Source of the DNA: Earliella scabrosa
Lineage: Eukaryota > Basidiomycota > Agaricomycetes > Polyporales > Polyporaceae
NCBI GenBank assembly: GCA_022605405.1
Contig: JABYQQ010000006.1
Coordinates: forward strand, 1,426,001 to 1,490,000
Length of the DNA: 64,000 nt
Direction of reading: 5' to 3'
Shown here in pieces: positions 1 to 64,000 of this stretch (position 1 is the first letter of the stretch; every line of letters begins with the position of its first letter). Below the pieces are notes generated by a model. That model was not told where the DNA came from. It worked only from the letters and a program-made list of their open reading frames with translations, and ran no database searches. Position numbers and translations under genes: made by a program.

Positions 1-3000
1 GGAACTTTGGGTGTCCAAGCCCCTCAGTTAAGTACCGCGTGAATCGCCTGACGAACACCTCTTCCTTGATGCGACAGAGGCGAAGACTCGAAGGGTCTGA
101 ATCTTGAGTGCTATCAGTGGCGCGCTTCTTGCCCTTTGGGTCTGATAACTCGGTGTACTTGAACGTGATGAACTCTTTCAAAAAGGCTGCAGCATCGGTG
201 ATGCGACGGTTATACATCGCCACCACCAGGCGAGGAATTTGTGTGCGCTTGATACAGCTAGCCAAAGACTATGTGTGGTGAGGAACAGTACCAGGAGATA
301 AGCACTCGCAGGACTTACTGCAACCAAAGATACACCCTGTGGTTTGTCCTTCGCAGGTACTTTGACATTAAGGCCATCGCGAAATGCGATGAACTCGTCC
401 AAGCCCAACATACCAGAAGGATGTCCAAAGGCGACCTTGCTGAAAGCCTGAGCAAGCCATGCATTGTGCGCATCTGGACCAGTAGCATTGCTTCGCGAAC
501 TGATGACCTCAGCGATCTGGTGAAAATGCTTTGTCAGGTCCATGGAGCCACTGAGAGTATACATACACTTACATTCCTCTCAAGTACAAGTATCACAAAC
601 TGTGCTGCAGGATGAACCATGTTTGAAGGGATGGGGTCATTCCACTGGAGTGAGATCCAAGGCTCAAACTGGGCAGCGAGCTCTGGATCGAGGGCGACAA
701 GAGTCGGAAGATTAGTGAGGGGTATGATAACATCTGCGATGTAGCGAGAGTTGTTGCCAACGATGGAAGGATGGACGTCATCCAGATAGGCAAAGCTGAA
801 ATCTTCATCGGGTCCGAAGAGAGAGAGCAGAGCAGTGGCAATGAGAAATGGTGAGACTGGCAGAGGACCAACACCTAGGCGAGCAATGAACAGTCCACAC
901 AGGGCTCCGAAAGTGCGCCATGAAGCCGTGCGAGACACATTGGTGGTGCTGTTGTCAAGAAAGACTGGATGTTTGTATCCACCTCGCTCATTCCAGAACG
1001 CTGCGTTGGTGGTCATCTGGCGAACTGCCTCAAGAAGCATCGCACGACAAACTCCTGCACCAACCGCCTCCCCACTATGGACAAGAGGAGTCAGTTTATG
1101 GTGTGCGCATACAGACACTGATGGATCTCTTACGCTGATATGTGAGGACTCCAGGCTGCAGCAAAGTCGTACACCTCAAACTCGGTGAACTTTGTAACTC
1201 CAGCCGAGTGTTTCCAATCCTCGCGAGTCCATGAAATTGGATGTTCATGAATATGCAGAAGATAGGCGAGAAGAGCAGCACCCAGTTGCTGAGGTGTCTG
1301 TGCAGCCAGCTCAATGGCCAACTCGGCTCCTCGGCACTCCCAGCGAGAGTCGGAGACTCTCTCACACCATTCCTGGAGCTCAGTGGTACAGGGGAGAGCT
1401 GGATCAGGAAGGACAATGGTGTTTGCAGCCATCGTTGTGGTCGTACTCGTCGGAGTCAGGACCCGAGTGGTCGTACTCGGAGTCGGGACCCGAGTGGTCG
1501 TACTCGGAGTCGGGACCCGAGTGGTCGTACTCGGAGTCAGGACTCCTCGAGTAGTCGTACTCGTCGGAGTGGGAACCCGAGTGGTCGTACTCGGAGTCGG
1601 AACCCAAGTGGTCGTACTCGTCGGAGTTGGGACCCGAGTGGTCGTACTCGGAGTCGGGACTCGAGTGGTCGTCGTCGGAGTCGGGACTCCTCGAGTGGTC
1701 GTACTCGGAGTCGGGACCCGAGTGGTCGTACTCGTCGGAGTGGGGACCCGAGTGGTCGTACTCGGAGTCGGGACCCGAGTGGTTGTCGTCGGAGTTGGGA
1801 CTCCTCGAGTGGTCGTACTCGTCGGAGTCGGGACTCGAGTGGTCGTACTCGGAGTCAGGACTTGAGTCGTCGTACTCGGAGTCAGGACTCGAGTCGTCGT
1901 CGTCGGAGTCGGGACTCCTCGAGTGGTCGTACTCGTCGGAGTCGGGACTCGAGTGGTCGTACTCGGAGTCAGGACTCGAGTGGTCGTACTCGGAGTCAGG
2001 ACTCGAGTCGTCGTACTCGGAGTCAGGACTTGAGTCGTCGTACTCGGAGTCAGGACTCGAGTCGTCGTACTCGGAGTCAGGACCCGAGTCGTCGGGGTGG
2101 TTGTACTCAGAGTTGGGAGCTGAGTGATGGTACTCGGGGTCGGAACTCGAGTCGTGGTGTTCGGGGTTGGAACTCGAGTCGTCGCACTTGGAGTTGAGAC
2201 TCGAGTGGTGTCCAGATTGGCGACCAGCTGGGAAAATGATGGAAACCGAGTTTCATCTGGGTCCGAGTCTGATTCAGGCATCTTTTCAGCATCGATGCCA
2301 GGGGCCGAGACAAGCGACATTGTGTCAAGAGCAGGTGTCAAAGAGGACGAAGCTCCAGGAATGAGTAGTGGAGTGAGAGATGGGTGTCGAACTTGCGAAA
2401 CTGACCCAGTGTGCCGCTTGCGAGCTGGTTGGTCTTCGGGGCTTTGAGGAGAGCGAGGATGTACTCGTGAAGAACCAGGGACACGCGGAGGTGTAGTCTG
2501 CATCGTGACTTCGTCATATCGTCCAGGTTGGCGCTGGCAGAGATCGCATGGGGGACACAGCTCGTCATCGCACGCAACAGTTGCAGGGGGAGTCCATCGT
2601 GCGCGAGTACGGTACTTGATGAATGTGAGAAAGCGGCGGTATGCAGTGCAGTAATGGGCTTTGTCATGACAAGCACAATGACGATCGGGGACGAGATCAG
2701 GAGTGAGAGGAAGGGAGATAGTTTTGGTCTTTGGGCCTATGCACCATGGTGAGCAACGGGCAAATGATGTTGTCCATAGCACATACAAATGATGATGAGA
2801 CATATGTTCTTGTCCGTCGGATGAGTGAACAGCTTTGTGAGGCGTTGAAGTGTGATATCGACACCATTGTAATCGGCCCATTCGAGGTAGAAAGGACCAC
2901 CCGCCTGACTGGGGCGCTTCTTCATCATAACACCCCAGTCAAGCATATCGTAAGTGCGAGGAGCTGCATGCGACATGGACTCGGCTGCTGGTGGCGAGGG

Positions 3001-4399
3001 AAGCACGAGTCCAACATTGCGAAGATGATCAGTAACGAGAGTATCGATGTGGGACCAGATCTGTTCGGTGTGAGAAGCAGTGAAGTCGGTCTCGATAAGA
3101 AGATTGTGGCTGCGAAGGGTAGTGAGAATAGATGCGAGATGGTTGTTGTAGATCTGAACATTGAGCTGGCAAGGGAGGATGGCATGACCAAGCCGTCGGA
3201 CTTCAGGGCCATCCTGTTGTACATATTAGTGTGCGATGTAGTCAGCGAGTGAAAGTGCATACAGCGATTGGAAAAATGGCTATCTGAGCATGGGTGGTGA
3301 CGATCACTGGTCCTGAGGCAGTTACCGATGACGATCCTCGTGTAACCTTGATCGTGTTTGCTCCAGCATGTTGGGGAAGGTTGCGGCGGGCACTTGCGCT
3401 GCGCTGTGCAGTGATGTTTCGTCCCATCGCGAGAGAATTTGCGAGAGCTGTAATCGGAGAGACTTCGTTGAGAGGGACACTCATCGCAGATATTGGACGA
3501 GTATTGTACGACAGACCAGAGGGTGCTGTGAAACCTGAGGGTGCTGTGAAACCGGAGGGAAGAGAGGCAGAGCGAGTATGCATAGGAGGAGGATACATAG
3601 ACATAGTGGGAGAAGGGACTGGCATGTTCGATGGGGGAGACGGCATCATGGGCAAGGAGGTGGGCATAGTAGTAGGGATGTATTGCGAAGCAGCTGACAG
3701 TGAAGGAGGCATAGATTGAGAAGGGAGCATAGATGAAGAACTGGACGAGATGTTAGGAGAGGGAACCCCTGGGGCTGACATCGCCGAGGCAATGAACGAC
3801 GAAGCCGAATACGATCCCACAGGAGAATGCCCAGTTTGAGAAGATGAGAGACGAGGGTCAGACATGGGATTAGCCTGAGGAAGTCTGTTGCAAATATGAG
3901 TCAGGAGTCTTAAGTGAGATAGCCTGAAACTCGCACCCAAGGTGATGTTGAGTCCGATCCTGACCACAGACACATTGTGCTCTTGGAGTGTGGCGATCGT
4001 GAAGATTCAGCTGTAGAAGCTGGCTATAGAGCTGCACAAAATGACAGAAATAGGACAAACATACAGGATGAAAGCCTCCACATAACCCATTCAGCGACGA
4101 CGAACAGCCTGAAAGATAGGCGATCGCAACCTGCTGCTGGGTCGCATCGAGAAGTTGAAGTTCAGGAGTATGCTGGAACCAGGTATGTTCGCACATAGCA
4201 CACTGGGACTGTGGGTGCATAGGAATCTAGTAGCAGTTAACGACTGGTTAGTGACAGCCAATAACCCGACTCCAAAGCAACCGACAGGAGTATATCCAGT
4301 TGCGACTTGGACAATAAAGGCTGTACAAAGACATTGATTCATGATACATTTTGTGCGAGGATACAGAGGAGGAACAGTGGGCGAAGGGGGAGCAGACAT
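1..4399 (-). CDS. HECT-like, transposon-associated Agaricomycete protein (partial, 3' end outside window)
   Basis: Multi-exon gene read right to left; exon joins are approximate. The N-terminus (about 4399-3900) carries Cys/His clusters (CIMNQCLC, CAMCEHTW, CVCGQDRTQHH) typical of a zinc-binding head. A low-complexity Ser/Pro linker (3242-3880) and a long TTTRVPTPS repeat tract (1431-2204) follow. The conserved part is at 1118-1: a segment with AVRQMTTNAAFW, FGALCGLFIARLG and GPLPVSPFL, then FIAFRDGLNV, then VRRFTRYLTEGLGHP reaching the window edge. From memory this order matches a large Agaricomycete family annotated as HECT-like and often found in repeats; the expected C-terminal catalytic-Cys region would lie beyond base 1. 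No neighbour suggests a host role, and palindromic repeats lie just upstream. It could be a domesticated or dead transposon gene. The family call rests on remembered family features only. Confidence 0.5.
1431..2204. repeat. 27-nt minisatellite encoding TTTRVPTPS-type repeats
   Basis: Roughly thirty degenerate copies of a 27-nt unit, with some longer or shorter variants, encode tandem nonapeptides (TTTRVPTPS, TTTRVLTPS, with GVPTPT variants) in the minus-strand HECT-like gene. Every length change I saw keeps the reading frame. Open frames on the other strand here are only shadows of this repeat. Confidence 0.9.
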
Positions 4400-4504
4400 T
4401 GTGTTAGCAGAATCTGTATTCAGAAGGCAGCAGTTAACAAGACGAAGGCAAGGGCAAGGGCAAGAAGACCGATGCGACTCCAAGTCGCCTCACTGCAGCA
4501 ATGC

Positions 4505-4900
4505 AGAGTGCTGACCTAAGGCTCACGATGATTCATTGTGAACCACGATGTGCAGTGTCACGATGAATCATCGTGAAACACCATGTGCCAGGATGTAGAC
4601 ATTCTAAACATAAGGACCACCGAGAACTTGTGCTACAATATCACTAAGAGTCTCACGATGAACCACAAAGATTCACGATGATGCCTTGGACAGCCAGCGA
4701 AGCTTGCAAGCGAGGAGGAAAAGAGGCTTCATGGGCCTTCACGATGATTCATCGTGAATCATCGTGAATCATCGTGAATCATCGTGCCTGGGCGCTCGGC
4801 TATGGTCGTGAACACTCGTGATCATGCAAGTTCATCGGTGAACCTGCATGATCCCGAGTGTTCCCGAGTGTTCACCGATGATCCCGAGTGTTCATCCATG
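4505..4900. repeat. Palindromic TCACGATGATTCA repeat block upstream of the HECT-like gene
   Basis: Contains many copies and inversions of TCACGATGAATCATCGTGA, densest at 4738-4786 where ATCATCGTGA is repeated head to tail. A second motif, CCCGAGTGTTC, recurs at 4852-4892 beside a possible hairpin (GCAAGTTCATCGGTGAACCTGC region, 4826-4847). Such blocks resemble the subterminal repeats of large DNA transposons. No terminal inverted repeat or target duplication could be identified. Confidence 0.7.
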
Positions 4901-4914
4901 AATTCTCGTGAAGG

Positions 4915-5342
4915 CGACGTTTCGGGGATTTTTGTCCAAAGGGGACCATCATACCCAATAGTAGAGCCTCCGTCACGTCCAACTGCCATGCGTGCGGAGA
5001 CTTACCTCCCATCCGCTCTCGGAACTCCTCGGTGACCTTCAAGCGCGTTGCAACCGAGTCGTATCCTCGCGAGACCCGAGCGGCTTCACGGGCGGCGTCC
5101 AGCAGGGCATACGAATGCGCGGTTTCTTGATCATGAGAGCGTAGCCGAGAGAAGGCGGGCGACATGCACGCGCAGCGAGATTGATGAGGAAGGCGGACGG
5201 CGGTGATGTGGTAGCTGGAAGAGGATTGTCCTTCTTTTGCGCGTTCGGGCTGTTCGGATTGTGTTCCGATGGCGGCGAGACCGTCACGCCTGTCACCAAG
5301 GGGTGAGTCACGGGGGTAAAGCCACCAGACGTTCAGGAGCAC
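4915..5342 (-). pseudogene. Truncated RecQ/DEAD-like helicase fragment (pre-motif I)
   Basis: The minus strand encodes a segment with RERMGGKSPHAWQLDVTEALLLG, which reads like the Q-motif region preceding the Walker A loop of Agaricomycete RecQ-like helicases (F-x-WQLDV-x-EALLLG). After LLLG the expected GTGAGKT loop is absent and the frame runs instead into the palindromic repeat block at about 4915. The gene therefore seems cut at this junction, either by insertion or by deletion. The upstream half (5342-5120) has no recognisable motif and may include an intron. Confidence is moderate for the helicase call and lower for the boundaries. Confidence 0.4.
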
Positions 5343-6108
5343 GGAGACTTCCGAATTTTCGTCTCCGATTCATGCTCCGAACGTCTGGTCACGAGACTAG
5401 TATAAGACAGCTCAGGAACACGTACGTGCAAGGTTGAGTCGGAGCGCGCGTCGGAGTTTATTCACGGAAGTCGGTCCGAGGTCACCGTAGCACAGAAGCG
5501 CTTGATCCACGTCAGTACTGTCGATCGGATGACTGACTCCGAGTATGTCTTCGCTGCTACACAAAGCGCAAGGGAGTAATTGTTCGGGTGCAGAAAGGTG
5601 CGAGAACCACGGACCATTGGCAGGAGGCTCACAGCAGATGAGGACAGACAAGGCTGACACTAACTGACACTGTTGCAAAGTTACTTATCCTTCGGACATC
5701 CGAGGGCCTTCAACTTCAAGTTGTTGCTCTCCGAGGTATACTACTTACCATTTGCCAGTGGCAGAGAAGGACCAGAATCAGAAGCTGGTGAGGAACACTT
5801 TGTATCCGGAGTTGCGTACGCACCGTGAATGCCGCGACTTTCGCTCTCCGTGCTTCGCGCGTGACTACGTCACACTTCGAAGCGATATGGCCAGAGTCAG
5901 GGACAACGAGCATGCTGTGGCGTCAGGGATGCCAGCAGCAGGTATCAGTATTGGGAATACGGGATGACCAGTATCCCGGTGTTGGCGTTCGTGAGGATAG
6001 CGAACCGCACGAGCACTCCAATAACGTATGGGAATCGCATCCACAAACGACGCGCTTGTCATTACTTCCACGCCGAGACATGAACGGCACCTTCTCATCC
6101 GCTTCGGC
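5343..6108. other. No recognised gene
   Basis: Short open frames occur on both strands (for example 5412-5678 minus, possibly more of the helicase-like remnant), but none has a recognisable domain. The right half is the upstream region of the first peptide gene; it contains CATGCTGT at 5911 and TGCCAGCA at 5930, a pair also seen upstream of the peptide gene at 40060. Confidence 0.4.
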
Positions 6109-6116
6109 TATATAAG
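6109..6116 (+). promoter_or_regulatory. TATA box (TATATAAG) of peptide gene 1
   Basis: TATATAAG lies 109 bp before the ATG at 6218. All six peptide genes in the window have a similar box at comparable distance. Confidence 0.6.
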
Positions 6117-6217
6117 CCTCGTAGGGGCGACACAATGACTACACCAGTCAGCGACGCCAAAGCCTCTCAGACAGCACTGTACCTCCCTGTGTCAATCCTC
6201 AATCGCTCATCGCAACC

Positions 6218-6500
6218 ATGCGCTTCACTCTCTCCACGCTCGCATTTGTATTTGCAGTCGTCGTCTCGGTGGTAAATGGAGGTACGTACCTTTCACCGTG
6301 TTCTAGTAGCGTCAGTTCCCTCTCAAAACTCATACGCGGTATCCTTAGCCCCAACTCAAGGCGACGGACACGAGTTCTGGGCGAACAATGCCCATCAGTC
6401 GGCTGCACGTGCGTCTAGTTTGCTCTTGCGACTTCCATCGTCTGCTTACACTAAAACGTACACCGCTGTAGCTGAGGAGGAGGAGGGAACCCGTGTCTAA
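6218..6500 (+). CDS. Small secreted peptide precursor 1 (FWANNAHQ motif)
   Basis: Predicted exons 6218-6281, 6349-6408 and 6472-6500 encode 50 residues. Introns are GT-AG, 67 and 63 nt, the second with an ACTAA branch site. Residues 1-21 form a signal peptide (MRF start, hydrophobic LAFVFAVVVSVV core, ending NG|AP). The mature part has HEFWANNAHQ and then an acidic tail (EEEEGTRV). Intron 1 falls in phase 1 right after the signal peptide and the middle exon is a multiple of three, the same design as five other genes here. This copy is the most divergent: ANNA replaces the QSGV/KSGA/RSSA core. Function unknown; a secreted peptide or the precursor of a modified peptide is inferred from the UstYa-like neighbours farther along. 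Confidence 0.6.
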
Positions 6501-7084
6501 GCCAGTTGCGGGACGTATTGGTGACAAGATCACCGCCGTCACTATTCAAGCCATGCTATATCAAGCCGACGATCTGCCTGGTGAATGTAGAGATGCTCAC
6601 TGTACGATGAAAAAACATATTTCTGCAACTGAGCCGATGTGCAGTGACCATGCGCGTAATAGAAGCTTTCGAGATGGCGAACTGCGGGCGTCGTCGCTTA
6701 TCACCTCTTCTTCTATCACAACCACATCTATATGGTACTGTATCACGTAGGGATGCTCAGGGCTCGCGCCTCAACATGGTGTGCTTTGATTGTTTATCAT
6801 GATCATGAATATTCATCACCATAGCATGTACAGCCAATGGACTCTGGAAGTCCCGATTTCTCCATGAGCTCAACCATCTAATTACCATGAGCTCACCAAT
6901 CCATCTATCGTCCAACGGTAGTGCACTGCCAGTGTGTGGTATACATCACTAGCGCCAGTGTTCGTTGCCTCCTCCACCAGACGGGCGGCGGCATCTCCTC
7001 ACGAGATATAAGAATGCCCGTTCGTGCGCTCAAGATTGGAGCCCCACCCACTACACCCACCCGACATATGCGTTTTTCGAAGCG
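6501..7084. other. Intergenic, promoter side of the DUF6533 gene
   Basis: No coding signal seen. A TATAAG sequence at about 7007 lies roughly 80 bp before the ATG at 7085 and could serve that gene. Confidence 0.4.
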
Positions 7085-8875
7085 ATGTCCAGCCCGCCAG
7101 ATCGTGCCGCGATGATAGCTCAGTATGATACCCTGTAAGTCGTCGACCAGATTTCAAGTCAATAGTCGTCGAAAGCGCTGACTCGACGATGATGTAGGTT
7201 CACCCAAGGCTGCACTGGTCTCGCGGCCGCAAGTTCGTCGACATTTCCTTCCATCGAACATCACTGACTAGTGACTGTGTTCAGCATTCTTAATCTATGA
7301 CTTCGCCATCACCTTCGGCGAGGAAATCGACTACTTCTGGAAAGATAGAGTGTCGCCGGGTTCTCGGATCCTATACATCATGAACAAGTATTTATCCCTG
7401 CTGGCCCAAGTGATAATTGCAGCCAGGCTTCTACCCATCTTCACCGAAGTGGTACGTTCTCGTTTCTTTTTTGCGGCACCCCGTAGATCATTGTGAGACA
7501 AATCGTCTGCTAGAGGTGAGTACCATGATTACCATTTCTCCGAAGTATTGAACTGATTTATCACATCACATAATCCCGTAGTTGTACCCGCATCGTGAAG
7601 ACGCAGCTTGCTGTAGACATTCTGCAGTACCTTCCTTGGAGCGGTACGTAGTAACATCTACCAATGTCTCCCCGTCTGCTGAGTGACATCGAAGCATTTG
7701 CCCTGCTTCGTGCGTACGCCCTGAGTGGAAGGCACTGGTTTTGGACAACCTTGGTATTCGCGCTCTCCTTGGTCTCGCTACCCGTGAATTTGGTAAGCCA
7801 ACTTGAAGACCTCTAGTGAACGTGACTGTCAAGCTGACATACTCATGAACCAGGTTAAGTTCTTTGTCTACAATATCTCTGGATACGAAGACCCGATATT
7901 TGGATGTCTAGCCGGTGTTGATGTCCCAGAGGACGAGATCATGAGGTGTGTCGGGTATACTTCATCTTAACCGATCCTACATTGATACCTAGCTGAAGAG
8001 GTATCTATGCATCTACATAGTCATATAGTAACGTCGTCATTGAGTCACTGGCAGGCGTCATCGTCTCTAGGAGTAGTCTGATTGCTGCAGACGTGATCTT
8101 GATTGGACTCACACTGTCAAATTACTTGATTGGACCCACACTGTCCAGCGTTCAGAGCAACATCCTTAGTATCCGCTTTACCAGAAGCCGAAATCTCCGA
8201 GACGTAATAGTGCGTGACGGTACGAGACCTGTCCGTCATATGGTAAGTAAGATACTGACATGTAGACTCACCCTCAGGCAGGCACAATATACTTCCTGTA
8301 AGTCCTCAGCACCATCGCCAGCGCTCTCAATCTCAATACCTTGTGCTGCCCGGCAGGGTGTTGCTAGTATTGAACACCCTTCATCTCGTCTTGACGTTAC
8401 TATCAAAACCGGTCAGTTCAACACGTCGCTCTGGACATGGATGTAGCGCCTCATCAACAATTTAGATCTTTCGCAACGGTGGCGCAGCAAGCAACATCTC
8501 ACTGTTCACCGAACCGTACGTTTGCCACTCATAATCACCGTCCCTCCCTAGGTGCAGCTGATAACTGGAATCGTTCGCCGCAGATGCACCGCAGTCATCG
8601 TGAACAGGTTTCTCCTCCACCTCCAGGAGGCAGCCACCCGCACGTTGCTTGGAGTCGCTACCGACGATCCCCTCCATCTGACGGTAGACTCATCCAACGG
8701 CGCCCCAAGCTTCGTGAGATTCATGAACTCTGTTGCATACAGCGCTTCAGCAGAGGTAGACCTTCCGCATGAAGCCAGTGCGCATCTCACATCCGAAACC
8801 ACCGAGCAGGGAGATGGAGTCAGCGGATCCCTGACGAAGTCAGATAATGCGGGCACAGAATCACCGCCTGTTTGA
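7085..8875 (+). CDS. DUF6533-family seven-transmembrane protein
   Basis: Multi-exon gene beginning ATG at 7085 (MSSPPDRAAMIAQYDTL) and ending TGA at 8873. After two short introns it reads FLIYDFAITFGEEIDYFW and then ILYIMNKYLSLLAQ, the hallmark of the DUF6533 N-terminal region of Agaricomycete polytopic membrane proteins. Later exons encode further hydrophobic helices (FALLRAYALSGRHWFWTTLVFALSLVSLPVNL; SLIAADVILIGLTL; VLLVLNTLHLVLTLL) and the usual cytoplasmic tail start VNRFLLHLQEA. One exon near 7500 is unclear, so minor damage cannot be excluded. DUF6533 proteins are widely expanded and uncharacterised; a receptor-like role is often supposed. It sits between peptide genes 1 and 2, in the same orientation. 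Confidence 0.75.
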
Positions 8876-9468
8876 GGTCTGGATGATACCATGGGCTTGA
8901 TGTATAGATGACTCGAATCCGGTGTCTCAGGGGGGTGTATAATGCTATCGTTAAGGGGATGTCAAGAACGTGCCCACCTATCATGAACCCGCGCCATCGC
9001 GGTCACGGAGGGTCAGGTCGAGCTTCGGTTCAGAGCCTGTAATTCATGTCATAGCATTCGAGGAAGATAGAACATCGAGAACGCCTAACCGAGTCAGTAC
9101 GTAAGTTGTAGCACCTTCCCAGTCCGAGACCAGGTACGCAAACCTTACTATGAAGTATGGACATGACGGGAAGGCAACAAGTCTTCTGACCTCGGAGGTC
9201 GCAAAATTATGTCTTTGGTGACGTCGTTGTCACTATTCCGTGGATAACGCAAATGGTGGTTCTGTTCGCTTCAAATGATCCCGAGGTCGGCCGTTTGGGA
9301 AAGCTATAGAGCAAGCTTGGGCAGAACGTAGATGCATTCCCGTATCCACTGCTGCTCTTAATGGCCTGTGTACACCTGACCCACGTCCACAAGGAGGCTG
9401 CTGGCGTAAGGCAGAAGGACAGTTGACTATTGTCTTGAGATTGCTAGTGCGAGACGCTCTGTATCTCG
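8876..9468. other. Intergenic; nothing recognised
   Basis: No domain, RNA gene or clear repeat seen. It serves as 3' flank of the DUF6533 gene and upstream region of peptide gene 2. Confidence 0.4.
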
Positions 9469-9475
9469 TATAAAG
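9469..9475 (+). promoter_or_regulatory. TATA box (TATAAAG) of peptide gene 2
   Basis: TATAAAG lies 68 bp upstream of the ATG at 9537. Confidence 0.55.
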
Positions 9476-9536
9476 ACCGTGAGGTGGCCCTCGTAGAGTC
9501 ATCCAACTCAGTCTCTGTACCACACATATCAGCTCC

Positions 9537-9834
9537 ATGCACTTCACCCTCTACATCCTCGTGCTTGCTCTCGTCGCGACGTGCTCCGTGGTGAACGGCA
9601 GTATGTACCTAGAGAACCAGACAATGTGAGATATCGCTTTGAAGGACTGTTACTGATATATCGCCTTTTGACCCAGCGCCCAACCCAATGCAAAGTAAGC
9701 AGTTCTGGAGAAGTAGCGCGCACGCGACCATCGCGCCCCCCGGTATGCATTCCGAGTCTATGTCAGCGTGTCCACGCATTCATCACGCATTATACAAAAT
9801 TGCTCTAGACGGCAGGGTCGACAGGCCAGTCTGA
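9537..9834 (+). CDS. Small secreted peptide precursor 2 (FWRSSAHA motif)
   Basis: Predicted exons 9537-9600, 9677-9742 and 9809-9834 give 51 residues. The first exon is exactly 64 nt, as in four of the other family members, and encodes a signal peptide (MHFTLYILVLALVATCSVVNG-type core). The second encodes TPNPMQSKQFWRSSAHATIA; the third encodes a short tail ending DRPV. Both introns are phase 1. The core differs from peptide gene 3 (FWRSSAHE) at one residue, so genes 2 and 3 look like a local duplication. No CaaX box, Cys pattern or KR site is present. Function unknown. Confidence 0.6.
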
Positions 9835-10329
9835 AACTGACATGCCAGAGATCGGAGCACCAACCGTGGGGCTTGTGTCTTGTAGTCCCCTTGGGAGGTG
9901 CCATGCTGTTATCCGTGACTATGAGCAGCTAGCCAATAAGATGTAACGTCCCGAAGACGGAGAATGTCTGAACCTGAATTCAGTCTGAACGGTAGCGGCA
10001 TAAGCGCTACGAGTGAGACGTCTCGAATCTCCGCAGACACCGGGAGTATAGTCACCACGTTCGTTCGCCCCGTTCGCAGGATGCAGATTGACTTGGAGAG
10101 AATGAAGCGCAAGCAGGTCGTTGCCTTATCTGTTCCTTGAATACCCAGGGTACACGTGCTGCGAGAAGATGATATCCACACTCACCGACGTCGACGTAGT
10201 GTTGACAGGGATAAGCGTGTGCCTGCAGGCCGAGGCACGGGTTGGTTCCCAAATTGTGCAACGCTGAAGGTCGTGGGAGTTTAGTGGACCATCCAGTCTT
10301 GTGTTGCAAATATTCGCCTGAAGGGAAGG
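9835..10329. other. Intergenic between peptide genes 2 and 3
   Basis: No gene seen; upstream region of peptide gene 3. Confidence 0.4.
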
Positions 10330-10335
10330 TATAAG
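10330..10335 (+). promoter_or_regulatory. TATA box (TATAAG) of peptide gene 3
   Basis: TATAAG lies 86 bp upstream of the ATG at 10416. Confidence 0.5.
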
Positions 10336-10415
10336 AGGCTTCAGCACCCAAGCGAGGCATACGCAGGGTCCTTCCCCCCCGACCCATATTGGACTTGATC
10401 GCATACCTGATCACG

Positions 10416-10681
10416 ATGCAATTCAGCGTCTCCGTCACAGCCATCATATTTGCCGCAATGGTCTCCGCCGTCGCTGGAGGTGCGTACCAGCCAGGGGTCT
10501 GTGTGTCGTGCATGCTGACGTCCACCCTCCCGCTACAGCCCCCTTACCCAAGGATCATGTGAAGGACCAACCGTTCTGGAGAAGTAGCGCGCACGAGCTA
10601 ATCTCGGGTACGTCGTCGTCACCGGCCGCGATCGTGCTTGCCTGACTGACCGATGTGGTGACCATAGAGCACCAGACGTGA
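10416..10681 (+). CDS. Small secreted peptide precursor 3 (FWRSSAHE motif)
   Basis: Predicted exons 10416-10479, 10539-10607 and 10668-10681 give 48 residues. The signal peptide (MQFSVSVTAIIFAAMV..) ends AG|AP. The middle exon encodes APLPKDHVKDQPFWRSSAHE followed by LIS, and the last exon adds only EHQT. Introns are phase 1, and the second has a CTGAC branch site. The gene is convergent with a 7TM gene whose stop codon lies 263 bp downstream. The Lys-rich stretch before the core could be a protease site but is not a canonical KR. Function unknown. Confidence 0.6.
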
Positions 10682-10943
10682 TGTCCGCAGTTGTACAACG
10701 GGAGCACGCGAGCTGTTGATATTGGCCATGTGTGGGGATAGGACGGATGGATGCGAGGTGTCTTGACTGTGGAAGAGAGAAGTGCCAGTGTACAGTGACT
10801 GCAAAGCGACCTGTATGTCGACAATCCACGTTGCTAACTATGAGACGGATGACCCTTGAGGTTTGAGGTCATCAAACGAGACGAAGTGCGACTGAATTAT
10901 CATAAGATACTCCAAGTGGTCGTACATCTCGCATGTCTGACAG

Positions 10944-12100
10944 TTAGTCATGCATCAACACGTCGCGTCTCTCCGTCATCTCCGCCTGCCCGCCCTCGGG
11001 CGACTCCAAGTCGTTCCTTAGGAACGACTTGGAACCCGTATCCGGATCAAACAGTATGCGCAGCGCGACCATCGTCGGCATAATGCCCTGTCGAGCAAAC
11101 AGTGAACGTCAGCAAGCCAATATAGACCCGAATGCTCGAGAGCAGGGCGATGGCTCGACGCACATAAAGCTGGACCACGACCGCAGCAGCCGCGTCCCTC
11201 GCCGGATGGTCGGCGATCACGAACCCAACCAGCACCACCTGAGCGACAAAGTGGCCCACGCCGCTCTCCTCCGCGATTCTCAGCACTCCGTACTGCTCGA
11301 TCTCGGTCGTAGGCAGGCCACCATCGGGCATGTTCGAGGGTGCGTTGGGTCTTGTCCAGCGAGGAAGGTAGGTCAATAGCGGCTGCGAGAGCTTGGACGC
11401 GATGGTGACAACGATGACGAGGTTCGCGTAAAGCATGAGCAGGTGCCCCATCACGGTCAGCGTTCGGGCCTGTGTGGCGTCGATGGCATGGAATGTCGAG
11501 GTGTGGCGTGCAAGTTCGAGGCATCCTGTGCAAGAGCGCCGTCGAGGATAGGGAAGGGCAGCATTGTCGAAGTTAGTTCGTGTATGCGCGGAAGAACCAG
11601 AACGATATAACACGTACCGAAGGCCATGAGCGTGAATCCGCAGGGGGGAACGATCGTCAGGTAGTTACGCTCCCAGAGCACCCAGCACCGGTGAAAGAGG
11701 ATGAATTGGCCGAGGAGGTTGCACAAGGTGACAACGTTGTAAGCCCCCGGCACTTCATCGATCTGTAGCTGGCATTAGCACACACTGAAGGAAATAGAGG
11801 GTACAGGTTGACGAACTGGGACGTCATGCACAGTGTAAATTCGGTGGAATTCGAGCGCAAGATGGACGGTGCACAGAGCGAAAAGCGATGAGTTTGCTAC
11901 TATGAGAGGGAGAAGAGGCTTGAAAGCATTGTAGCGGCGCCACAGCTGAACGAGGGAGATGGCGAACAAGTTGAAATAAGTGCCTATATCGGATGTTGCA
12001 AACCTCAGCTATATCCCGACACGAAAAGAACAGACGCACCCCACAGTACCGCCTCCAGCACGAATCCGATGAGGACCGCCGCAGGAGTCGGCATCGCCAT
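10944..12100 (-). CDS. Seven-transmembrane protein, Agaricomycete RCW family (7TM-a)
   Basis: Start ATG at 12100 (MAMPTPAAVLIGFVLEAVLWG); stop TAA at 10944-10946. Exons are joined by GT-AG introns, with the first junction in phase 1 inside WG|TYF, as in three other 7TM genes of the window. Recognisable blocks in order: YFNLFAISLVQLW; VANSSLFALCTVHLALEFHRIY; FHRCWVLWERNYLTIV; MLYANLVIVVTIASKL; GHFVAQVVLVGFVI; then GIMPTMVALRILF and a hydrophilic tail. The blocks align one to one with the proteins at 36345, 44163 and 58417, although this copy is the most diverged. The family is uncharacterised; a receptor-like topology is inferred. Convergent with peptide gene 3. Confidence 0.75.
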
Positions 12101-12832
12101 GTCGGCTGAAAGGAACGAGGCCTGGAGGGGAGCAGTCGATAGCGGTACAGAGAAGACTCTTGAATAGGGGGTGAGGGTCGACCCGGACCCGCTCAAAGGT
12201 ATGTATACCCTTGTGCGCACCTACAGCACCCTACTCTGATGAGCATCAAGCAGAAGATCAGAGCGGCACAGAAGATGCGAACGCGGGCGGGCCTGCCATC
12301 CGATGAGGTTGCGCCAATGGCACGGTTGTTCTCATTTCCAGAGGGATGAGAACAGTGCGCAATCACTTAGTGGGTGACAGTTGGGGTGGATGGGTGCCAC
12401 GGGCGCAACACTTGGTGTCGCGGCACCGCTCAATGATCACACTAGAGGGGCGCATACTTGTGCGCCTCGCCTAGTGGACCGGAAGGTTTGGTGATAGCGT
12501 TCAGTATTCAGCGCTCGAGAGGTCACAAGGTAGCACTGCAGGTCGATGTGCCTGTAGAGAGAAGAACTTGCGTGATACAAACGGGCCGCGCTAGAACGTT
12601 CATCAGTACAACTGTTCCATTCAGGATGACGCAACTCACCTAGTTGCAAGATGTTCGAGGAGAGGGTGAGGAAACATGCACGGACGTTGATGCGGAAGTT
12701 ATACTGCTCCAGACGCGTCGTTGGCACTTGAGGCACCCACAGCACTTCAACAGCATACCATAGAGCGTCGAGAGCAGATGGAAGATTAGCAGAAAATGTA
12801 CATGTATGCCGTGATCACTCTACCAGGGGTCC
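12101..12832. other. Intergenic; no gene recognised
   Basis: Separates the 7TM gene from the housekeeping block. Short open frames only. Confidence 0.4.
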
Positions 12833-13810
12833 TCATGTATGCAGAGGGACGATCCTCCTGCCCCGGGCCCGCTCGATCTCCATGGCCGACCGCATCTCCC
12901 TGCCCTTCTCCATCGTCCGTCCCTGGCCTCCGATACCGTTACCCATAAGTGTCGGCATGTGCCCAGGGAGGAGCATCCGCACGACGGCCTTCATGACCTG
13001 GTATGGGTTCCTGCTCCCCCACACCTTCGCGCTTGCATCCTTGATACCCGCGACCTTGAAGACCTCGTGGATGATCGGGTTGCACGCAAGCCCGAACCCG
13101 ACGGGACGAGGGCGGAGGATGATGCGCGTCGACCCAAACTTGTCCTCCATCTCCGTCCAGAGCGTGCGGTCCTCGAACCGCTCGACGTAGTCCATGTTCC
13201 GCACCGCCTGGGGGAACGCCTTGTTCAGCGCGGCCTGGTAGTCCATACCCTTGCCCTCTCCCAAGCCCACGAGGCCCTTCCCGTTCCCGACGACGATGAG
13301 CATGGAGAAGCGCTCGATTTTGCCCTTGCCGGTCTGCTGCTTGACGAACCGGACGACCTGGGCGCGATAGAGCTTCTGCAGCTCGGACTGGGGGAGGTGG
13401 AGGAACTTGATGGGCTTCATCGCGTCCGTTGAGCTCTCCACTTCATCGACGATGACGGTGTCGCTCTCCCGCTCGCCCTCCTCGATTTCGCGCGCAATGC
13501 GGAAGATGGAGGGGTTGTTCCGAACGATGACGGTGTTTGTGAAGGGCGTGTGCCGGTTGGGGGGAAACGTCTTGGCCTCATGGATGTCGAGCAGCGCGTC
13601 GGGAGTCATGAGGTCGGGGAAGTACTCGCTCTGGGCGATGGCTTCTTGAAACTCGTGCTGTTGCTGCTGTTGCGCTGCTATTCGGCGGAGGTCGTCGTTC
13701 TGACGCGTGGGGGTAGAGTAGCGTCGACATGAGGAAACAGAGGTGGCAAGGGGACGAGACGGCCGCTTAGAAGACGCGGCGAAGACAAACCGCGCGGCTT
13801 TTGAGCTCAT
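12833..13810 (-). CDS. MRPS5: Mitochondrial small-subunit ribosomal protein uS5m
   Basis: Single-exon gene of 325 residues starting at the Met at 13810 (MSSKAARFVFAASSKRPSR). The N-terminus is basic and Ser-rich, a likely mitochondrial targeting sequence. Residues about 185-235 hold the S5 N-terminal RNA-binding domain (SMLIVVGNGKGLVGLGEG); the C-terminal domain follows with STRIILRPRPVGFGLACNP and VWGSRNPYQVMKAVVRML. Acts in the mitochondrial ribosome decoding and mRNA-entry region. An open frame extends further upstream to 14089, but that part overlaps the divergent neighbour and looks non-coding. In fungi this protein is often called Mrps5/Mrp-S5. Confidence 0.9.
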   Translation of the reverse strand: MSSKAARFVFAASSKRPSRPLATSVSSCRRYSTPTRQNDDLRRIAAQQQQQHEFQEAIAQSEYFPDLMTPDALLDIHEAKTFPPNRHTPFTNTVIVRNNPSIFRIAREIEEGERESDTVIVDEVESSTDAMKPIKFLHLPQSELQKLYRAQVVRFVKQQTGKGKIERFSMLIVVGNGKGLVGLGEGKGMDYQAALNKAFPQAVRNMDYVERFEDRTLWTEMEDKFGSTRIILRPRPVGFGLACNPIIHEVFKVAGIKDASAKVWGSRNPYQVMKAVVRMLLPGHMPTLMGNGIGGQGRTMEKGREMRSAMEIERARGRRIVPLHT

Positions 13811-13974
13811 CGTCGGGGATGACGACGAGGACGAGGAGATGGTGGCGGTCGTACTGTCAGCTACTGAACGCTCTGCTGTCCGCTGGGAATATTTTGGCGC
13901 CCTGCGACGCGAGCGGCGCTTCGGGCCGCGCAAGCGTAACGCACCTTGGACCGAAACCACTTTGATCTCGCAGC
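13811..13974. promoter_or_regulatory. Shared divergent promoter of uS5m and PITH gene
   Basis: Only 164 bp separate the two divergent start codons (13810 minus, 13975 plus), so both promoters must overlap here. No TATA box is obvious, as expected for housekeeping genes. Confidence 0.6.
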
Positions 13975-14867
13975 ATGTCGCACGACGAAGACTCGGTCGC
14001 AGCGCAGTTGTCCGGGATTGACATCGGGAACCTGTACGGATCGATAGACAGACAAAAGTGAGCATGCGCGTGTGCGTGCCCCGTCTCACAGTCCGCCGAC
14101 GAGCATGACGAGCAAAGCGTGCACGGCCTGAACCTGACTGTTCCAGAGGATGCCCAGGCCCTCATCAAGCCCTGGGACGAGCGCGACGACACCTCGCGCT
14201 TCGCTGAATCCGGCGTCGACGATCAAGTGCGTACACACACCCTCGGACCCCCGTGAATGTGGAGTCACATTCACGTTCTGCTGAGCTGCAGCTGACGCCT
14301 TCACTGTAGATCATCATTCATGTGCCGTTCTCGCAGAACGTCCGTCTGCGTTCCGTCGTGCTCAAGCTCGGTAAGTACAAAGGGCGGCGATGAGGTGCTT
14401 GAGATTCGGTGTCGACCATTCCCGCTGACCGCCTCCTATATCAGGCAGAGGCGAGCTGACGCCGCGACGATTGCGGATATACGCCAATCGCACAAACATC
14501 GTCGACTTCTCGGAAGCAGAAGACATCACCCCGCAACTGAACATTAGTCTCCTCGAGGGCGAGACAGGCGTCACCGAGTACCCCCTCCGCACGGCCTCGT
14601 TCGCGAACATCCACTCGCTGTCGCTGTTCTTCGTAAGGACCACCCGTGCCATGCCTATCGTTTCGGAATCTGACGAAGGCACTCTAGAGCGACGCCGTAG
14701 GCGGCGAGTCTTTGCGCCTGTACTTCATCGGCTTCAAGGGCGATAGCCGATCCCAGCGCAAAGAGGGCACCCAGAAGCTCGAGATCCCAGCGGAAGTTGC
14801 CCCCGGCGCAAAGCTGATAGACCGCTTGCAGGAGAAGACCGGCGGCCAGCAGACGACTGCGAGGTAG
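13975..14867 (+). CDS. PITH (DUF1000) domain protein, PITHD1-like
   Basis: Five exons starting ATG at 13975 (MSHDEDSVAAQLSGIDIG), with GT-AG introns at about 14058, 14228, 14370 and 14633; stop TAG at 14865. The translation runs through NLYGSIDRQK, LNLTVPEDAQALIKPWDERDD, IIIHVPFSQNVRLRSVVLK, FANIHSLSLFF and GGESLRLYFIGFKG, the complete PITH fold known from the C-terminus of thioredoxin-like 1 (proteasome-interacting) and stand-alone PITHD1. About 200 residues, normal for PITHD1. Probable cytosolic proteasome-associated protein; exact role in fungi unclear. Confidence 0.9.
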
Positions 14868-15858
14868 TCCACCAACAGTCTGTATTCAATGTGTCGTTAC
14901 CAAGTGTACTCATACTCGTCCACCCTGAATGCACGCTCCCCTCGGCGAAAGAGCTTCAACCTGCGACCAAGCCCCGTTTGGTATGTTCAAAGGCGGACCT
15001 CTCCCTCCAGATCCAATGCACACACCATGCGGCTCGTATCGCACTGGCTGACCGTCTTCTGAGACCGCTGCATCACTGCGTCCATGACGGGGCACAGTCT
15101 TGTTCACGTCCCCAAGCCGTCACTTCGAAGTCCGCGCGAGTGCGTACGCGACCGCACGCACGAAAGGAGCAAGCTGATCTCCGCAGTGAACGCGGCACAT
15201 TACTAGTTACCTCAGGCTCGCATGCTCTAAGTTCCGAGCCAGAGACCCATCGATCGCAGTCGAGTTGTGACGAGCGGGACACACGAGCCAGGGGCGACGG
15301 TTGTGGGTGAGGCATAGGTGCATATGGCATACAACAGAGTGCGTGGTGGGTGCATACATGAGGGTGGTGGCGGCCACTGGCCGCGGCTGCGAAGAAGGTA
15401 CGTAAGTACGTACGAAGGTAGTACAACTACAACTAATGAAACACTGAATACCGCTGCACGGGCCCAGTCCGATCGCGCGCGAGGATGAGGAAAGTACACG
15501 GCTCTACCGAGATAAAGATACTGCGAAGAACAAGTACAATTGGTGGTACACGGATGCGATAGTGATGCAGCTGAGAACGTGAAGGGTTGAAGAGTACACC
15601 AGATATGCCTGCAGAGAGGGAAATGCGTGGTATGTGCAATGCGTGATGATGATGATGAGTTCGTGAAGTGGGAACGTGAGGATATGCAGATGGACGTGTG
15701 GATGCGAGTCGTGAGATGCAGGTGCGGATGCGATGCAGATATGTGAAGACGTGCCAACCAAAAACAAAAAAGAAAACGATAAGTTACCGCCGCTCACAGC
15801 AACACGCGCGCTCGCTCGCTCACCGCCGCGCCAGCCATCACGACGAGGAGCGCAGCGC
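14868..15858. other. Intergenic; 3' flanks of PITH and kinase genes
   Basis: Convergent 3' ends. Apart from ATG/GTACG-rich low-complexity sequence (15400-15720), nothing is recognised. Confidence 0.4.
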
Positions 15859-18362
15859 TCACGACGAGGGCAGCACCGCAGCGAAGAACTTCCCCGGCGA
15901 GAACCAGTCCCGCGCGGACCGCAGCCGCTTCCGCCTTGGGCGCGCGTCCTCGGTCAGCGTGGAGTGCGTCGGGTGCACGCTCTCCTTCTCCCTCTCCCTC
16001 TCGCGCCCGACCCGCGTCTCGACGCGCACATGCGTCGCCTGCACCTGCGCCGTCGGGGGCAGGCACAAGTACGGCTGAGGCTCCGGAGACGCGCTCGTCG
16101 ACGCGGAGAGCACCCAGTTCGCGGACGCCGCGTACGTCGTCTCGGGAGCGCTCTCCGTCTGCCGCGTCTTGCCGCGCCCACCGAGACCACGGCCCGGCGA
16201 GCGCGAGAAGGAGCGGCGCCGCGCAGGAGAGGAAGAGCGGCGGGGGAACGCGAGACGGATGGGACGGAAGAGGTTCGCTGTGCGCGGCTTCCGGTCGCTG
16301 CCGTTGCGCACCGCGGTCGGCGTCAACGGCGGACGGGCGGGCATTGACGGAGGCGGGGTCTTGGGTGACGGCGGGAGCTTCTCGGGCATGGACTGCGGCG
16401 TGGAAGGCGTGGCGGAGGTGCCGAATGAGAAGGCGGGCCATGTGACGGGCGAGCGCGGCGACGGCTGTCGTGATGGCGCGGGCGTCGCCTCGACTGTAAA
16501 AAAAGAATACGCCGGCGTGTTCGTGTTCGTGTTCGCGGTCGTGGAGGTGGCTGGGGGAGAGGCGTTGCGCCAGGACGAGATGTGCTTCCAGCTGTACTCG
16601 GACTGCGCGTCTTCCGTCGCGAGCGTTTGCCTGGCGCCGAAGTCGAGGCCGAGCACGGGGGACTCGGGGCGGGCAGACGGGAGGGAGTCGTACGTGTCGA
16701 TCTCGGGGTACTCGTCCTCGTCCATGTCGTGGTCCTCGGTCGCCGGCGTGATGATCATGCCGACGTCGTCGCGCGACTCGTCGTACGGAGACGGCTTCGC
16801 GGTGGCGATCGAACTCGGCTCGAAGGGGGAGTACATGTACCCTTCCCAGTTGGACTCGAGCGCGGTGTGCATGGACGACGGCGTTGCCGACAGCATGGCG
16901 ATGCTGTTGTCGTAGTACTCGGGCTTGAACGTGTCCGTGTCGACCGTGAGGACGAGCTTCGGACGCGTCTGGTGGCCCTGGGCCCACGCGTGCGGCGTCA
17001 CCGGTGGGGACGGGATCGATGGCGAGGAAGACAGAACAGAGTACGCGGAGGCGGGGCTGTGTCCGGGTGTATGTAGTGCCTCGAAGAGCTTCGTTGTAGT
17101 ATAAACGGGCGAGTGGGTGGGGCTGGGGGACATGGAACGCGAGTAGGAAGAGGCGGCGGGGGAGCGGTCACGACGCTGGGCACCAAAGGACTCTGACCAG
17201 GACGAGCTGTCCTTGGCAAGGGAGCTCTCGCGGGCGAAGACCATCTCGGAGTCGGAACCATCGCTCCAGGCGGAGGCGAGGTCCTCCTGGATCTCCTGCT
17301 GCTCTGGTAGGTCCTGAGGCTCGGGTTCCGCCTCAGCGGAGGAGTCACTGTCCGCGTCCACGTTGACGCCGGCCTCCCAGGGGCACCGTGCCATGCTGTC
17401 CTCGAAGATGACGTCGGGTGAGTAGAAGTTGTCGATCTCCTTGAACACGAGGCGCATCTCGCGGAGGGTGATGCGGCGACGCCAATCGACCTCGAGCGTG
17501 CGTGTGAGGAGGAGGTTGACTTCCTCGGAGATGGGGAGGACGGTGGGTAGGAAGTGACGCGGGTCCTTGAGGTAGGCCTGGAACGTGCAGTCGTCCGCGG
17601 ACGCCGACTTCCACGGATTCCGGCCGGTGATGAGGTTGAGAAGGATGATTCCCAGCGACCACACGTCGTTAAATAGCGGGGAGTAACTCCGTGTTGGTGC
17701 GAAGTATCCGCCTTGGCACTCTAAATCGGCCGTGAGAAGGACGGAGCGGAGGCATAAGTGACATGCGACATACCTGGGCTCATGTGGTAGACGCTGCCCG
17801 TGCGGAACTCGGTGCTCATGCGCTCCGTAGTCGCAAGCCCAAAGTCGGTGATAGCGAGACGGAGACCGCCGTCGAAGCAAAGGATGTTCTCGGGCTTCAA
17901 GTCTCGATGATAAATATTGAGGGAGTGGCAGTATTCAACCGCATCGAGCAGCTGAAGAAAGACCTCCTTGATGAGGGCGTTATTGCCGAGATAGCGCCGC
18001 TGGTGAAGAATCTGGGTGAAAAGGTCGCCGTCGGAGCAGTAGTCCATGACGATAAACGTGTACTGGTAGTCCTCGACTACCCGGTGAAGAGTAACAACAT
18101 TGGGGTGACCCGATGCGAGCTGGTGGAGAGTGATCTCGCGAATGTGGAGTTGGCGCTGGCGGGTGGCGTTGCGCTTGGTAGAGTGCGGTAGGCACTTGAC
18201 GGCGTACGACGAGGGGTTCGTGGAGAATGTGTCGACGGCGCGGTAAACAATACCGTACCCACCGTACCCAAGGATCTCAACGAGCCGCAGCGAGCCATTG
18301 TCGATGAGGGTACCGAGCGCCGGTGGCGTGGGCGAGGCGGCAGATTGAGGAGAGGTGACCAT
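15859..18362 (-). CDS. Ran1/Ksp1-like serine/threonine protein kinase
   Basis: Two exons (17774-18362 and 15859-17720) encode 816 residues. The start at 18362 has a perfect GCCACCATGG context and is preferred to the upstream Met at 18431. Kinase motifs: glycine loop GYGGYGIVY, VAIK-type AVKCL, HRD motif YHRDLKPEN, DFG in ITDFGLAT, activation segment ending SPE, then DVWSLGIILLNLITGRNPW. The stretch FLPTVLPISEEVN and a C-terminal Ser/Pro-rich, phosphorylatable tail of about 500 residues fit fungal Ran1/Pat1/Ksp1-type kinases, which control meiotic entry or nutrient-dependent filamentation. The DFG, HRD and SPE motifs are intact, so activity is expected. Confidence 0.85.
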
Positions 18363-21024
18363 GGTGGCCAGCGAAAGGGAGGCGAGAGGAGAGGGGAAGG
18401 CGGAGAGCGTAAGTGCTCGCAAAGAGCTCACAGAGCGTTGAGGAAGACCCAGGGAGGAAGGGACGGAGGTCGGGAGGCTTTATGAGTCTTCCGCTAGAAC
18501 GTGACAAAGGGCTGGCTCGAGCGTGTACACCATGAGGCAGAATTGATCGCCTGAGGGTCACGAAGACAAGCGCGCCGCTGTCCGATTAAGCTGGGAAAGT
18601 GGGAAGCGGCCTCGAGTCGGAAGTTCGAAGATATGGGCTGGTGATCCTGCCCTTCTCGGTGTTCTCGCAGCGTTGCATTATGAAGGTTTCGTTGCAGCGT
18701 GCGATCGATACCATTCAGCCAGACAGCGTCGCTAATGGTGACCCGAGCGCCCAGCTCGTTATTGAACTTTGCATCCAAGACGACCGGATACGAGCAACCT
18801 AAAGATGCGTTTCCATGCATCTGCGTAAGAGTTGCTAGCATCGAGAGAGAGACAAGGGAGGACTGACAATAGTCTGACTGAATGTCGGCGTCCAGATCGG
18901 GTGGACAGATCGCATCGTTCGCACGTTGCCGGGCCGACGCGCGCTTATCGGAACACAGCTCTGAGCGTGTCTGCCCGAAGCTTCCGAGGTCCTTCAGCCC
19001 GGGCCCCGGCCATGCGTGATTTTGGGGCCTGACGCGAATACATACACTCGTGGCCGGACTTCGGGGGTGCATCCAGCCTTCATCCTCACCGCCATCTCCA
19101 AACGTCGGGATGCACCGCCTGTGGCCGAGAGTATCAGCGCCGATGCGTCGCCTGTTTGGTACGTTCACGATCCACCTCGCAGTCGCATGGGGGTTCTGCG
19201 AACGCTGAGATGAGTAATGCGCTGGTGCTCTGTAATCATGGCACCGCCTTCGGCATGCGTCTATGAGCGAGAGTGTACCAACCTTCTCTAAGCGACCCAG
19301 GTACCGCAGCTCGAAGGCATACACTCCCTGCAGGGGCCTAGACTGCGGGACGATATTTTGCAACTGTTGACGTAGTCAGATCAACTTGCAGAACCATTAT
19401 AGACGGGACATTACTCTACGTACCTTCGTGCATAATCCACTGGTGCCAACATGACGTGACTGGGCACACTCTGAGCTTGAATCAGGCTCAGAACGACGTA
19501 AATTGGCGCAGAGCGCTCTCAGGGGCGTAATATCGCGCAGGAACAGTGAGAGGAATTGGAGACCTCCTGCTTAATGTCACAGTACGTGGCGAGTATCATG
19601 TGAGGGGATCCTCGCGCTGCGCAGGCGTGGTCATTCCACAGGAGGCCACGTCATCCCTCGAGAGGTATAGCCCTCACCGAAAACAAGACCCGAGAGGGGC
19701 ACCACTCATGCCCGGCGAACATCCCTGATTGGTGTGGTTATGGCGCACAAGACAACTCCTGCGTGTCGCGGCCTAGGACGGCAGCGCCAACGACGCTTGC
19801 CGCCAAGTTCGCCGATGGAATGTTCCTGGAGACATCGAAGTCTTGCCAGGGGCGCGGTGGAGGGTGGATCGCCCGTATCCGGACCTCGAGTATGGACTAA
19901 GGTCCGAGGGTCTGAACTGTGTACTGTGGACATGAACGATAAGACATTCAGAAGCGGCATGCGTGTATCCGTGTGTACAGACTGACCTCGATCAATGCCA
20001 CTGTGGTGTCTTGTGGCCCCTCACCTATCATATCCGCCATCCGTTTACGCACCGCGTCCCGATTTCGCCGACTTCTAGATGGCCGTAGACAGAGCCCTGT
20101 GAGAACGATATCTGTCTGGTGTCTAGTCACTGGACTGAAGCGTGGAACGCTACGAAAAGGGCATCTGGATGGAAGAAGGACACCCGGTTGGTGTGTTCCG
20201 TCGCGTGGGAGTCCGGGGCAATGCAGATGTCTGGTGCAGCCTGACGCTCGTCCTATCAGGCTCTCCATCGCAAACAGGCAAGCACTCGTCCACCATGCGA
20301 TCCGGGGTCCGATGGTGCCCAAACGGTGCCAAACACCGTACACAGACCCTAGCGTCGTGATGTCGTGCGTCAGTACAGACTTCAGCCTCTTGGAGACACG
20401 CAGAATATTGACGACTGACCACGCGTGATGGGGTCGCACGCGATCCCCCGTACGTATGCCATGAGCAACCGGCATGGCAGCAGCGTTCAATAAGCCCAAA
20501 CACGTCTATAGCATCGGCTTGTCAGGCAGGGTTGTGACATGGCGGGTATGCTCTCAAGGCACGACTTGACTCGCGCGGTCTGCGATTCTGCAGGGGCTGT
20601 GGTACATGGTCACTAAATGAAGTTCAGGATGGAGACGAACTCACAAGGTCCACTGTTCAGAACTACCCCTGTGCAGCGCAGGATGTTCTAGTTCCACTCC
20701 GGGCCACTTGTGGTCCTCTTCGACTTGCAGTCGGCCCACCGTGAAGGCTCAAGCTGCCAACTAGTCGGCATGTGGAGAGACCGAACTCGCTTGTGTGGAA
20801 ACACAGCAACAGCGGGTTGCTCAGGTAGCAGATGGCCTACACTGCGAGGCACAACCACGATAGTTGAGGGTAGCCATGGGAGTCAAGAGTCAACCGTCGC
20901 CGCGCGACGCGGTGGGTGCCGAAACGCGACGCGTCTTCAGACACGTGACCGCTGCAAATGGGCGCCAAACTGCTTGACTTGTCATCGGCACAAGGCTCTC
21001 AGGCTACGTTGTCTTCAGGACGCC
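18363..21024. other. Long region without a recognised gene
   Basis: About 2.7 kb. A 289-codon open frame at 18494-19363 (minus) reads as compositionally random, without domain or introns, and was not accepted. The segment 20710-21024 stays open into the ATP10 gene but lies before its mitochondrial targeting Met. No RNA gene seen. Confidence 0.4.
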
Positions 21025-22247
21025 ATGCTTACTGCTCTTCGCGCTCTCCGGCCTAACTATGCTGCGCTAGGTCGACATCACCGGCGGATTCAATCTCATC
21101 GTCGTCTCGTCTCGAGCACATCCCAGACGCGCACCGAGCAGCCCTCGCCTGCAACTGCCTCGTCAAGTCCTGTCGTCGAGTCCAAGGGCAAGGAGAAGGA
21201 GACGGCACAAGCTGCTGACGCTTCAGCTGTTACAAAAGCAGATGAGCTTCCACTACTACAGCGGCCCCTTGGAGTAAGGGAGAAGCCGAAGCCGAAGGTC
21301 AAGTCTTGGTCCGATACGAAGGAGAAGTTCTTGGATCAGGACAAGCGGTTGGAAGAGCGGACGCATCTGTACGTGTCACTACTCGATTATGTTCTTACCG
21401 CGTTTGCATTGATGTTGCAACGCAGGGCGAGAGAGGCGACCCGCGGGTACTTCTCAGACCTCAACGCGACACGACGGCATGGCGGCAAGACATGGATTGC
21501 GCCGAAAGTCATGATACGAGAAGATGTGAGCAGCCACCCTTTCTTGCTACACCCTCCCGTCGCACTACACGCGTGGTGCTGAGTTCGTTTGACCAGAGAG
21601 CTCTCTACTTCCCAGACATTTTTGGTACCGCGTTAGCCGGAGACAAGAAGGTCCACACAACCAACCTCCTCCAAGGCAAGGTGTCCATCGTCACTCTGCT
21701 CACAACTCGGATATCAGAGGTATGACCTCGAGCAGCTCGACGCTAGTCCATTCTCTGAGCACCATACACGCAGATTCAAACTGCACAATTCGTGGAGCCG
21801 ACCCAGCAGGCATTCGCCTCTCACCCGCTGTTCCAACTAGTGCAGATTAACCTGCAAGACAACCTCCTCAAGTCATTCCTTGTCTCCCTCTTCGCGTCCG
21901 GCATCCGGAAGACACAACCCGAGTCGCTATGGCCGACGTACATGATATCCAACCAGAACATGGAGTACGCCCTCTATCCTATCGACTAACCTTATCCCAT
22001 CACACTGACTGCTCTCGCTAGATACCTCCGTGAGCCTCTTGGTATCGCCAACAAGCACGTCGGATACGTGTACCTCGTCGACCCGAAGATGAAGGTCCGC
22101 TGGGCAGGCTGTGCAGACCCCAAGTCAGAAGAGATCGCGGCATTGAAGACGTGCACAACTGTTCTTCTCGACAGGCTGTCAAAAGAACAAGCTCCCCAAC
22201 AGGAGCCGTCTTCGGAAGCAATACCACCACAGGAGCAATCATCATAG
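21025..22247 (+). CDS. ATP10: Mitochondrial ATP synthase assembly factor ATP10
   Basis: Start ATG at 21025 (MLTALRALRPNYAALGRHHR), giving a basic presequence; stop TAG at 22245. Introns at about 21372-21424, 21525-21598, 21721-21773 and 21965-22020 are needed to join the frame. Conserved pieces: ATRGYFSDLNATRRHGGKTW, ALYFPDIFGTALAG, KVSIVTLLTTRISE, FVEPTQQAF, LVQINLQDNLLKSFLV, YLREPLGIANKHVGYVYLVDP, VRWAGCADP. This is the ATP10 family, an inner-membrane chaperone for Fo subunit 6 (Atp6) of the mitochondrial ATP synthase. A thioredoxin-like fold is assumed for the family. Intact by inspection. Confidence 0.9.
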
Positions 22248-22923
22248 ATGGCGGTCTCGGGCGATGCTCCTCACCCACGGGCAGCTCTCTGAAGGGAAGT
22301 CAGGACGTTTTCGAGGGTCGCCGTACATCCATCGCCGCGCACTCGTGTTGTATGTCCAGACTAACAAGTACTGTCTGCCCGATCTTTACCCGGTCTTGGC
22401 CACCGCGGCCTCGTTGTTTCACCTCTTTGCGAGGGATCCAGGGTACCTACTGAGACGGCGATCAATGTGTATTTGGGTACTTAATGGAGAGATCTCACGC
22501 AGTGGAATCTGCACAGCAGATGCTGGTCTTATTGAGTGATCGAGATGACGATGTGTGATTCTTATATGAAAGTACTCCGGCAGTACCGCGTCCAAACAGA
22601 CGCCTGGACTGGCTTTCCGCCAGACTCCCAGCAGCACCACCCGCCGGGTCCCGCCCATTCTTTCTGCGACCGCATTCTCGTCTCCGACCATCTGGGAATC
22701 TCAACGCATCGCACGCCCATTCTCTCCACCTCTCTCCGTCGTCAAAATAGAAGCGCGATAGCAATCAAATTCCAGTCCGTCTATCATACGTCACGCAAGC
22801 TTTATAGCACGGAACGGAACCCCACGAACCCCCACCCGTCGCCCATATTTGAGTTGCAAGCCCTTCCTTTCCAAGAACCTCGTCTTCTGCCCCCCCGCCC
22901 CCAATCCGGCCGTGTAGCGTTGG
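22248..22923. other. Intergenic between ATP10 and GT61 genes
   Basis: No gene recognised; contains the GT61 gene promoter. Confidence 0.4.
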
Positions 22924-25199
22924 ATGCCACATCTTCGAAGTTGGACTGCGCCCCCGACGCGTCGGGAGGTGACCCTTATCCTATTCTCCCTGACCATCTT
23001 TGTGCTCTCCTACAACCTCGAGACGTCTCTCAACCTCGTCGGCGTGCGCCCACAAAGACTCCAGTCGACATATCTCTCGAGCATAGGTGCGTCCTTTGTA
23101 TCCATCCCGGCCCCGGAATCCGAAACATTGACCGACGCGTCGGTCCTGTTTTAACGCCCAGGCCTCGGCACACGAGATCCCGGGTTCGACGCTGACGGAC
23201 GGCGACCAAAAGAGTGGCGCGATGAGCTCGAGGACCTCATCGTTGGTGAGTGGGAATGGCACCGGGGCGATGTTTCAGGTCCCGGACGAGGGCATGCCGC
23301 GTCATCGGGGAGCGGTGCGGCCGCGATGATCTACAACTTCGGTCCAGGCGAGAGGCGCAGGCGGAATCCTGAGCGAGGGAACTCGGGAGTTGGATTGGAC
23401 ACTGGTGTGACGGTGAAGGACCAGTTCGTCAAGTGGGGGAAGGATGTGCCGCAAACGAAGGTCGTTGCGCATACACCTGGTGCGTATTCCGCCAATGTTG
23501 CGTGTTTGCTAAGGGCAGTCCTAACTCATGTCCGTGACACGGCTTCGCAGGTTTCACAATATTGGACAATGTGATCAGTGTGAACGGCACATTGTTCGTG
23601 GTGGCCAACGACTGGACGAAGGTGCCTAAGCTAAGCGAGATTGCTTCATCTTCGCTCGACTCGTCGCGACCACCGCGGGTGCAAGACTGGCATATCCTCA
23701 CTGCGAGCGACGCAAGTGCATGGTTCGGTCCTTACGCTGCGAAGTAAGTCGTCACGCTGTCCTCGTTCCCCTCAGCGACTGAGCCCGCATAGAATCCACG
23801 GCACATCATGGCTAGCTCTCGACGCCGCCGAGAACCATGACCCTTATCTCCTCCTCTCCCTGTTCCGCACGCATGCCTCCCTCATGTCATCCACGCCATC
23901 ATCATCCTTCACCACCCCTGGCGGCCTCCATATCATCTCCCCCTCTTCCCCCGAACTCCCTGCTAGCTCCGTTCCAGCGCCCCTCCGCCTGATCTTCCCA
24001 CATGTCCCAACATTTTCAACACCGCACGTCCCCCCCTCGCCGAACGAAGACGTGAAGGCGCACCCACCACCGCGCGAGCGCGCCTTCCTCGGCTTCCACC
24101 CCCTCCTCCCCAAGGCCGTCCTCCCGACCGTCGGGATGTGGTTCGCGGAGGACTGGCAGGACCTCGCGGACATGCACGTCCCCTTCATGCTGGAGCGCGT
24201 CGTCATCGCCGACCGAGGCGCGGCCGAACGCGGACGCGCGAACTGGCATCCGTCGTCCGACTCGCCCGACAGTGCCGACTCCAAACGGAAGCGCGCGCCC
24301 TCGGAGGACGGCGCGCCCGCGTGGGCGGCGCCCTTCGTCGGCCTCCGGGCTCCCGACGGGTGGTGGGCCCCCGTGCGCGCGGCACTGCTGCGGTACCTGC
24401 GCGTGTCGGACGGGTCGGCCGCGGGGCACCCGTCGGAGGGCGATAACCGCGGGTTCGGCCTGGGTGCGCTGCTGGCGAGCAAGAAGCAGGCGGCGCGCAA
24501 GCCCGTCGTGTCTTACATCTCGATGCAGGGGCAGCCGATCGGCGCGGGCCCCCGCCTAGCGGCGGACGACCACGAGCGGCTCGTGGGCGGGCTGAGGCGG
24601 CTGGAGAAGGAGGGGGTGTTGGGTGAGGTGCATGTGGTGAGCGGGAATGGGAGCGTGCCTGCGGCGGACTGGACGGAGCGGATGGAGGCGATTGCGCGGT
24701 CGACGGTACGTTGCAAGGTTCTTGGGTTGGGACTGACTGGGTTCCTGATTGCGGATGTGTAGATCGTCATGGGCCCGTATGGACACCACCTCGCGGACGC
24801 GGTCTTCATGCGCTCGCCGGTGGTGGCCGCCGCGAACGTCTCCTCTGAGCAGGCGCAGCAGCATTGGGCGGAGACGAAGTCGTCGTCGCCGCCGCCGATG
24901 CTGATGGAGTTCTTCCCGCCAGGGACTTTTGTCCGGGACCAGCAGTTCGCTATGCAGGTGCTCGGGATCGACTACATTGCGTGGTGGAATGCGATGTGCG
25001 TCTTCTTCTCTGTTCTCTTCTCCCGTTCCGCTGTCATTTACGCTCTTCTGACGGCTGTGTTTGTAGGCGGTTCTCGGGAGATAATCTGCCTGCTGTGGTG
25101 TCGCAGTCGGCGGCGGCCGGGTTGGATGCGCAAATCCCGATCGACGTGGATGCGATCCTGCGGGTTGTGCGCGAGGAGGCACCCCGGCGCGTCGCTTAA
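22924..25199 (+). CDS. GT61-like glycosyltransferase, type II membrane protein
   Basis: Starts ATG at 22924; an N-terminal membrane anchor (VTLILFSLTIFVLSY) follows a short basic cytosolic tail, as in Golgi type II enzymes. Introns near 23090, 23480, 23742, 24705 and 24993 join FTILDNVISVNGTLFVVANDW, GTSWLALDAAENHDPYLLLSLFRTH, PTVGMWFAEDWQDLADMHVPFMLERVVIADRG, KPVVSYISMQ and IVMGPYGHHLADAVFM. The last resembles the GPHGAGLA-type active-site segment of family GT61 (EOGT and plant xylosyl/arabinosyltransferases). Stop TAA at 25197. The Ala/Gly-rich mid-section 24230-24470 is very GC-rich. The donor and acceptor sugars cannot be told from sequence. Confidence 0.75.
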
Positions 25200-26281
25200 G
25201 GCCTTTGAAAGCTTCACCTCCTCCTCGTCCCGCACGTTCATCCTCTCCCTCTTCCGTGCCGGGACTCGTCACGGACTCTGTTCACGCTCACTGTCGTCGC
25301 CTGTACATACGCATGCACGCATTCTCGAATCGGTTTCTAGGTAGTTACATTAGGACACTCGCACTCAGGGACATTGACTTACCGCACACAGAGTAATCTT
25401 CTCGCATTCGTCGCACATCGCAGTCTCGTTCACGCACCCATCCATCATCCCTAGATAGTATAGCTAGACAGACAACTCACTCATTCCGGCGCTTTCGCTT
25501 TCTGAATCTCGAGCCGCACTAGACCCATCGCGCGATACATACATACAATTCATTACATGGCGTATTCTGCATGACGTCCCATGCTATTCCTGACTCGGTG
25601 ATTATCATCCGAACTTCAAGGGGCGCATGGGAGGGGCCTATCATCTCGGTTGGCGTGTGCGTGCGATGGGGACCCGAACGTTTCGAGGGGCGTCCGATGC
25701 TGACCGCAGTGAGGTCCTTTGGTCTCTGTTGACAATATTTCCCCCTTGTCTCTAACCTTCAGTACATGATCAGCTGCTGAGGTGTCGATTTCTGAGTATG
25801 AAAGGAGCTGGTCTGCGATCCTTCCGCGGCACTGCTGGTTATCCCGATGGAGGTAGATCGAGATCTACCATGGCACGAGACCTGTATGTGATGGATCTGG
25901 CATCAAGAGGTGTGTCCCGATGCCGCGGACCTCATCGTCGACCTGGTCGTTGAACTTGGAGAATGCAGCGACGGAGCACAGACATGGGGTCGGATGGCTC
26001 TCGAGGTCGAGGCTCAGGCAGAGGGGCGGAGCCGCCGCTCCGGAGGGAGCGTGGGAGCGACAGGAGGGGTCAAAGAGAGAGGAGGGAGAGCGCCGGACAG
26101 TTGCTTTCCTGACAGACTTGTCGCCCCCGTGTAAACTTGACCCAGCTAGCTCGGTCCTCCGACCCTTGTCTCTCCTTTCTTCGACGCCCTATCCCCCGCC
26201 TTCTTCTCCCCCTCCCGCCACCGTCCGTCTTGCCCTTTAATTCCCCGACGGTACCCACCTGCGCCCGCACACCCACCTGCC
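25200..26281. other. Intergenic; nothing recognised
   Basis: About 1.1 kb between the GT61 and transporter genes; pyrimidine-rich (CT) leader just before 26282, typical of basidiomycete promoters. Confidence 0.4.
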
Positions 26282-28088
26282 ATGCCCGCCCCAGACGAGA
26301 AGATGAACGCGACGCCCGAGGAGCAGGTGCAGATGCTCGAGGTGCACGAAAAGGACGACGACGGGGAGGTGCTCCCGTCCCCGGTCTCCGCGTCCTCGTC
26401 CCGCCCCGCCGCGAGCAAGCAGCAGCAGCAGCCGGGGACCAAGCTCTCAGCCGCGATGATCATCCCCATCTGGATCGTCCTCAGCTCAGCCGTCATCATC
26501 TACAACAACTATCTGTACAACACCCTCGACTTCCGCTTCCCCGTCTTCCTCGTCACCTGGCACTTAACATTTGCTGTGAGTTTGCCTTGCCCTCCGTCTC
26601 TCTCTCCTCCCCCCTCTCTCCTACGGTCTACCTATCTCCTGTTCGAGGGCCTGGCCTGCCGGTCTTGCCGCTCGTCCGCGAACCGGACATTTTGGGAAGA
26701 TAAGCCGTCTTGCCGAATGTCCGTCCAATTACCGCCCCGTGGCGTTTAATTGGCACAAATGTTGCACGTTCGGGGATGGCACGCTGGAAGGGAAGGTTCG
26801 GTGGGCGGCGGGTGCGTTGCGAGTGCACTCATGACCGCTCCATGACGCACGGTGGCGGCCGCGCGGGTATACGACGGCAGGGAAGCTTGCTGGCGTTCGG
26901 CCGCGCGCACTGTAGACGATGCGTGGACGTGGCAGAACAGACGTGCATCAGTGTTGTCCTCCGGACATACTGTGTCGGACATGGAGCACACGTTCAGAAG
27001 ATATCCTCCCATGGCCCGACACGCGCTGTCCCTATGTCGAAACTCACCAGTCGCACAGGCCATTGGCACTCGCGTCCTGCAACGGACAACACACCTCGTC
27101 GATGGCGCGAAAGATGTTAACATGACGAAGGACATGTTCCTTCGGAGCATTCTTCCCATCGGTATTCTCTTCAGCGCATCTCTCATTCTCAGCAACACGG
27201 CATACTTGTATCTATCTGTTGCATACATCCAGATGCTCAAGGTGCGATCAACATCCTTCGACCTCTTTGATCCGGCCAGTCTGACCCTGTTCATAGGCGT
27301 TCACGCCTGTGGCCATCCTCCTCATCTCGTGGACCTTCCGCATCCAAGACCCCAACAAGCGTCTCGCGGTCATCGTGTTCATGATCTCGTCCGGCGTAGC
27401 GCTCGCCTCCCGCGGAGAACTGCGCTTCAACCTCATCGGGTTCCTCACGCAGGCCGCGGCCGTTGCTGTGAGTAACCATCTCTCCGTTGCAATCTGCGTA
27501 CGGACGCTGACACAGACGCCACCGTCAGTTCGAGGCATCGCGCCTGGTCATGATTGAGATCCTCCTGCACGGCCTGAAGATGAACCCGCTCGTGTCGCTG
27601 CACTACTACGCACCCGTCTGCGCGCTCATCAACCTCGCCGTGCTTCCCTTCACGGAGGGTCTCGCGCCGTTCTATGAGGTAATGCGCGTTGGGTACGTTC
27701 TCTAGTTCTTCCCACTGTCGGCCAACTACACCGATTGCTGACGACTGGCGCGGTGCACTCGTGGTGCCTTCTGAATTGCAGGCCGCTCATCTTGCTCTCG
27801 AACGCGGTGGTCGCGTTCCTGCTCAACATCGCTGCGGTGTTCCTCGTAAGCGCTGGTAGCGGCCTCGTGCTTACGCTTGCGGGCGTGTTCAAGGACATCC
27901 TGCTCATCACCGGCTCGGTGCTCATCTTCGGAGCGCAGATCACACCTCTGCAGGTTCTTGGTGCGCATCAGTCCTCCTCCATCATCTCTCACTCTAGATG
28001 TGCTGACCGATGCGGTTCCCACGCACATGCAGGTTACTCGATCGCACTCGTCGGTCTCATCCTGTACAAGACGGCGGGCAGCAAGTGA
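26282..28088 (+). CDS. Triose-phosphate/nucleotide-sugar transporter family (TPT, SLC35-like) protein
   Basis: ATG at 26282; stop TGA at 28086. An acidic, Gln-rich N-tail leads into [23 protein letters not shown], then [14 protein letters not shown] very long first intron (26576 to about 27057) joins to [147 protein letters not shown]. The [13 protein letters not shown] and SLHYYAPVC signatures are those of the fungal TPT/DUF250 branch. About 10 TM helices; Golgi or ER sugar-nucleotide or phosphate-ester antiporter; substrate unknown. Confidence 0.85.
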
Positions 28089-28136
28089 TCGCTTCTTTCT
28101 CTCTGTCTGTCTTGTGTCCTGTGTCTCGCTGTGCAC

Positions 28137-28190
28137 TCCGAACACTCCGAACACCCCGAACACTCCGAACACCCCGAACACTCCGAACGC
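28137..28190. repeat. Tandem ACTCCGAAC/ACCCCGAAC repeat in 3' flank
   Basis: About six head-to-tail copies of CCGAACACTC/CCGAACACCC right after the transporter stop codon; a simple satellite. Confidence 0.9.
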
Positions 28191-28586
28191 TCCTCTCTAC
28201 CTCGTTTCCTCGCAGGGTTATGCGCACGAAGCACGCTCACGCTTTTTTGTACATCTGGACTCTTTCTTTATTGCCGGTACCGCTAGTTGTTTAGATGCAT
28301 ACGTACAGCCTACTTACTCTATCTAGATCGGGATGTGGTCTACTACTCCAGCTGAATTTGATGACGGTGACGCCACCGGGGTGTCTTCCCTTGACGGTCA
28401 CTTCCGGTCCGAGTCCGCGTGCTCGAGTTGGGAGATGGGATTAGCTTCAGGTTCCAGGTTTATGGCTGAACGTGTGCTTTGTTCTGCCCCTAGCCTGGTC
28501 GGTGACGTATGCGCTAACGGGTTGCTGGGAGCGTAGGTAAGTGATGAGTGTCCATCCGGACGTGAAGCCGTTGACAGACAGAGGCA
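28191..28586. other. Intergenic, convergent 3' ends
   Basis: Nothing recognised; marks the right border of the housekeeping block. Confidence 0.4.
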
Positions 28587-29659
28587 TCATCTGTCTGTGC
28601 CTGTGTAGAAGTATATACATTGATAGGCCACGCGCTGGCGAACGCGAATGACCTTCGCCCTCCGACGATCGTGGTCGAAATGATCTACGAGCGACCATGC
28701 GAAATCTACCAGGTTCCACTTGTGCACGTGCTTGTGTTGCTTGCATCTTTCTGCGTTCTTTGGAGCGCGTATGATGTTGACCGGACGGAGGTCATTGTGA
28801 AGGACATGTGCCGCGGACACGTCGTCCAGCAACTCCATGATCTCGCTCCTGCCAGACGTCGGTGTGTCAGAGCTAGCACGCGATGTGGGGGAAGCAACAT
28901 ACTTGGTATCTTCGTCCCAGTCATCCTCGTCTTTATATCTTGCCCCGCCTCGTGCTGTTACAAGAACCGACAGAAGTGGCGCATCAGGGTTGGGTTTCCA
29001 GTCGACCCAATTCGATTCTTCCCGAGAACCTGGAGGTTCGTCCACGCACTGGTCGCGCGGCGGCTTGTCGTCGGGAAGGGGATCATCGCAGGTGGGGTCA
29101 TCGTCCTCAAGTGGATCTCTTTCCCAGAGACCAACGGGAAGTTGTTCGGGAGACAAGGTCGCGGTGAAGAAGCCGTAGCAGCGCGGAACGCTGGCCCCTT
29201 GGAACGAGCCCTCGGTAAGTTGATCGTATACCCATGCCTCGCGGGCGAGGGTACGAGAGCGATTCGGTCGTGCTATCTTGACGCACAGCTCAGAGTCAAA
29301 AATGGCACCCTCCTCCTCTTTCGTGAAGGGTGTCTCGACAAGCCTTGCCGCATAGACGACCCCAGTCCTGCCGCCACCGAGGCGCTCTCCGAGTTCGAGA
29401 GAGAGACGGGGCCGATCCTTGTACGGTGTCCTCGCGGCCCAGCCCTTCCTATTCCTGTACCGGTTACCCATAAAATCGTACTGACGGGACGGAAAGGCTT
29501 CAGTAGCAGAAAGGGTTATCGCGTCCGGCAAGTGAGTGCCAGTTAAGGAGAGGGAGGAGAACAGGAACATGGATTCCCGCTGCAATCGAGTTTGTCAGCT
29601 GGTGAGCTTGATGCGGGCGCAGAATGTACCTCGGGCACTTTCACTTTTGACGCTTTCAT
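28587..29659 (-). CDS. Kinase-like protein A
   Basis: Exons 29630-29659 (MKASKVKVPE), 28903-29579 and 28587-28848; 322 residues. The last intron is 54 nt with no in-frame stop, so retention would also give an open frame. Conserved: LTGTHLPDAITLS, LSLELGERLGGGRTGVVYAA (glycine-rich loop), ELCVKIARPNRSRTLAREAWVY (VxIA with Lys, then an Arg-rich helix), VPRCYGFF, then HVLHNDLRPVNIIRAP (HxDLxxxN catalytic loop) and WNLVDFAWS (metal-binding DFG written DFA). No APE motif and a truncated C-lobe. It fits an Agaricomycete expansion of protein-kinase-like genes of unknown target. Closest relatives in the window are C (31628) and F (51166). Confidence 0.75.
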
Positions 29660-29923
29660 GGGTGTAGGTTAGAAGGATGCGTCGTATGAGCCGTTGAGTT
29701 CAGCGATTGAAGTTTCTTCGAGTTGAAGGCAAGGACGAGCGAGCGACAGTACCAGGTCGAGCTTAACGCCCGTCACGTACCAACATGATCCACGTGGCAT
29801 GCCGCGAGCTTGGCAAGCCCACTCCGACGGGAAGGGACAAAGTTGTTGAACGACTGCTCAATACAGCTTCATCTTCACTGCCAGGCTCTGCACACTCCCT
29901 TTCGTCGATTCGTGGACCATACG

Positions 29924-31020
29924 ATGAGTGCAGTACGTTGACCGTTTGATCGCTGAGGTTGTGTTTGAGTTGACGCAATGGCAGAACAAATCATCGCTAT
30001 CGAGATTCTCGACCGTGACCCTCAGCGGCGGACATATCCCAGAGCCCTTCATTCTCTCCAGACGCGAAGCTTACCCAGCCCGTCAATTCAATTATCTTGC
30101 TGCTCAGTATGTACAGAGGTCCGACTGGACACCCGCATCGTTGCCTCAGAATGGTGGTCATCTTCACCTCGAGCTCGGAGAACGCATCGGTCGAGGCAGA
30201 TCCGCTGTGGTATACGCCGCAAAGGTGATGCCCGGCGCGGACGGCGATCCTCCTTCGTCCCATCCTCCCTTGCAGGAACTATGTGTCAAGATCGCCCGGC
30301 CTAATCGTTGTCGCACTCTCGCTCGGGAGGCATGGGTGTATGAGCAACTCGCTGAGGGCTCGTTTCAAGGTGTCATGACACCCCGTTGTTATGGCTTCTT
30401 CACTGCCAATCTGTCTAGCAACCAACCCTTCTCTCTCTGGTCCACTGAAGACTACAAGTATGTCAACGCCTCCGATGGTGCCGACGACGATCCCACCCGC
30501 GACGATACCCTACCCGACGACAAACCTTTGCAGGCAGAACATATCAACGATCCTCCTGGTGCAAGGGAACTCTCGCCGTGGGTTGATTGGCGTCCCAATC
30601 CTGATGCGCCACTACTGGCCGTCCTCGTGATGAGTCGCGCAGGTTCAAAGTACTCATTGGACGAGGATGATCGGGACGAAAGTCATCGGTGAGCATGTTA
30701 CAGGATATTGTTGACAGCCTGCATCCTCACACTAGCTCGATTGGCGCAGGAAGGATCTCATAGCAGTCCTTGACGATCTCACATGGAGCTACATCATACA
30801 CCACGATCTTCGCCCCGCCAACATAGTGCGTGCGCCTCAGGACACGCAGAAGTGCCCGAAGCACAAGGTTGTGCACAAATGGAACCTCATCGACTTTGCA
30901 TGGTCGGTCGTGGATGATCCCTTGATGAAGAGTCCGCTGCGCAACAAGGTTCTCCATGAGACACAGAGGTGCGCGTACCGGGATTCGTACTTCATCACCT
31001 CCAGACGGGGCAGGATATAA
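29924..31020 (+). CDS. Kinase-like protein B
   Basis: Exons 29924-29932 (a three-codon exon, MSA), 29985-30688 and 30750-31020; 327 residues, TAA at 31018. The tiny exon is supported by the identical arrangement in paralogue E (33457), where the frame upstream of the second exon is closed by a stop. Motifs: LELGERIGRGRSAVVYAAK, LCVKIARPNRCRTLAREAWVY, TPRCYGFF, IIHHDLRPANIVRAP, WNLIDFAWS. It is divergent to A, sharing about 260 bp of promoter region. HHD replaces the HND of A. Likely a kinase-like protein; activity uncertain because DFG and APE are altered or missing. Confidence 0.75.
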
Positions 31021-31627
31021 GATGTAAAGTTCTTCTGTAATTACATGTATGAACCTCATCGCTGTCTACCCATGAAGCACCACCAACCGCAAAGGTAATT
31101 CTCCCTGCGTCTGGATTATATGCGCGCCAGACGAAAGAGCCGGACACGATTGATGAGCATCATATTCCTACGGGAACAGATGTGAAGAACGAAGTTAAGA
31201 TGAGAGAGCGCAATGGCGCAACCACTTCCAGGACAGCGCAGGACGAACTGTCCCCATCGCCGACGTGCGGGACAAGTTCTTCTTTCCGTTCAGGGGAGGT
31301 CTGTGCGGGGTAGTTCGTCGAACAAAAAAGGCGGGCCTGGCTGACTACGTATTGTATGCCTGGCCGACCAACGAAGGTAGCCCGAACCTTGCCAACGCGG
31401 AAATACACCTGCCCTGGGTATACCTACATCGCAGATTTGAGACGTCTACTACGCCACACAAGCGTTTATGAAAACCACTACTACGCTTCCTCCACCTCCA
31501 TTCCAGCGTGAATCGATGGCTTCGGATGCCAGTGCGCTTTAGCATCTCTTGACGATATTATGGATCTACTCATCTACAGGCCTCAGCAGTACGACCACGA
31601 GAGAGAAGATCTTCAAGGCCAGAAGTA
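31021..31627. other. Spacer between the two kinase-like units
   Basis: Convergent 3' flanks of B and C. Nothing recognised. Confidence 0.4.
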
Positions 31628-32696
31628 TCATCTGCCTGTGTAGAAGTACTCGGATTGATAGGCCACGCGTTGGCGAACTTGAATGACCTTCATCCTCTCC
31701 CGATCGTGGTCAAAATGATCAACGAGTGACCATGCAAAATCCACCAGGTTCCACTTGTGCACGTGCTTGTGCTGCTTACATCTTTCCGCATTCTTTGGAG
31801 CGCGTATGATGTTGACCGGACGGAGGTCGTTGTGGAGGATATGTGCTACGGATACATCGTCCAATAACTCGATGATCTCGCTCCTGTCAGATGTCGAGAT
31901 GTGAGAGCTAGCACGCGATGTAATACGATAACATACTTGGTATCTTCGTCCCAGTCATCCTCGTCTGTATACCTTGCCTCGCCTCGTGCAGTCACAAGAA
32001 CAGACAAGAGCGGCGCGTCAGGGTTGGGTTTCCAGTCGACCCACTCCGATTGTTCCCGAGAACCTGGAGGCTCGTCCACGCACTGGTCGCGCGGCGGCTT
32101 GTCGTAGGGAAGGGGATCATCGCAGGTGGGGTCGTCGTCCTCAAGTGGATCCCTTTTCCAGAGGGCAAAGGGAAACCGTTCGGGAGACAACGTCCGAGCG
32201 GTAAAGAAGCCGTAGCAGCGCGGAACGCTGGCCCCTTGGAACGAGCCCTCGGTAAGTTGATCGTACACCCATGCCTCGCGGGCAAGGGTGCGAGAGCGAT
32301 TCGGTCGCGCTATCTTGACGCACAGCTCGGAGTCAATAATGACACCCTCCTCTTCCATGGAAGGCGCAATCTCGACAAGCCTTGCTGCATAGACAACCGC
32401 AGTCCTGCCGCCACCGAGGCGCTCTCCGAGTTCGAGAGAGAGACGGGGACAATTCTTGTACGGTGATCTCGCATTCCAGCCCTTCCTATTCCTGTACATG
32501 TCAAACAGGAAGTCGTACTGACGCGCCGGAAAGCCTTTCGTAGCGGAAAGGGTTATGGCGTCTGGTATGTGGGTGCCAGTTAAGGAGAGGGAGGAGAACA
32601 GGAACATGGATTCCCGCTGCAATCGAGTTTGTCAGCTGATGAGATTGATACGGAAGCAGAATGTACCTCGGGCACTTTCACTTTTGACGCTTTCAT
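31628..32696 (-). CDS. Kinase-like protein C
   Basis: Exons 32667-32696, 31937-32616 and 31628-31883; 321 residues. Very close to A: the same MKASKVKVPE first exon, RLSLELGERLGGGRTAVVYAA, ELCVKIARPNRSRTLAREAWVY, HILHNDLRPVNIIRAP and NLVDFAWS. A donor GTATGT and acceptor CTGACAG bound the last intron (53 nt), so here retention would shift the frame, unlike in A. Appears intact. Divergent partner is E, with the decayed copy D in between. Confidence 0.75.
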
Positions 32697-32817
32697 GGGT
32701 GTAGGTTAGAAGGATGCGTCGTATGAGCCGTCGACTGGTTCAGCGAAGAGCGATTTGGTGGTAGTGGCGAATTCGAACACACCCCACGTGGCCAACACGT
32801 GGCTTTGCAGTCCATCC

Positions 32818-33155
32818 TTCTCCACCTTGACCCTGAGCGGTACACATCTTCCGGAGGCCATCACCCTTTCTGCTACGAAGGCCTTTCCCGCACGTCAGTA
32901 CGACTTTCTGGATGACAGGTATAGGAACAGGAAGGGCTGGGCCGCGAGGTCACCGTACAAGGATTAGCCCCGTCTCTCTCTCGAACTCGGAGAGCGCCTC
33001 GGTGGCTGCAGGACTGGGGTCGTCTACGCGGTAAGCCTTGTCGAGATTGCGCCCTCCACGGATGAGGAGGGTGCCATGGTTGACTCCGAGCTTTGCGTCA
33101 AGATTGCACCACCATGATGAACATGGAGTCCCGCTGCAGCAGTTCGTCAACATCT
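32818..33155 (+). pseudogene. Kinase-like pseudogene D (A/C type)
   Basis: The plus strand encodes LSGTHLPEAITLSATKAFPARQYDFL.. and LSLELGERLGGCRTGVVYA.., clearly an A/C-type copy, but it has an in-frame TAG at 32965 where A and C encode Arg, and ends after ELCVKIA at about 33112. The following 40 bp (ACATGGAGTCCCGCTGCAGCAG region) resemble the start region of A/C in the opposite orientation, suggesting an inverted rearrangement at the break. Both promoter and C-terminal half are missing. Confidence 0.8.
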
Positions 33156-33456
33156 CGGCTCTATGTTATCAGCTCTGACTATACCTTTGCCATTGTTGTA
33201 GTTTGTCAAACCTGAGGCCTGACGCCTGACGCTTAGCATTTACGCTTGAAGCTTGAAGTTTCTTCGAGTTGAAGGCAAGGCGGCAGTGCCACCAGGTCGA
33301 GCTTAACGCCCGTCACATACCAACATGGACTCCACGTGGCATGCCGCAAGCTTGGCAAGCCCAGGGAAGGGACAAAGTTGTTGAACGACCGCTCAATACA
33401 GCTTCATCTTCATTGTCAGGCTCTGCACACTCCCTCGTCGATTCGTGGACCATACG

Positions 33457-34553
33457 ATGAGTGCAGTACGTCGACTGTTTGGGTCGCTCAGGTCGTGTTG
33501 GGTTGACGCAATATTAATGACAGAACAAGTCGCTATCGAAATTCTCGACCGTGACTCTCAGCGGTACACATATCCCAGAGCCCGTAATCCTCTCCAGACG
33601 TGAAGCGTACCCAGCACGTCAATTCGATTATCTCGCTGATCAGTATGTGCCAAGACCGGATTGGGCACCTGCATCGTTGCCTCAGCGTGGTGGTCATCTT
33701 CACCTCGAACTCGGAGAACGCCTCGGTCGAGGCAGATCCGCTGTGGTCTACGCGGCAAGGATGATACCCGCGGACAGCGACCTTCCTTCGTCCAATCCTC
33801 CCTTGCAGGAATTATGTATCAAGATTGCCAGGCCTAATCGTTGTCGCACTCTAGCTCGTGAGGCGTGGGTGTACGAGCAACTCACTGAGGGCTCGTTCCA
33901 AGGTGTCATGACTCCCCGTTGCTTTGGCCTCTTCACTGCTAGCTTGTCTAGTGATCAACCCTTTCCCCTCTGGTCTACTGAAGACTACAAGTATGTCAAC
34001 GCCTCCGATGGTGCCGACGACGATCCCACCCGCGACGATACCCTACCCGACGACAAACCTTTGCAGGCCGAGCATATCAACGATCCTCCTGGTGCAAGGG
34101 AACTCTCACCTTGGGTTGATTGGCGTCCCAATCCTGATGCGCCACTACTGGCCGTCCTCGTGATGAGTCGCGCAGGCCCGAAGTACTCATTGGACGAGGA
34201 TGATCGGGACGAAAGTAATCAGTGAGTATGTTTCCAGATCTCGGCGACTTCCTGTGTCCTCATATTAGCTCGACACGCTTAGGAAGGATCTCAAAGCAGT
34301 CCTTGACGATCTCACATGGGGCTACATCATACACCACGATCTTCGCCCCGCCAACATAGTGCGTGCTCCCCAGGACACGCAGAAGTGCCCGAAGCACAAG
34401 GTTGTGCACAAATGGAACCTCATCGACTTTGCATGGTCGGTAGTGGACGATCCCTTGGTGGAGAGTCCGTTGCGCAACAAGGTTCTGCATAAGACGCAGA
34501 GGTACGCGTACCGCGGCTCATACTTCATTACCTCCAGACGGGGCATGATTTAA
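33457..34553 (+). CDS. Kinase-like protein E
   Basis: Exons 33457-33465 (MSA), 33524-34221 and 34283-34553; 325 residues, TAA at 34551. Very close to B: LELGERLGRGRSAVVYAAR, LCIKIARPNRCRTLAREAWVY, TPRCFGLF, IIHHDLRPANIVRAP, WNLIDFAWSVVDDPL, C-terminal YFITSRRGMI. Intact reading frame. See the B entry for function. Confidence 0.75.
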
Positions 34554-35034
34554 GATGTAGAGTCCTTCTGCAATGCCATGAATGATAGTTGTCGCCATTT
34601 TGACTACTCTCGAACACACCACCAATGACCGAGGACGGTAGTCTTTCCTGCCTCCGGCTCATGGAACCTCTTCTATGTCAGCGCGCTGGTGTGATGAACA
34701 CACCTCAGGCCTTCAGTTTTGGGGCGTCTGTCTCGGCGGGAGATGGTGGGCACGCGATGACACAACCGTTAGCAGTACGCCGCATTGTGGCGATCTTGGT
34801 CGGTAGGCGCTGTGCTGTTCGGCAGCAGTTGCGCAGGCCGACTCGAGACGCACAATGAATACGCTACAGGTGATTTGTACTCCATTGCTTCCTGTATGAG
34901 TGCTACTGAGCGTATCCGATGTGGTTGACATCCGCATGAGACATAGTTCTCCGGGCTCCGCAGATTCCGCATAGACATATTCTCGGCATCCTCCCATACG
35001 CCGCCGTACGCGCAACCCATCGCCGACAACCCCG
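34554..35034. other. Intergenic; nothing recognised
   Basis: 3' flanks of E and of the small membrane protein gene. Confidence 0.4.
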
Positions 35035-35337
35035 TCATTGCTTCCCTAACTTGTACAGAGGGTCGGGCCTAGGGAGAGCCCGCGTGTCGACGACGTCCAG
35101 GAGCTCTTCGAGCTGGTGGAATATGCTTCGGAAGGTGGTAGTGGCATACGCCAGCAGGAGCACGTTGGCAAGGAGGAGTGCAAGCGCGCAGGCTAGTGGG
35201 ACGAAGTTCGCTCGAAGGGAGGAGGCGCGGAGCGCAGGCGAGTAGGACTCGGGCAGCAAGGGGTCCTTCGCCTGACTTCCTTCACTGTCAAGGTAGTCAC
35301 CTTGCGGCAAGGGCTTGTACTCGTCGAGTCGTTCCAT
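35035..35337 (-). CDS. Small single-pass membrane protein with DTRxLPRPD motif
   Basis: About 100 residues from the ATG at 35337 (MERLDEYKPLPQGDYLDSEG) to TGA at 35035. A near-perfect intron (GTAAGA donor, TACTAAC branch, TTTTCAG acceptor, about 35345-35401) sits just upstream, in the 5' leader. An acidic, Pro/Leu-containing cytosolic part leads to one strong helix (PLACALALLLANVLLLAY), then a short lumenal or external part ending DTRALPRPDPLYKLGKQ. I do not recognise a named family, though short TM proteins with a D-x-R-x-LPRPD ending occur in Agaricomycetes as far as I recall. It is next to the 7TM/UstYa-like cluster and, like UstYa-type proteins, has its tail outside the membrane. Role unknown. 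Confidence 0.6.
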   Translation of the reverse strand: MERLDEYKPLPQGDYLDSEGSQAKDPLLPESYSPALRASSLRANFVPLACALALLLANVLLLAYATTTFRSIFHQLEELLDVVDTRALPRPDPLYKLGKQ

Positions 35338-36344
35338 GAGACGACTGAAAAGCGGCCAGAGTGTTAGTATTTCTTGAGTGAGGGCGCACAATTGGTCTTA
35401 CTTGCAAGGTCAGACGTGGCGTTCAATGAGGGCCCAGGGTGACTGCGGTCGCCGGGCGCCGTGTGGGCACACCTGTATATAAGAGGGTGATGTACCTTCA
35501 GCCAGTGCTATTCGACTATCTTGATATATACGTTACCTTTCTGGCAGTTGTCGCACGCTGCAAACACTGTTCCGGAAGACAGCTAGAACCTAGGAATATG
35601 TGCAGCATCCGGAAGCATTTCGCCGTTACGAAGGGCCGGTCGACTGGAATCACTTCGCAAAGAGGCGATGAGGGCGGCTGTGTGGCGGTAAAAGAAGGTC
35701 TAGACTAGATTGAACAACGCCTGTTCGAAGAGAGGGCCTGACATGAGGAGAAACGCATTGGAGTAACATAAGGCGGTGATGGTGCCATTGGTGGGTGGCA
35801 ACTCGTGGCATTGTGTGAGCGCTCCGCAGTCGGACTTCCCAACCACCCTGACAAGCGCCGAGCGTTCCCTGTCCACGGTCGTTCAACTTCGTCGAGGGCT
35901 TCTTGCCGGTCCCAAGCGACTGGCAATTGTTTTACCTCACAAGCACTCATGTTGCGATAGTTCAGACAAGAGGGTCCGTAAAATTGGTGAGACTAGTGGA
36001 CGCCACGTGGCAAGTCGACTGAGATAGCCTAGGGTGAGTGTCCCTTCCAGAGTCCAACATTGCACTGATTTGATTTGGTGTCCGTACATACAGCCGCCCT
36101 AGAGAGAATTACACCGATTGCACAGCGCGCAACAACGGGGCCGTAGATATGCCTGACAGAAGCTCCATGCCAACATGTTGTATTCCCATGAGTCAGCCGC
36201 TGCGCCTCCCATGACGATGCTGCCACTGTCAGATGCCAACTCGCGGGCACCGGGACCGGGTCGTGCTGGGGATAGTCTCTATTCGACTTTCTTCTTCCCG
36301 GCTGGTCTCTTTTCTGTCCAGAAATCATAGCTCAGGACTTCGCG
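35338..36344. other. Intergenic with leader intron of the small membrane protein
   Basis: Apart from the leader intron and a TATATAAG sequence at 35476 (plus strand) with no obvious gene after it, nothing is recognised. Confidence 0.4.
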
Positions 36345-37694
36345 ATGGTCGCCCTCACGAACGATATCGCGGCTCTGATCGGGTTCGGATGCGAGGCTGT
36401 GTGCTGGGGTATGTATCATTCCAATGTCAATTGCGAGTGTATTGATGAACTGACTGCTTCTGCCGGCCAGGGATCTATCTCGTTCTGTTCCTCATCTCAG
36501 TCGTCCTCCTCGTCCGCCGCCTCAGGACGCACAACACCCATGTAGCCATCCTCATCGCGATTGTCGCTCTCTTCCTGTGCTGCACGGCTCACTTTGCGCT
36601 GGAGTTCAATCATTTCTACACAACATTGGTACGTCAAGTGAATCTTATCTTCACTGTGCTTCCTGGTGCTTCCCTCTCAAATTGCACGCCCTGGGCCTGT
36701 CGGTTGTTGACAGGCAGCAACAGGTGTAGACCGCTTCGCGAACGAGACCAACTCGCTTCTGGGAGCGGACATTCTGATATCTGTCTGCGACCTCCTGGGA
36801 GACTTTATTCTGCTCTACCGCTGTTGGATCGTATGGGAACGCAACTACTGGGTCATCGTCCTCCCCACTCTAACAGCGGTATCGGGATTCGGTGAGTCGA
36901 TTGCTTCCTTCCTGGCCCCTCTCAAGGCCCCCGAGTCGCTTCCCATATGCCACATGCCACATTCCGAGTCTGCCTCTCTTCGCACCCGAACTCACGCTGT
37001 CTCTGCCCAGCATCCATCATCGCGTTCGCGCATATCCTGCTCGTCGTCGACCCAACGTCACCGGTGCCCCCGTCCGCGCTCGTCCCGCTAGGACTGGCCG
37101 GGTACTCGCTCCCGCTCGCGACGAACGTGATGGCGACCGCGCTCATCGTTGTTAAGCTCTGGTGGGTCCTGCGCTCCGCAGCAAAGATCGCCGGAGGCGA
37201 CACGCCCCTGTTCGGCAGCGGGTATAACGCGGTCCGGAACGCGCTCGCCATTGTCATCGAGAGCGGCGCGCTCTATCTTGTCACCCAACTCGTGTTTGTC
37301 ATCGTGTACTCCCTCAAGCACCCTTCGCAGGCTATCCTGGCCGTCATCGCGGTGCAGATATATGTGAGTCAGACCCCTCCTGATTGTCATGCGTGGTACC
37401 GAGCAGAAGAGTTGACGAGGTTGTCGCGTGCAGGGCATCGCGCCGACATTGATCATCATGAGAGTCGCTCTTGGTGTGTCCAGCGAGAGTACGGTCCAGC
37501 AGAGCCCTACAGAGCTGTCCGGACCCAGATGGCACTCCAGGACGGGGAGTTCGAGTGCTATTTCCAGATCGAACAATCCCAGAACACCCCTGCCGAGCAC
37601 CCTCGACGATACATTGAAGTCAGATGGTGGTTCGATGGAGATGATGCGATACATGAGCACCTCCCGAGTCATCCTCGGTGACGAGACGGTGTGA
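36345..37694 (+). CDS. Seven-transmembrane protein, Agaricomycete RCW family (7TM-b)
   Basis: Starts ATG at 36345 (MVALTNDIAALIGFGCEAVCWG); first intron at 36409 in phase 1; later introns near 36632, 36891 and 37364; TGA at 37692. Blocks: IYLVLFLISVVLLVRRL, LFLCCTAHFALEFNHFY, ATGVDRFANETNSLLGADIL, LLYRCWIVWERNYWVIVLP, IIAFAHILLVV, LPLATNVMATALIVVKLWW, ALYLVTQLVFVIVYSLKHP, GIAPTLIIMRVALGVSS, then a Ser-rich cytosolic tail ending DETV. About 330 residues, seven hydrophobic helices. Uncharacterised family; the topology and Ser/Thr tail are compatible with a receptor. The stop codon lies only 81 bp from that of the convergent UstYa-like gene. Confidence 0.8.
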
Positions 37695-37775
37695 TAGTGT
37701 ACAGTAGGATATCTTGGACCCTATCAGGTCGCGAACTGTTCGTAGATACATAAGGAAGCGCATTGAACCCGCGCA

Positions 37776-38449
37776 TCACTGCTCCACAGGACCTGCAGGA
37801 TGCGTATCCATGAAATCCCGCAAGACCGTCCAGTCCTTGCACCGATGCACCATGCCCACCCCGCTCGCCGAGTGCTCCAAGCGGCCATTCAGCAGCCCGG
37901 GGTCGTCCACCTCGAGCGTCGCGTCCGAGTAGCACAGCACCATCTGGCGCAGGTAGCGGAGGCAGTGCTCGATGTGCTCCGCGGCGTTGGTGCGGTTCGT
38001 GACGAAGCCGACGCGGATGACGTCGAGGCAGTGCAGCTGGTGGACCATCGAGACGAGGAACGTGCGGTTGTGCGGCCCGAGCGCGATGAAGCCGTCCCCG
38101 CCCTCTGCGGGGAAGAGCGTCGCCCAGTCGTCGTCGGCAAGCAGCGAGAAGTGCGGCTTGCCGGTTGTTAGCACGAGCCCGGAGGAGGGCAGCTTCAGGG
38201 GGAGCTGGGCGGGGAAGTCGTCCCCGATGTATGCTATAGGCGAGAGACAGGTGTGAGACATACGAGTTGTTGGATGAAGGTCTGACGGCGGGACGTACTG
38301 TATTCATGTACAGGGGGGAGGAGGCCCCGGAGTGCGCTTAGGGTGTAGAACGCGACCCCAAAGTTCAGACATGTGACGAGTGCGAACGCGGCGATTAGGA
38401 CTCGAGTGGGCATGCAGGTCGACGTGGGGTGGGCGGAAGGTGGGGTCAT
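37776..38449 (-). CDS. UstYa-like (DUF3328) protein 1
   Basis: Exons 38299-38449 and 37776-38233; 202 residues. N-terminal TM anchor (VLIAAFALVTCLNFGVAFY) and then LLPPVHEY, a phase-1 intron, and TYIGDDFPAQLP. Both family hallmarks are present: HQLHCLDVIRV and, about 40 residues later, HIEHCLRYLRQMVLC, the paired HxxHC motifs of UstYa-type oxidases (PF11807). A conserved Trp/Asp region (RCKDWTVLRDFMDTHP) ends the protein. In ascomycetes UstYa/UstYb and relatives catalyse oxidative cyclisation of RiPP precursors (ustiloxin, asperipin, phomopsin) or act in cyclochlorotine tailoring. No fault is visible in the reading frame. Convergent with 7TM-b. Confidence 0.85.
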
Positions 38450-39984
38450 GGCGGCATAGACATGGACGCATTATCCTGAGACGGGACTCGCTCCTCGTAA
38501 CAATGGTGTCTAGATCTGTGTATGCGGGGAGTCTGTCAGTCCAGTACACCCAGCCCCCGGAAATTGACGTACAGTCAGGTCGTTCGAGCGGTGCGAGAAG
38601 CACGCTGCTTTTCAATCACGCAGCTCCATGACTCGGAAGACAAGGACGTAGGGATCGTGGGGAGTGCAGGAAAGTCGGAACATGGGGTCATACCCCTGAA
38701 ATGATGGCGTGTCAATGGGTATGATGATGCTTCTGTGAGTTGTTGCAAGTGTCGCACTGGTGGTGGCTCGAGGCGGATGGCATCTCGAGATGCTTCTTGG
38801 GCGCTGCTCTCGCTATTTTTGACCAGGCGTACCGCGCACGGAAGAGCGGCCCACCGGGCGCGCACGTCGGAACCTTTAATGCCGGAAGAGAGCTGTCGGC
38901 ATGTTGAGGGGCGATTTGAGTCCTCGGGTGCCTAACCGTTTAAGGTCTAAGCGGGTGCAGTGTGGATTCCAGTATGGTTGTGTGCAGGGTCTACTGCATC
39001 TCGGTCTCTGTCATCCTGGGACAGCGAGTCGCAAGCTTGCGCGCTACATCCACAGCACAGAAGGCCGTGACATATGCATCAGTAGTGCCCCGAAAGCATT
39101 ATGTTCCACCGCATGATCTCACCAGCAGTTCATACAGTAGGGAACCCGCCGCACGGGAGGCGCTGTGCTGCGGGGTTCATATGAGCTGACCGTAGCGTCC
39201 TAGGTCAGCTTACAACCGTGTATGCGCCTGTACGTACACAATACCGTAGGTGAACGAATATGGGACAATGGAGACGAAAGGTTACTCACCGGACGCCGCT
39301 GTCCCGCCACGTACGTAACTATCGCCGCGAACTGCGCAGATATCGCATCCAGCACCGGATGCTATGTCGGCCTCGTACGATGATATGATGCGTTCACAGC
39401 TTTTCGCGCAAATGCGGCGCCATATCGGACAGATGTAGGAGACCGATACTGCGTTGAGACCAGATCGCCGATTACGACCGAAGCCGTGTCCTGGAACAAT
39501 ATGTACGAGTGAATATATGGCGTTGTGGACGGATTTACACATACAGTCAGGGCATGCCCCGTATAAGCATCGCATTCCTTTGTGAAGCCCGCATATAGGT
39601 AGCTCTGGCCGACTGGATTTCATAGATGACCGCTGATCGCACCTGTTCATGGAGATGTCGGGCGCCGATGGCGCAGTCAGTCCGTGAGGAGCCGGGGCAC
39701 TTAAAGAGTGCTAGCGACACACCTGCATTCCTCGCAAGTAAGGCTGTCCTTGTACATCATTGTATGCGAAACGATGAATAACCGAGGACCCTCACTGGCA
39801 ACTGTCCCATGCCGGAAGTACCATGCCCATGGCGTTGCTCTACCTGTGCGCATGCCAGAAGGAGTCACGGCGACATGCTGTCTGACAGAAGTGCCAGCAT
39901 CATCATGAACTGGAACAGATCGCGCACCTGAAGAGCTCCGCACTCTGGCCCCATGCGAGACGTTCGGGTGCTCTCGGCCCGTCA
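38450..39984. other. Intergenic between UstYa-like 1 and peptide gene 4
   Basis: No gene recognised. CATGCTGT (39874) and TGCCAGCA (39892) precede the peptide gene, with the same spacing as upstream of peptide gene 1. Confidence 0.4.
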
Positions 39985-39992
39985 TATATAAG
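39985..39992 (+). promoter_or_regulatory. TATA box (TATATAAG) of peptide gene 4
   Basis: TATATAAG 75 bp upstream of the ATG at 40060. Confidence 0.6.
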
Positions 39993-40059
39993 ACTGGGAG
40001 GGTTCGGGTCTGCCGTGGCGGCCAGCATTCCAGCTACTGCCAACCTCTTGAGCAACATT

Positions 40060-40472
40060 ATGCGTTTGTCTATCTCTCTCGTTGCGCTCGTCTTCGCTGC
40101 AACAGCGGTGAGTGGAGGTGAGCTTAGGAAAATGTAGCATCTACGAACCTGGACTCTAGACTCATGTCTATCTTCCCATCAGTTCCCATCATCGGCCGAG
40201 CTGAGGGAGCGCTATGGAAGAGTGGGGCCCACCAAGTAGTGTCCGATGGTACGTTGCATCCATGGCTGGTCGCCACTCGCCGTCACGACTCCTGACGTGT
40301 GCTGACGTACATCTGTGCATTGTAGAACCCGCGACGGACAAGATCGCCGCTCGGGCTGAAGGAGCGTTGTGGAAGAGCGGTGCGCACCAGACAGTCTCGG
40401 ACTCGGGTAGGTTCACATAGCCCGTAAGAATGACACCATTAGATTGACCTTTTGGCAGAGGCCAAGGAGTAA
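40060..40472 (+). CDS. Small secreted peptide precursor 4, two LWKSGAHQ repeats
   Basis: Predicted exons 40060-40117, 40183-40248, 40326-40406 and 40459-40472; 72 residues. Signal peptide (MRLSISLVALVFAATAVSGG). Exon 2 encodes RAEGALWKSGAHQVVS and exon 3 ARAEGALWKSGAHQTVS, thirteen identical residues in each. Exons 2 and 3 are both multiples of three and flanked by phase-1 introns, so one arose by exon duplication. The tail is EAKE. If the last intron is not removed the protein would end GRFT instead. Arg precedes both cores (GR-AEG, AR-AEG), a possible processing site though not KR. Faces peptide gene 5 on the other strand. Confidence 0.65.
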
Positions 40473-41121
40473 CTTCGACCTCGACAACTCGGCTGGCGCC
40501 GCTTGACTCGGAGTAGCATGTATGTATATATCTGGTTCTTGTAGAGCCGCAGCATGTAGCATGGTTTCTCAGTTTATGTTTAGGCTATGATAGTCCTGTA
40601 ACTCACCATTTCTTGTGTGATACACGCGTACGGTTGTACTTGGTCAACCGTCATGGAAGTTAGCCGCCCAATCTCGACCTAACGGCATCTGCCGCGCCAC
40701 GTGGTGGACCAAGCACACGTCAGGTCTCGACCGTCTCGTCCACGACTCTCTCAAACCTCAGGCCTCAGCCTTCGAATAGCTTCGAATGCCAATTCAAGGC
40801 TCATGCCAGGCTTCAACTTGGGACTGACATGGGAAGGTATGACGCTTTCATTGGTTGAGTCCGCGCATAATCAGGAGTCACGTAGTGTCGATGTGGCAGG
40901 TTGGAACCCTAACTGTATGCAACTCGTCTCGAACATGCACCGTCTATCAGTGTCACATAGTTCATCAAGCGCATCTGAAGACTGGTATACGATTATTGCC
41001 CTGTACCGACAGCAGGCTCTGTACAGACAAAGCTCTAGACGCCCTGCAGGCAACCCCTGAACTGTTTCTTCGTTAAGACGAACTCTCCAAGACAATGATA
41101 CGATGGTCACGGTGGTCTCGT
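40473..41121. other. Spacer at the centre of the mirror-image cluster
   Basis: No gene recognised. The midpoints of the flanking mirrored gene pairs all fall at about 40.8-40.9 kb, inside this spacer. Confidence 0.4.
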
Positions 41122-41572
41122 TCAGCTAACGGTATCAGCCTTCTTCTCGTCTGCAGCGACGAGCCGTCAGCGACTCTGACGAGGCTCGTTGACGGTTGAC
41201 GTACCAGAGATGACCTGGTGCACTCCGCTCTGCCAGAACTCGCCCTCCTTCCTGGCCGCAAGGCTCAGTGTTGCAGACGGAGCATTGGCACTGGCAGGAA
41301 CCGAGTCTGTTTCACGAGTTCGTCAGTTAACCCATTGGTGCGTCTATCTGCATGACGATGCGAATCACTTACCTGAAATGACCTGATGCAAGCCGCTCTG
41401 CCAGAACGCCCCTTCCTTCCTGGCGACGTGGCCTTTAGGTGCGGGTGCTGCCAGTGATACGTGTCAGTGACCGGTTCCCTCAAGTTGCCCTCGTCGTGCA
41501 TCGCTGACCTCCGTGTACCGCAGAAACCACCGCAGCGAAGACGATTGCAAGCGTTGACAGGGCGAAGTGCAT
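41122..41572 (-). CDS. Small secreted peptide precursor 5, two FWQSG(L/V)HQVIS repeats
   Basis: Predicted exons 41509-41572, 41373-41447, 41205-41306 and 41122-41150; 89 residues. Signal peptide starts MHFALSTLAIVFAAVV and ends HG|AP. Exon 2 gives ARKEGAFWQSGLHQVIS and exon 3 gives AARKEGEFWQSGVHQVIS; the tail is DEKKADTVS. All introns are phase 1, and donors and acceptors are canonical (GTAAGT, GTACGT, GTCAGC; CAG). The RK before each core is the nearest thing to a dibasic site in the family. Peptide genes 4 and 5 are the only two-repeat members and lie tail to tail, between two UstYa-like genes. Confidence 0.7.
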
Positions 41573-41650
41573 GGTTGGAGCAGTGCCGCAGGTGCGTACT
41601 AAGTTCTAAATCCCTGGGTGGTTTCGTTGACGAACTCACATACTCCTCAG

Positions 41651-41658
41651 CTCTTATA
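41651..41658 (-). promoter_or_regulatory. TATA box (TATAAGAG) of peptide gene 5
   Basis: On the minus strand TATAAGAG ends 79 bp before the ATG at 41572. Confidence 0.55.
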
Positions 41659-41849
41659 CGGGGGCACGAGAACCAACCGATACTGTTCAGGCTCTCTCCG
41701 ATGATCAGTGGGGCAAAACCCGGGGCTGACCGTCTCTCTGAAAACGCCGCGTCTTCAGACCTTCCCAGATGTATGTCGGCGGTGCAGGCATAATAGCGTC
41801 CGCGCCGTGTTCCCGTCTGACCGGGATCTTGTGAGAATTCAGGCTCTGT

Positions 41850-43180
41850 ATCATCTCTCAACAACTGATGCATACGCCCAGATGACGCAGAAGCGCACGG
41901 AACAACGTGTATCCATCTCTACATCAGGGTCTGGCGTGGACTCCGGATACCACACCTCACAGCATTCGCAAGTGCGGTATTCCGTGTCAATACCTTGCTT
42001 CGCACTAAGGGACACGAGTGTTGTAAGTGTCGCACAACTACACTGATACGCCCATGCCGCAGCGGAACAAGCTTCTTCATTCATGCCAACATCTGCCCTT
42101 CGCCCTTGTTATGTCACAGCGCGCTTCGATCAGCTCATCGCGATCGGTAACACACTGACAGCGCCGCGCTGCGTACTCCCATCGGGCGATTCAAGGTCAT
42201 GGCGGAAGGACACACACGTACAGGTCAGCCTGAGGCTATACGGGGAAGAACAACGATTCACGGGACTCCCAGAACACCGAACGCCTCCGGATCCTCTTCT
42301 GGTACGTCACGTCTCTCCAGCAGTATCACTGCCGTCGACTCTGCTGCCAGACGGGACGCTCGAGGCTCATCATGTATTCGTGTCTATTCTTAGCACGCCT
42401 CTATCGCCCACTTCACTCCAATCACCGCTCGAGAATGGCGGTGTATCGCTGGCAATTCGGAATAACGAAAGTGTCGGCATGAGATTCTGCTCGTGCTCCG
42501 GTGTCATCCTGGGAACTGGATGAGAGCATACTATCAAGGGTGAGTCACATGTACATTCAAGTTCGTGCTCAGCCATAGTAAGTAGCCGAAGGATTGGCGG
42601 TGATTACAGAGTGCTCCAAGTGGAAACGAGCTCAGCAAGTTCACTTCATGCCTTTCCCTCTTGCACGAAAAGTGGAGTGTCACTTCGCCCCGGATTTACC
42701 TCACATTGTGGATCCAGGCATGCACTACGAGGTAAGCGCTCAGCGCTCGTACCAATCGTTATGGGCTCTTCTTCATTCGCCCGTCTATCAGCGCTCGGCA
42801 CAGGTCTGAGGCCAGAGCGAACTCGAACTCTCCGAGTAACCCACATACCAGATATCAATCTTCCTCAAGAAGTGGTGCCGCAAACGTAGCGAGATGAGCA
42901 TCGGAGGCGAGTGGAATACTGCGGGAGTGGATTCTTCCAGGGGCATCATTCCGTTTGAAGCTCAGGCCTCTCACCACTCACCGCGTTCGTACAGATGCGT
43001 GCCTCCTTGATGAGGAAGTGCAGCCTGCGCTCGAACAGGACTATGTCTTCGATGTCGCTGATACCGCCCAAGAAGCTGCTCCAATCAGTCTAGTTGCTAT
43101 ACTCTCCGAGATATCCTGGGTAGGTCGACCGGTGACCGCGGACGCGCCGTATCCTCTTCGTCCACGAGAGCACAATCTCA
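41850..43180 (+). other. Possible unrecognised multi-exon gene or remnant
   Basis: Several plus-strand open segments are bounded by plausible splice sites: one ending ALRDTSV at GTAAGT (42017); one from CGGAACAAG (about 42062) with YVTARFDQLIAIGN and, continuing, VQVSLRLYGEEQRFTGL; one from 42607 with WKRAQQVHFMPFPLARKVEC and DLPHIVDPGMHYE ending at GTAAGC (42732). The amino-acid texture (beta-rich, Pro/Asp turns) looks coding and vaguely arrestin-like, but I cannot find a start, stop and domain I trust. It may be decayed. Confidence 0.3.
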
Positions 43181-43246
43181 TCGTAGGCTGGGATACTTCC
43201 CCCGTCCGTACGTCGTCGCGTCTTACAGCCCTCCTTCCACGCCGCG

Positions 43247-43925
43247 ATGTTTCTTGCCACCGCACGCTCCAGAGACTCCCTCTCTGTGCGCATCTTGCTA
43301 GTGGCGCTCACAATCGTCACAGCGTCGCATATTGCGACCGTATTCTACACCCGGAGTGCGCTTCGGGCCCTCCTCCCTCCAGAGCACGAGTACAGTAAGC
43401 GGCCACTGATCTCTCCACCCAAGCATCCCTGACCCCTCTCTTCCAGCCTACATCGGGGACGACTACCCCGCCCAGCTCCCGATCAAGCTCCCGCCCGCCG
43501 GGCTCGTGCTCACCACCGGGCGGCCGCACTACTCGCTCCTCGCCGACGACGACTGGGGCACGCTCTTCCCGCCGGGCGGGAACGGCTTCGTCGACATCGG
43601 GCCCACGAACCGCACCTTCTCGGTCTCGATGGTGCACCAGCTGCACTGTCTGGACGTCATCCGCGTCAGCTTCGTGACGAACCGCACGGGCGCGTACGAG
43701 CACGTCGAGCACTGTTTGCGCTATATGCGCCAGACGGTGCTCTGCCACGCGGACACGACGCTCGAGGCGGACGAGCCGATGCGCGTGAACGGCGTGTGGG
43801 AGCACGCCGCGGATGGTCTGGGGTCTGTGCATCGGTGCAGGGACTGGACCGTCCTCCGGGACTTTATGGACGCGCACCCGCCGGGAGAGGTGAAGATGAG
43901 CGAGAGGATTGAGGCCGAGGCGTAG
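43247..43925 (+). CDS. UstYa-like (DUF3328) protein 2
   Basis: Exons 43247-43394 and 43447-43925; 208 residues. TM anchor ILLVALTIVTASHIATVFY, then ALRALLPPEHEY, a phase-1 intron at the same place as in copy 1, and TYIGDDYPAQLPIKLPPAG. Motifs HQLHCLDVIRVSF and HVEHCLRYMRQTVLC provide the two HxxHC metal or catalytic motifs; RCRDWTVLRDFMDAHPPG follows. This is the closest relative of copy 1, in mirrored orientation. An upstream open frame (from 42955) is not joined because the Met at 43247 directly precedes the TM segment as in the family. Convergent with 7TM-c. Confidence 0.85.
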
Positions 43926-44162
43926 CTGGCTGCCGCGGCGTGTCCTACGTCGGCGGCGGGTCGTGTAATCGCGGGCTGCCCGGAATAGTAGCACTCGCTC
44001 TCGCGCTGTCTCGTGACGTCAATGCATCCGGATGAGAAGGCAGCGACAGCGAGTATCCCGCAAGATAAGGCAAGGAAGAATGTGCTTTCGAACCCACAAA
44101 ACCCCGATGACCCAGGACGGTGACTACAATACATACAAACATGACTTTGCACGTGCAGCACA

Positions 44163-45484
44163 TCAGACTGCCTCGCCTCGCGAAGTCGCGAGGTCTACGC
44201 CCTTCATCTCGATGGACTCTCTGTCCGAGCCCGACCCGGAGCCCGTCTGCGTCGCGTCTGCCGGGCGCCGCAGCTGCATGACCGTCCCCGGTTTGGCGTT
44301 CGTCGAGACCGAGGTGGTGCCCGTGCCGGTCGTGTCCGCGAAGGAGCGGAACCGAAGACCAGAGACGACGTTCTGCGAGTGCGGCACGGTGCTGTCAAAG
44401 CTTGACACTCCGAGGGCGACACGCATGATGATGAGCGTCGGCGCGATGCCCTGCACATTCAAGTCCCACGCGACGTCAGCGAGCGTTCAATCTCAACCGT
44501 GCCATGCTGCCCCCGACGAGCGGCGCGGAGACTCACATAAACCTGGACGGCGATCGTGGTCTGGATCGCGAGCGCGGGGTGGTTGATGGCGTAGAGAACG
44601 ACAAAGACGAGCTGGGTGATGAGGTAGAGCACGCCGCTCTCGACGATGATCTCCGCCGCGTGCCGCACCGCGCCGTACCCGCTCGTGAAGATCGGCGCGG
44701 ACTCGCCGACGGCCACGATGGGCACGCGGATCATCCACAAGAGTTTCCCCACAATCAGTCCGGTGGCCATGACGTTCGTCGTGAGCGGGAGCGCGTAGCT
44801 CGCGAGCCCGAGAGGGATCAGCTCGGGTGGGGGCAGGGGCGCGGTTGGGGAGAGCGTGAGCACCAGGTGCGCGACTTCGCCGACGCATGCTGAGTTGCGT
44901 GCGCGGGGATGGATTCGATGAGTGGGAGCCTCCCTTGCTTTTGATGGACGATCACTCACCGAAACCTGCGACTGCTGTCAGGGTAGGAAGGACAACAACC
45001 CAGTATTTTCTCTCCCAGACGATCCAGCAGCGGTAGATGAGGATGAAGTCGCCGAGCAGATCGCACACCGAGAGGAGAATGTCCCCGCCAAGAAGCGCAG
45101 AAGTCTCGTCGGCGAAGCCCTCGACGCCAGTAGAGCCCTGGCGCAGTCTATTCAGGAAGCCGAGCGCGAGATGGAGAAGAAGCCTCCGAGGTGGACGTAC
45201 CAAGACGGTGTAGAAGTGGTTGAACTCTATCGCAAAGTGGGTCGTGCAGCACAGGAAGAGTGCGCACATGAGGGCGACGATGGGGCCATGCGCCGGATTG
45301 CTCTTCTGGGTTTGGGTGCGTCGGATGAGCAAGAAGACGGTGGAGACGAAGAGGACGACGTAGATGCCTGTTGCGAGGTCAGAATGAGCTGTGAGGGTAC
45401 TAGTAGCATGTTGGACGGGTGCGTACCCCAGCAGACGGCTTCACAGGCAAAACCGATCAGCGCGTAGATGTCATTGCTGAGCAT
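44163..45484 (-). CDS. Seven-transmembrane protein, Agaricomycete RCW family (7TM-c)
   Basis: Starts ATG at 45484 (MLSNDIYALIGFACEAVCWG). Blocks: ALFLCCTTHFAIEFNHFY, ATGVEGFADETSALLGGDIL, IYRCWIVWERKYWVVVLP, LPLTTNVMATGLIVGKLLW, GVLYLITQLVFVVLYAINHP, GIAPTLIIMRVALGVSS, then a Ser/Thr-rich tail ending SRGEAV. Intron positions match 7TM-b, including the phase-1 junction after the first helix start. The GIAPTLIIMRVALGVSS block is identical to 7TM-b over 17 residues, although the tails have diverged. Convergent with UstYa-like 2, 237 bp apart. Confidence 0.8.
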
Positions 45485-47018
45485 TGTCAGAGCGCGGGGC
45501 GGGGACTTGAACGAAGCTCGTCCGCACAGTGGGGCGCCAGCACCATATATCTCTAGTCAAATTGGGTCCTACGGCGGTGTAGCGCGCATCCCACCGTTCG
45601 GCGTCCCATCTGAACAAGACGTGAGAGGATCTCGGCCTCTATCAGTCGCCTTGCGCCAGTCTGTACGGGCCATCTGCTCAGAGCCTTATCAGAACTTGTG
45701 CTGTCTGCCAGTGTAGACTACGACGACTCGGAGGGATCATACAGACGTCAAAGTTCCAAGGCGGAGCCCATCGAATGTTGAAGGACAATGGATAACTATA
45801 CGGGACAACAAGGTAAGCACTGAGCTGTACTTCCGAAAGGACTGGTTGTGTATTGATTCAGACACAGACGGTCTACATAGGACGGACCTGGACGGTTATG
45901 CTGGGGGAAGGCAAGGAAGGTCTTCTACATATGGAAATCTCCGATCACCGACAAAGCCGAAGACACGCAGGCGCGCGCTTCCATCCACCTCCTCGACCAG
46001 GACCTCATCACCGTCGGGACTGGACGTATTGCTTCTGAATCTAGCTCGGACGAATATCAGGCGTATGAAACGGTATCTCAGACCCTGAGCCTTCTTCGCT
46101 GATACATATCAAGTTGCAGCGGAGTTCACATATCCGAATTACTTATCAAGTCACACCCGGGCCTCGAGGACTGCACCGTCTGACCGTCAGGTTGGCGTGA
46201 CGGTTGGTGCACAAGTACAACTTTTATGGAGAGCTGCGTGCCTTGCGGTGTCAAACGGGTCATCTCCGAATGATGTCTGTCCCTCAACGAAGGAAGGTGA
46301 TTCAGATTCCACTGCCCATCAAGCCGTCGGAGGCAGTGAGCGCAGGTAAGAAGGCTGTCATCCGAGTCTCCAGTTGTGCGGCTGAAGTCGTGACTCGTCA
46401 TCATTATAGGCACCTTCTTCTACACGCTTTGATGCTCCCCGACATGAACTTCGCGTTCTTGATGAATGCATCTCGATGGCCTGCGCAGCTGCGCAATCAC
46501 CGCTCAAGCATGGCATAGGAGCCCCCGCCATCCGGCGCAGGCCTGAGCGACTCCCTCTGCGTGGGCATATGTCGTTGGCTCCCGAACGAGGCGCGGGGAC
46601 GCGGCTGTACTTACGGCTCCCGTGAGCCCTGACGTGGACGCATCCGTGTCTGCCGGACGATATTTGTCACTCAACCCAGGACGCCGCGGATAAGTACTCA
46701 CAGTATTACTATCACGTCCAGGTCGCGTTCCCTGTCCTGTCGGAGGCCATCACGCACCGGAACGGCGCCCTCCGAGAATACCTTGAATTCAAGCCTACCC
46801 ACGATCACACCGCGCGCGTCCGCCGCAGCCTCAGGCAGGGAGGTCTGACTCTTTGTTCTAAAAATAGCGTCGCCGCCGACGCGCGACTGTGGGCCTAGCA
46901 GCAGCGCTGGTCAGTATATCCTTATTCCCCCATCAGCCATATGCACTAAATGCGTCGTGCCATTAGATATACAGGACAGTCGGAAGGTGCACGAACCCCT
47001 CAACCGCCACGCACCGCC
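45485..47018. other. Mostly empty; one short coding-like segment
   Basis: At about 45922-46102 a plus-strand segment reads VFYIWKSPITDKAEDTQARA and on to SQTLSLLR before a stop; it looks coding but has no start or recognised domain, so it may be an exon or a remnant. The rest holds nothing recognised, apart from the P450 promoter. Confidence 0.25.
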
Positions 47019-49518
47019 ATGTCCGGGTCATTAACGGCGCCTGTAGCAACACTTCTCGTCGCCTTCCTTCTGTGGAAGCTTGTCGCGAGGCGTCTCCGTC
47101 CTTCGCAGTACTCCCTGGCGAAAGTTGCTGGGCCAAGGAAGGAGCACTGGCTGACGGGTGCGTGGGCTTGTTTGATTGGCTGGAAAGGGTCTGACAGGTG
47201 GGCCTTGCGCTTGAAGGGAACTTGCATCGGCTCTTCAACGACGGATGGGACTACAAGTTTGACTTGCTCGCCAAGTTTGGCGGTGTCATAAAGATCTACG
47301 GCATGCTGGGGGTAGGTCGTCTTGTTTCTTCACAGCGCGTCCGACTCGTCACAGAGATTATACTCACAACCTACGCTAGGCGGAGCAGCTACTCGTCTCA
47401 GATCCCAGAGCTCTACACCACATTGTTGTCAAAGAGCAAGATGTGTACCTCGAGACCGACATGTTCGTCATGTGCGTCCTGTCACGGAACTTTGTACGGA
47501 ACCCCGGATTACGCTAACCGGCTTCTTCAGGACAAATAAGTTGCTCTTCGGCGAAGGGCTCATATCCACGCTGGGTCTGTGAATCTCGGTCATTCGCTTG
47601 AAGCCACTCATGCTGAATTTAGCCCCATACACTCACTAGGGGAACAGCACAGAAAACAGCGCAAGATGCTCAACCCGGTGTTCTCCCTTGCGAACATGCG
47701 CTCCCTACTTCCCACCATCCAGCCGATCGCCGACAAGCTCCTAGAGCGCCTGCGCAGCGAGCTTCCCAAAGACGGCAGTAAGTGCCTGCTTTCTTTACGC
47801 GACGAGTCGTGCATCCATTGAGCTTGACTGTGAGCATAGGCGCCAGAGAGATCGACATCCTCCCTTGGATGACTGCTGGAACGCTCCAATACGTCAGCAC
47901 GGCGGTCATGGGCATCACCATCGACACCATGGACCGCACCAAGAAGAACGAGTACGCGGACGCGCTCCGGGCGATCAAGTGCGCCAGCCCTATGCCATAC
48001 TTCCATCTATGCCAGTGTATGCGCTGACTGCCGGTTTCCAGTCCTGCGGCGTTCAAGGTGCTCCTCCTGCGCCCCTTTGTGCCCATGGTCGTACGCAACC
48101 TCTCGCCGTACTGGCGGAACAAGCTGGTCGACTGGCTCCCGTTCCCGGCGCTGCGCGAGTTGCGCGACATCTCCAATATCTTGGAGAGGGCTGCGAAGGA
48201 GATCATACAGACGAAGAAGGCCGAGATGGAGCGGGGAGGAGAGAGCGCGTCGGACAGCCAGCGACGGGACTTGATGACCATCATGCGTGCGCACGCCGTA
48301 TCGTCTGTACTCACATGCGCGCATATACTGATACATCTCGTTAGTGAGAGCCAACATGTCAACGTCTGAGAAGGACCGGCTCACCGAGGACGAGCTCATC
48401 GGGCAGATCAAGTACGTACTCGCCTGACAAACGCACATCTTACGCTCACGCCCTCGTCCTCGCAGCACACTCCTCTTCGGCGGGCAAGAGACGACGACGT
48501 CCGCGCTCGCGCGCATGCTCTACATCCTCGCGCGCGAGCCCGCCGCCCAAGCGCGGCTCCGCACCGAAATCCGACGCGCACAGCAAGACCACGCCGCGGC
48601 GCACGGCTCCTCCGCCGCTCGCGCCCCCTCGAGCCTCCCGTACGACGTGCTCGTCGGCCTCCCGTACCTCGACGCGGTCGTCCGCGAGACGCTGCGCGTG
48701 CACCCGCCGACGAGCATGCTGAACCGCACCTGCACGCAGGACGCGGTCCTGCCCTTGGAGTTCCCCGTGCGCGCGACGACGGGCGAGGAGGTGCGCGCGG
48801 TGCACGTGCCCAAGGGGACGAACGTCGTCATGTCCCTCCTCGGCGCGAACCATAACAGGGAGGTGTGGGGCGAGGACGCGTCGGTGTGGCGCCCGGAGCG
48901 GTGGCTGAATGCGCAGGGGGAGCGGATCGGGCAGGGGAGGAGCGCGGATCTTGCGTTTGGGGACTACGAGCTGGGCGTTGAGCAGGGCGGGGAAGGGACG
49001 CCTGGGTGCAGGAATGGGGTCAAGTATCCCGGCGTGTATGCGTCCATGTGAGTGAGGACTCCGGCGCGCTGCATCGTCGTCTCCTGCACGAGACTGATCC
49101 AATTAATGGCATTCGGATAGGATGACGTTCCTCGGTGGCGGACGGGCATGCATGTAAGTGCCATCGTACATGGGAGCTCCTTTTACTAACGCGTCGCTGA
49201 CGTACGATCCTCAGAGGCTTCAAGTTCGCGGAAATGGAGATCAGTACGTCTTTCCTCCCCCTTCCTTGACCTCCTCCGAATCCGAACGGCACTGACCCAC
49301 GGTCCGGCGTCGCAGAGCAAGTCCTCGCGACGCTCGTGCCCGCGCTGCACTTCGCGCTCCCGTCCGCGGTGGACGCGTACGGCGTGCGGAAGGAGATCTA
49401 CTGGAGGATGGACGGGCTGCAGTTCCCCGTCGTGCGCCCGCCTCATGGAGACGGGAAGACCCATCTGGTGCCGTTGGATATACGGCCGGTCCGGGAGACG
49501 GACTTCTTGCCTATGTGA
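47019..49518 (+). CDS. Cytochrome P450 monooxygenase
   Basis: Starts ATG at 47019 with a membrane anchor (TAPVATLLVAFLLWKLV); TGA at 49516. About ten exons joined by GT-AG introns. Motifs: GFGVIKIYG-type beta-1 region (GGVIKIYGMLG), AEQLLVSDPRALHHIV, C-helix HRKQRKMLNPVFS, I-helix GGQETTTSALARM (usual A/G-G-x-D/E-T-T), ExxR as ETLRVHPP, PERW, and haem loop FLGGGRACIGFKFAEMEI with the Cys ligand. The C-terminus is normal. Intact class II ER-anchored P450; substrate unknown. It lies between peptide genes 5 and 6 and could be a tailoring enzyme, but P450s are also scattered widely in Agaricomycetes. Confidence 0.9.
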
Positions 49519-50416
49519 CGGCACGCCAGCTTGTAGAGGAGAGGACTCGTCCACATTAGGAGACAGACTGTGCGTACGAGGATGCAGCATCGCTTAGTTC
49601 GATTCTGTCCGTCTTTGGTGAGATGTGATCGTCTTCACCTACCACTTCCGACCGGTTGAGGTGCGGTGTTATGGTGGTGTGGACACGGAAGCGGTACGAC
49701 TGGGGTCAGCACCCCTGTGTCATCCAGAAAGTCGGTGATGATCGTAGTGGCAGCTGCGGAACACGCTTGGGATGCGAAAATCATCGTTGGGGAGGTAGCC
49801 ATTGAATTCTTAGTAGCGCGCGAGCTCAGATATCCACTGAATGCATTCGAGCGACTGTTCTAAGGACCGCATGTCTGGATGGCACAAGTGTCCCGATACG
49901 CTTCGTGACAGCACCATGAACAGCTTGACATGATATCCGGGTGCGCCATGCTGCTGCTGGAGAGTATGACCAGACCGTTGGGCTTACCTGTTTCGGACCC
50001 CCTTGCGCAATCCGAGCTCATCTCTGGGCTCCGTATGACGTCGAGGTGTGGCCTGTACAGGGAAGACGTCCTCGTCGGACGTTGGGCGCAGGTCTTCCAA
50101 GCTCACACCACACGCCTAGGTACATTCATCCGTCAATGGGCTACTCCGTCCACAGCTATGTATCACTTACGTCGAACACAGCCCTATCATCATGACTTGG
50201 GCGGCCCCGAGCGAACACCCTTGCGACTCGATGCAACAAGTTGTTTCTGATGGTAAAAATCGCCGTGCCGTTGGGAGGGAAAGAATAGACCACGAATAAC
50301 GATGGCGTGTTGATGGATAGCCGCGCTCGTATTTGACGGACGGCGCAAACATCTAGTGGGGCTTTTTGCAGGCTGTGCGGGTCGGAATAGTTGCAGGCGG
50401 CGTAAGCACCTACTGG
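49519..50416. other. Intergenic; upstream of peptide gene 6
   Basis: No gene recognised. Confidence 0.4.
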
Positions 50417-50423
50417 ATATAAG
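50417..50423 (+). promoter_or_regulatory. TATA box (ATATAAG) of peptide gene 6
   Basis: GATATAAG about 60 bp upstream of the ATG at 50483. Confidence 0.5.
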
Positions 50424-50482
50424 TCTGGATGGGAGGATAATTTCCGGAAAGCAAACCTGTCTCCTCGTGAAACACTATCACC

Positions 50483-50739
50483 ATGCGTTTCTCGCTCACC
50501 CTGCTCGCGGTCATGCTCGTTGCATTCGCATCTACTATCAACGCTAGTGAGTGCTCATTCCAAGATATGCAGAGGTCGAAGGGAACTCACCTTGCGCTTC
50601 TAGCACCTACCAAGTTCTGGCAGAGCGGCGTGCACCAAAAAGTCTCAGGTGTGCTCATAGTACCGACCCGCGCATCCATTACTAATGACTCTATGCAGTA
50701 GATGAGCTCGAGGAGACTAAGCCGGGAAGCGCTGCATGA
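50483..50739 (+). CDS. Small secreted peptide precursor 6 (FWQSGVHQ motif)
   Basis: Predicted exons 50483-50546, 50604-50648 and 50699-50739; 49 residues. Signal peptide starts MRFSLTLLAVMLVAFAST and ends INA. The middle exon, the shortest of the family at 45 nt, encodes TPTKFWQSGVHQKVS almost alone; the tail is DELEETKPGSAA, acidic as in gene 1. Phase-1 introns with GTGAGT and GTGTGC donors; an ACTAATGAC branch site precedes the second acceptor. FWQSGVHQ is identical to the second repeat of gene 5. It lies between the P450 and kinase-like F. Confidence 0.65.
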
Positions 50740-51165
50740 CCGCATGTACTCATAGAGCACATATGACTTGACTCGTCCCGTAGTGACTGTCCGCTGGCAT
50801 GTCTCCGATAGCGCGACTCCTCCTATGAACTGCCACTGTCGCTAATCACAATAAGTTCTACGGATGGCACTGACTCGGAGTACGTACAGAGTCATGATGT
50901 TAAGCTCACTGGATTGAATTGTCTTTGGACAGAGAAGTGAGTTTTGAGGCTAAGCTCCTGAGCAGCCAGAAACTTAGATGACGGCGATAGCGAGGTTAGT
51001 GAGTAAACTTCGGGTCACTGGTGATTGCTAGGCGCGCGCGGGCCGAGCTTGCCGATACTTGACTCGAGCGTCAACCGCGCTTTCTGTTCCTAGCTGTAAC
51101 CCCTGGTAACCCCTCTGAGCATCCATCGGAACCCATCCTCACTTCTCGAGACCGCCCTACAGGAT
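50740..51165. other. Intergenic; nothing recognised
   Basis: Short spacer before kinase-like F; may hold its leader exon. Confidence 0.35.
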
Positions 51166-52410
51166 ATGCAGGAGTCTGAACTTCCAAATGAAAACTCCAA
51201 GCTGCCGGAGGAGAAGTCTACGCAGCAGGAGAAGTCTAACCCAGTGCCGGAAAAGAAACTGCCCGAGGAGAAGAAACTGCCGGAGAAGTCCACGTCGAAG
51301 GTGACCGCGTACCCGCTTGACAATGAGGCCTGAGGCATTACCATCCGATACATGTACGCTAACACTCAACGATGTGCCGCAGAACCGCTCCATATTCCTC
51401 TTCTCCAATCTGACCTTGAGCGGCACACCTCTCGCGAAAGCCATCACCCTTTCCGCTGCCACAGGCTTTCCGGCGCGACAATACGACTGTCTGCACGATC
51501 ACTACCGAAATCGAGCGGACTGGTGCGCGAGACGGCCGCGCAAGGATCGGCCACGTCTTTCCCTCGAACTCGGAGAACGCCTCGGGAGTGGACGGACCGC
51601 GGTCGTCTACGCAGCAAGCATCGTCGAAATCACGCCCGGCGACGGCGTAGCATCCGACCGTCCGATGCCCAAAGTGCGTGATACCGAGCTCTGCGTCAAG
51701 ATCGCACGACCGAATCGCTCGCGAACCCTCGCCCGCGAAGCATGGGTGTACGACCAACTCAAGGAAGGCCCGGTCCAAGGCACATGCGTTCCGCGCTGCT
51801 ACGGCTTCTTCTCCGCCACCCTGTCTCCCGCGGAGCTTCCTGTCGGTCTGTGGGAGGGCGAGCCGCTCGAGAAGGACGACCCGACTCGCGACGATCCTCT
51901 TCTGGACGACAAGCCCCATCGGGTTGAGAATCCGAATGCTCTCCCGGGTGCTCGGGAACGCTCGGAATGGGTGGATTGGAAGCCGGACCCCGATGCGCCG
52001 CTCCTGTCCGTTCTCGTGACCGCACGCGGTGGACCACGTTATACAGACGAGGATGAGTGGGACGAAGATACGCAGTATGTTTTCCGAGGATCCTCATGTA
52101 GCATTCATTGTCTGGGAACCTCCCTTCTGACGTTCTCTATTATTGTAGGCACGATATCCATCAAATCCTGGACGACGTGTCCTCGACCTACGTTCTCCAC
52201 TACGATCTCCGCCCGGTGAACATCGTACGTTCTCCGAAGAGTACCAAGATGTGCAAGCAACACAAGCGCGTGCACAAGTGGAACCTGATAGACTTTGCTT
52301 GGTCGAAGGTCGATGAGGTCGAGGCTAGCCCTGGGAAGAGACTTGAAGTGATCGCGTATCTCCAGCGAGGCGCCTATCAAACCATATACTTCTACACGGG
52401 AGAACCTTGA
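51166..52410 (+). CDS. Kinase-like protein F with PEEK-rich N-terminus
   Basis: Exons 51166-51300, 51383-52074 and 52149-52410; 362 residues if the start at 51166 is right. Exon 1 encodes a hydrophilic Pro/Glu/Lys repeat (KLPEEKSTQQEKS, EKKLPEEKKLPEKS), absent from A-E. The body matches A/C: SIFLFSNLTLSGTPLAKAITLS, LSLELGERLGSGRTAVVYAAS, ELCVKIARPNRSRTLAREAWVY, VPRCYGFF, VLHYDLRPVNIVRSP, WNLIDFAWSKVDE. HYD replaces HND; DFG is DFA. The splice from exon 1 skips an in-frame stop through a GTGACC donor and CGCTAAC branch. An alternative start after 51317 is possible. Confidence 0.65.
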
Positions 52411-53843
52411 TTCGACAGTGGGATGAAAAATAAACGTGCGCAGTTTGGGAGGTCTCGAAAGCAGCTGTGTGTGTTGTTAGACATTGCCATTCATTTCCTG
52501 GTACATGCCTCATCGCAATACTTCCAACAATGCAAGGCAAGCCTGTAGGAAAAGCAACCAATCGACGACACGGGAGGCTAACTAATACAAGAAATCTCCC
52601 TTCCGATTTTCTCATGCACAACGATGATGGTATTCCAGTGCGAACAATACAACCAGGTTTCGATTGCGCAACAGTATCAACTACAGACAGAACCAAGTAC
52701 AACAGTGATCCATCAGACATACGTCCCACTCGCTGGTTCGCGCCCCAGGCCACTCCGAAGAGGGCGAGGAGGCCGCGATCCAAACGTCCTCGAGACCGCA
52801 ACGAGGCGGCCGTGTTCTCGGTTATACGAGCGGACGGTCGTGTCATCGACTGGATGTGAAGGATGTGGCATGTGTAAACATGCGAGACTCGAGTTAGTAC
52901 CTATAAAATAGATCCTAGCTGAGTATGTTCTGAAGAAACGGAAAACGAGGATCGCGAAATTTTATACGGCGGTGAGTTTAGGGCAGGGCGCGCGCCTAGT
53001 GTTACCGTGGGCGCTTCCTTCGCCTAATTGGCATGTTGTGCCAGGCTGTCGACGCTCCTGTGACCTTCCCTCTCCCCACACTCCCATCCTAACAGCCCAG
53101 GGGGCATGTATGTACTCTGAAGTAGAACCTGGACGGATTTCGTTACCATGTCTCTCCGCCGTCACGGCCCCGCGCAACCTTCCCAATGGTACTAGGAAAG
53201 TACCGTTCTTCCCGCTGTGACACTAAGCTCTACCCCTCTCCAGTCAGCCAATTCCGAAAGTACGGTGAGCTGAATCCCTGCATAAATACGTTATCTAACA
53301 TAGATCAATGCAGGAGGATATGCAACGCTATGAGCCTGACATACGAACACTATGCTCTGCTGGAAAATGCTGCACTAGCATCTGGAGTCTGCGCGTTCTA
53401 TGCTAAAAGTACTAGTATACGCTATGGTCGGTGAAAACGGAAGACCGTGACGCAGCATGATTCACGCTTCGGTAATTACGCAAGGCTGGCTGCTGCGTGC
53501 GGAAACGTGAGTGGCTCATATAAGTCTGCTGCGACGACACAATAGAAGCGATAGGTACAGGTATATTAGCAATGTTCTGACGTTCTCTCAGCTTGAAGAT
53601 AGTCGTGGTGTTACTACCGCACAGGGAGAGCATTGTGCGATGCTGCAGCAACGTGACACGCTGTATATGTCATAGCGGTCGGCTTTGACAGTACAGCCAG
53701 TCGCTCAAAGCGAGTCGCCACCGACGCGTCGCTGCTGCTTTCTCGACCACGGACCACAACACCATACAGCTCTCCCATCCGCATATTGTCTGTCTTCTCA
53801 CTCTCCCACCTCCTACCTCTGCATCTTCTCTGCCGTACTCAGA
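52411..53843. other. Intergenic; nothing recognised
   Basis: About 1.4 kb. A CATATAAG sequence at 53518 has no gene behind it that I can see. The end is the pyrimidine-rich leader of the HMG gene. Confidence 0.35.
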
Positions 53844-55455
53844 ATGGATATACCCCGACCTCCCAATGCGTTCATCATCTACCGTGCGGAGCGCGAACGC
53901 CTCATCCGTGCCCAGCGCCAGGCGTTGGACATCGCAGACAAACCCAAGGCATCCGACCTCTCGAAGGACTTGGGCGCCGCCTGGCGCGCGGAGCCTCCAG
54001 AAGTCAAGGAGAAGTATCGCTTGCTCGCAGAGAAGGCGCGGGAGGAGCACAAGCGGGACTATCCGGATTACAAGTACAAGCCCTGCCGTAACAAAGGGAA
54101 GGGATCGGGAAAGAAGGGTGCGAAGGCCAGCGCGAAGGTTTCAACCTCGACAGCCGAGAGGAAGGTACGAATGTCGAAGAACACCACCGACGTCGCGACG
54201 TCGTCGCAGTCATCCGTGCCGTCCTCCTCCTTGAGCGTCGCATCCACCTCCACCGCCGAGTCTTCGTGTGGCTCGTCGATCTCGTCTGTTTCTCCTCCGT
54301 CACCGGTCAACTTGCCACCTCCTACGCCACCTTCGTCCACTCCACCGACCACAACTTCGACCACCGATCTCACAGTCTCGGCCACAGCCACATCCGCCAC
54401 TCCGGCCGCGATCAACACTGCTCCTCAAGTCAGCCAGCAATCGACGGGTACTGTGAAGGTGGCCGCTCACGCAGCATCGAAGACAGTACATGGAGAGCGT
54501 TCGCGTCCCGTCAGCCTACTCACGCATGAATGCAACGGCATGCAGCAGTCCACGCAGGCGCGCGCCGCGACTGGGTCTTCATCGACCCACCACAATACGC
54601 CGAAGGTGCCAGGTTTTGCGCCTGCTCAACCAGCTGGGATGCAAGCCAGAGGGACCGGTCCGTCTGCTTTTGACCTCCTGCGGGCTCAACTGGCCCTTGC
54701 GCACCATGGCATTGGTGGTACGCATCATCGGGAACGGAACGGAGTAATCCCGCCATACCAGCTGCCCATCATGTTCAATCCAAACATGGTACGTGTCTCC
54801 ACGACTGCTCGCGCGTTCTTTCCTCCAACTGATTTTCGATGTTCAGTTTCATCATGCCGATGGGATGTTAGCATACCATCCCACTGGCGCTGGTATCCCT
54901 CTCGCACCGAATGCAGGCCTCGGACCAAACGTGAGCTCGACGACTCACCTCGCCGGCCGCGCGCATCCCAGTGGCCCTGTTCCGTACCCCGCATCCACTC
55001 ACCCCCAGTCTTCGGCGGTTGCTCGTACTGGGCCTGCATCCTCGAATTCCTCTCGAGAGGAGATCCCCGTCCGGCCATACCCTCAGAACGGAGCTCCTAT
55101 CCACCAGCTGGCGGTCGCTCAAGAGCATCACGTGGGGATCCAATCGTCGACCATCCTCCATCCAGCTGCCGCCTCGCGCCATGGGAGTCAGCCGCGCTCT
55201 CAGCCAGTCGACGCCGGCGCTCTTCTGGATTCGCTCCAGATGCAGACGATGGCTGATCTCCCATCGACGACTTCAGCGTCGTTGAACGCGGCCGCTATGC
55301 CGACCCTCGACCCGCTGATGGACATGGCGCCGGAGAGCGTCTGGCCGCACGAGCTCGACGAGTGGTTCCGGTTGGACGACGCGTCGGGTTCTAGTGCGAG
55401 CTTCGGCGAGGACGCGGGATCCTCGTCGTCGGCGTTCGGCTCGTTTTCACTTTGA
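53844..55455 (+). CDS. HMG-box transcription factor (MATA_HMG type)
   Basis: Exons 53844-54788 and 54847-55455; 517 residues. Residues about 4-80 form a single HMG box: RPPNAFIIYRAERERLIRAQ, LSKDLGAAWRAEPPEVKEKY, AEKAREEHKRDYPDYKYKP. The RPPNAFI(I/L)YR start and YPDYKYKPxR end are typical of fungal MATA_HMG proteins such as Pcc1 or Prf1-like regulators. A Lys-rich nuclear signal (GKGSGKKGAKA) and long Ser/Thr/Pro-rich region follow; the C-terminus is acidic (WPHELDEWFRLDDA) and may activate transcription. Some relatives control mating or fruiting. Whether it regulates the surrounding genes is unknown. Confidence 0.85.
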
Positions 55456-56989
55456 AGCACACCTTTCGACCACCCCTCTTTAGACCCTATATCCGTCCGT
55501 ATTTATTTACATCCTTTCTTGCTATTTGCGCGGTCTCTTCGGTTACTTCTGTGGTTGGTCGTTCTTCGGGTAGAGGACCCAGACGTTTCACGGGTATTTG
55601 GTGCGTGACCCGTTCGAGTCCCGAATGAACCTGACTGACTTGGATGCACGCACGATCGATCCACAGGTGTCGCAGAACCGCAGGCGGTGCTCAGGCATCT
55701 ATACATTTCGCGTACTAGAGTATCATACACGCTATAATTGGATTTGGACAGACATGTTCAAGGTGATGATGCTTGAGGCCTAAGGCTGGACTCGGATTCA
55801 GGTGACCGTTAATCACGAGCGTAGATTTGCTCACGCTTTTCTAGCCGCATTCACTGCGTCGGTTTGGGCTTGCATCCGGGATTCTCCCAACCTGTGGCAC
55901 GTCAGAGACCGCGCAACGCGGGAGGGATTTGGCGGACGACATACCAGCAATACGCTGGTGTGCGCAGCCTCTCCACAGCATGCCTCGGTCGGGGGCTGTT
56001 CACAAGTCTTGGTGAGTGCCCCTGCGGTCCTATAAGCTGCTCAGTCGCTTACCTGACGTTTGGGCAACAGGCAAGCCTGTAGTTCCGGCGAGGAAGAATA
56101 TGAGTATGAGTGCGATGACGGAGCGCATGCTGAGTGCTGCGGGGATAGCGACGCCTGCTCAGTGCTTTGAGCCCCCTCATGATATGGAGTCTCGTCCGCT
56201 GGCTGCACACACTCCGACTTGATTGACGGACTTGACACTGACAGGACGCAAGCTCGAGCAGGCTGGTCTCATGCGCAATGGCACTGGGAGTACGGCCAAT
56301 CGACTCAAATCCGTACGTCTCGCTCGCTTCTTCGGTGCTTCAGCTGCTCTCACTGACCTCGTACTGCGCGCATGCGCGCATCCGCCACCAGGGTCAGCAC
56401 GAGGCGCGACTCGAGTTACGCAGTAATGCGTCGCCCAAATCCGCTCGTGAGCATGACGCAACAGCCTCGTTGCGGCTCGCACCGGCTCTGCCGGCTCTCT
56501 AGTATGGCGCGCTTCGATTCATCGCTGAGTGAGTCGAATAATTGACGCTCTACGACTTCTAGTTGCGATCCTGCACAAGGAACACTGAGGATACCCTATA
56601 CCCGCCTCATCGACTTCCCAAAGTTGCTCCTGCCTCGTGCCGACCTAGACCGCGGCCATACACGGGTTCCATGCGCTTCGTACGACTCGCTCTGTCTACC
56701 CTCGCAGAGCACTCCGTGTCGCATCCCTCTTCGCGACACTCGTCTTGCTACACCAAGGAAAGGGACCCCGCAACGAATACACGTTCCCGACCATCCCCCT
56801 CGCGAACATGCTGAGCGCATTGAGTCTGAACCTTGGCGCGTCTCGGGGCCGCTCGACATCCCGATGCGGAACGTCCCCTCAAGGACTTGCAGATCCAATC
56901 TTATTCGCGCCCTACCCCCGCCGACTCCGTACTTCAATCTGCAGCGCACTCGTCTCTGAGCAGCGGTAGGCATCACTCAAAGTCCCAGC
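55456..56989. other. Intergenic; nothing recognised
   Basis: About 1.5 kb. An ATG at 56671 starts MRFVRLALSTLAEHS, superficially like the peptide genes, but lacks a hydrophobic core and the FW motif. Confidence 0.4.
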
Positions 56990-57918
56990 ATGACCACTCC
57001 CGCCAACACCAACGCCAAGACCGACGCCGACGCCGACGCACGGGAGCGCGCAGAGGCCACAAGGCTCATGCGGCTGATGCACGACATCGGACTGGGCCCC
57101 TACATCAGCTCCGAGTCGTCCGACGAGCCGCTCCACCGTACTTGCAACGTCGCCCGCTGCGTACGCGTGTCGGTCGCACTCATGACCGCCTTCGCGCTGG
57201 TCGGCCTCGCAGTCGTGTTGGTGCTCTTCACCGCGCCCTCCGAGCCGCACGAGTACAGTGAGTATCTTGCCAGTGATGCATGCATGCGCCGTGCTACAGT
57301 GCCCTTTCTCTGGGACTGACCCCTTCCTGTCTTGCAGCATACGTCGGCTCCGACTACCCCGCGCGCCTGCCCGTCTCGTTCCCCACCACGACGCTCGTCC
57401 TCCAGCCAGACGGCCCGCGCTTCGGGCTGGACGCCGACGACGACTGGGGCGCGCTCTTCCCCTCCTCGGACGGGTTCGTCGACCTCCCCCTCCCCTCCCT
57501 CCCTTCCGAGTCCTCCCAGCCCTCCCAACCCTCTCGCGTCTCCCCCACGTCTCCCGCGCCCCCCGCCGCGCCGTCGCCTTCACCGACCCCGCGCACCTTC
57601 CTCGTCTCCGTCGTGCACCAGCTGCACTGCCTCGACGTCTTCCGCGTCGGCTTCGCGACGAACCGGACGGGCTACGCGCGCCACGTCGCGCACTGCCTGC
57701 GGTACATGCTCCAGATCGTGCTCTGCAACGCAGACACGACGCTCGAGATTGACGAGCCGCAGATGGCTGTGGCGGACGGGGGTGGCGGGGGCGGGGGCGG
57801 GGGCGGGTGGCAGCATGCGGCGGGCGGGGTGGGGTCGGTGCGCGAGTGTCGTGATTGGGAGGCGCTGAAGGGATGGTTGGAGGAGCACCCTGCGGGGCCG
57901 GTGAGGATGTCGGGGTAG
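56990..57918 (+). CDS. UstYa-like (DUF3328) protein 3, with low-complexity insertions
   Basis: Exons 56990-57257 and 57338-57918; 282 residues, longer than copies 1 and 2 (202 and 208). A longer hydrophilic N-terminus (TNAKTDADADARERAEATRL) precedes the TM anchor (VALMTAFALVGLAVVLVLF). The EPHEY|TYVGSDYPARLP junction has the same phase-1 intron. HQLHCLDVFRVGF and HVAHCLRYMLQIVLC preserve both HxxHC motifs. Two insertions are unique: a Ser/Pro-rich loop before the first motif (57485-57597) and a polyglycine tract of about ten residues (57778-57812). A final RECRDWEALKGWLEEHPAGP matches the others. Convergent with 7TM-d. Confidence 0.85.
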
Positions 57919-58416
57919 AGACAGAGGGATGTGCGCGATGTCGAGCTGCGAGGAGGAGGGATGAGGTGCTTCGAGTCGAGTGTGGTGCTACATCGATCGT
58001 GCAGACTGGTTCTGCATCGATATTGCGAATGTGAATGCGTCGACAACTTGAATATTGATGGGCTGCACTTGATGACTCGTGCTGGATGTGTGCCGCTTCG
58101 GGAAGCAGCCCTTCAAGCGGGGTAGCATGATGGCGCCTGGTCGGTTTCTTGTCCGTTCTGACAGCATGCCGCCGCGCAACTCGAGCGTGGATGGGCTGCG
58201 AGGGCATGTGTCGGAGGGAGCATATCCGCGACTATTGGAGGTGATGCTCATGAACGACACGAGTCTAGAGTCATCAACAGACAGAGGCCCTACATATACG
58301 TATATATTCACGGTCACAAAGCCATAGATCGCACCAAGAAAAACTCGAACGGAAAACTGCAAGGTCCACGCATCACCCCCGCGCCATCCCTACGTCCGAC
58401 CTCGAGCACGCAGCAC
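57919..58416. other. Spacer between convergent UstYa-like 3 and 7TM-d
   Basis: Larger than in modules 1 and 2 (498 bp against 81 and 237 bp). Nothing recognised. Confidence 0.4.
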
Positions 58417-59746
58417 TCACACCGCAACGGCGACAAACGGCCCATCCCCATGCAAGTCCAGCGACTTCATCTCCAGATAGTCCTCGTCCAGATCAATCGT
58501 GCGCCCGCTCTCCTCCGTCTCGCGGCCCATCGAGTGCAGCGCGGGGAGGAACGGCGGGCGCGCCGCGGTGAGGTCCGAGTCGATCGTGGCCGGGGTCAAG
58601 CGCGAGTGCGAGTGCCTGTTTTGTGCCGTCTTCCGCACGACGGGCGTGGCGTGGTCGCTCGTGATGCCGAGCGCGACGCGGATGACGATGAGCGTCGGTG
58701 CGATGCCCTGTCAATGTCCGGTGCCACCATGGTGCATCAGCAACCGTCCCGCCCTCACAGCGCCGAGTAGGAGGAGGTAAGAGGCAGCGAAGGACTCACA
58801 TAGACCTGCACGGCGATAACGGCAAGGATCGCCTGCGCGGGATGCCCGAGCGCAAAGAGCGCGACAAATACGAGCTGCGTCGCGAGGTAGAGCAGCCCGC
58901 TCTCGACAATGATCGCGACAGCGCGCTGCGCCGCGCGCACGGTACCCCGCATGCGCGTCCCCACGCGCTGCTCCGCGCCGCGCGCGGTGAGCCAGAGCCG
59001 CACGACAATGAGTGCAGTCGCCATCGCGTTCGTCGCGAGCGGAAGCACGTAGCCCGCGGTGCCGAGCGGGACGATCGCCGCAGGCGGGACGGGCGCGGTG
59101 GGCGTGAGGGAGAGGACGAAGTGCGCGACGACCACGATGCACGCTGTTGGGCCCGCGTGAGAGGTGAGAGGGCGTGCGGGATGCGGAGAGTATTGAGGGG
59201 CAGATGGTGTGAGGAGATGTACTCACCGAAGCCGGCGAGAGCGGTCAGGAGCGGGAGGATGATGACCAGGGTGTTCTTGCCCCAGATGACCCAGCAACGA
59301 TAGACGAGGATGAGGCCGGCGAGGAGGTCGCTGACAGAGATGAGGATGTCTGCGCCGATGAGCTTTTCCGTCTCGTTCGCAAAGTGCTCCACGCCGGTCG
59401 CGCGCTGTCGGGTGTCAGTTGAGATGGGGAGCGCGCATCGTCGAGCTGCTCACCAGTGTCATGTAGAAGTGGTCGAACTCGAGCGCAAAGTGCGCCGTGC
59501 ATGAGGCAAAGAGCAAGAAATTCGCGACGAAGATGGGCGCGTTGAGACTTTGCGTCCTGGCTCTACTGAGGAGCAGCACGACGGACGCTGTGAACAACAC
59601 AACATAGGTGCCTAATATACCACACGGCCCGTTCAACGAGAGTGCTGTGAGCATATGCATCCATCATAAGATGCAAAACACGTACCCCAGAGTGCCGCTT
59701 CACATGCAAACCCGACCAGGGCCGAGAGGTCGTTAGAGAGGGCCAT
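58417..59746 (-). CDS. Seven-transmembrane protein, Agaricomycete RCW family (7TM-d)
   Basis: Starts ATG at 59746 (MALSNDLSALVGFACEAALWG). Blocks: TYVVLFTASVVLLLSRARTQ, LLFASCTAHFALEFDHFYMT, RATGVEHFANETEKLIGADI, LVYRCWVIWGKNTLVIILP, LPLATNAMATALIVVRLWL, GLLYLATQLVFVALFALGHP, GIAPTLIVIRVALGITS; the hydrophilic tail ends VAVAV. Intron positions match 7TM-b and -c. It is more distant from b and c than they are from each other, which parallels UstYa-like 3 versus 1 and 2. A decayed sister copy lies at 62460-62750. Confidence 0.8.
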
Positions 59747-60165
59747 ATCCGAGGCAGGAAGGGGACAAAGGCCCGCATTGACCATGCGCGACGACTCTTA
59801 GGGCCTAGGGAGCGCAAGATGCTGAAGGAGATGAGCATCATCACGAAGTCGTGGCGGAGATACCGGTTCACGGGCCCAAAAGCACGGTCTGTCAACGGAG
59901 CAATAGCATTAGTGCAGATTCAGCCGGGAAGATTGATGGAATGTATGGTGGTCTAGGTGCAGCGCACTATACGTACCGACGTCCCAGAGGGATTTGCTGG
60001 GAGGTAAGTCGGAGGACGTCACGGGGGAGATAACGAGACAAGGACAGAGCGTGACCATATCGAGTCTATCACTAGGCCCACATCCTGCCCAACACAGACT
60101 CCGGGATAGCGACGCCCCGGTACTCTCTCGTGGCAATATTAGCCTCGTATCAGGGAATGAGCTAT
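59747..60165. other. Intergenic; nothing recognised
   Basis: Promoter side of 7TM-d. Confidence 0.4.
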
Positions 60166-60968
60166 TGTAACGGGTGTGGTATCCCTGTAACAGAAACGAA
60201 TTCTATATCTATCAAGGGTCAACCACAAATGTGTGCGAGGGTCTAGTGTTCTCGTTGCTGGAAGAGGGAGGATGGACGTGTGGGTGTGGGGGTGTGTGGA
60301 GAAAAGGGAGTGAAGGGTCTGACAGATACAGAAGGAAGACGCGGTATAGACTATAAAATGACGTGTAAAATATGTGTATGAACTCGCCTATGCTGCCCGT
60401 TGGTGTGCGGAACGAGGGCTACTCGCTCGACGACGCGTTCGACGAGCTCCTACGCTAGGCGTCTACCGACGATGCGGGTGCGCGAAGACTTGATCTCCGG
60501 AGGCTGGTAGTTGGCTCCGACGAGTTGCGCTACTGGTCCAATGGGCTCGTCAGGGTCTTGGGACGTCCGAGGTGCAGGCGCGTGGAACAGGGAAGGGTGG
60601 GGACGGGTTCGACGTGGTGTTCGACGACGCACGCGGTTCGGCGAGACTGGGCACCTCAACTAAGGGTCGCAATGAAATCTGAAGCGTCTCGGGGAGTTCG
60701 CAGTGGACAAGAGATGATAAGCGCGGTCGCGGGTCGCAGAAGTAAAGGGAGACGAGGGGGTCGCGGCTCTATTCGACGAGATGGTCGCGGTCGCGGTACA
60801 AGCTGTGCTCCGTCGAGCGTCTAAACTACCTTCGCCGAACGAACTCGGCTATGCCTCGACTAAGTAACACTCGAACCTACGCTCGACAACTCTACTACGC
60901 GCGGTGACAGAAGGGCCACGTTCGACCAGCTCCACGGCCAGGCGCGGCCTTTATCGTTACAGCTATAC
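60166..60968. repeat. Direct repeat copy 1 (~800 bp)
   Basis: Begins TGTAACGGGTGTGGTATCCC and shares long stretches with copy 2 at 61067: CTATATCTATCAAGGGTCAA, TGTGTGCGAGGGTCTAGT, GAACGAGGGCTACTCGCTCG, TCTATTCGACGAGATGGTCG. A short coding-like piece (NEGYSLDDAFDELLR) ends in TAG here, whereas copy 2 continues with Trp. Probably a decayed dispersed element. Confidence 0.8.
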
Positions 60969-61066
60969 AATCCGAACGGGCTGCCAGGGTGCTTTTTGAT
61001 GTCATTTGCCTTAATCCTCGGGATCATATGCGAACCGCGATTGGTGGTGCTACTGCCTAATCAGCC

Positions 61067-61868
61067 TGTAACGTGTGCGATACCCCTGCAATAGAAACAA
61101 ATACTATATCTATCAAGGGTCAACCGCAGATGTGTGCGAGGGTCTAGTCTTCTCGTTGCTGGATGAAGGGGGATATGTGTGGGTGCAGATGTGGAGGGAA
61201 TGGGGTGGAGCTTTGGCGTATGCAGAAGGAAGACGCGGTATAGACTATAAATCAACGTGTAAAATATGTGTATTAACTCGCCTATGATGCCCGATGGTGC
61301 GCGGAACGAGGGCTACTCGCTCGACGACGCGTTCGACGAGCTCCTCCGCTGGGCGTCTACCGACGACGCGGACCGATGAGGACTTGATCTCCTAGGGCTT
61401 GCAGGGGGCCTCGACGAGCCGCACTGGAGATCCGGTGAGGTTTCCGTGATTCTGGGACGTCCGAGGTGCAGGTGTGCGGGACAGGGAAGGGCGAGGAGAC
61501 TGTTCGACGTGGCGTTCGACGACGTGCGCGGGGTTCGGCGAGGCAGAGCACTTCGACTAAGGGTCACAATGGAATCTGCAGTGTCGCGGGGAGTTCGCGG
61601 AAACAGGAGACAGTGAGCGCGGTCGCGGGTCGCAGGAAGAGAGGGAAACGAAGGGGTCGCGGTTCTATTCGACGAGATGGTCGCGGTCGCGGTACAAGCT
61701 ATGCTGTCGAGCGTCTAAACTACCGTCTATGGTACGCTTCGCTGAACGAACTCGGCTACGCCTCGACTAACCTTCGAACCTATGCTCGACGATCCTACCA
61801 CGCACGGTGCCAGAAGAGCCGCGATTGGCTGGTTCTACGTCCAGGCGCAACAGACATCGTTACACAGC
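61067..61868. repeat. Direct repeat copy 2 (~800 bp)
   Basis: Second copy, with scattered substitutions and indels. The coding-like piece at about 61285-61379 reads NEGYSLDDAFDELLRWASTD and stops soon after. It abuts the decayed helical-domain gene at 61850. Confidence 0.8.
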
Positions 61869-62424
61869 CTCATTGTGTTGAAGCGTATGGAAAGTCCTTC
61901 TCCTTCTTGGAGCTGCACATCAAAGGTCCATGAGTCAATCTGCGGTAGTGGGATATGAGAGGACTCGGAGGAGCGCGAGCTCACCTGAAGGATGGTCATC
62001 GCTACTACGGTGTAGAGTATTTCTCGTTCGCGCGATAGCGCCGCGTCGTTGCCGTCCTTGTTGAGCATGCGCTTGAGACGGAATCGGGTCTGTACGAGCT
62101 GCACGACGCGACCGATGGCATTGTTCAAACGACTGTCGTGGAGAGAAGCGGATTGAGACGGCTTGTTCGGCCAAACGGTAGCACGTTTCGGTGGCATTGA
62201 GATCTTCGCCGTCCATGTTCTCCTTCGCAGCGTAAAGCTCGTCTATAGCTGACTGTACGAATGCCTCGAGCTCCTTGCAGCCCTTGTGGGTGTTCCTGGC
62301 CGTCCGCACATTCACCCCCCACTGGCATCATGAGTACAGGTCTAGATCTGATCCACTGTGAAACGCTCGCACTCACTTCAATGCGTTCGACAATCTTCGC
62401 AGTGCCAGGCTCCACTGTGTCCAT
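61850..62424 (-). pseudogene. Decayed helical-domain gene copy 1 (MLKL/HeLo-like)
   Basis: Minus-strand pieces read GTAKIVERIE, GCKELEAFVQSAIDELYAAK, LNNAIGRVVQLVQTRFRLKR and MLNKDGNDAALSREREILYT, parallel to copy 2 at 63310-64000. One acceptor is lost (GTGCGG where copy 2 has GTGCAG) and the intron after YRLAEQ has lost its donor, so the gene cannot splice as copy 2 does. The KRFLNKxxxDAALARERE-type helix is what I associate with MLKL/HeLo-like N-terminal domains of fungal NLR and kinase proteins; that identification is moderate at best. Its upstream end runs into a decayed 7TM gene. Confidence 0.5.
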
Positions 62425-62459
62425 CTGTAGACTGGGTACAGAGGAGCCAATTGAGTCAC

Positions 62460-62750
62460 CATGGTCATGTAGAAGTACTAGTTGAACTCGAGCACGACGC
62501 GAATAGCAGGAGGTTGGCGATGAATACTACTGATGGGCGCGTAAAGACTCTGCGTCCGGGCCCGACGGAACAGCAGCACAACAGATGCTGCAAACAACAC
62601 GAAATATGTGTCTGTAATAGTGCGCCAGAGCTCCGTGAGCGTCTTGTTCAACTGCAACTGTGAGATGCGGCCAACATACGTGCCACAAGCGAACCCGACC
62701 AAGGCCAGTGCCAAGAGGTTATATGAGTCATATGACTGGGAGAGGGCCAT
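62460..62750 (-). pseudogene. Decayed 7TM gene (RCW family, 7TM-e)
   Basis: Starts at 62750 with MALSQSYDSYNLLALALVGF and continues TYFVLFAASVVLLFRRARTQ, matching the first two helices of 7TM-d. The next block is damaged: small indels disrupt the ANFLLFASCTAHFALEF region, a TAG follows, and the homology stops at about 62460, where the helical-domain fragment begins. The first splice junction is also out of phase compared with the intact copies. Confidence 0.7.
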
Positions 62751-63309
62751 GTCCGGGACACTGGCGGGAGGGAAATCAGAGCGGGAAAAGGCCCACATTG
62801 ACCACTGGCACTGTGTGCGGCTCACGCGAAAGCAAGCGCATGGTCTGCTAGCGCGACAACAAGGCGTGCACGGACTCAGTTAAGCCTGAGAAGCAGTGAA
62901 TTGTATGATGGTCCGACAGGTCCGACTTAGTCCGACGTCACGCCGGTCCTGGCAGGTGCGACGCACCGACGTCTCAGCGGGATTGCTGAGAGATCACGAC
63001 AAGTACAAGGACGTCGGAAACTTGTTGATAACTTAACTCGAACTCGAACGGAGGAGGACAGATGGAGAGATGCCATAAGTTCAACGTTCGTATCTAGGCT
63101 CCGTACTGGAAAGCTAAGCGCTGAGACTCTATGCTAGTTCGGTGGTAGCTCTAGACGTATGTATGTATATGAAGTTTGGAAACAAGGGTTCAACGGTTCA
63201 ACACCGCCACGTCATATTTGGCATGAGATTCCTGCGATCGGCAACGACATCGCATGCGGTCTTGAGATCTTCTGCTGCCACGTCTGACAGCCAGGCAGTG
63301 CCAGGGGCT
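62751..63309. other. Intergenic; nothing recognised
   Basis: Upstream of 7TM-e and downstream of the helical-domain gene copy 2. Confidence 0.35.
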
Positions 63310-64000
63310 GTCAAGGACGAGGGTCATGCTCGAACACAAGTACTGAAAAAAAAAACGCGCTCGCGCGCTTGTTGACATCATAGACAACTCCAGTACACTC
63401 AGAGGAGCTCAGAGGCTGTGATTCCATGGTCGGAACGCGGCGTCTGATGTCCCTATCCAGCCTTGCTATGCTGTACCGCATGGCAAGGCCTTCTTGGACC
63501 TGCATATGGAATCCGGTGAATCAATCTTCAGTCCTGAGATGAGAGGTGCATGAACTCACCTGAAAGACGGTCACCCCTTTCTGGAGCATTTCTCGTTCAC
63601 GGGCGAGGGCCGCGTCATTGCGGTCCTTGTTGAGCAAGCGCTTGAAACGAGACTGGTTCTGCACGGCCCGCACGACGCCGATGATATCGTTCAAACGACT
63701 GTCGAGGAGCCCCAGTCAGCGAGAGCGTAAAGAGAAGCGCAGTCGCTCGGCGAGATCGAGATGGCTTACCTCTCGAGTACAGCCAAGCGGTACCACGTCT
63801 CGTCATCGAGATCTTCGTCGTTCATCTTCTCCTTCGCAGCGTAGAGCTCGTCTATAGTTGACTGTACGAACGCCTCGAGCTCCTTGCAGCCCTTTCGAGT
63901 GTTCCTGGCCGCCTGCACATTCACCCCATCATCAGTACAAGTCTAATCCGCGAAACGTTCGTACTCACTTCAATGCGCTCGACGATCTTCGCAGTACCCT
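63310..64000 (-). CDS. Helical-domain gene copy 2 (MLKL/HeLo-like), partial
   Basis: Continues beyond the right edge. Exons on the minus strand: ..GTAKIVERIE ending at a GTGAGT donor (about 63967); AARNTRKGCKELEAFVQSTI and DELYAAKEKMNDEDLDDETW (to about 63770); LNDIIGVVRAVQNQSRFKRL and LNKDRNDAALAREREMLQKG ending VTVFQ (63560); then VQEGLAMRYSIARLDRDIRR. The splice sites are intact. The amphipathic helices and the basic FKRLLNK segment resemble four-helix MLKL/HeLo-type domains found at the N-terminus of fungal NLR-like or kinase proteins, which act in membrane targeting or cell death. The downstream end is uncertain; a polypyrimidine/CAG acceptor at about 63340-63360 suggests another exon. 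Confidence 0.45.

Follow-up and report, generated by a model that had tools for sequence, protein, structure and literature searches.

The described systems closest to the locus reported here are the dikaritin or UstY (DUF3328) pathways, the KEX2-processed repeat proteins (KEPs) of Basidiomycota, the Ste2/alpha-factor system and the STE3 pheromone receptors of mating-type B loci. In the dikaritin pathways (ustiloxin, phomopsin, asperipin-2a) a secretory precursor is described as adjoining a DUF3328 gene whose product carries two HXXHC motifs (PMC12048977); Tyr is given as the cross-link donor of the core (PMC9233826), and a dicopper chemistry is described for UstY-type enzymes (PMC12186524). 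KEPs yield small secreted cores, sometimes repeated; Le Marquer et al. 2019 speculated that some of them are sensed by unknown GPCRs (PMC6339444), and Umemura 2020 reports that 103 of 1680 KEPs of Basidiomycota (6.1%) have a DUF3328 gene nearby (PMC7329392). The Ste2/alpha-factor system (class D GPCR) combines a peptide ligand with a 7TM receptor, and mating-type B loci gather several ligand and receptor genes in one place.

Mushroom-forming fungi commonly carry UstYa genes; to our knowledge, the substrates of these enzymes there are largely unknown, and large uncharacterised sets of 7TM proteins are without ligands. In the window, a stretch of 64,000 nucleotides from the wood-decay fungus Earliella scabrosa, a candidate substrate, an enzyme and a candidate receptor are encoded side by side. 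This three-gene unit (7TM> <UstYa peptide>) occurs in four copies, A to D, within 84 kb of the contig: A lies left of the window, about 57 kb left of B, while B and C form a mirror-image arrangement and D follows at 55.9–59.7 kb. On balance, we lean towards the reading that the mirror consists of units B and C of this repeated unit, in each of which a UstYa-oxidised secreted peptide would be sensed by the linked 7TM receptor. The unit may thus represent an undescribed peptide-signalling system; a limited literature search returned no report of such a unit, which does not establish its absence from print.

A search of 184 kb identified eight precursors, all of which have a presumed signal peptide, introns in phase 1 and a core of the form W-x4-H. 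Unlike in the dikaritins, the cores contain Trp and His, no Tyr is found beyond residue 20 in any of the eight, six precursors have a single core, and a 7TM gene belongs to the unit. Unlike in KEPs, most precursors are single-core and canonical KR/RR sites are absent, dibasic pairs (RK or KK) being restricted to peptide 5 (1/8). In 8/8 precursors the presumed signal peptide is followed by x-P, which resembles STE13-trimmed pheromones; many other secreted proteins of fungi show this feature as well. In contrast to the mating-type B locus, STE3 receptors are absent from this contig (C6), all 23 genome matches being on contigs C22 and C20; the one genome match to Homeobox_KN is on C36.

Genes of the mirrored units and their surroundings

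The order and strands proposed for the mirror by an earlier sequence-only reading, 7TM(+), UstYa(-), peptide 4(+), peptide 5(-), UstYa(+), 7TM(-), agree with our spliced models (Table 1).

Table 1. Features of the window, with positions counted from its first nucleotide
Feature	Position	Strand	Remarks
Precursor peptide 1	6218..6500	+	core EFWANNAHQ
Precursor peptide 2	9537..9834	+	core QFWRSSAHA
Precursor peptide 3	10416..10681	+	core PFWRSSAHE
7TM-a, more distant 7TM protein	10950..12100	-	adjoins peptides 2 and 3; provisional 3' end; matches unit C 7TM by tblastn (E about 1e-13)
Small single-pass membrane protein	35035..35337	-	100 aa; divergent neighbour of unit B 7TM
7TM receptor-like protein, unit B	36345..37694	+	five exons, 337 aa; spliced model identical to NCBI P0001
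UstYa (DUF3328) oxidase-like protein, unit B	37776..38413	-	two exons, 190 aa; NCBI P0106 is the same model
Precursor peptide 4, unit B	40060..40472	+	four exons, signal peptide, two RAEGALWKSGAHQ(V/T)VSD cores; model equals NCBI P0215, 72 aa
Precursor peptide 5, unit C	41122..41572	-	four exons, signal peptide, two RKEG(A/E)FWQSG(L/V)HQVISD cores; NCBI P0216 (92 aa) agrees except at the 3' end, where the last intron is read through
UstYa (DUF3328) oxidase-like protein, unit C	43247..43925	+	spliced model; PF11807 match
7TM receptor-like protein, unit C	44163..45484	-	spliced model; 104 homologues listed
Precursor peptide 6	50483..50739	+	core KFWQSGVHQKVS; without its own 7TM or UstYa beside it
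Precursor peptide, unit D	55851..56128	-	core GMLWRGCAHQ
UstYa-like protein, unit D	57068..57918	+	two HXXHC
7TM receptor-like protein, unit D	58417..59746	-	in the 7TM tree, clusters with proteins of Ganoderma, Daedaleopsis, Fomes and Lentinus
Decayed 7TM fragment, unit D type	62367..62648	-	

All four units encode a UstYa protein with two HXXHC motifs, which are also present in 56/56 aligned relatives. PF11807 matches the long exon of the unit B and unit C genes with E-values of 4.8e-16 and 1.1e-20, and the scores (59.7 and 74.9 bits) exceed the curated 25; the copies in all four units belong to this family. Comparison of UstYa with solved structures, by sequence and by fold, yielded nothing useful.

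The AlphaFold2 model of the unit B 7TM protein has seven long helices and a short eighth, and the predicted fold is GPCR-like, its seven transmembrane helices being arranged as in GPCRs or rhodopsins. Among the solved folds listed for this prediction, two aligners ranked Ste2, the yeast alpha-factor receptor, first (E 1.9e-3, TM about 0.5, rmsd 4.0), with other 7TM folds close behind. The unit differs from the Ste2 system in including a UstYa gene and in lacking sequence matches to the receptor: none of 62 members of the 7TM family matched a Pfam family at E 0.01, PF02116 and RTA1 included; PF02116 scanned against 10 members at E up to 10 gave a best E of 1.4, in one member; and hhalign assigned kinship with Ste2 a probability of 4%. 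DUF6534, a group of basidiomycete 7TM proteins, gave weak matches in 3 of 10 relatives scanned (E 0.037–0.085, below the curated cut-off), and none of the 46 DUF6534 genome matches listed falls in the cluster.

A protein search found no precursor homologues in other species, and a pattern search of the genome returned 16 places, five of them in the cluster, against five places for the reversed control.

Origin of units B and C

The inverted repeat across the mirror centre is real: 36354–38389 aligned with 43304–45481 in eight collinear inverted blocks of 57–306 nt each, at 70–84% identity. A blastn comparison of the two halves (E 0.01) matched gene stretches only and left the UstYa-to-peptide intergenic stretches of B and C without a match. 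An assembly foldback at 40.8 kb is ruled out, because arms that are merely 70–84% identical are too diverged for such an artefact.

Within the window the mirrored UstYa and 7TM genes are each other's closest relatives, as had been claimed (B to C: 7TM 64%, UstYa 69%; B or C to D: 7TM 50–54%, UstYa 45%), but genome-wide unit A is nearer to C. The joint 7TM+UstYa tree (10 outside pairs and the four own units) made C sister to A (99/98) and rejected both B+C (p-AU 0.0023) and A+B (p-AU 0.0048). In the UstYa tree (44 selected of 110 hits, plus four own sequences) C was again sister to A (98/90), with B+C disfavoured but not rejected (p-AU 0.086), and the 7TM tree (42 selected of 104 homologue hits, plus five own sequences) placed C in a group with A and E that leaves out B (100/97; B+C p-AU 0.0084). 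A and B share, in addition, a fourth gene, the small membrane gene, which occurs nowhere else in the genome and gave no credible Pfam match at E 10. Because C is sister to A, B+C is rejected and the fourth gene is common to A and B, we regard B and C as members of the repeated unit that lie in opposite directions. The earlier proposal of an inverted duplication therefore stands as regards the duplication of a three-gene unit and the opposite orientation of the two halves, while a single local event that produced B and C at about 40.8 kb is disfavoured by the three trees.

Such an event could be reconciled with the trees if A and C had since undergone gene conversion that hid it, a scenario that we consider quite improbable. 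Peptides 4 and 5 do remain, as first noticed, the sole two-core members among the eight precursors, their cores are 53–67% alike and B and C adjoin, so that the pairing leaves some support for the one-duplication view. On the other hand, identity is higher among the cores of one gene (87–93%) than between genes, and two separate exon duplications between phase-1 introns could therefore account for the double cores; peptide 6 is almost as near to peptide 5 (53–60%) as is peptide 4, and neither the unmatched intergenic stretches nor the placement of C with A in three trees agrees with this scenario.

The internal gene order is identical in A–D. D is an older-diverged copy than A–C, and the retention of the same order in A and D lends further weight to a joint function of the three genes. 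A fifth 7TM gene on the contig (7TM-E) stands alone, with neither a UstYa gene nor a peptide detected beside it (tblastn at E 1; precursor finder). Other local duplicates are present in the region, namely paralogous ORFs at 28.6–34.2 kb and 51.3–52.2 kb and, beside 7TM-E, an inverted duplicate that is 93.4% identical.

Linkage across genomes and proposed working

Of the 29 genomes with homologues of both 7TM and UstYa, 25 have the two on one contig, with about 1.3 expected, in a count that covers NCBI-named contigs of at least 10 kb (61 genomes with 7TM, 43 with UstYa), equates contigs by their stated length, keeps strains of one species apart, assumes a genome size of 45 Mb and takes related species as independent. 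For the other genomes alone the figure is 24/28. The genomes with contig sharing span the Polyporales, Boletales, Russulales and Gloeophyllales; sharing is absent from those of Lentinus brumalis, Polyporus arcularius, Phanerochaete sordida and Trametes elegans. It looks as if the unit is what is conserved.

In the signalling reading that we favour, the small precursor, whose first exon resembles a signal peptide, would enter the secretory pathway, where a membrane-anchored UstYa would oxidise or cross-link the W-x4-H core, with the invariant Trp and His as the probable sites. Proteases would then free the core for secretion, and the linked GPCR-like 7TM protein, for whose predicted fold Ste2 ranks nearest, would sense it. 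Several units with differing cores and diverged receptors could provide several parallel ligand-receptor channels. Only tentatively do we extend this to a multi-channel signalling system that mushroom-forming fungi would possess away from their mating-type loci. In it, small W-x4-H peptides, Trp-His cross-linked by a copper UstYa enzyme, would serve as pheromone-like ligands of a family of Ste2-like receptors absent from Pfam, and the genes for all three would have multiplied and diversified together as one genetic unit.

The same genes could instead form a defence or toxin RiPP locus of the dikaritin kind. The 7TM protein would then be no signal receptor but an accessory in self-protection, transport or sensing, and the peptide an antibiotic or antifeedant. 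This seems to us rather unlikely, even though the known UstY products are described as mostly mycotoxins (PMC12048977, PMC9233826). A cytochrome P450 gene at 48.4–49.05 kb would suit such a locus but lies outside every unit, and the record name 'RTA1 like' borne by two 7TM relatives (P0047 and P0051) contrasts with the Pfam result, in which 0/62 members matched RTA1 at 0.01. Moreover, a single 7TM accompanies the UstYa of each complete unit and the linkage is kept across orders, both of which suit a ligand-receptor pair better. We give very little credence to the view that the linkage reflects only frequent duplication in the region, with peptide, UstYa and 7TM not acting together: the local duplicates (at 28.6–34.2 kb, at 51.3–52.2 kb and beside 7TM-E) and the peptides and single 7TM that stand alone are in keeping with it, but the contig sharing in the other genomes and the order common to A–C and the older-diverged D are not.

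If the favoured signalling reading is true, the locus encodes a signal made of modified peptide together with a receptor to which it is genetically linked. With four copies and four different cores, the pairing of ligand and receptor is directly testable in yeast. As to regulation, no word of 7–10 letters shared upstream of 18 genes stood out after allowing for the number tested, and TATAA[AG] is absent within 150 nt of the unit D peptide. TATAAG is found at -73 of peptide 4 and at -86 of peptide 5.

A repeated unit of receptor-like, oxidase-like and precursor genes

The mirror-image gene order noticed in the sequence-only reading belongs to a larger repeat on contig JABYQQ010000006.1 (C6) of the 51.7 Mb, 48-contig genome of the polypore Earliella scabrosa. 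The window spans C6:1426001-1490000. The unit, 7TM> <UstYa peptide>, encodes a receptor-like membrane protein, a DUF3328 oxidase-like enzyme and a small precursor with a W-x4-H core. With the flanks C6:1366001-1426000 and C6:1490001-1550000 examined as well (positions left of the window are numbered negative), gene models give four complete units (A-D), all with this internal order. Additional C6 copies were retrieved with the 7TM of unit C as query; other UstYa matches include C6:1403377-1403631 and 57.6 kb in the window. Beside 7TM-E, tblastn found no UstYa and our precursor finder no peptide.

Features of the locus (coordinates without prefix are those of the window)
Feature	Position	Orientation	Basis or remark
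Unit A	C6:1401633-1405467	plus	gene models
Unit B	left half of mirror		gene models
Unit C	right half of mirror	minus	gene models
Unit D	59746-55851	minus	gene models
7TM-E	76202-77473		fifth 7TM; outside the window
Variant unit arrangement	6218-12100		single-core peptides 1-3 and a more distant 7TM (12.1-10.95 kb), without UstYa
Young inverted duplication	C6:1503756-1508732 (77756-82732)		1.9 kb arms, 93.4% identical; outside the window, adjoins 7TM-E
Paralogous ORFs	28590-34222		two divergent pairs, 87-88% identical in tandem
Further copies of these ORFs	51305-52216; 105.3 kb
HMG-box protein	53676-55256		adjoins unit D
Cytochrome P450 exon	48428-49051		between units C and D
Tandem array, 27-base period	1440-2206		within a long open frame

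The mirror is formed by units B and C, where the gene models bear out the claimed order and strands, 7TM(+), UstYa(-), peptide 4(+), peptide 5(-), UstYa(+), 7TM(-); the NCBI models of 7TM-b, UstYa-1 and peptide 4 equal ours, and that of peptide 5 is near-identical. Eight collinear inverted blocks (57-306 nt) relate 36354-38389 to 43304-45481. An assembly foldback was ruled out, since the arms are 70-84% identical and the intergenic stretches of the two halves do not match each other; the mirror reflects an old duplication.

Kinship and conservation of the copies

The origin proposed for the mirror, one local inverted duplication at 40.8 kb with mirrored 7TM and UstYa genes as sisters, was not supported. 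Among the 47 rows of the 7TM tree, A, C and E group as a clade that excludes B (support 100/97), and the topology test rejects B+C (p-AU 0.0084). The UstYa tree, with 48 rows, makes A sister to C (98/90); here B+C is not rejected (p-AU 0.086). The 14-row joint tree again pairs A with C (99/98), at p-AU 0.0023 for B+C and 0.0048 for A+B. A small single-pass membrane gene adjoining the 7TM, with two matches in the genome, stands beside A and B only. These trees and this gene argue that B and C did not arise from each other by a single inversion, unless gene conversion overwrote the record. Unit D, which in both the 7TM and UstYa trees clusters with proteins from Ganoderma, Daedaleopsis, Dichomitus and others, is an older lineage.

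The kinship of the peptides departs in part from this history: the cores of peptides 4 and 5 are 53-67% identical, those of peptides 6 and 5 are nearly as close (53-60%), and cores pair peptide A with 1, and 2 with 3. Within the two-core peptides 4 and 5 identity is higher (93% and 87%), and the doubling may represent two separate events; as the core exon is flanked by two phase-1 introns, doubling leaves the frame intact.

Searches of the protein database retrieved 104 relatives of the 7TM and 110 of UstYa. Of the 29 genomes in which both were seen, 25, including E. scabrosa, have the two on the same contig, where chance would predict about 1.3 (NCBI-named contigs of at least 10 kb only; random placement, 45 Mb genome size). 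In Ganoderma sinense the homologues are adjacent (GSI_14644 and GSI_14645). This linkage in other species covers the enzyme-7TM pair; a protein search found no precursor outside E. scabrosa. Small intron-rich genes are frequently missed by annotation.

Precursors, enzyme and probable function

The eight precursors have a common layout: first an exon for a signal-peptide-like sequence, then, after a phase-1 intron, a core exon in which one Trp and the His five residues later are invariant, and finally a second phase-1 intron and a short tail. x-P follows the presumed signal peptide and Tyr is absent from the mature part in all eight; dibasic pairs occur in one. A finder built from the shared features returned exactly these genes from 184 kb, 0 and 1 places (two patterns) in 80 kb around 15 other genomic UstYa matches, and one place in reversed sequence; a stricter form gave 7, 0 and 0. 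Because the finder was modelled on peptides already known, it gauges specificity rather than independent discovery. TATAA[AG], likewise picked post hoc, lies 65-130 nt upstream of the start in 7/8 precursors (background 2.4%, p 4e-11), 0/4 UstYa and 1/6 7TM genes.

Two HXXHC motifs, used by others to mark RiPP-related DUF3328 proteins (PMC12048977), are present in 4/4 unit UstYa proteins and 56/56 aligned relatives. The predicted UstYa structure (pLDDT 84.7) has an N-terminal helix, and its comparison with solved structures gave no useful match. The dicopper site of UstY enzymes is described as cross-linking side chains (PMC12186524); Trp and His, the sole invariant core residues, would be the candidates for modification here.

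Most likely, the unit yields a peptide that would be secreted, modified by UstYa and recognized as ligand by the 7TM, its putative receptor. The main rival reading is a defence peptide, with the 7TM as an accessory. Surveys of KEX2-processed repeat proteins (KEPs) raise the possibility that basidiomycete peptides are sensed by unknown GPCRs (PMC6339444) and give a figure of only 6.1% for basidiomycete KEPs near DUF3328 genes (PMC7329392). In Pleurotus, developmental expression is reported for 6/16 UstYa-like genes (PMC8893723). Our incomplete search of the KEP and UstY literature found no description of a 7TM-UstYa-peptide unit. A mating-type locus was ruled out: STE3 matches lie on contigs C22 and C20, the single Homeobox_KN match on C36, and STE2 has no match above cut-off.

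Elsewhere in the locus, the small proteins encoded by the young inverted duplication are rich in Cys and begin with a signal-like segment, and the three paralogous ORFs that were scanned against Pfam at 0.001 gave no match. Left of unit A lies an HMG-like ORF weakly similar to the HMG-box neighbour of unit D (37% over 83 aa); these proteins could regulate the units, or their position may be coincidental.
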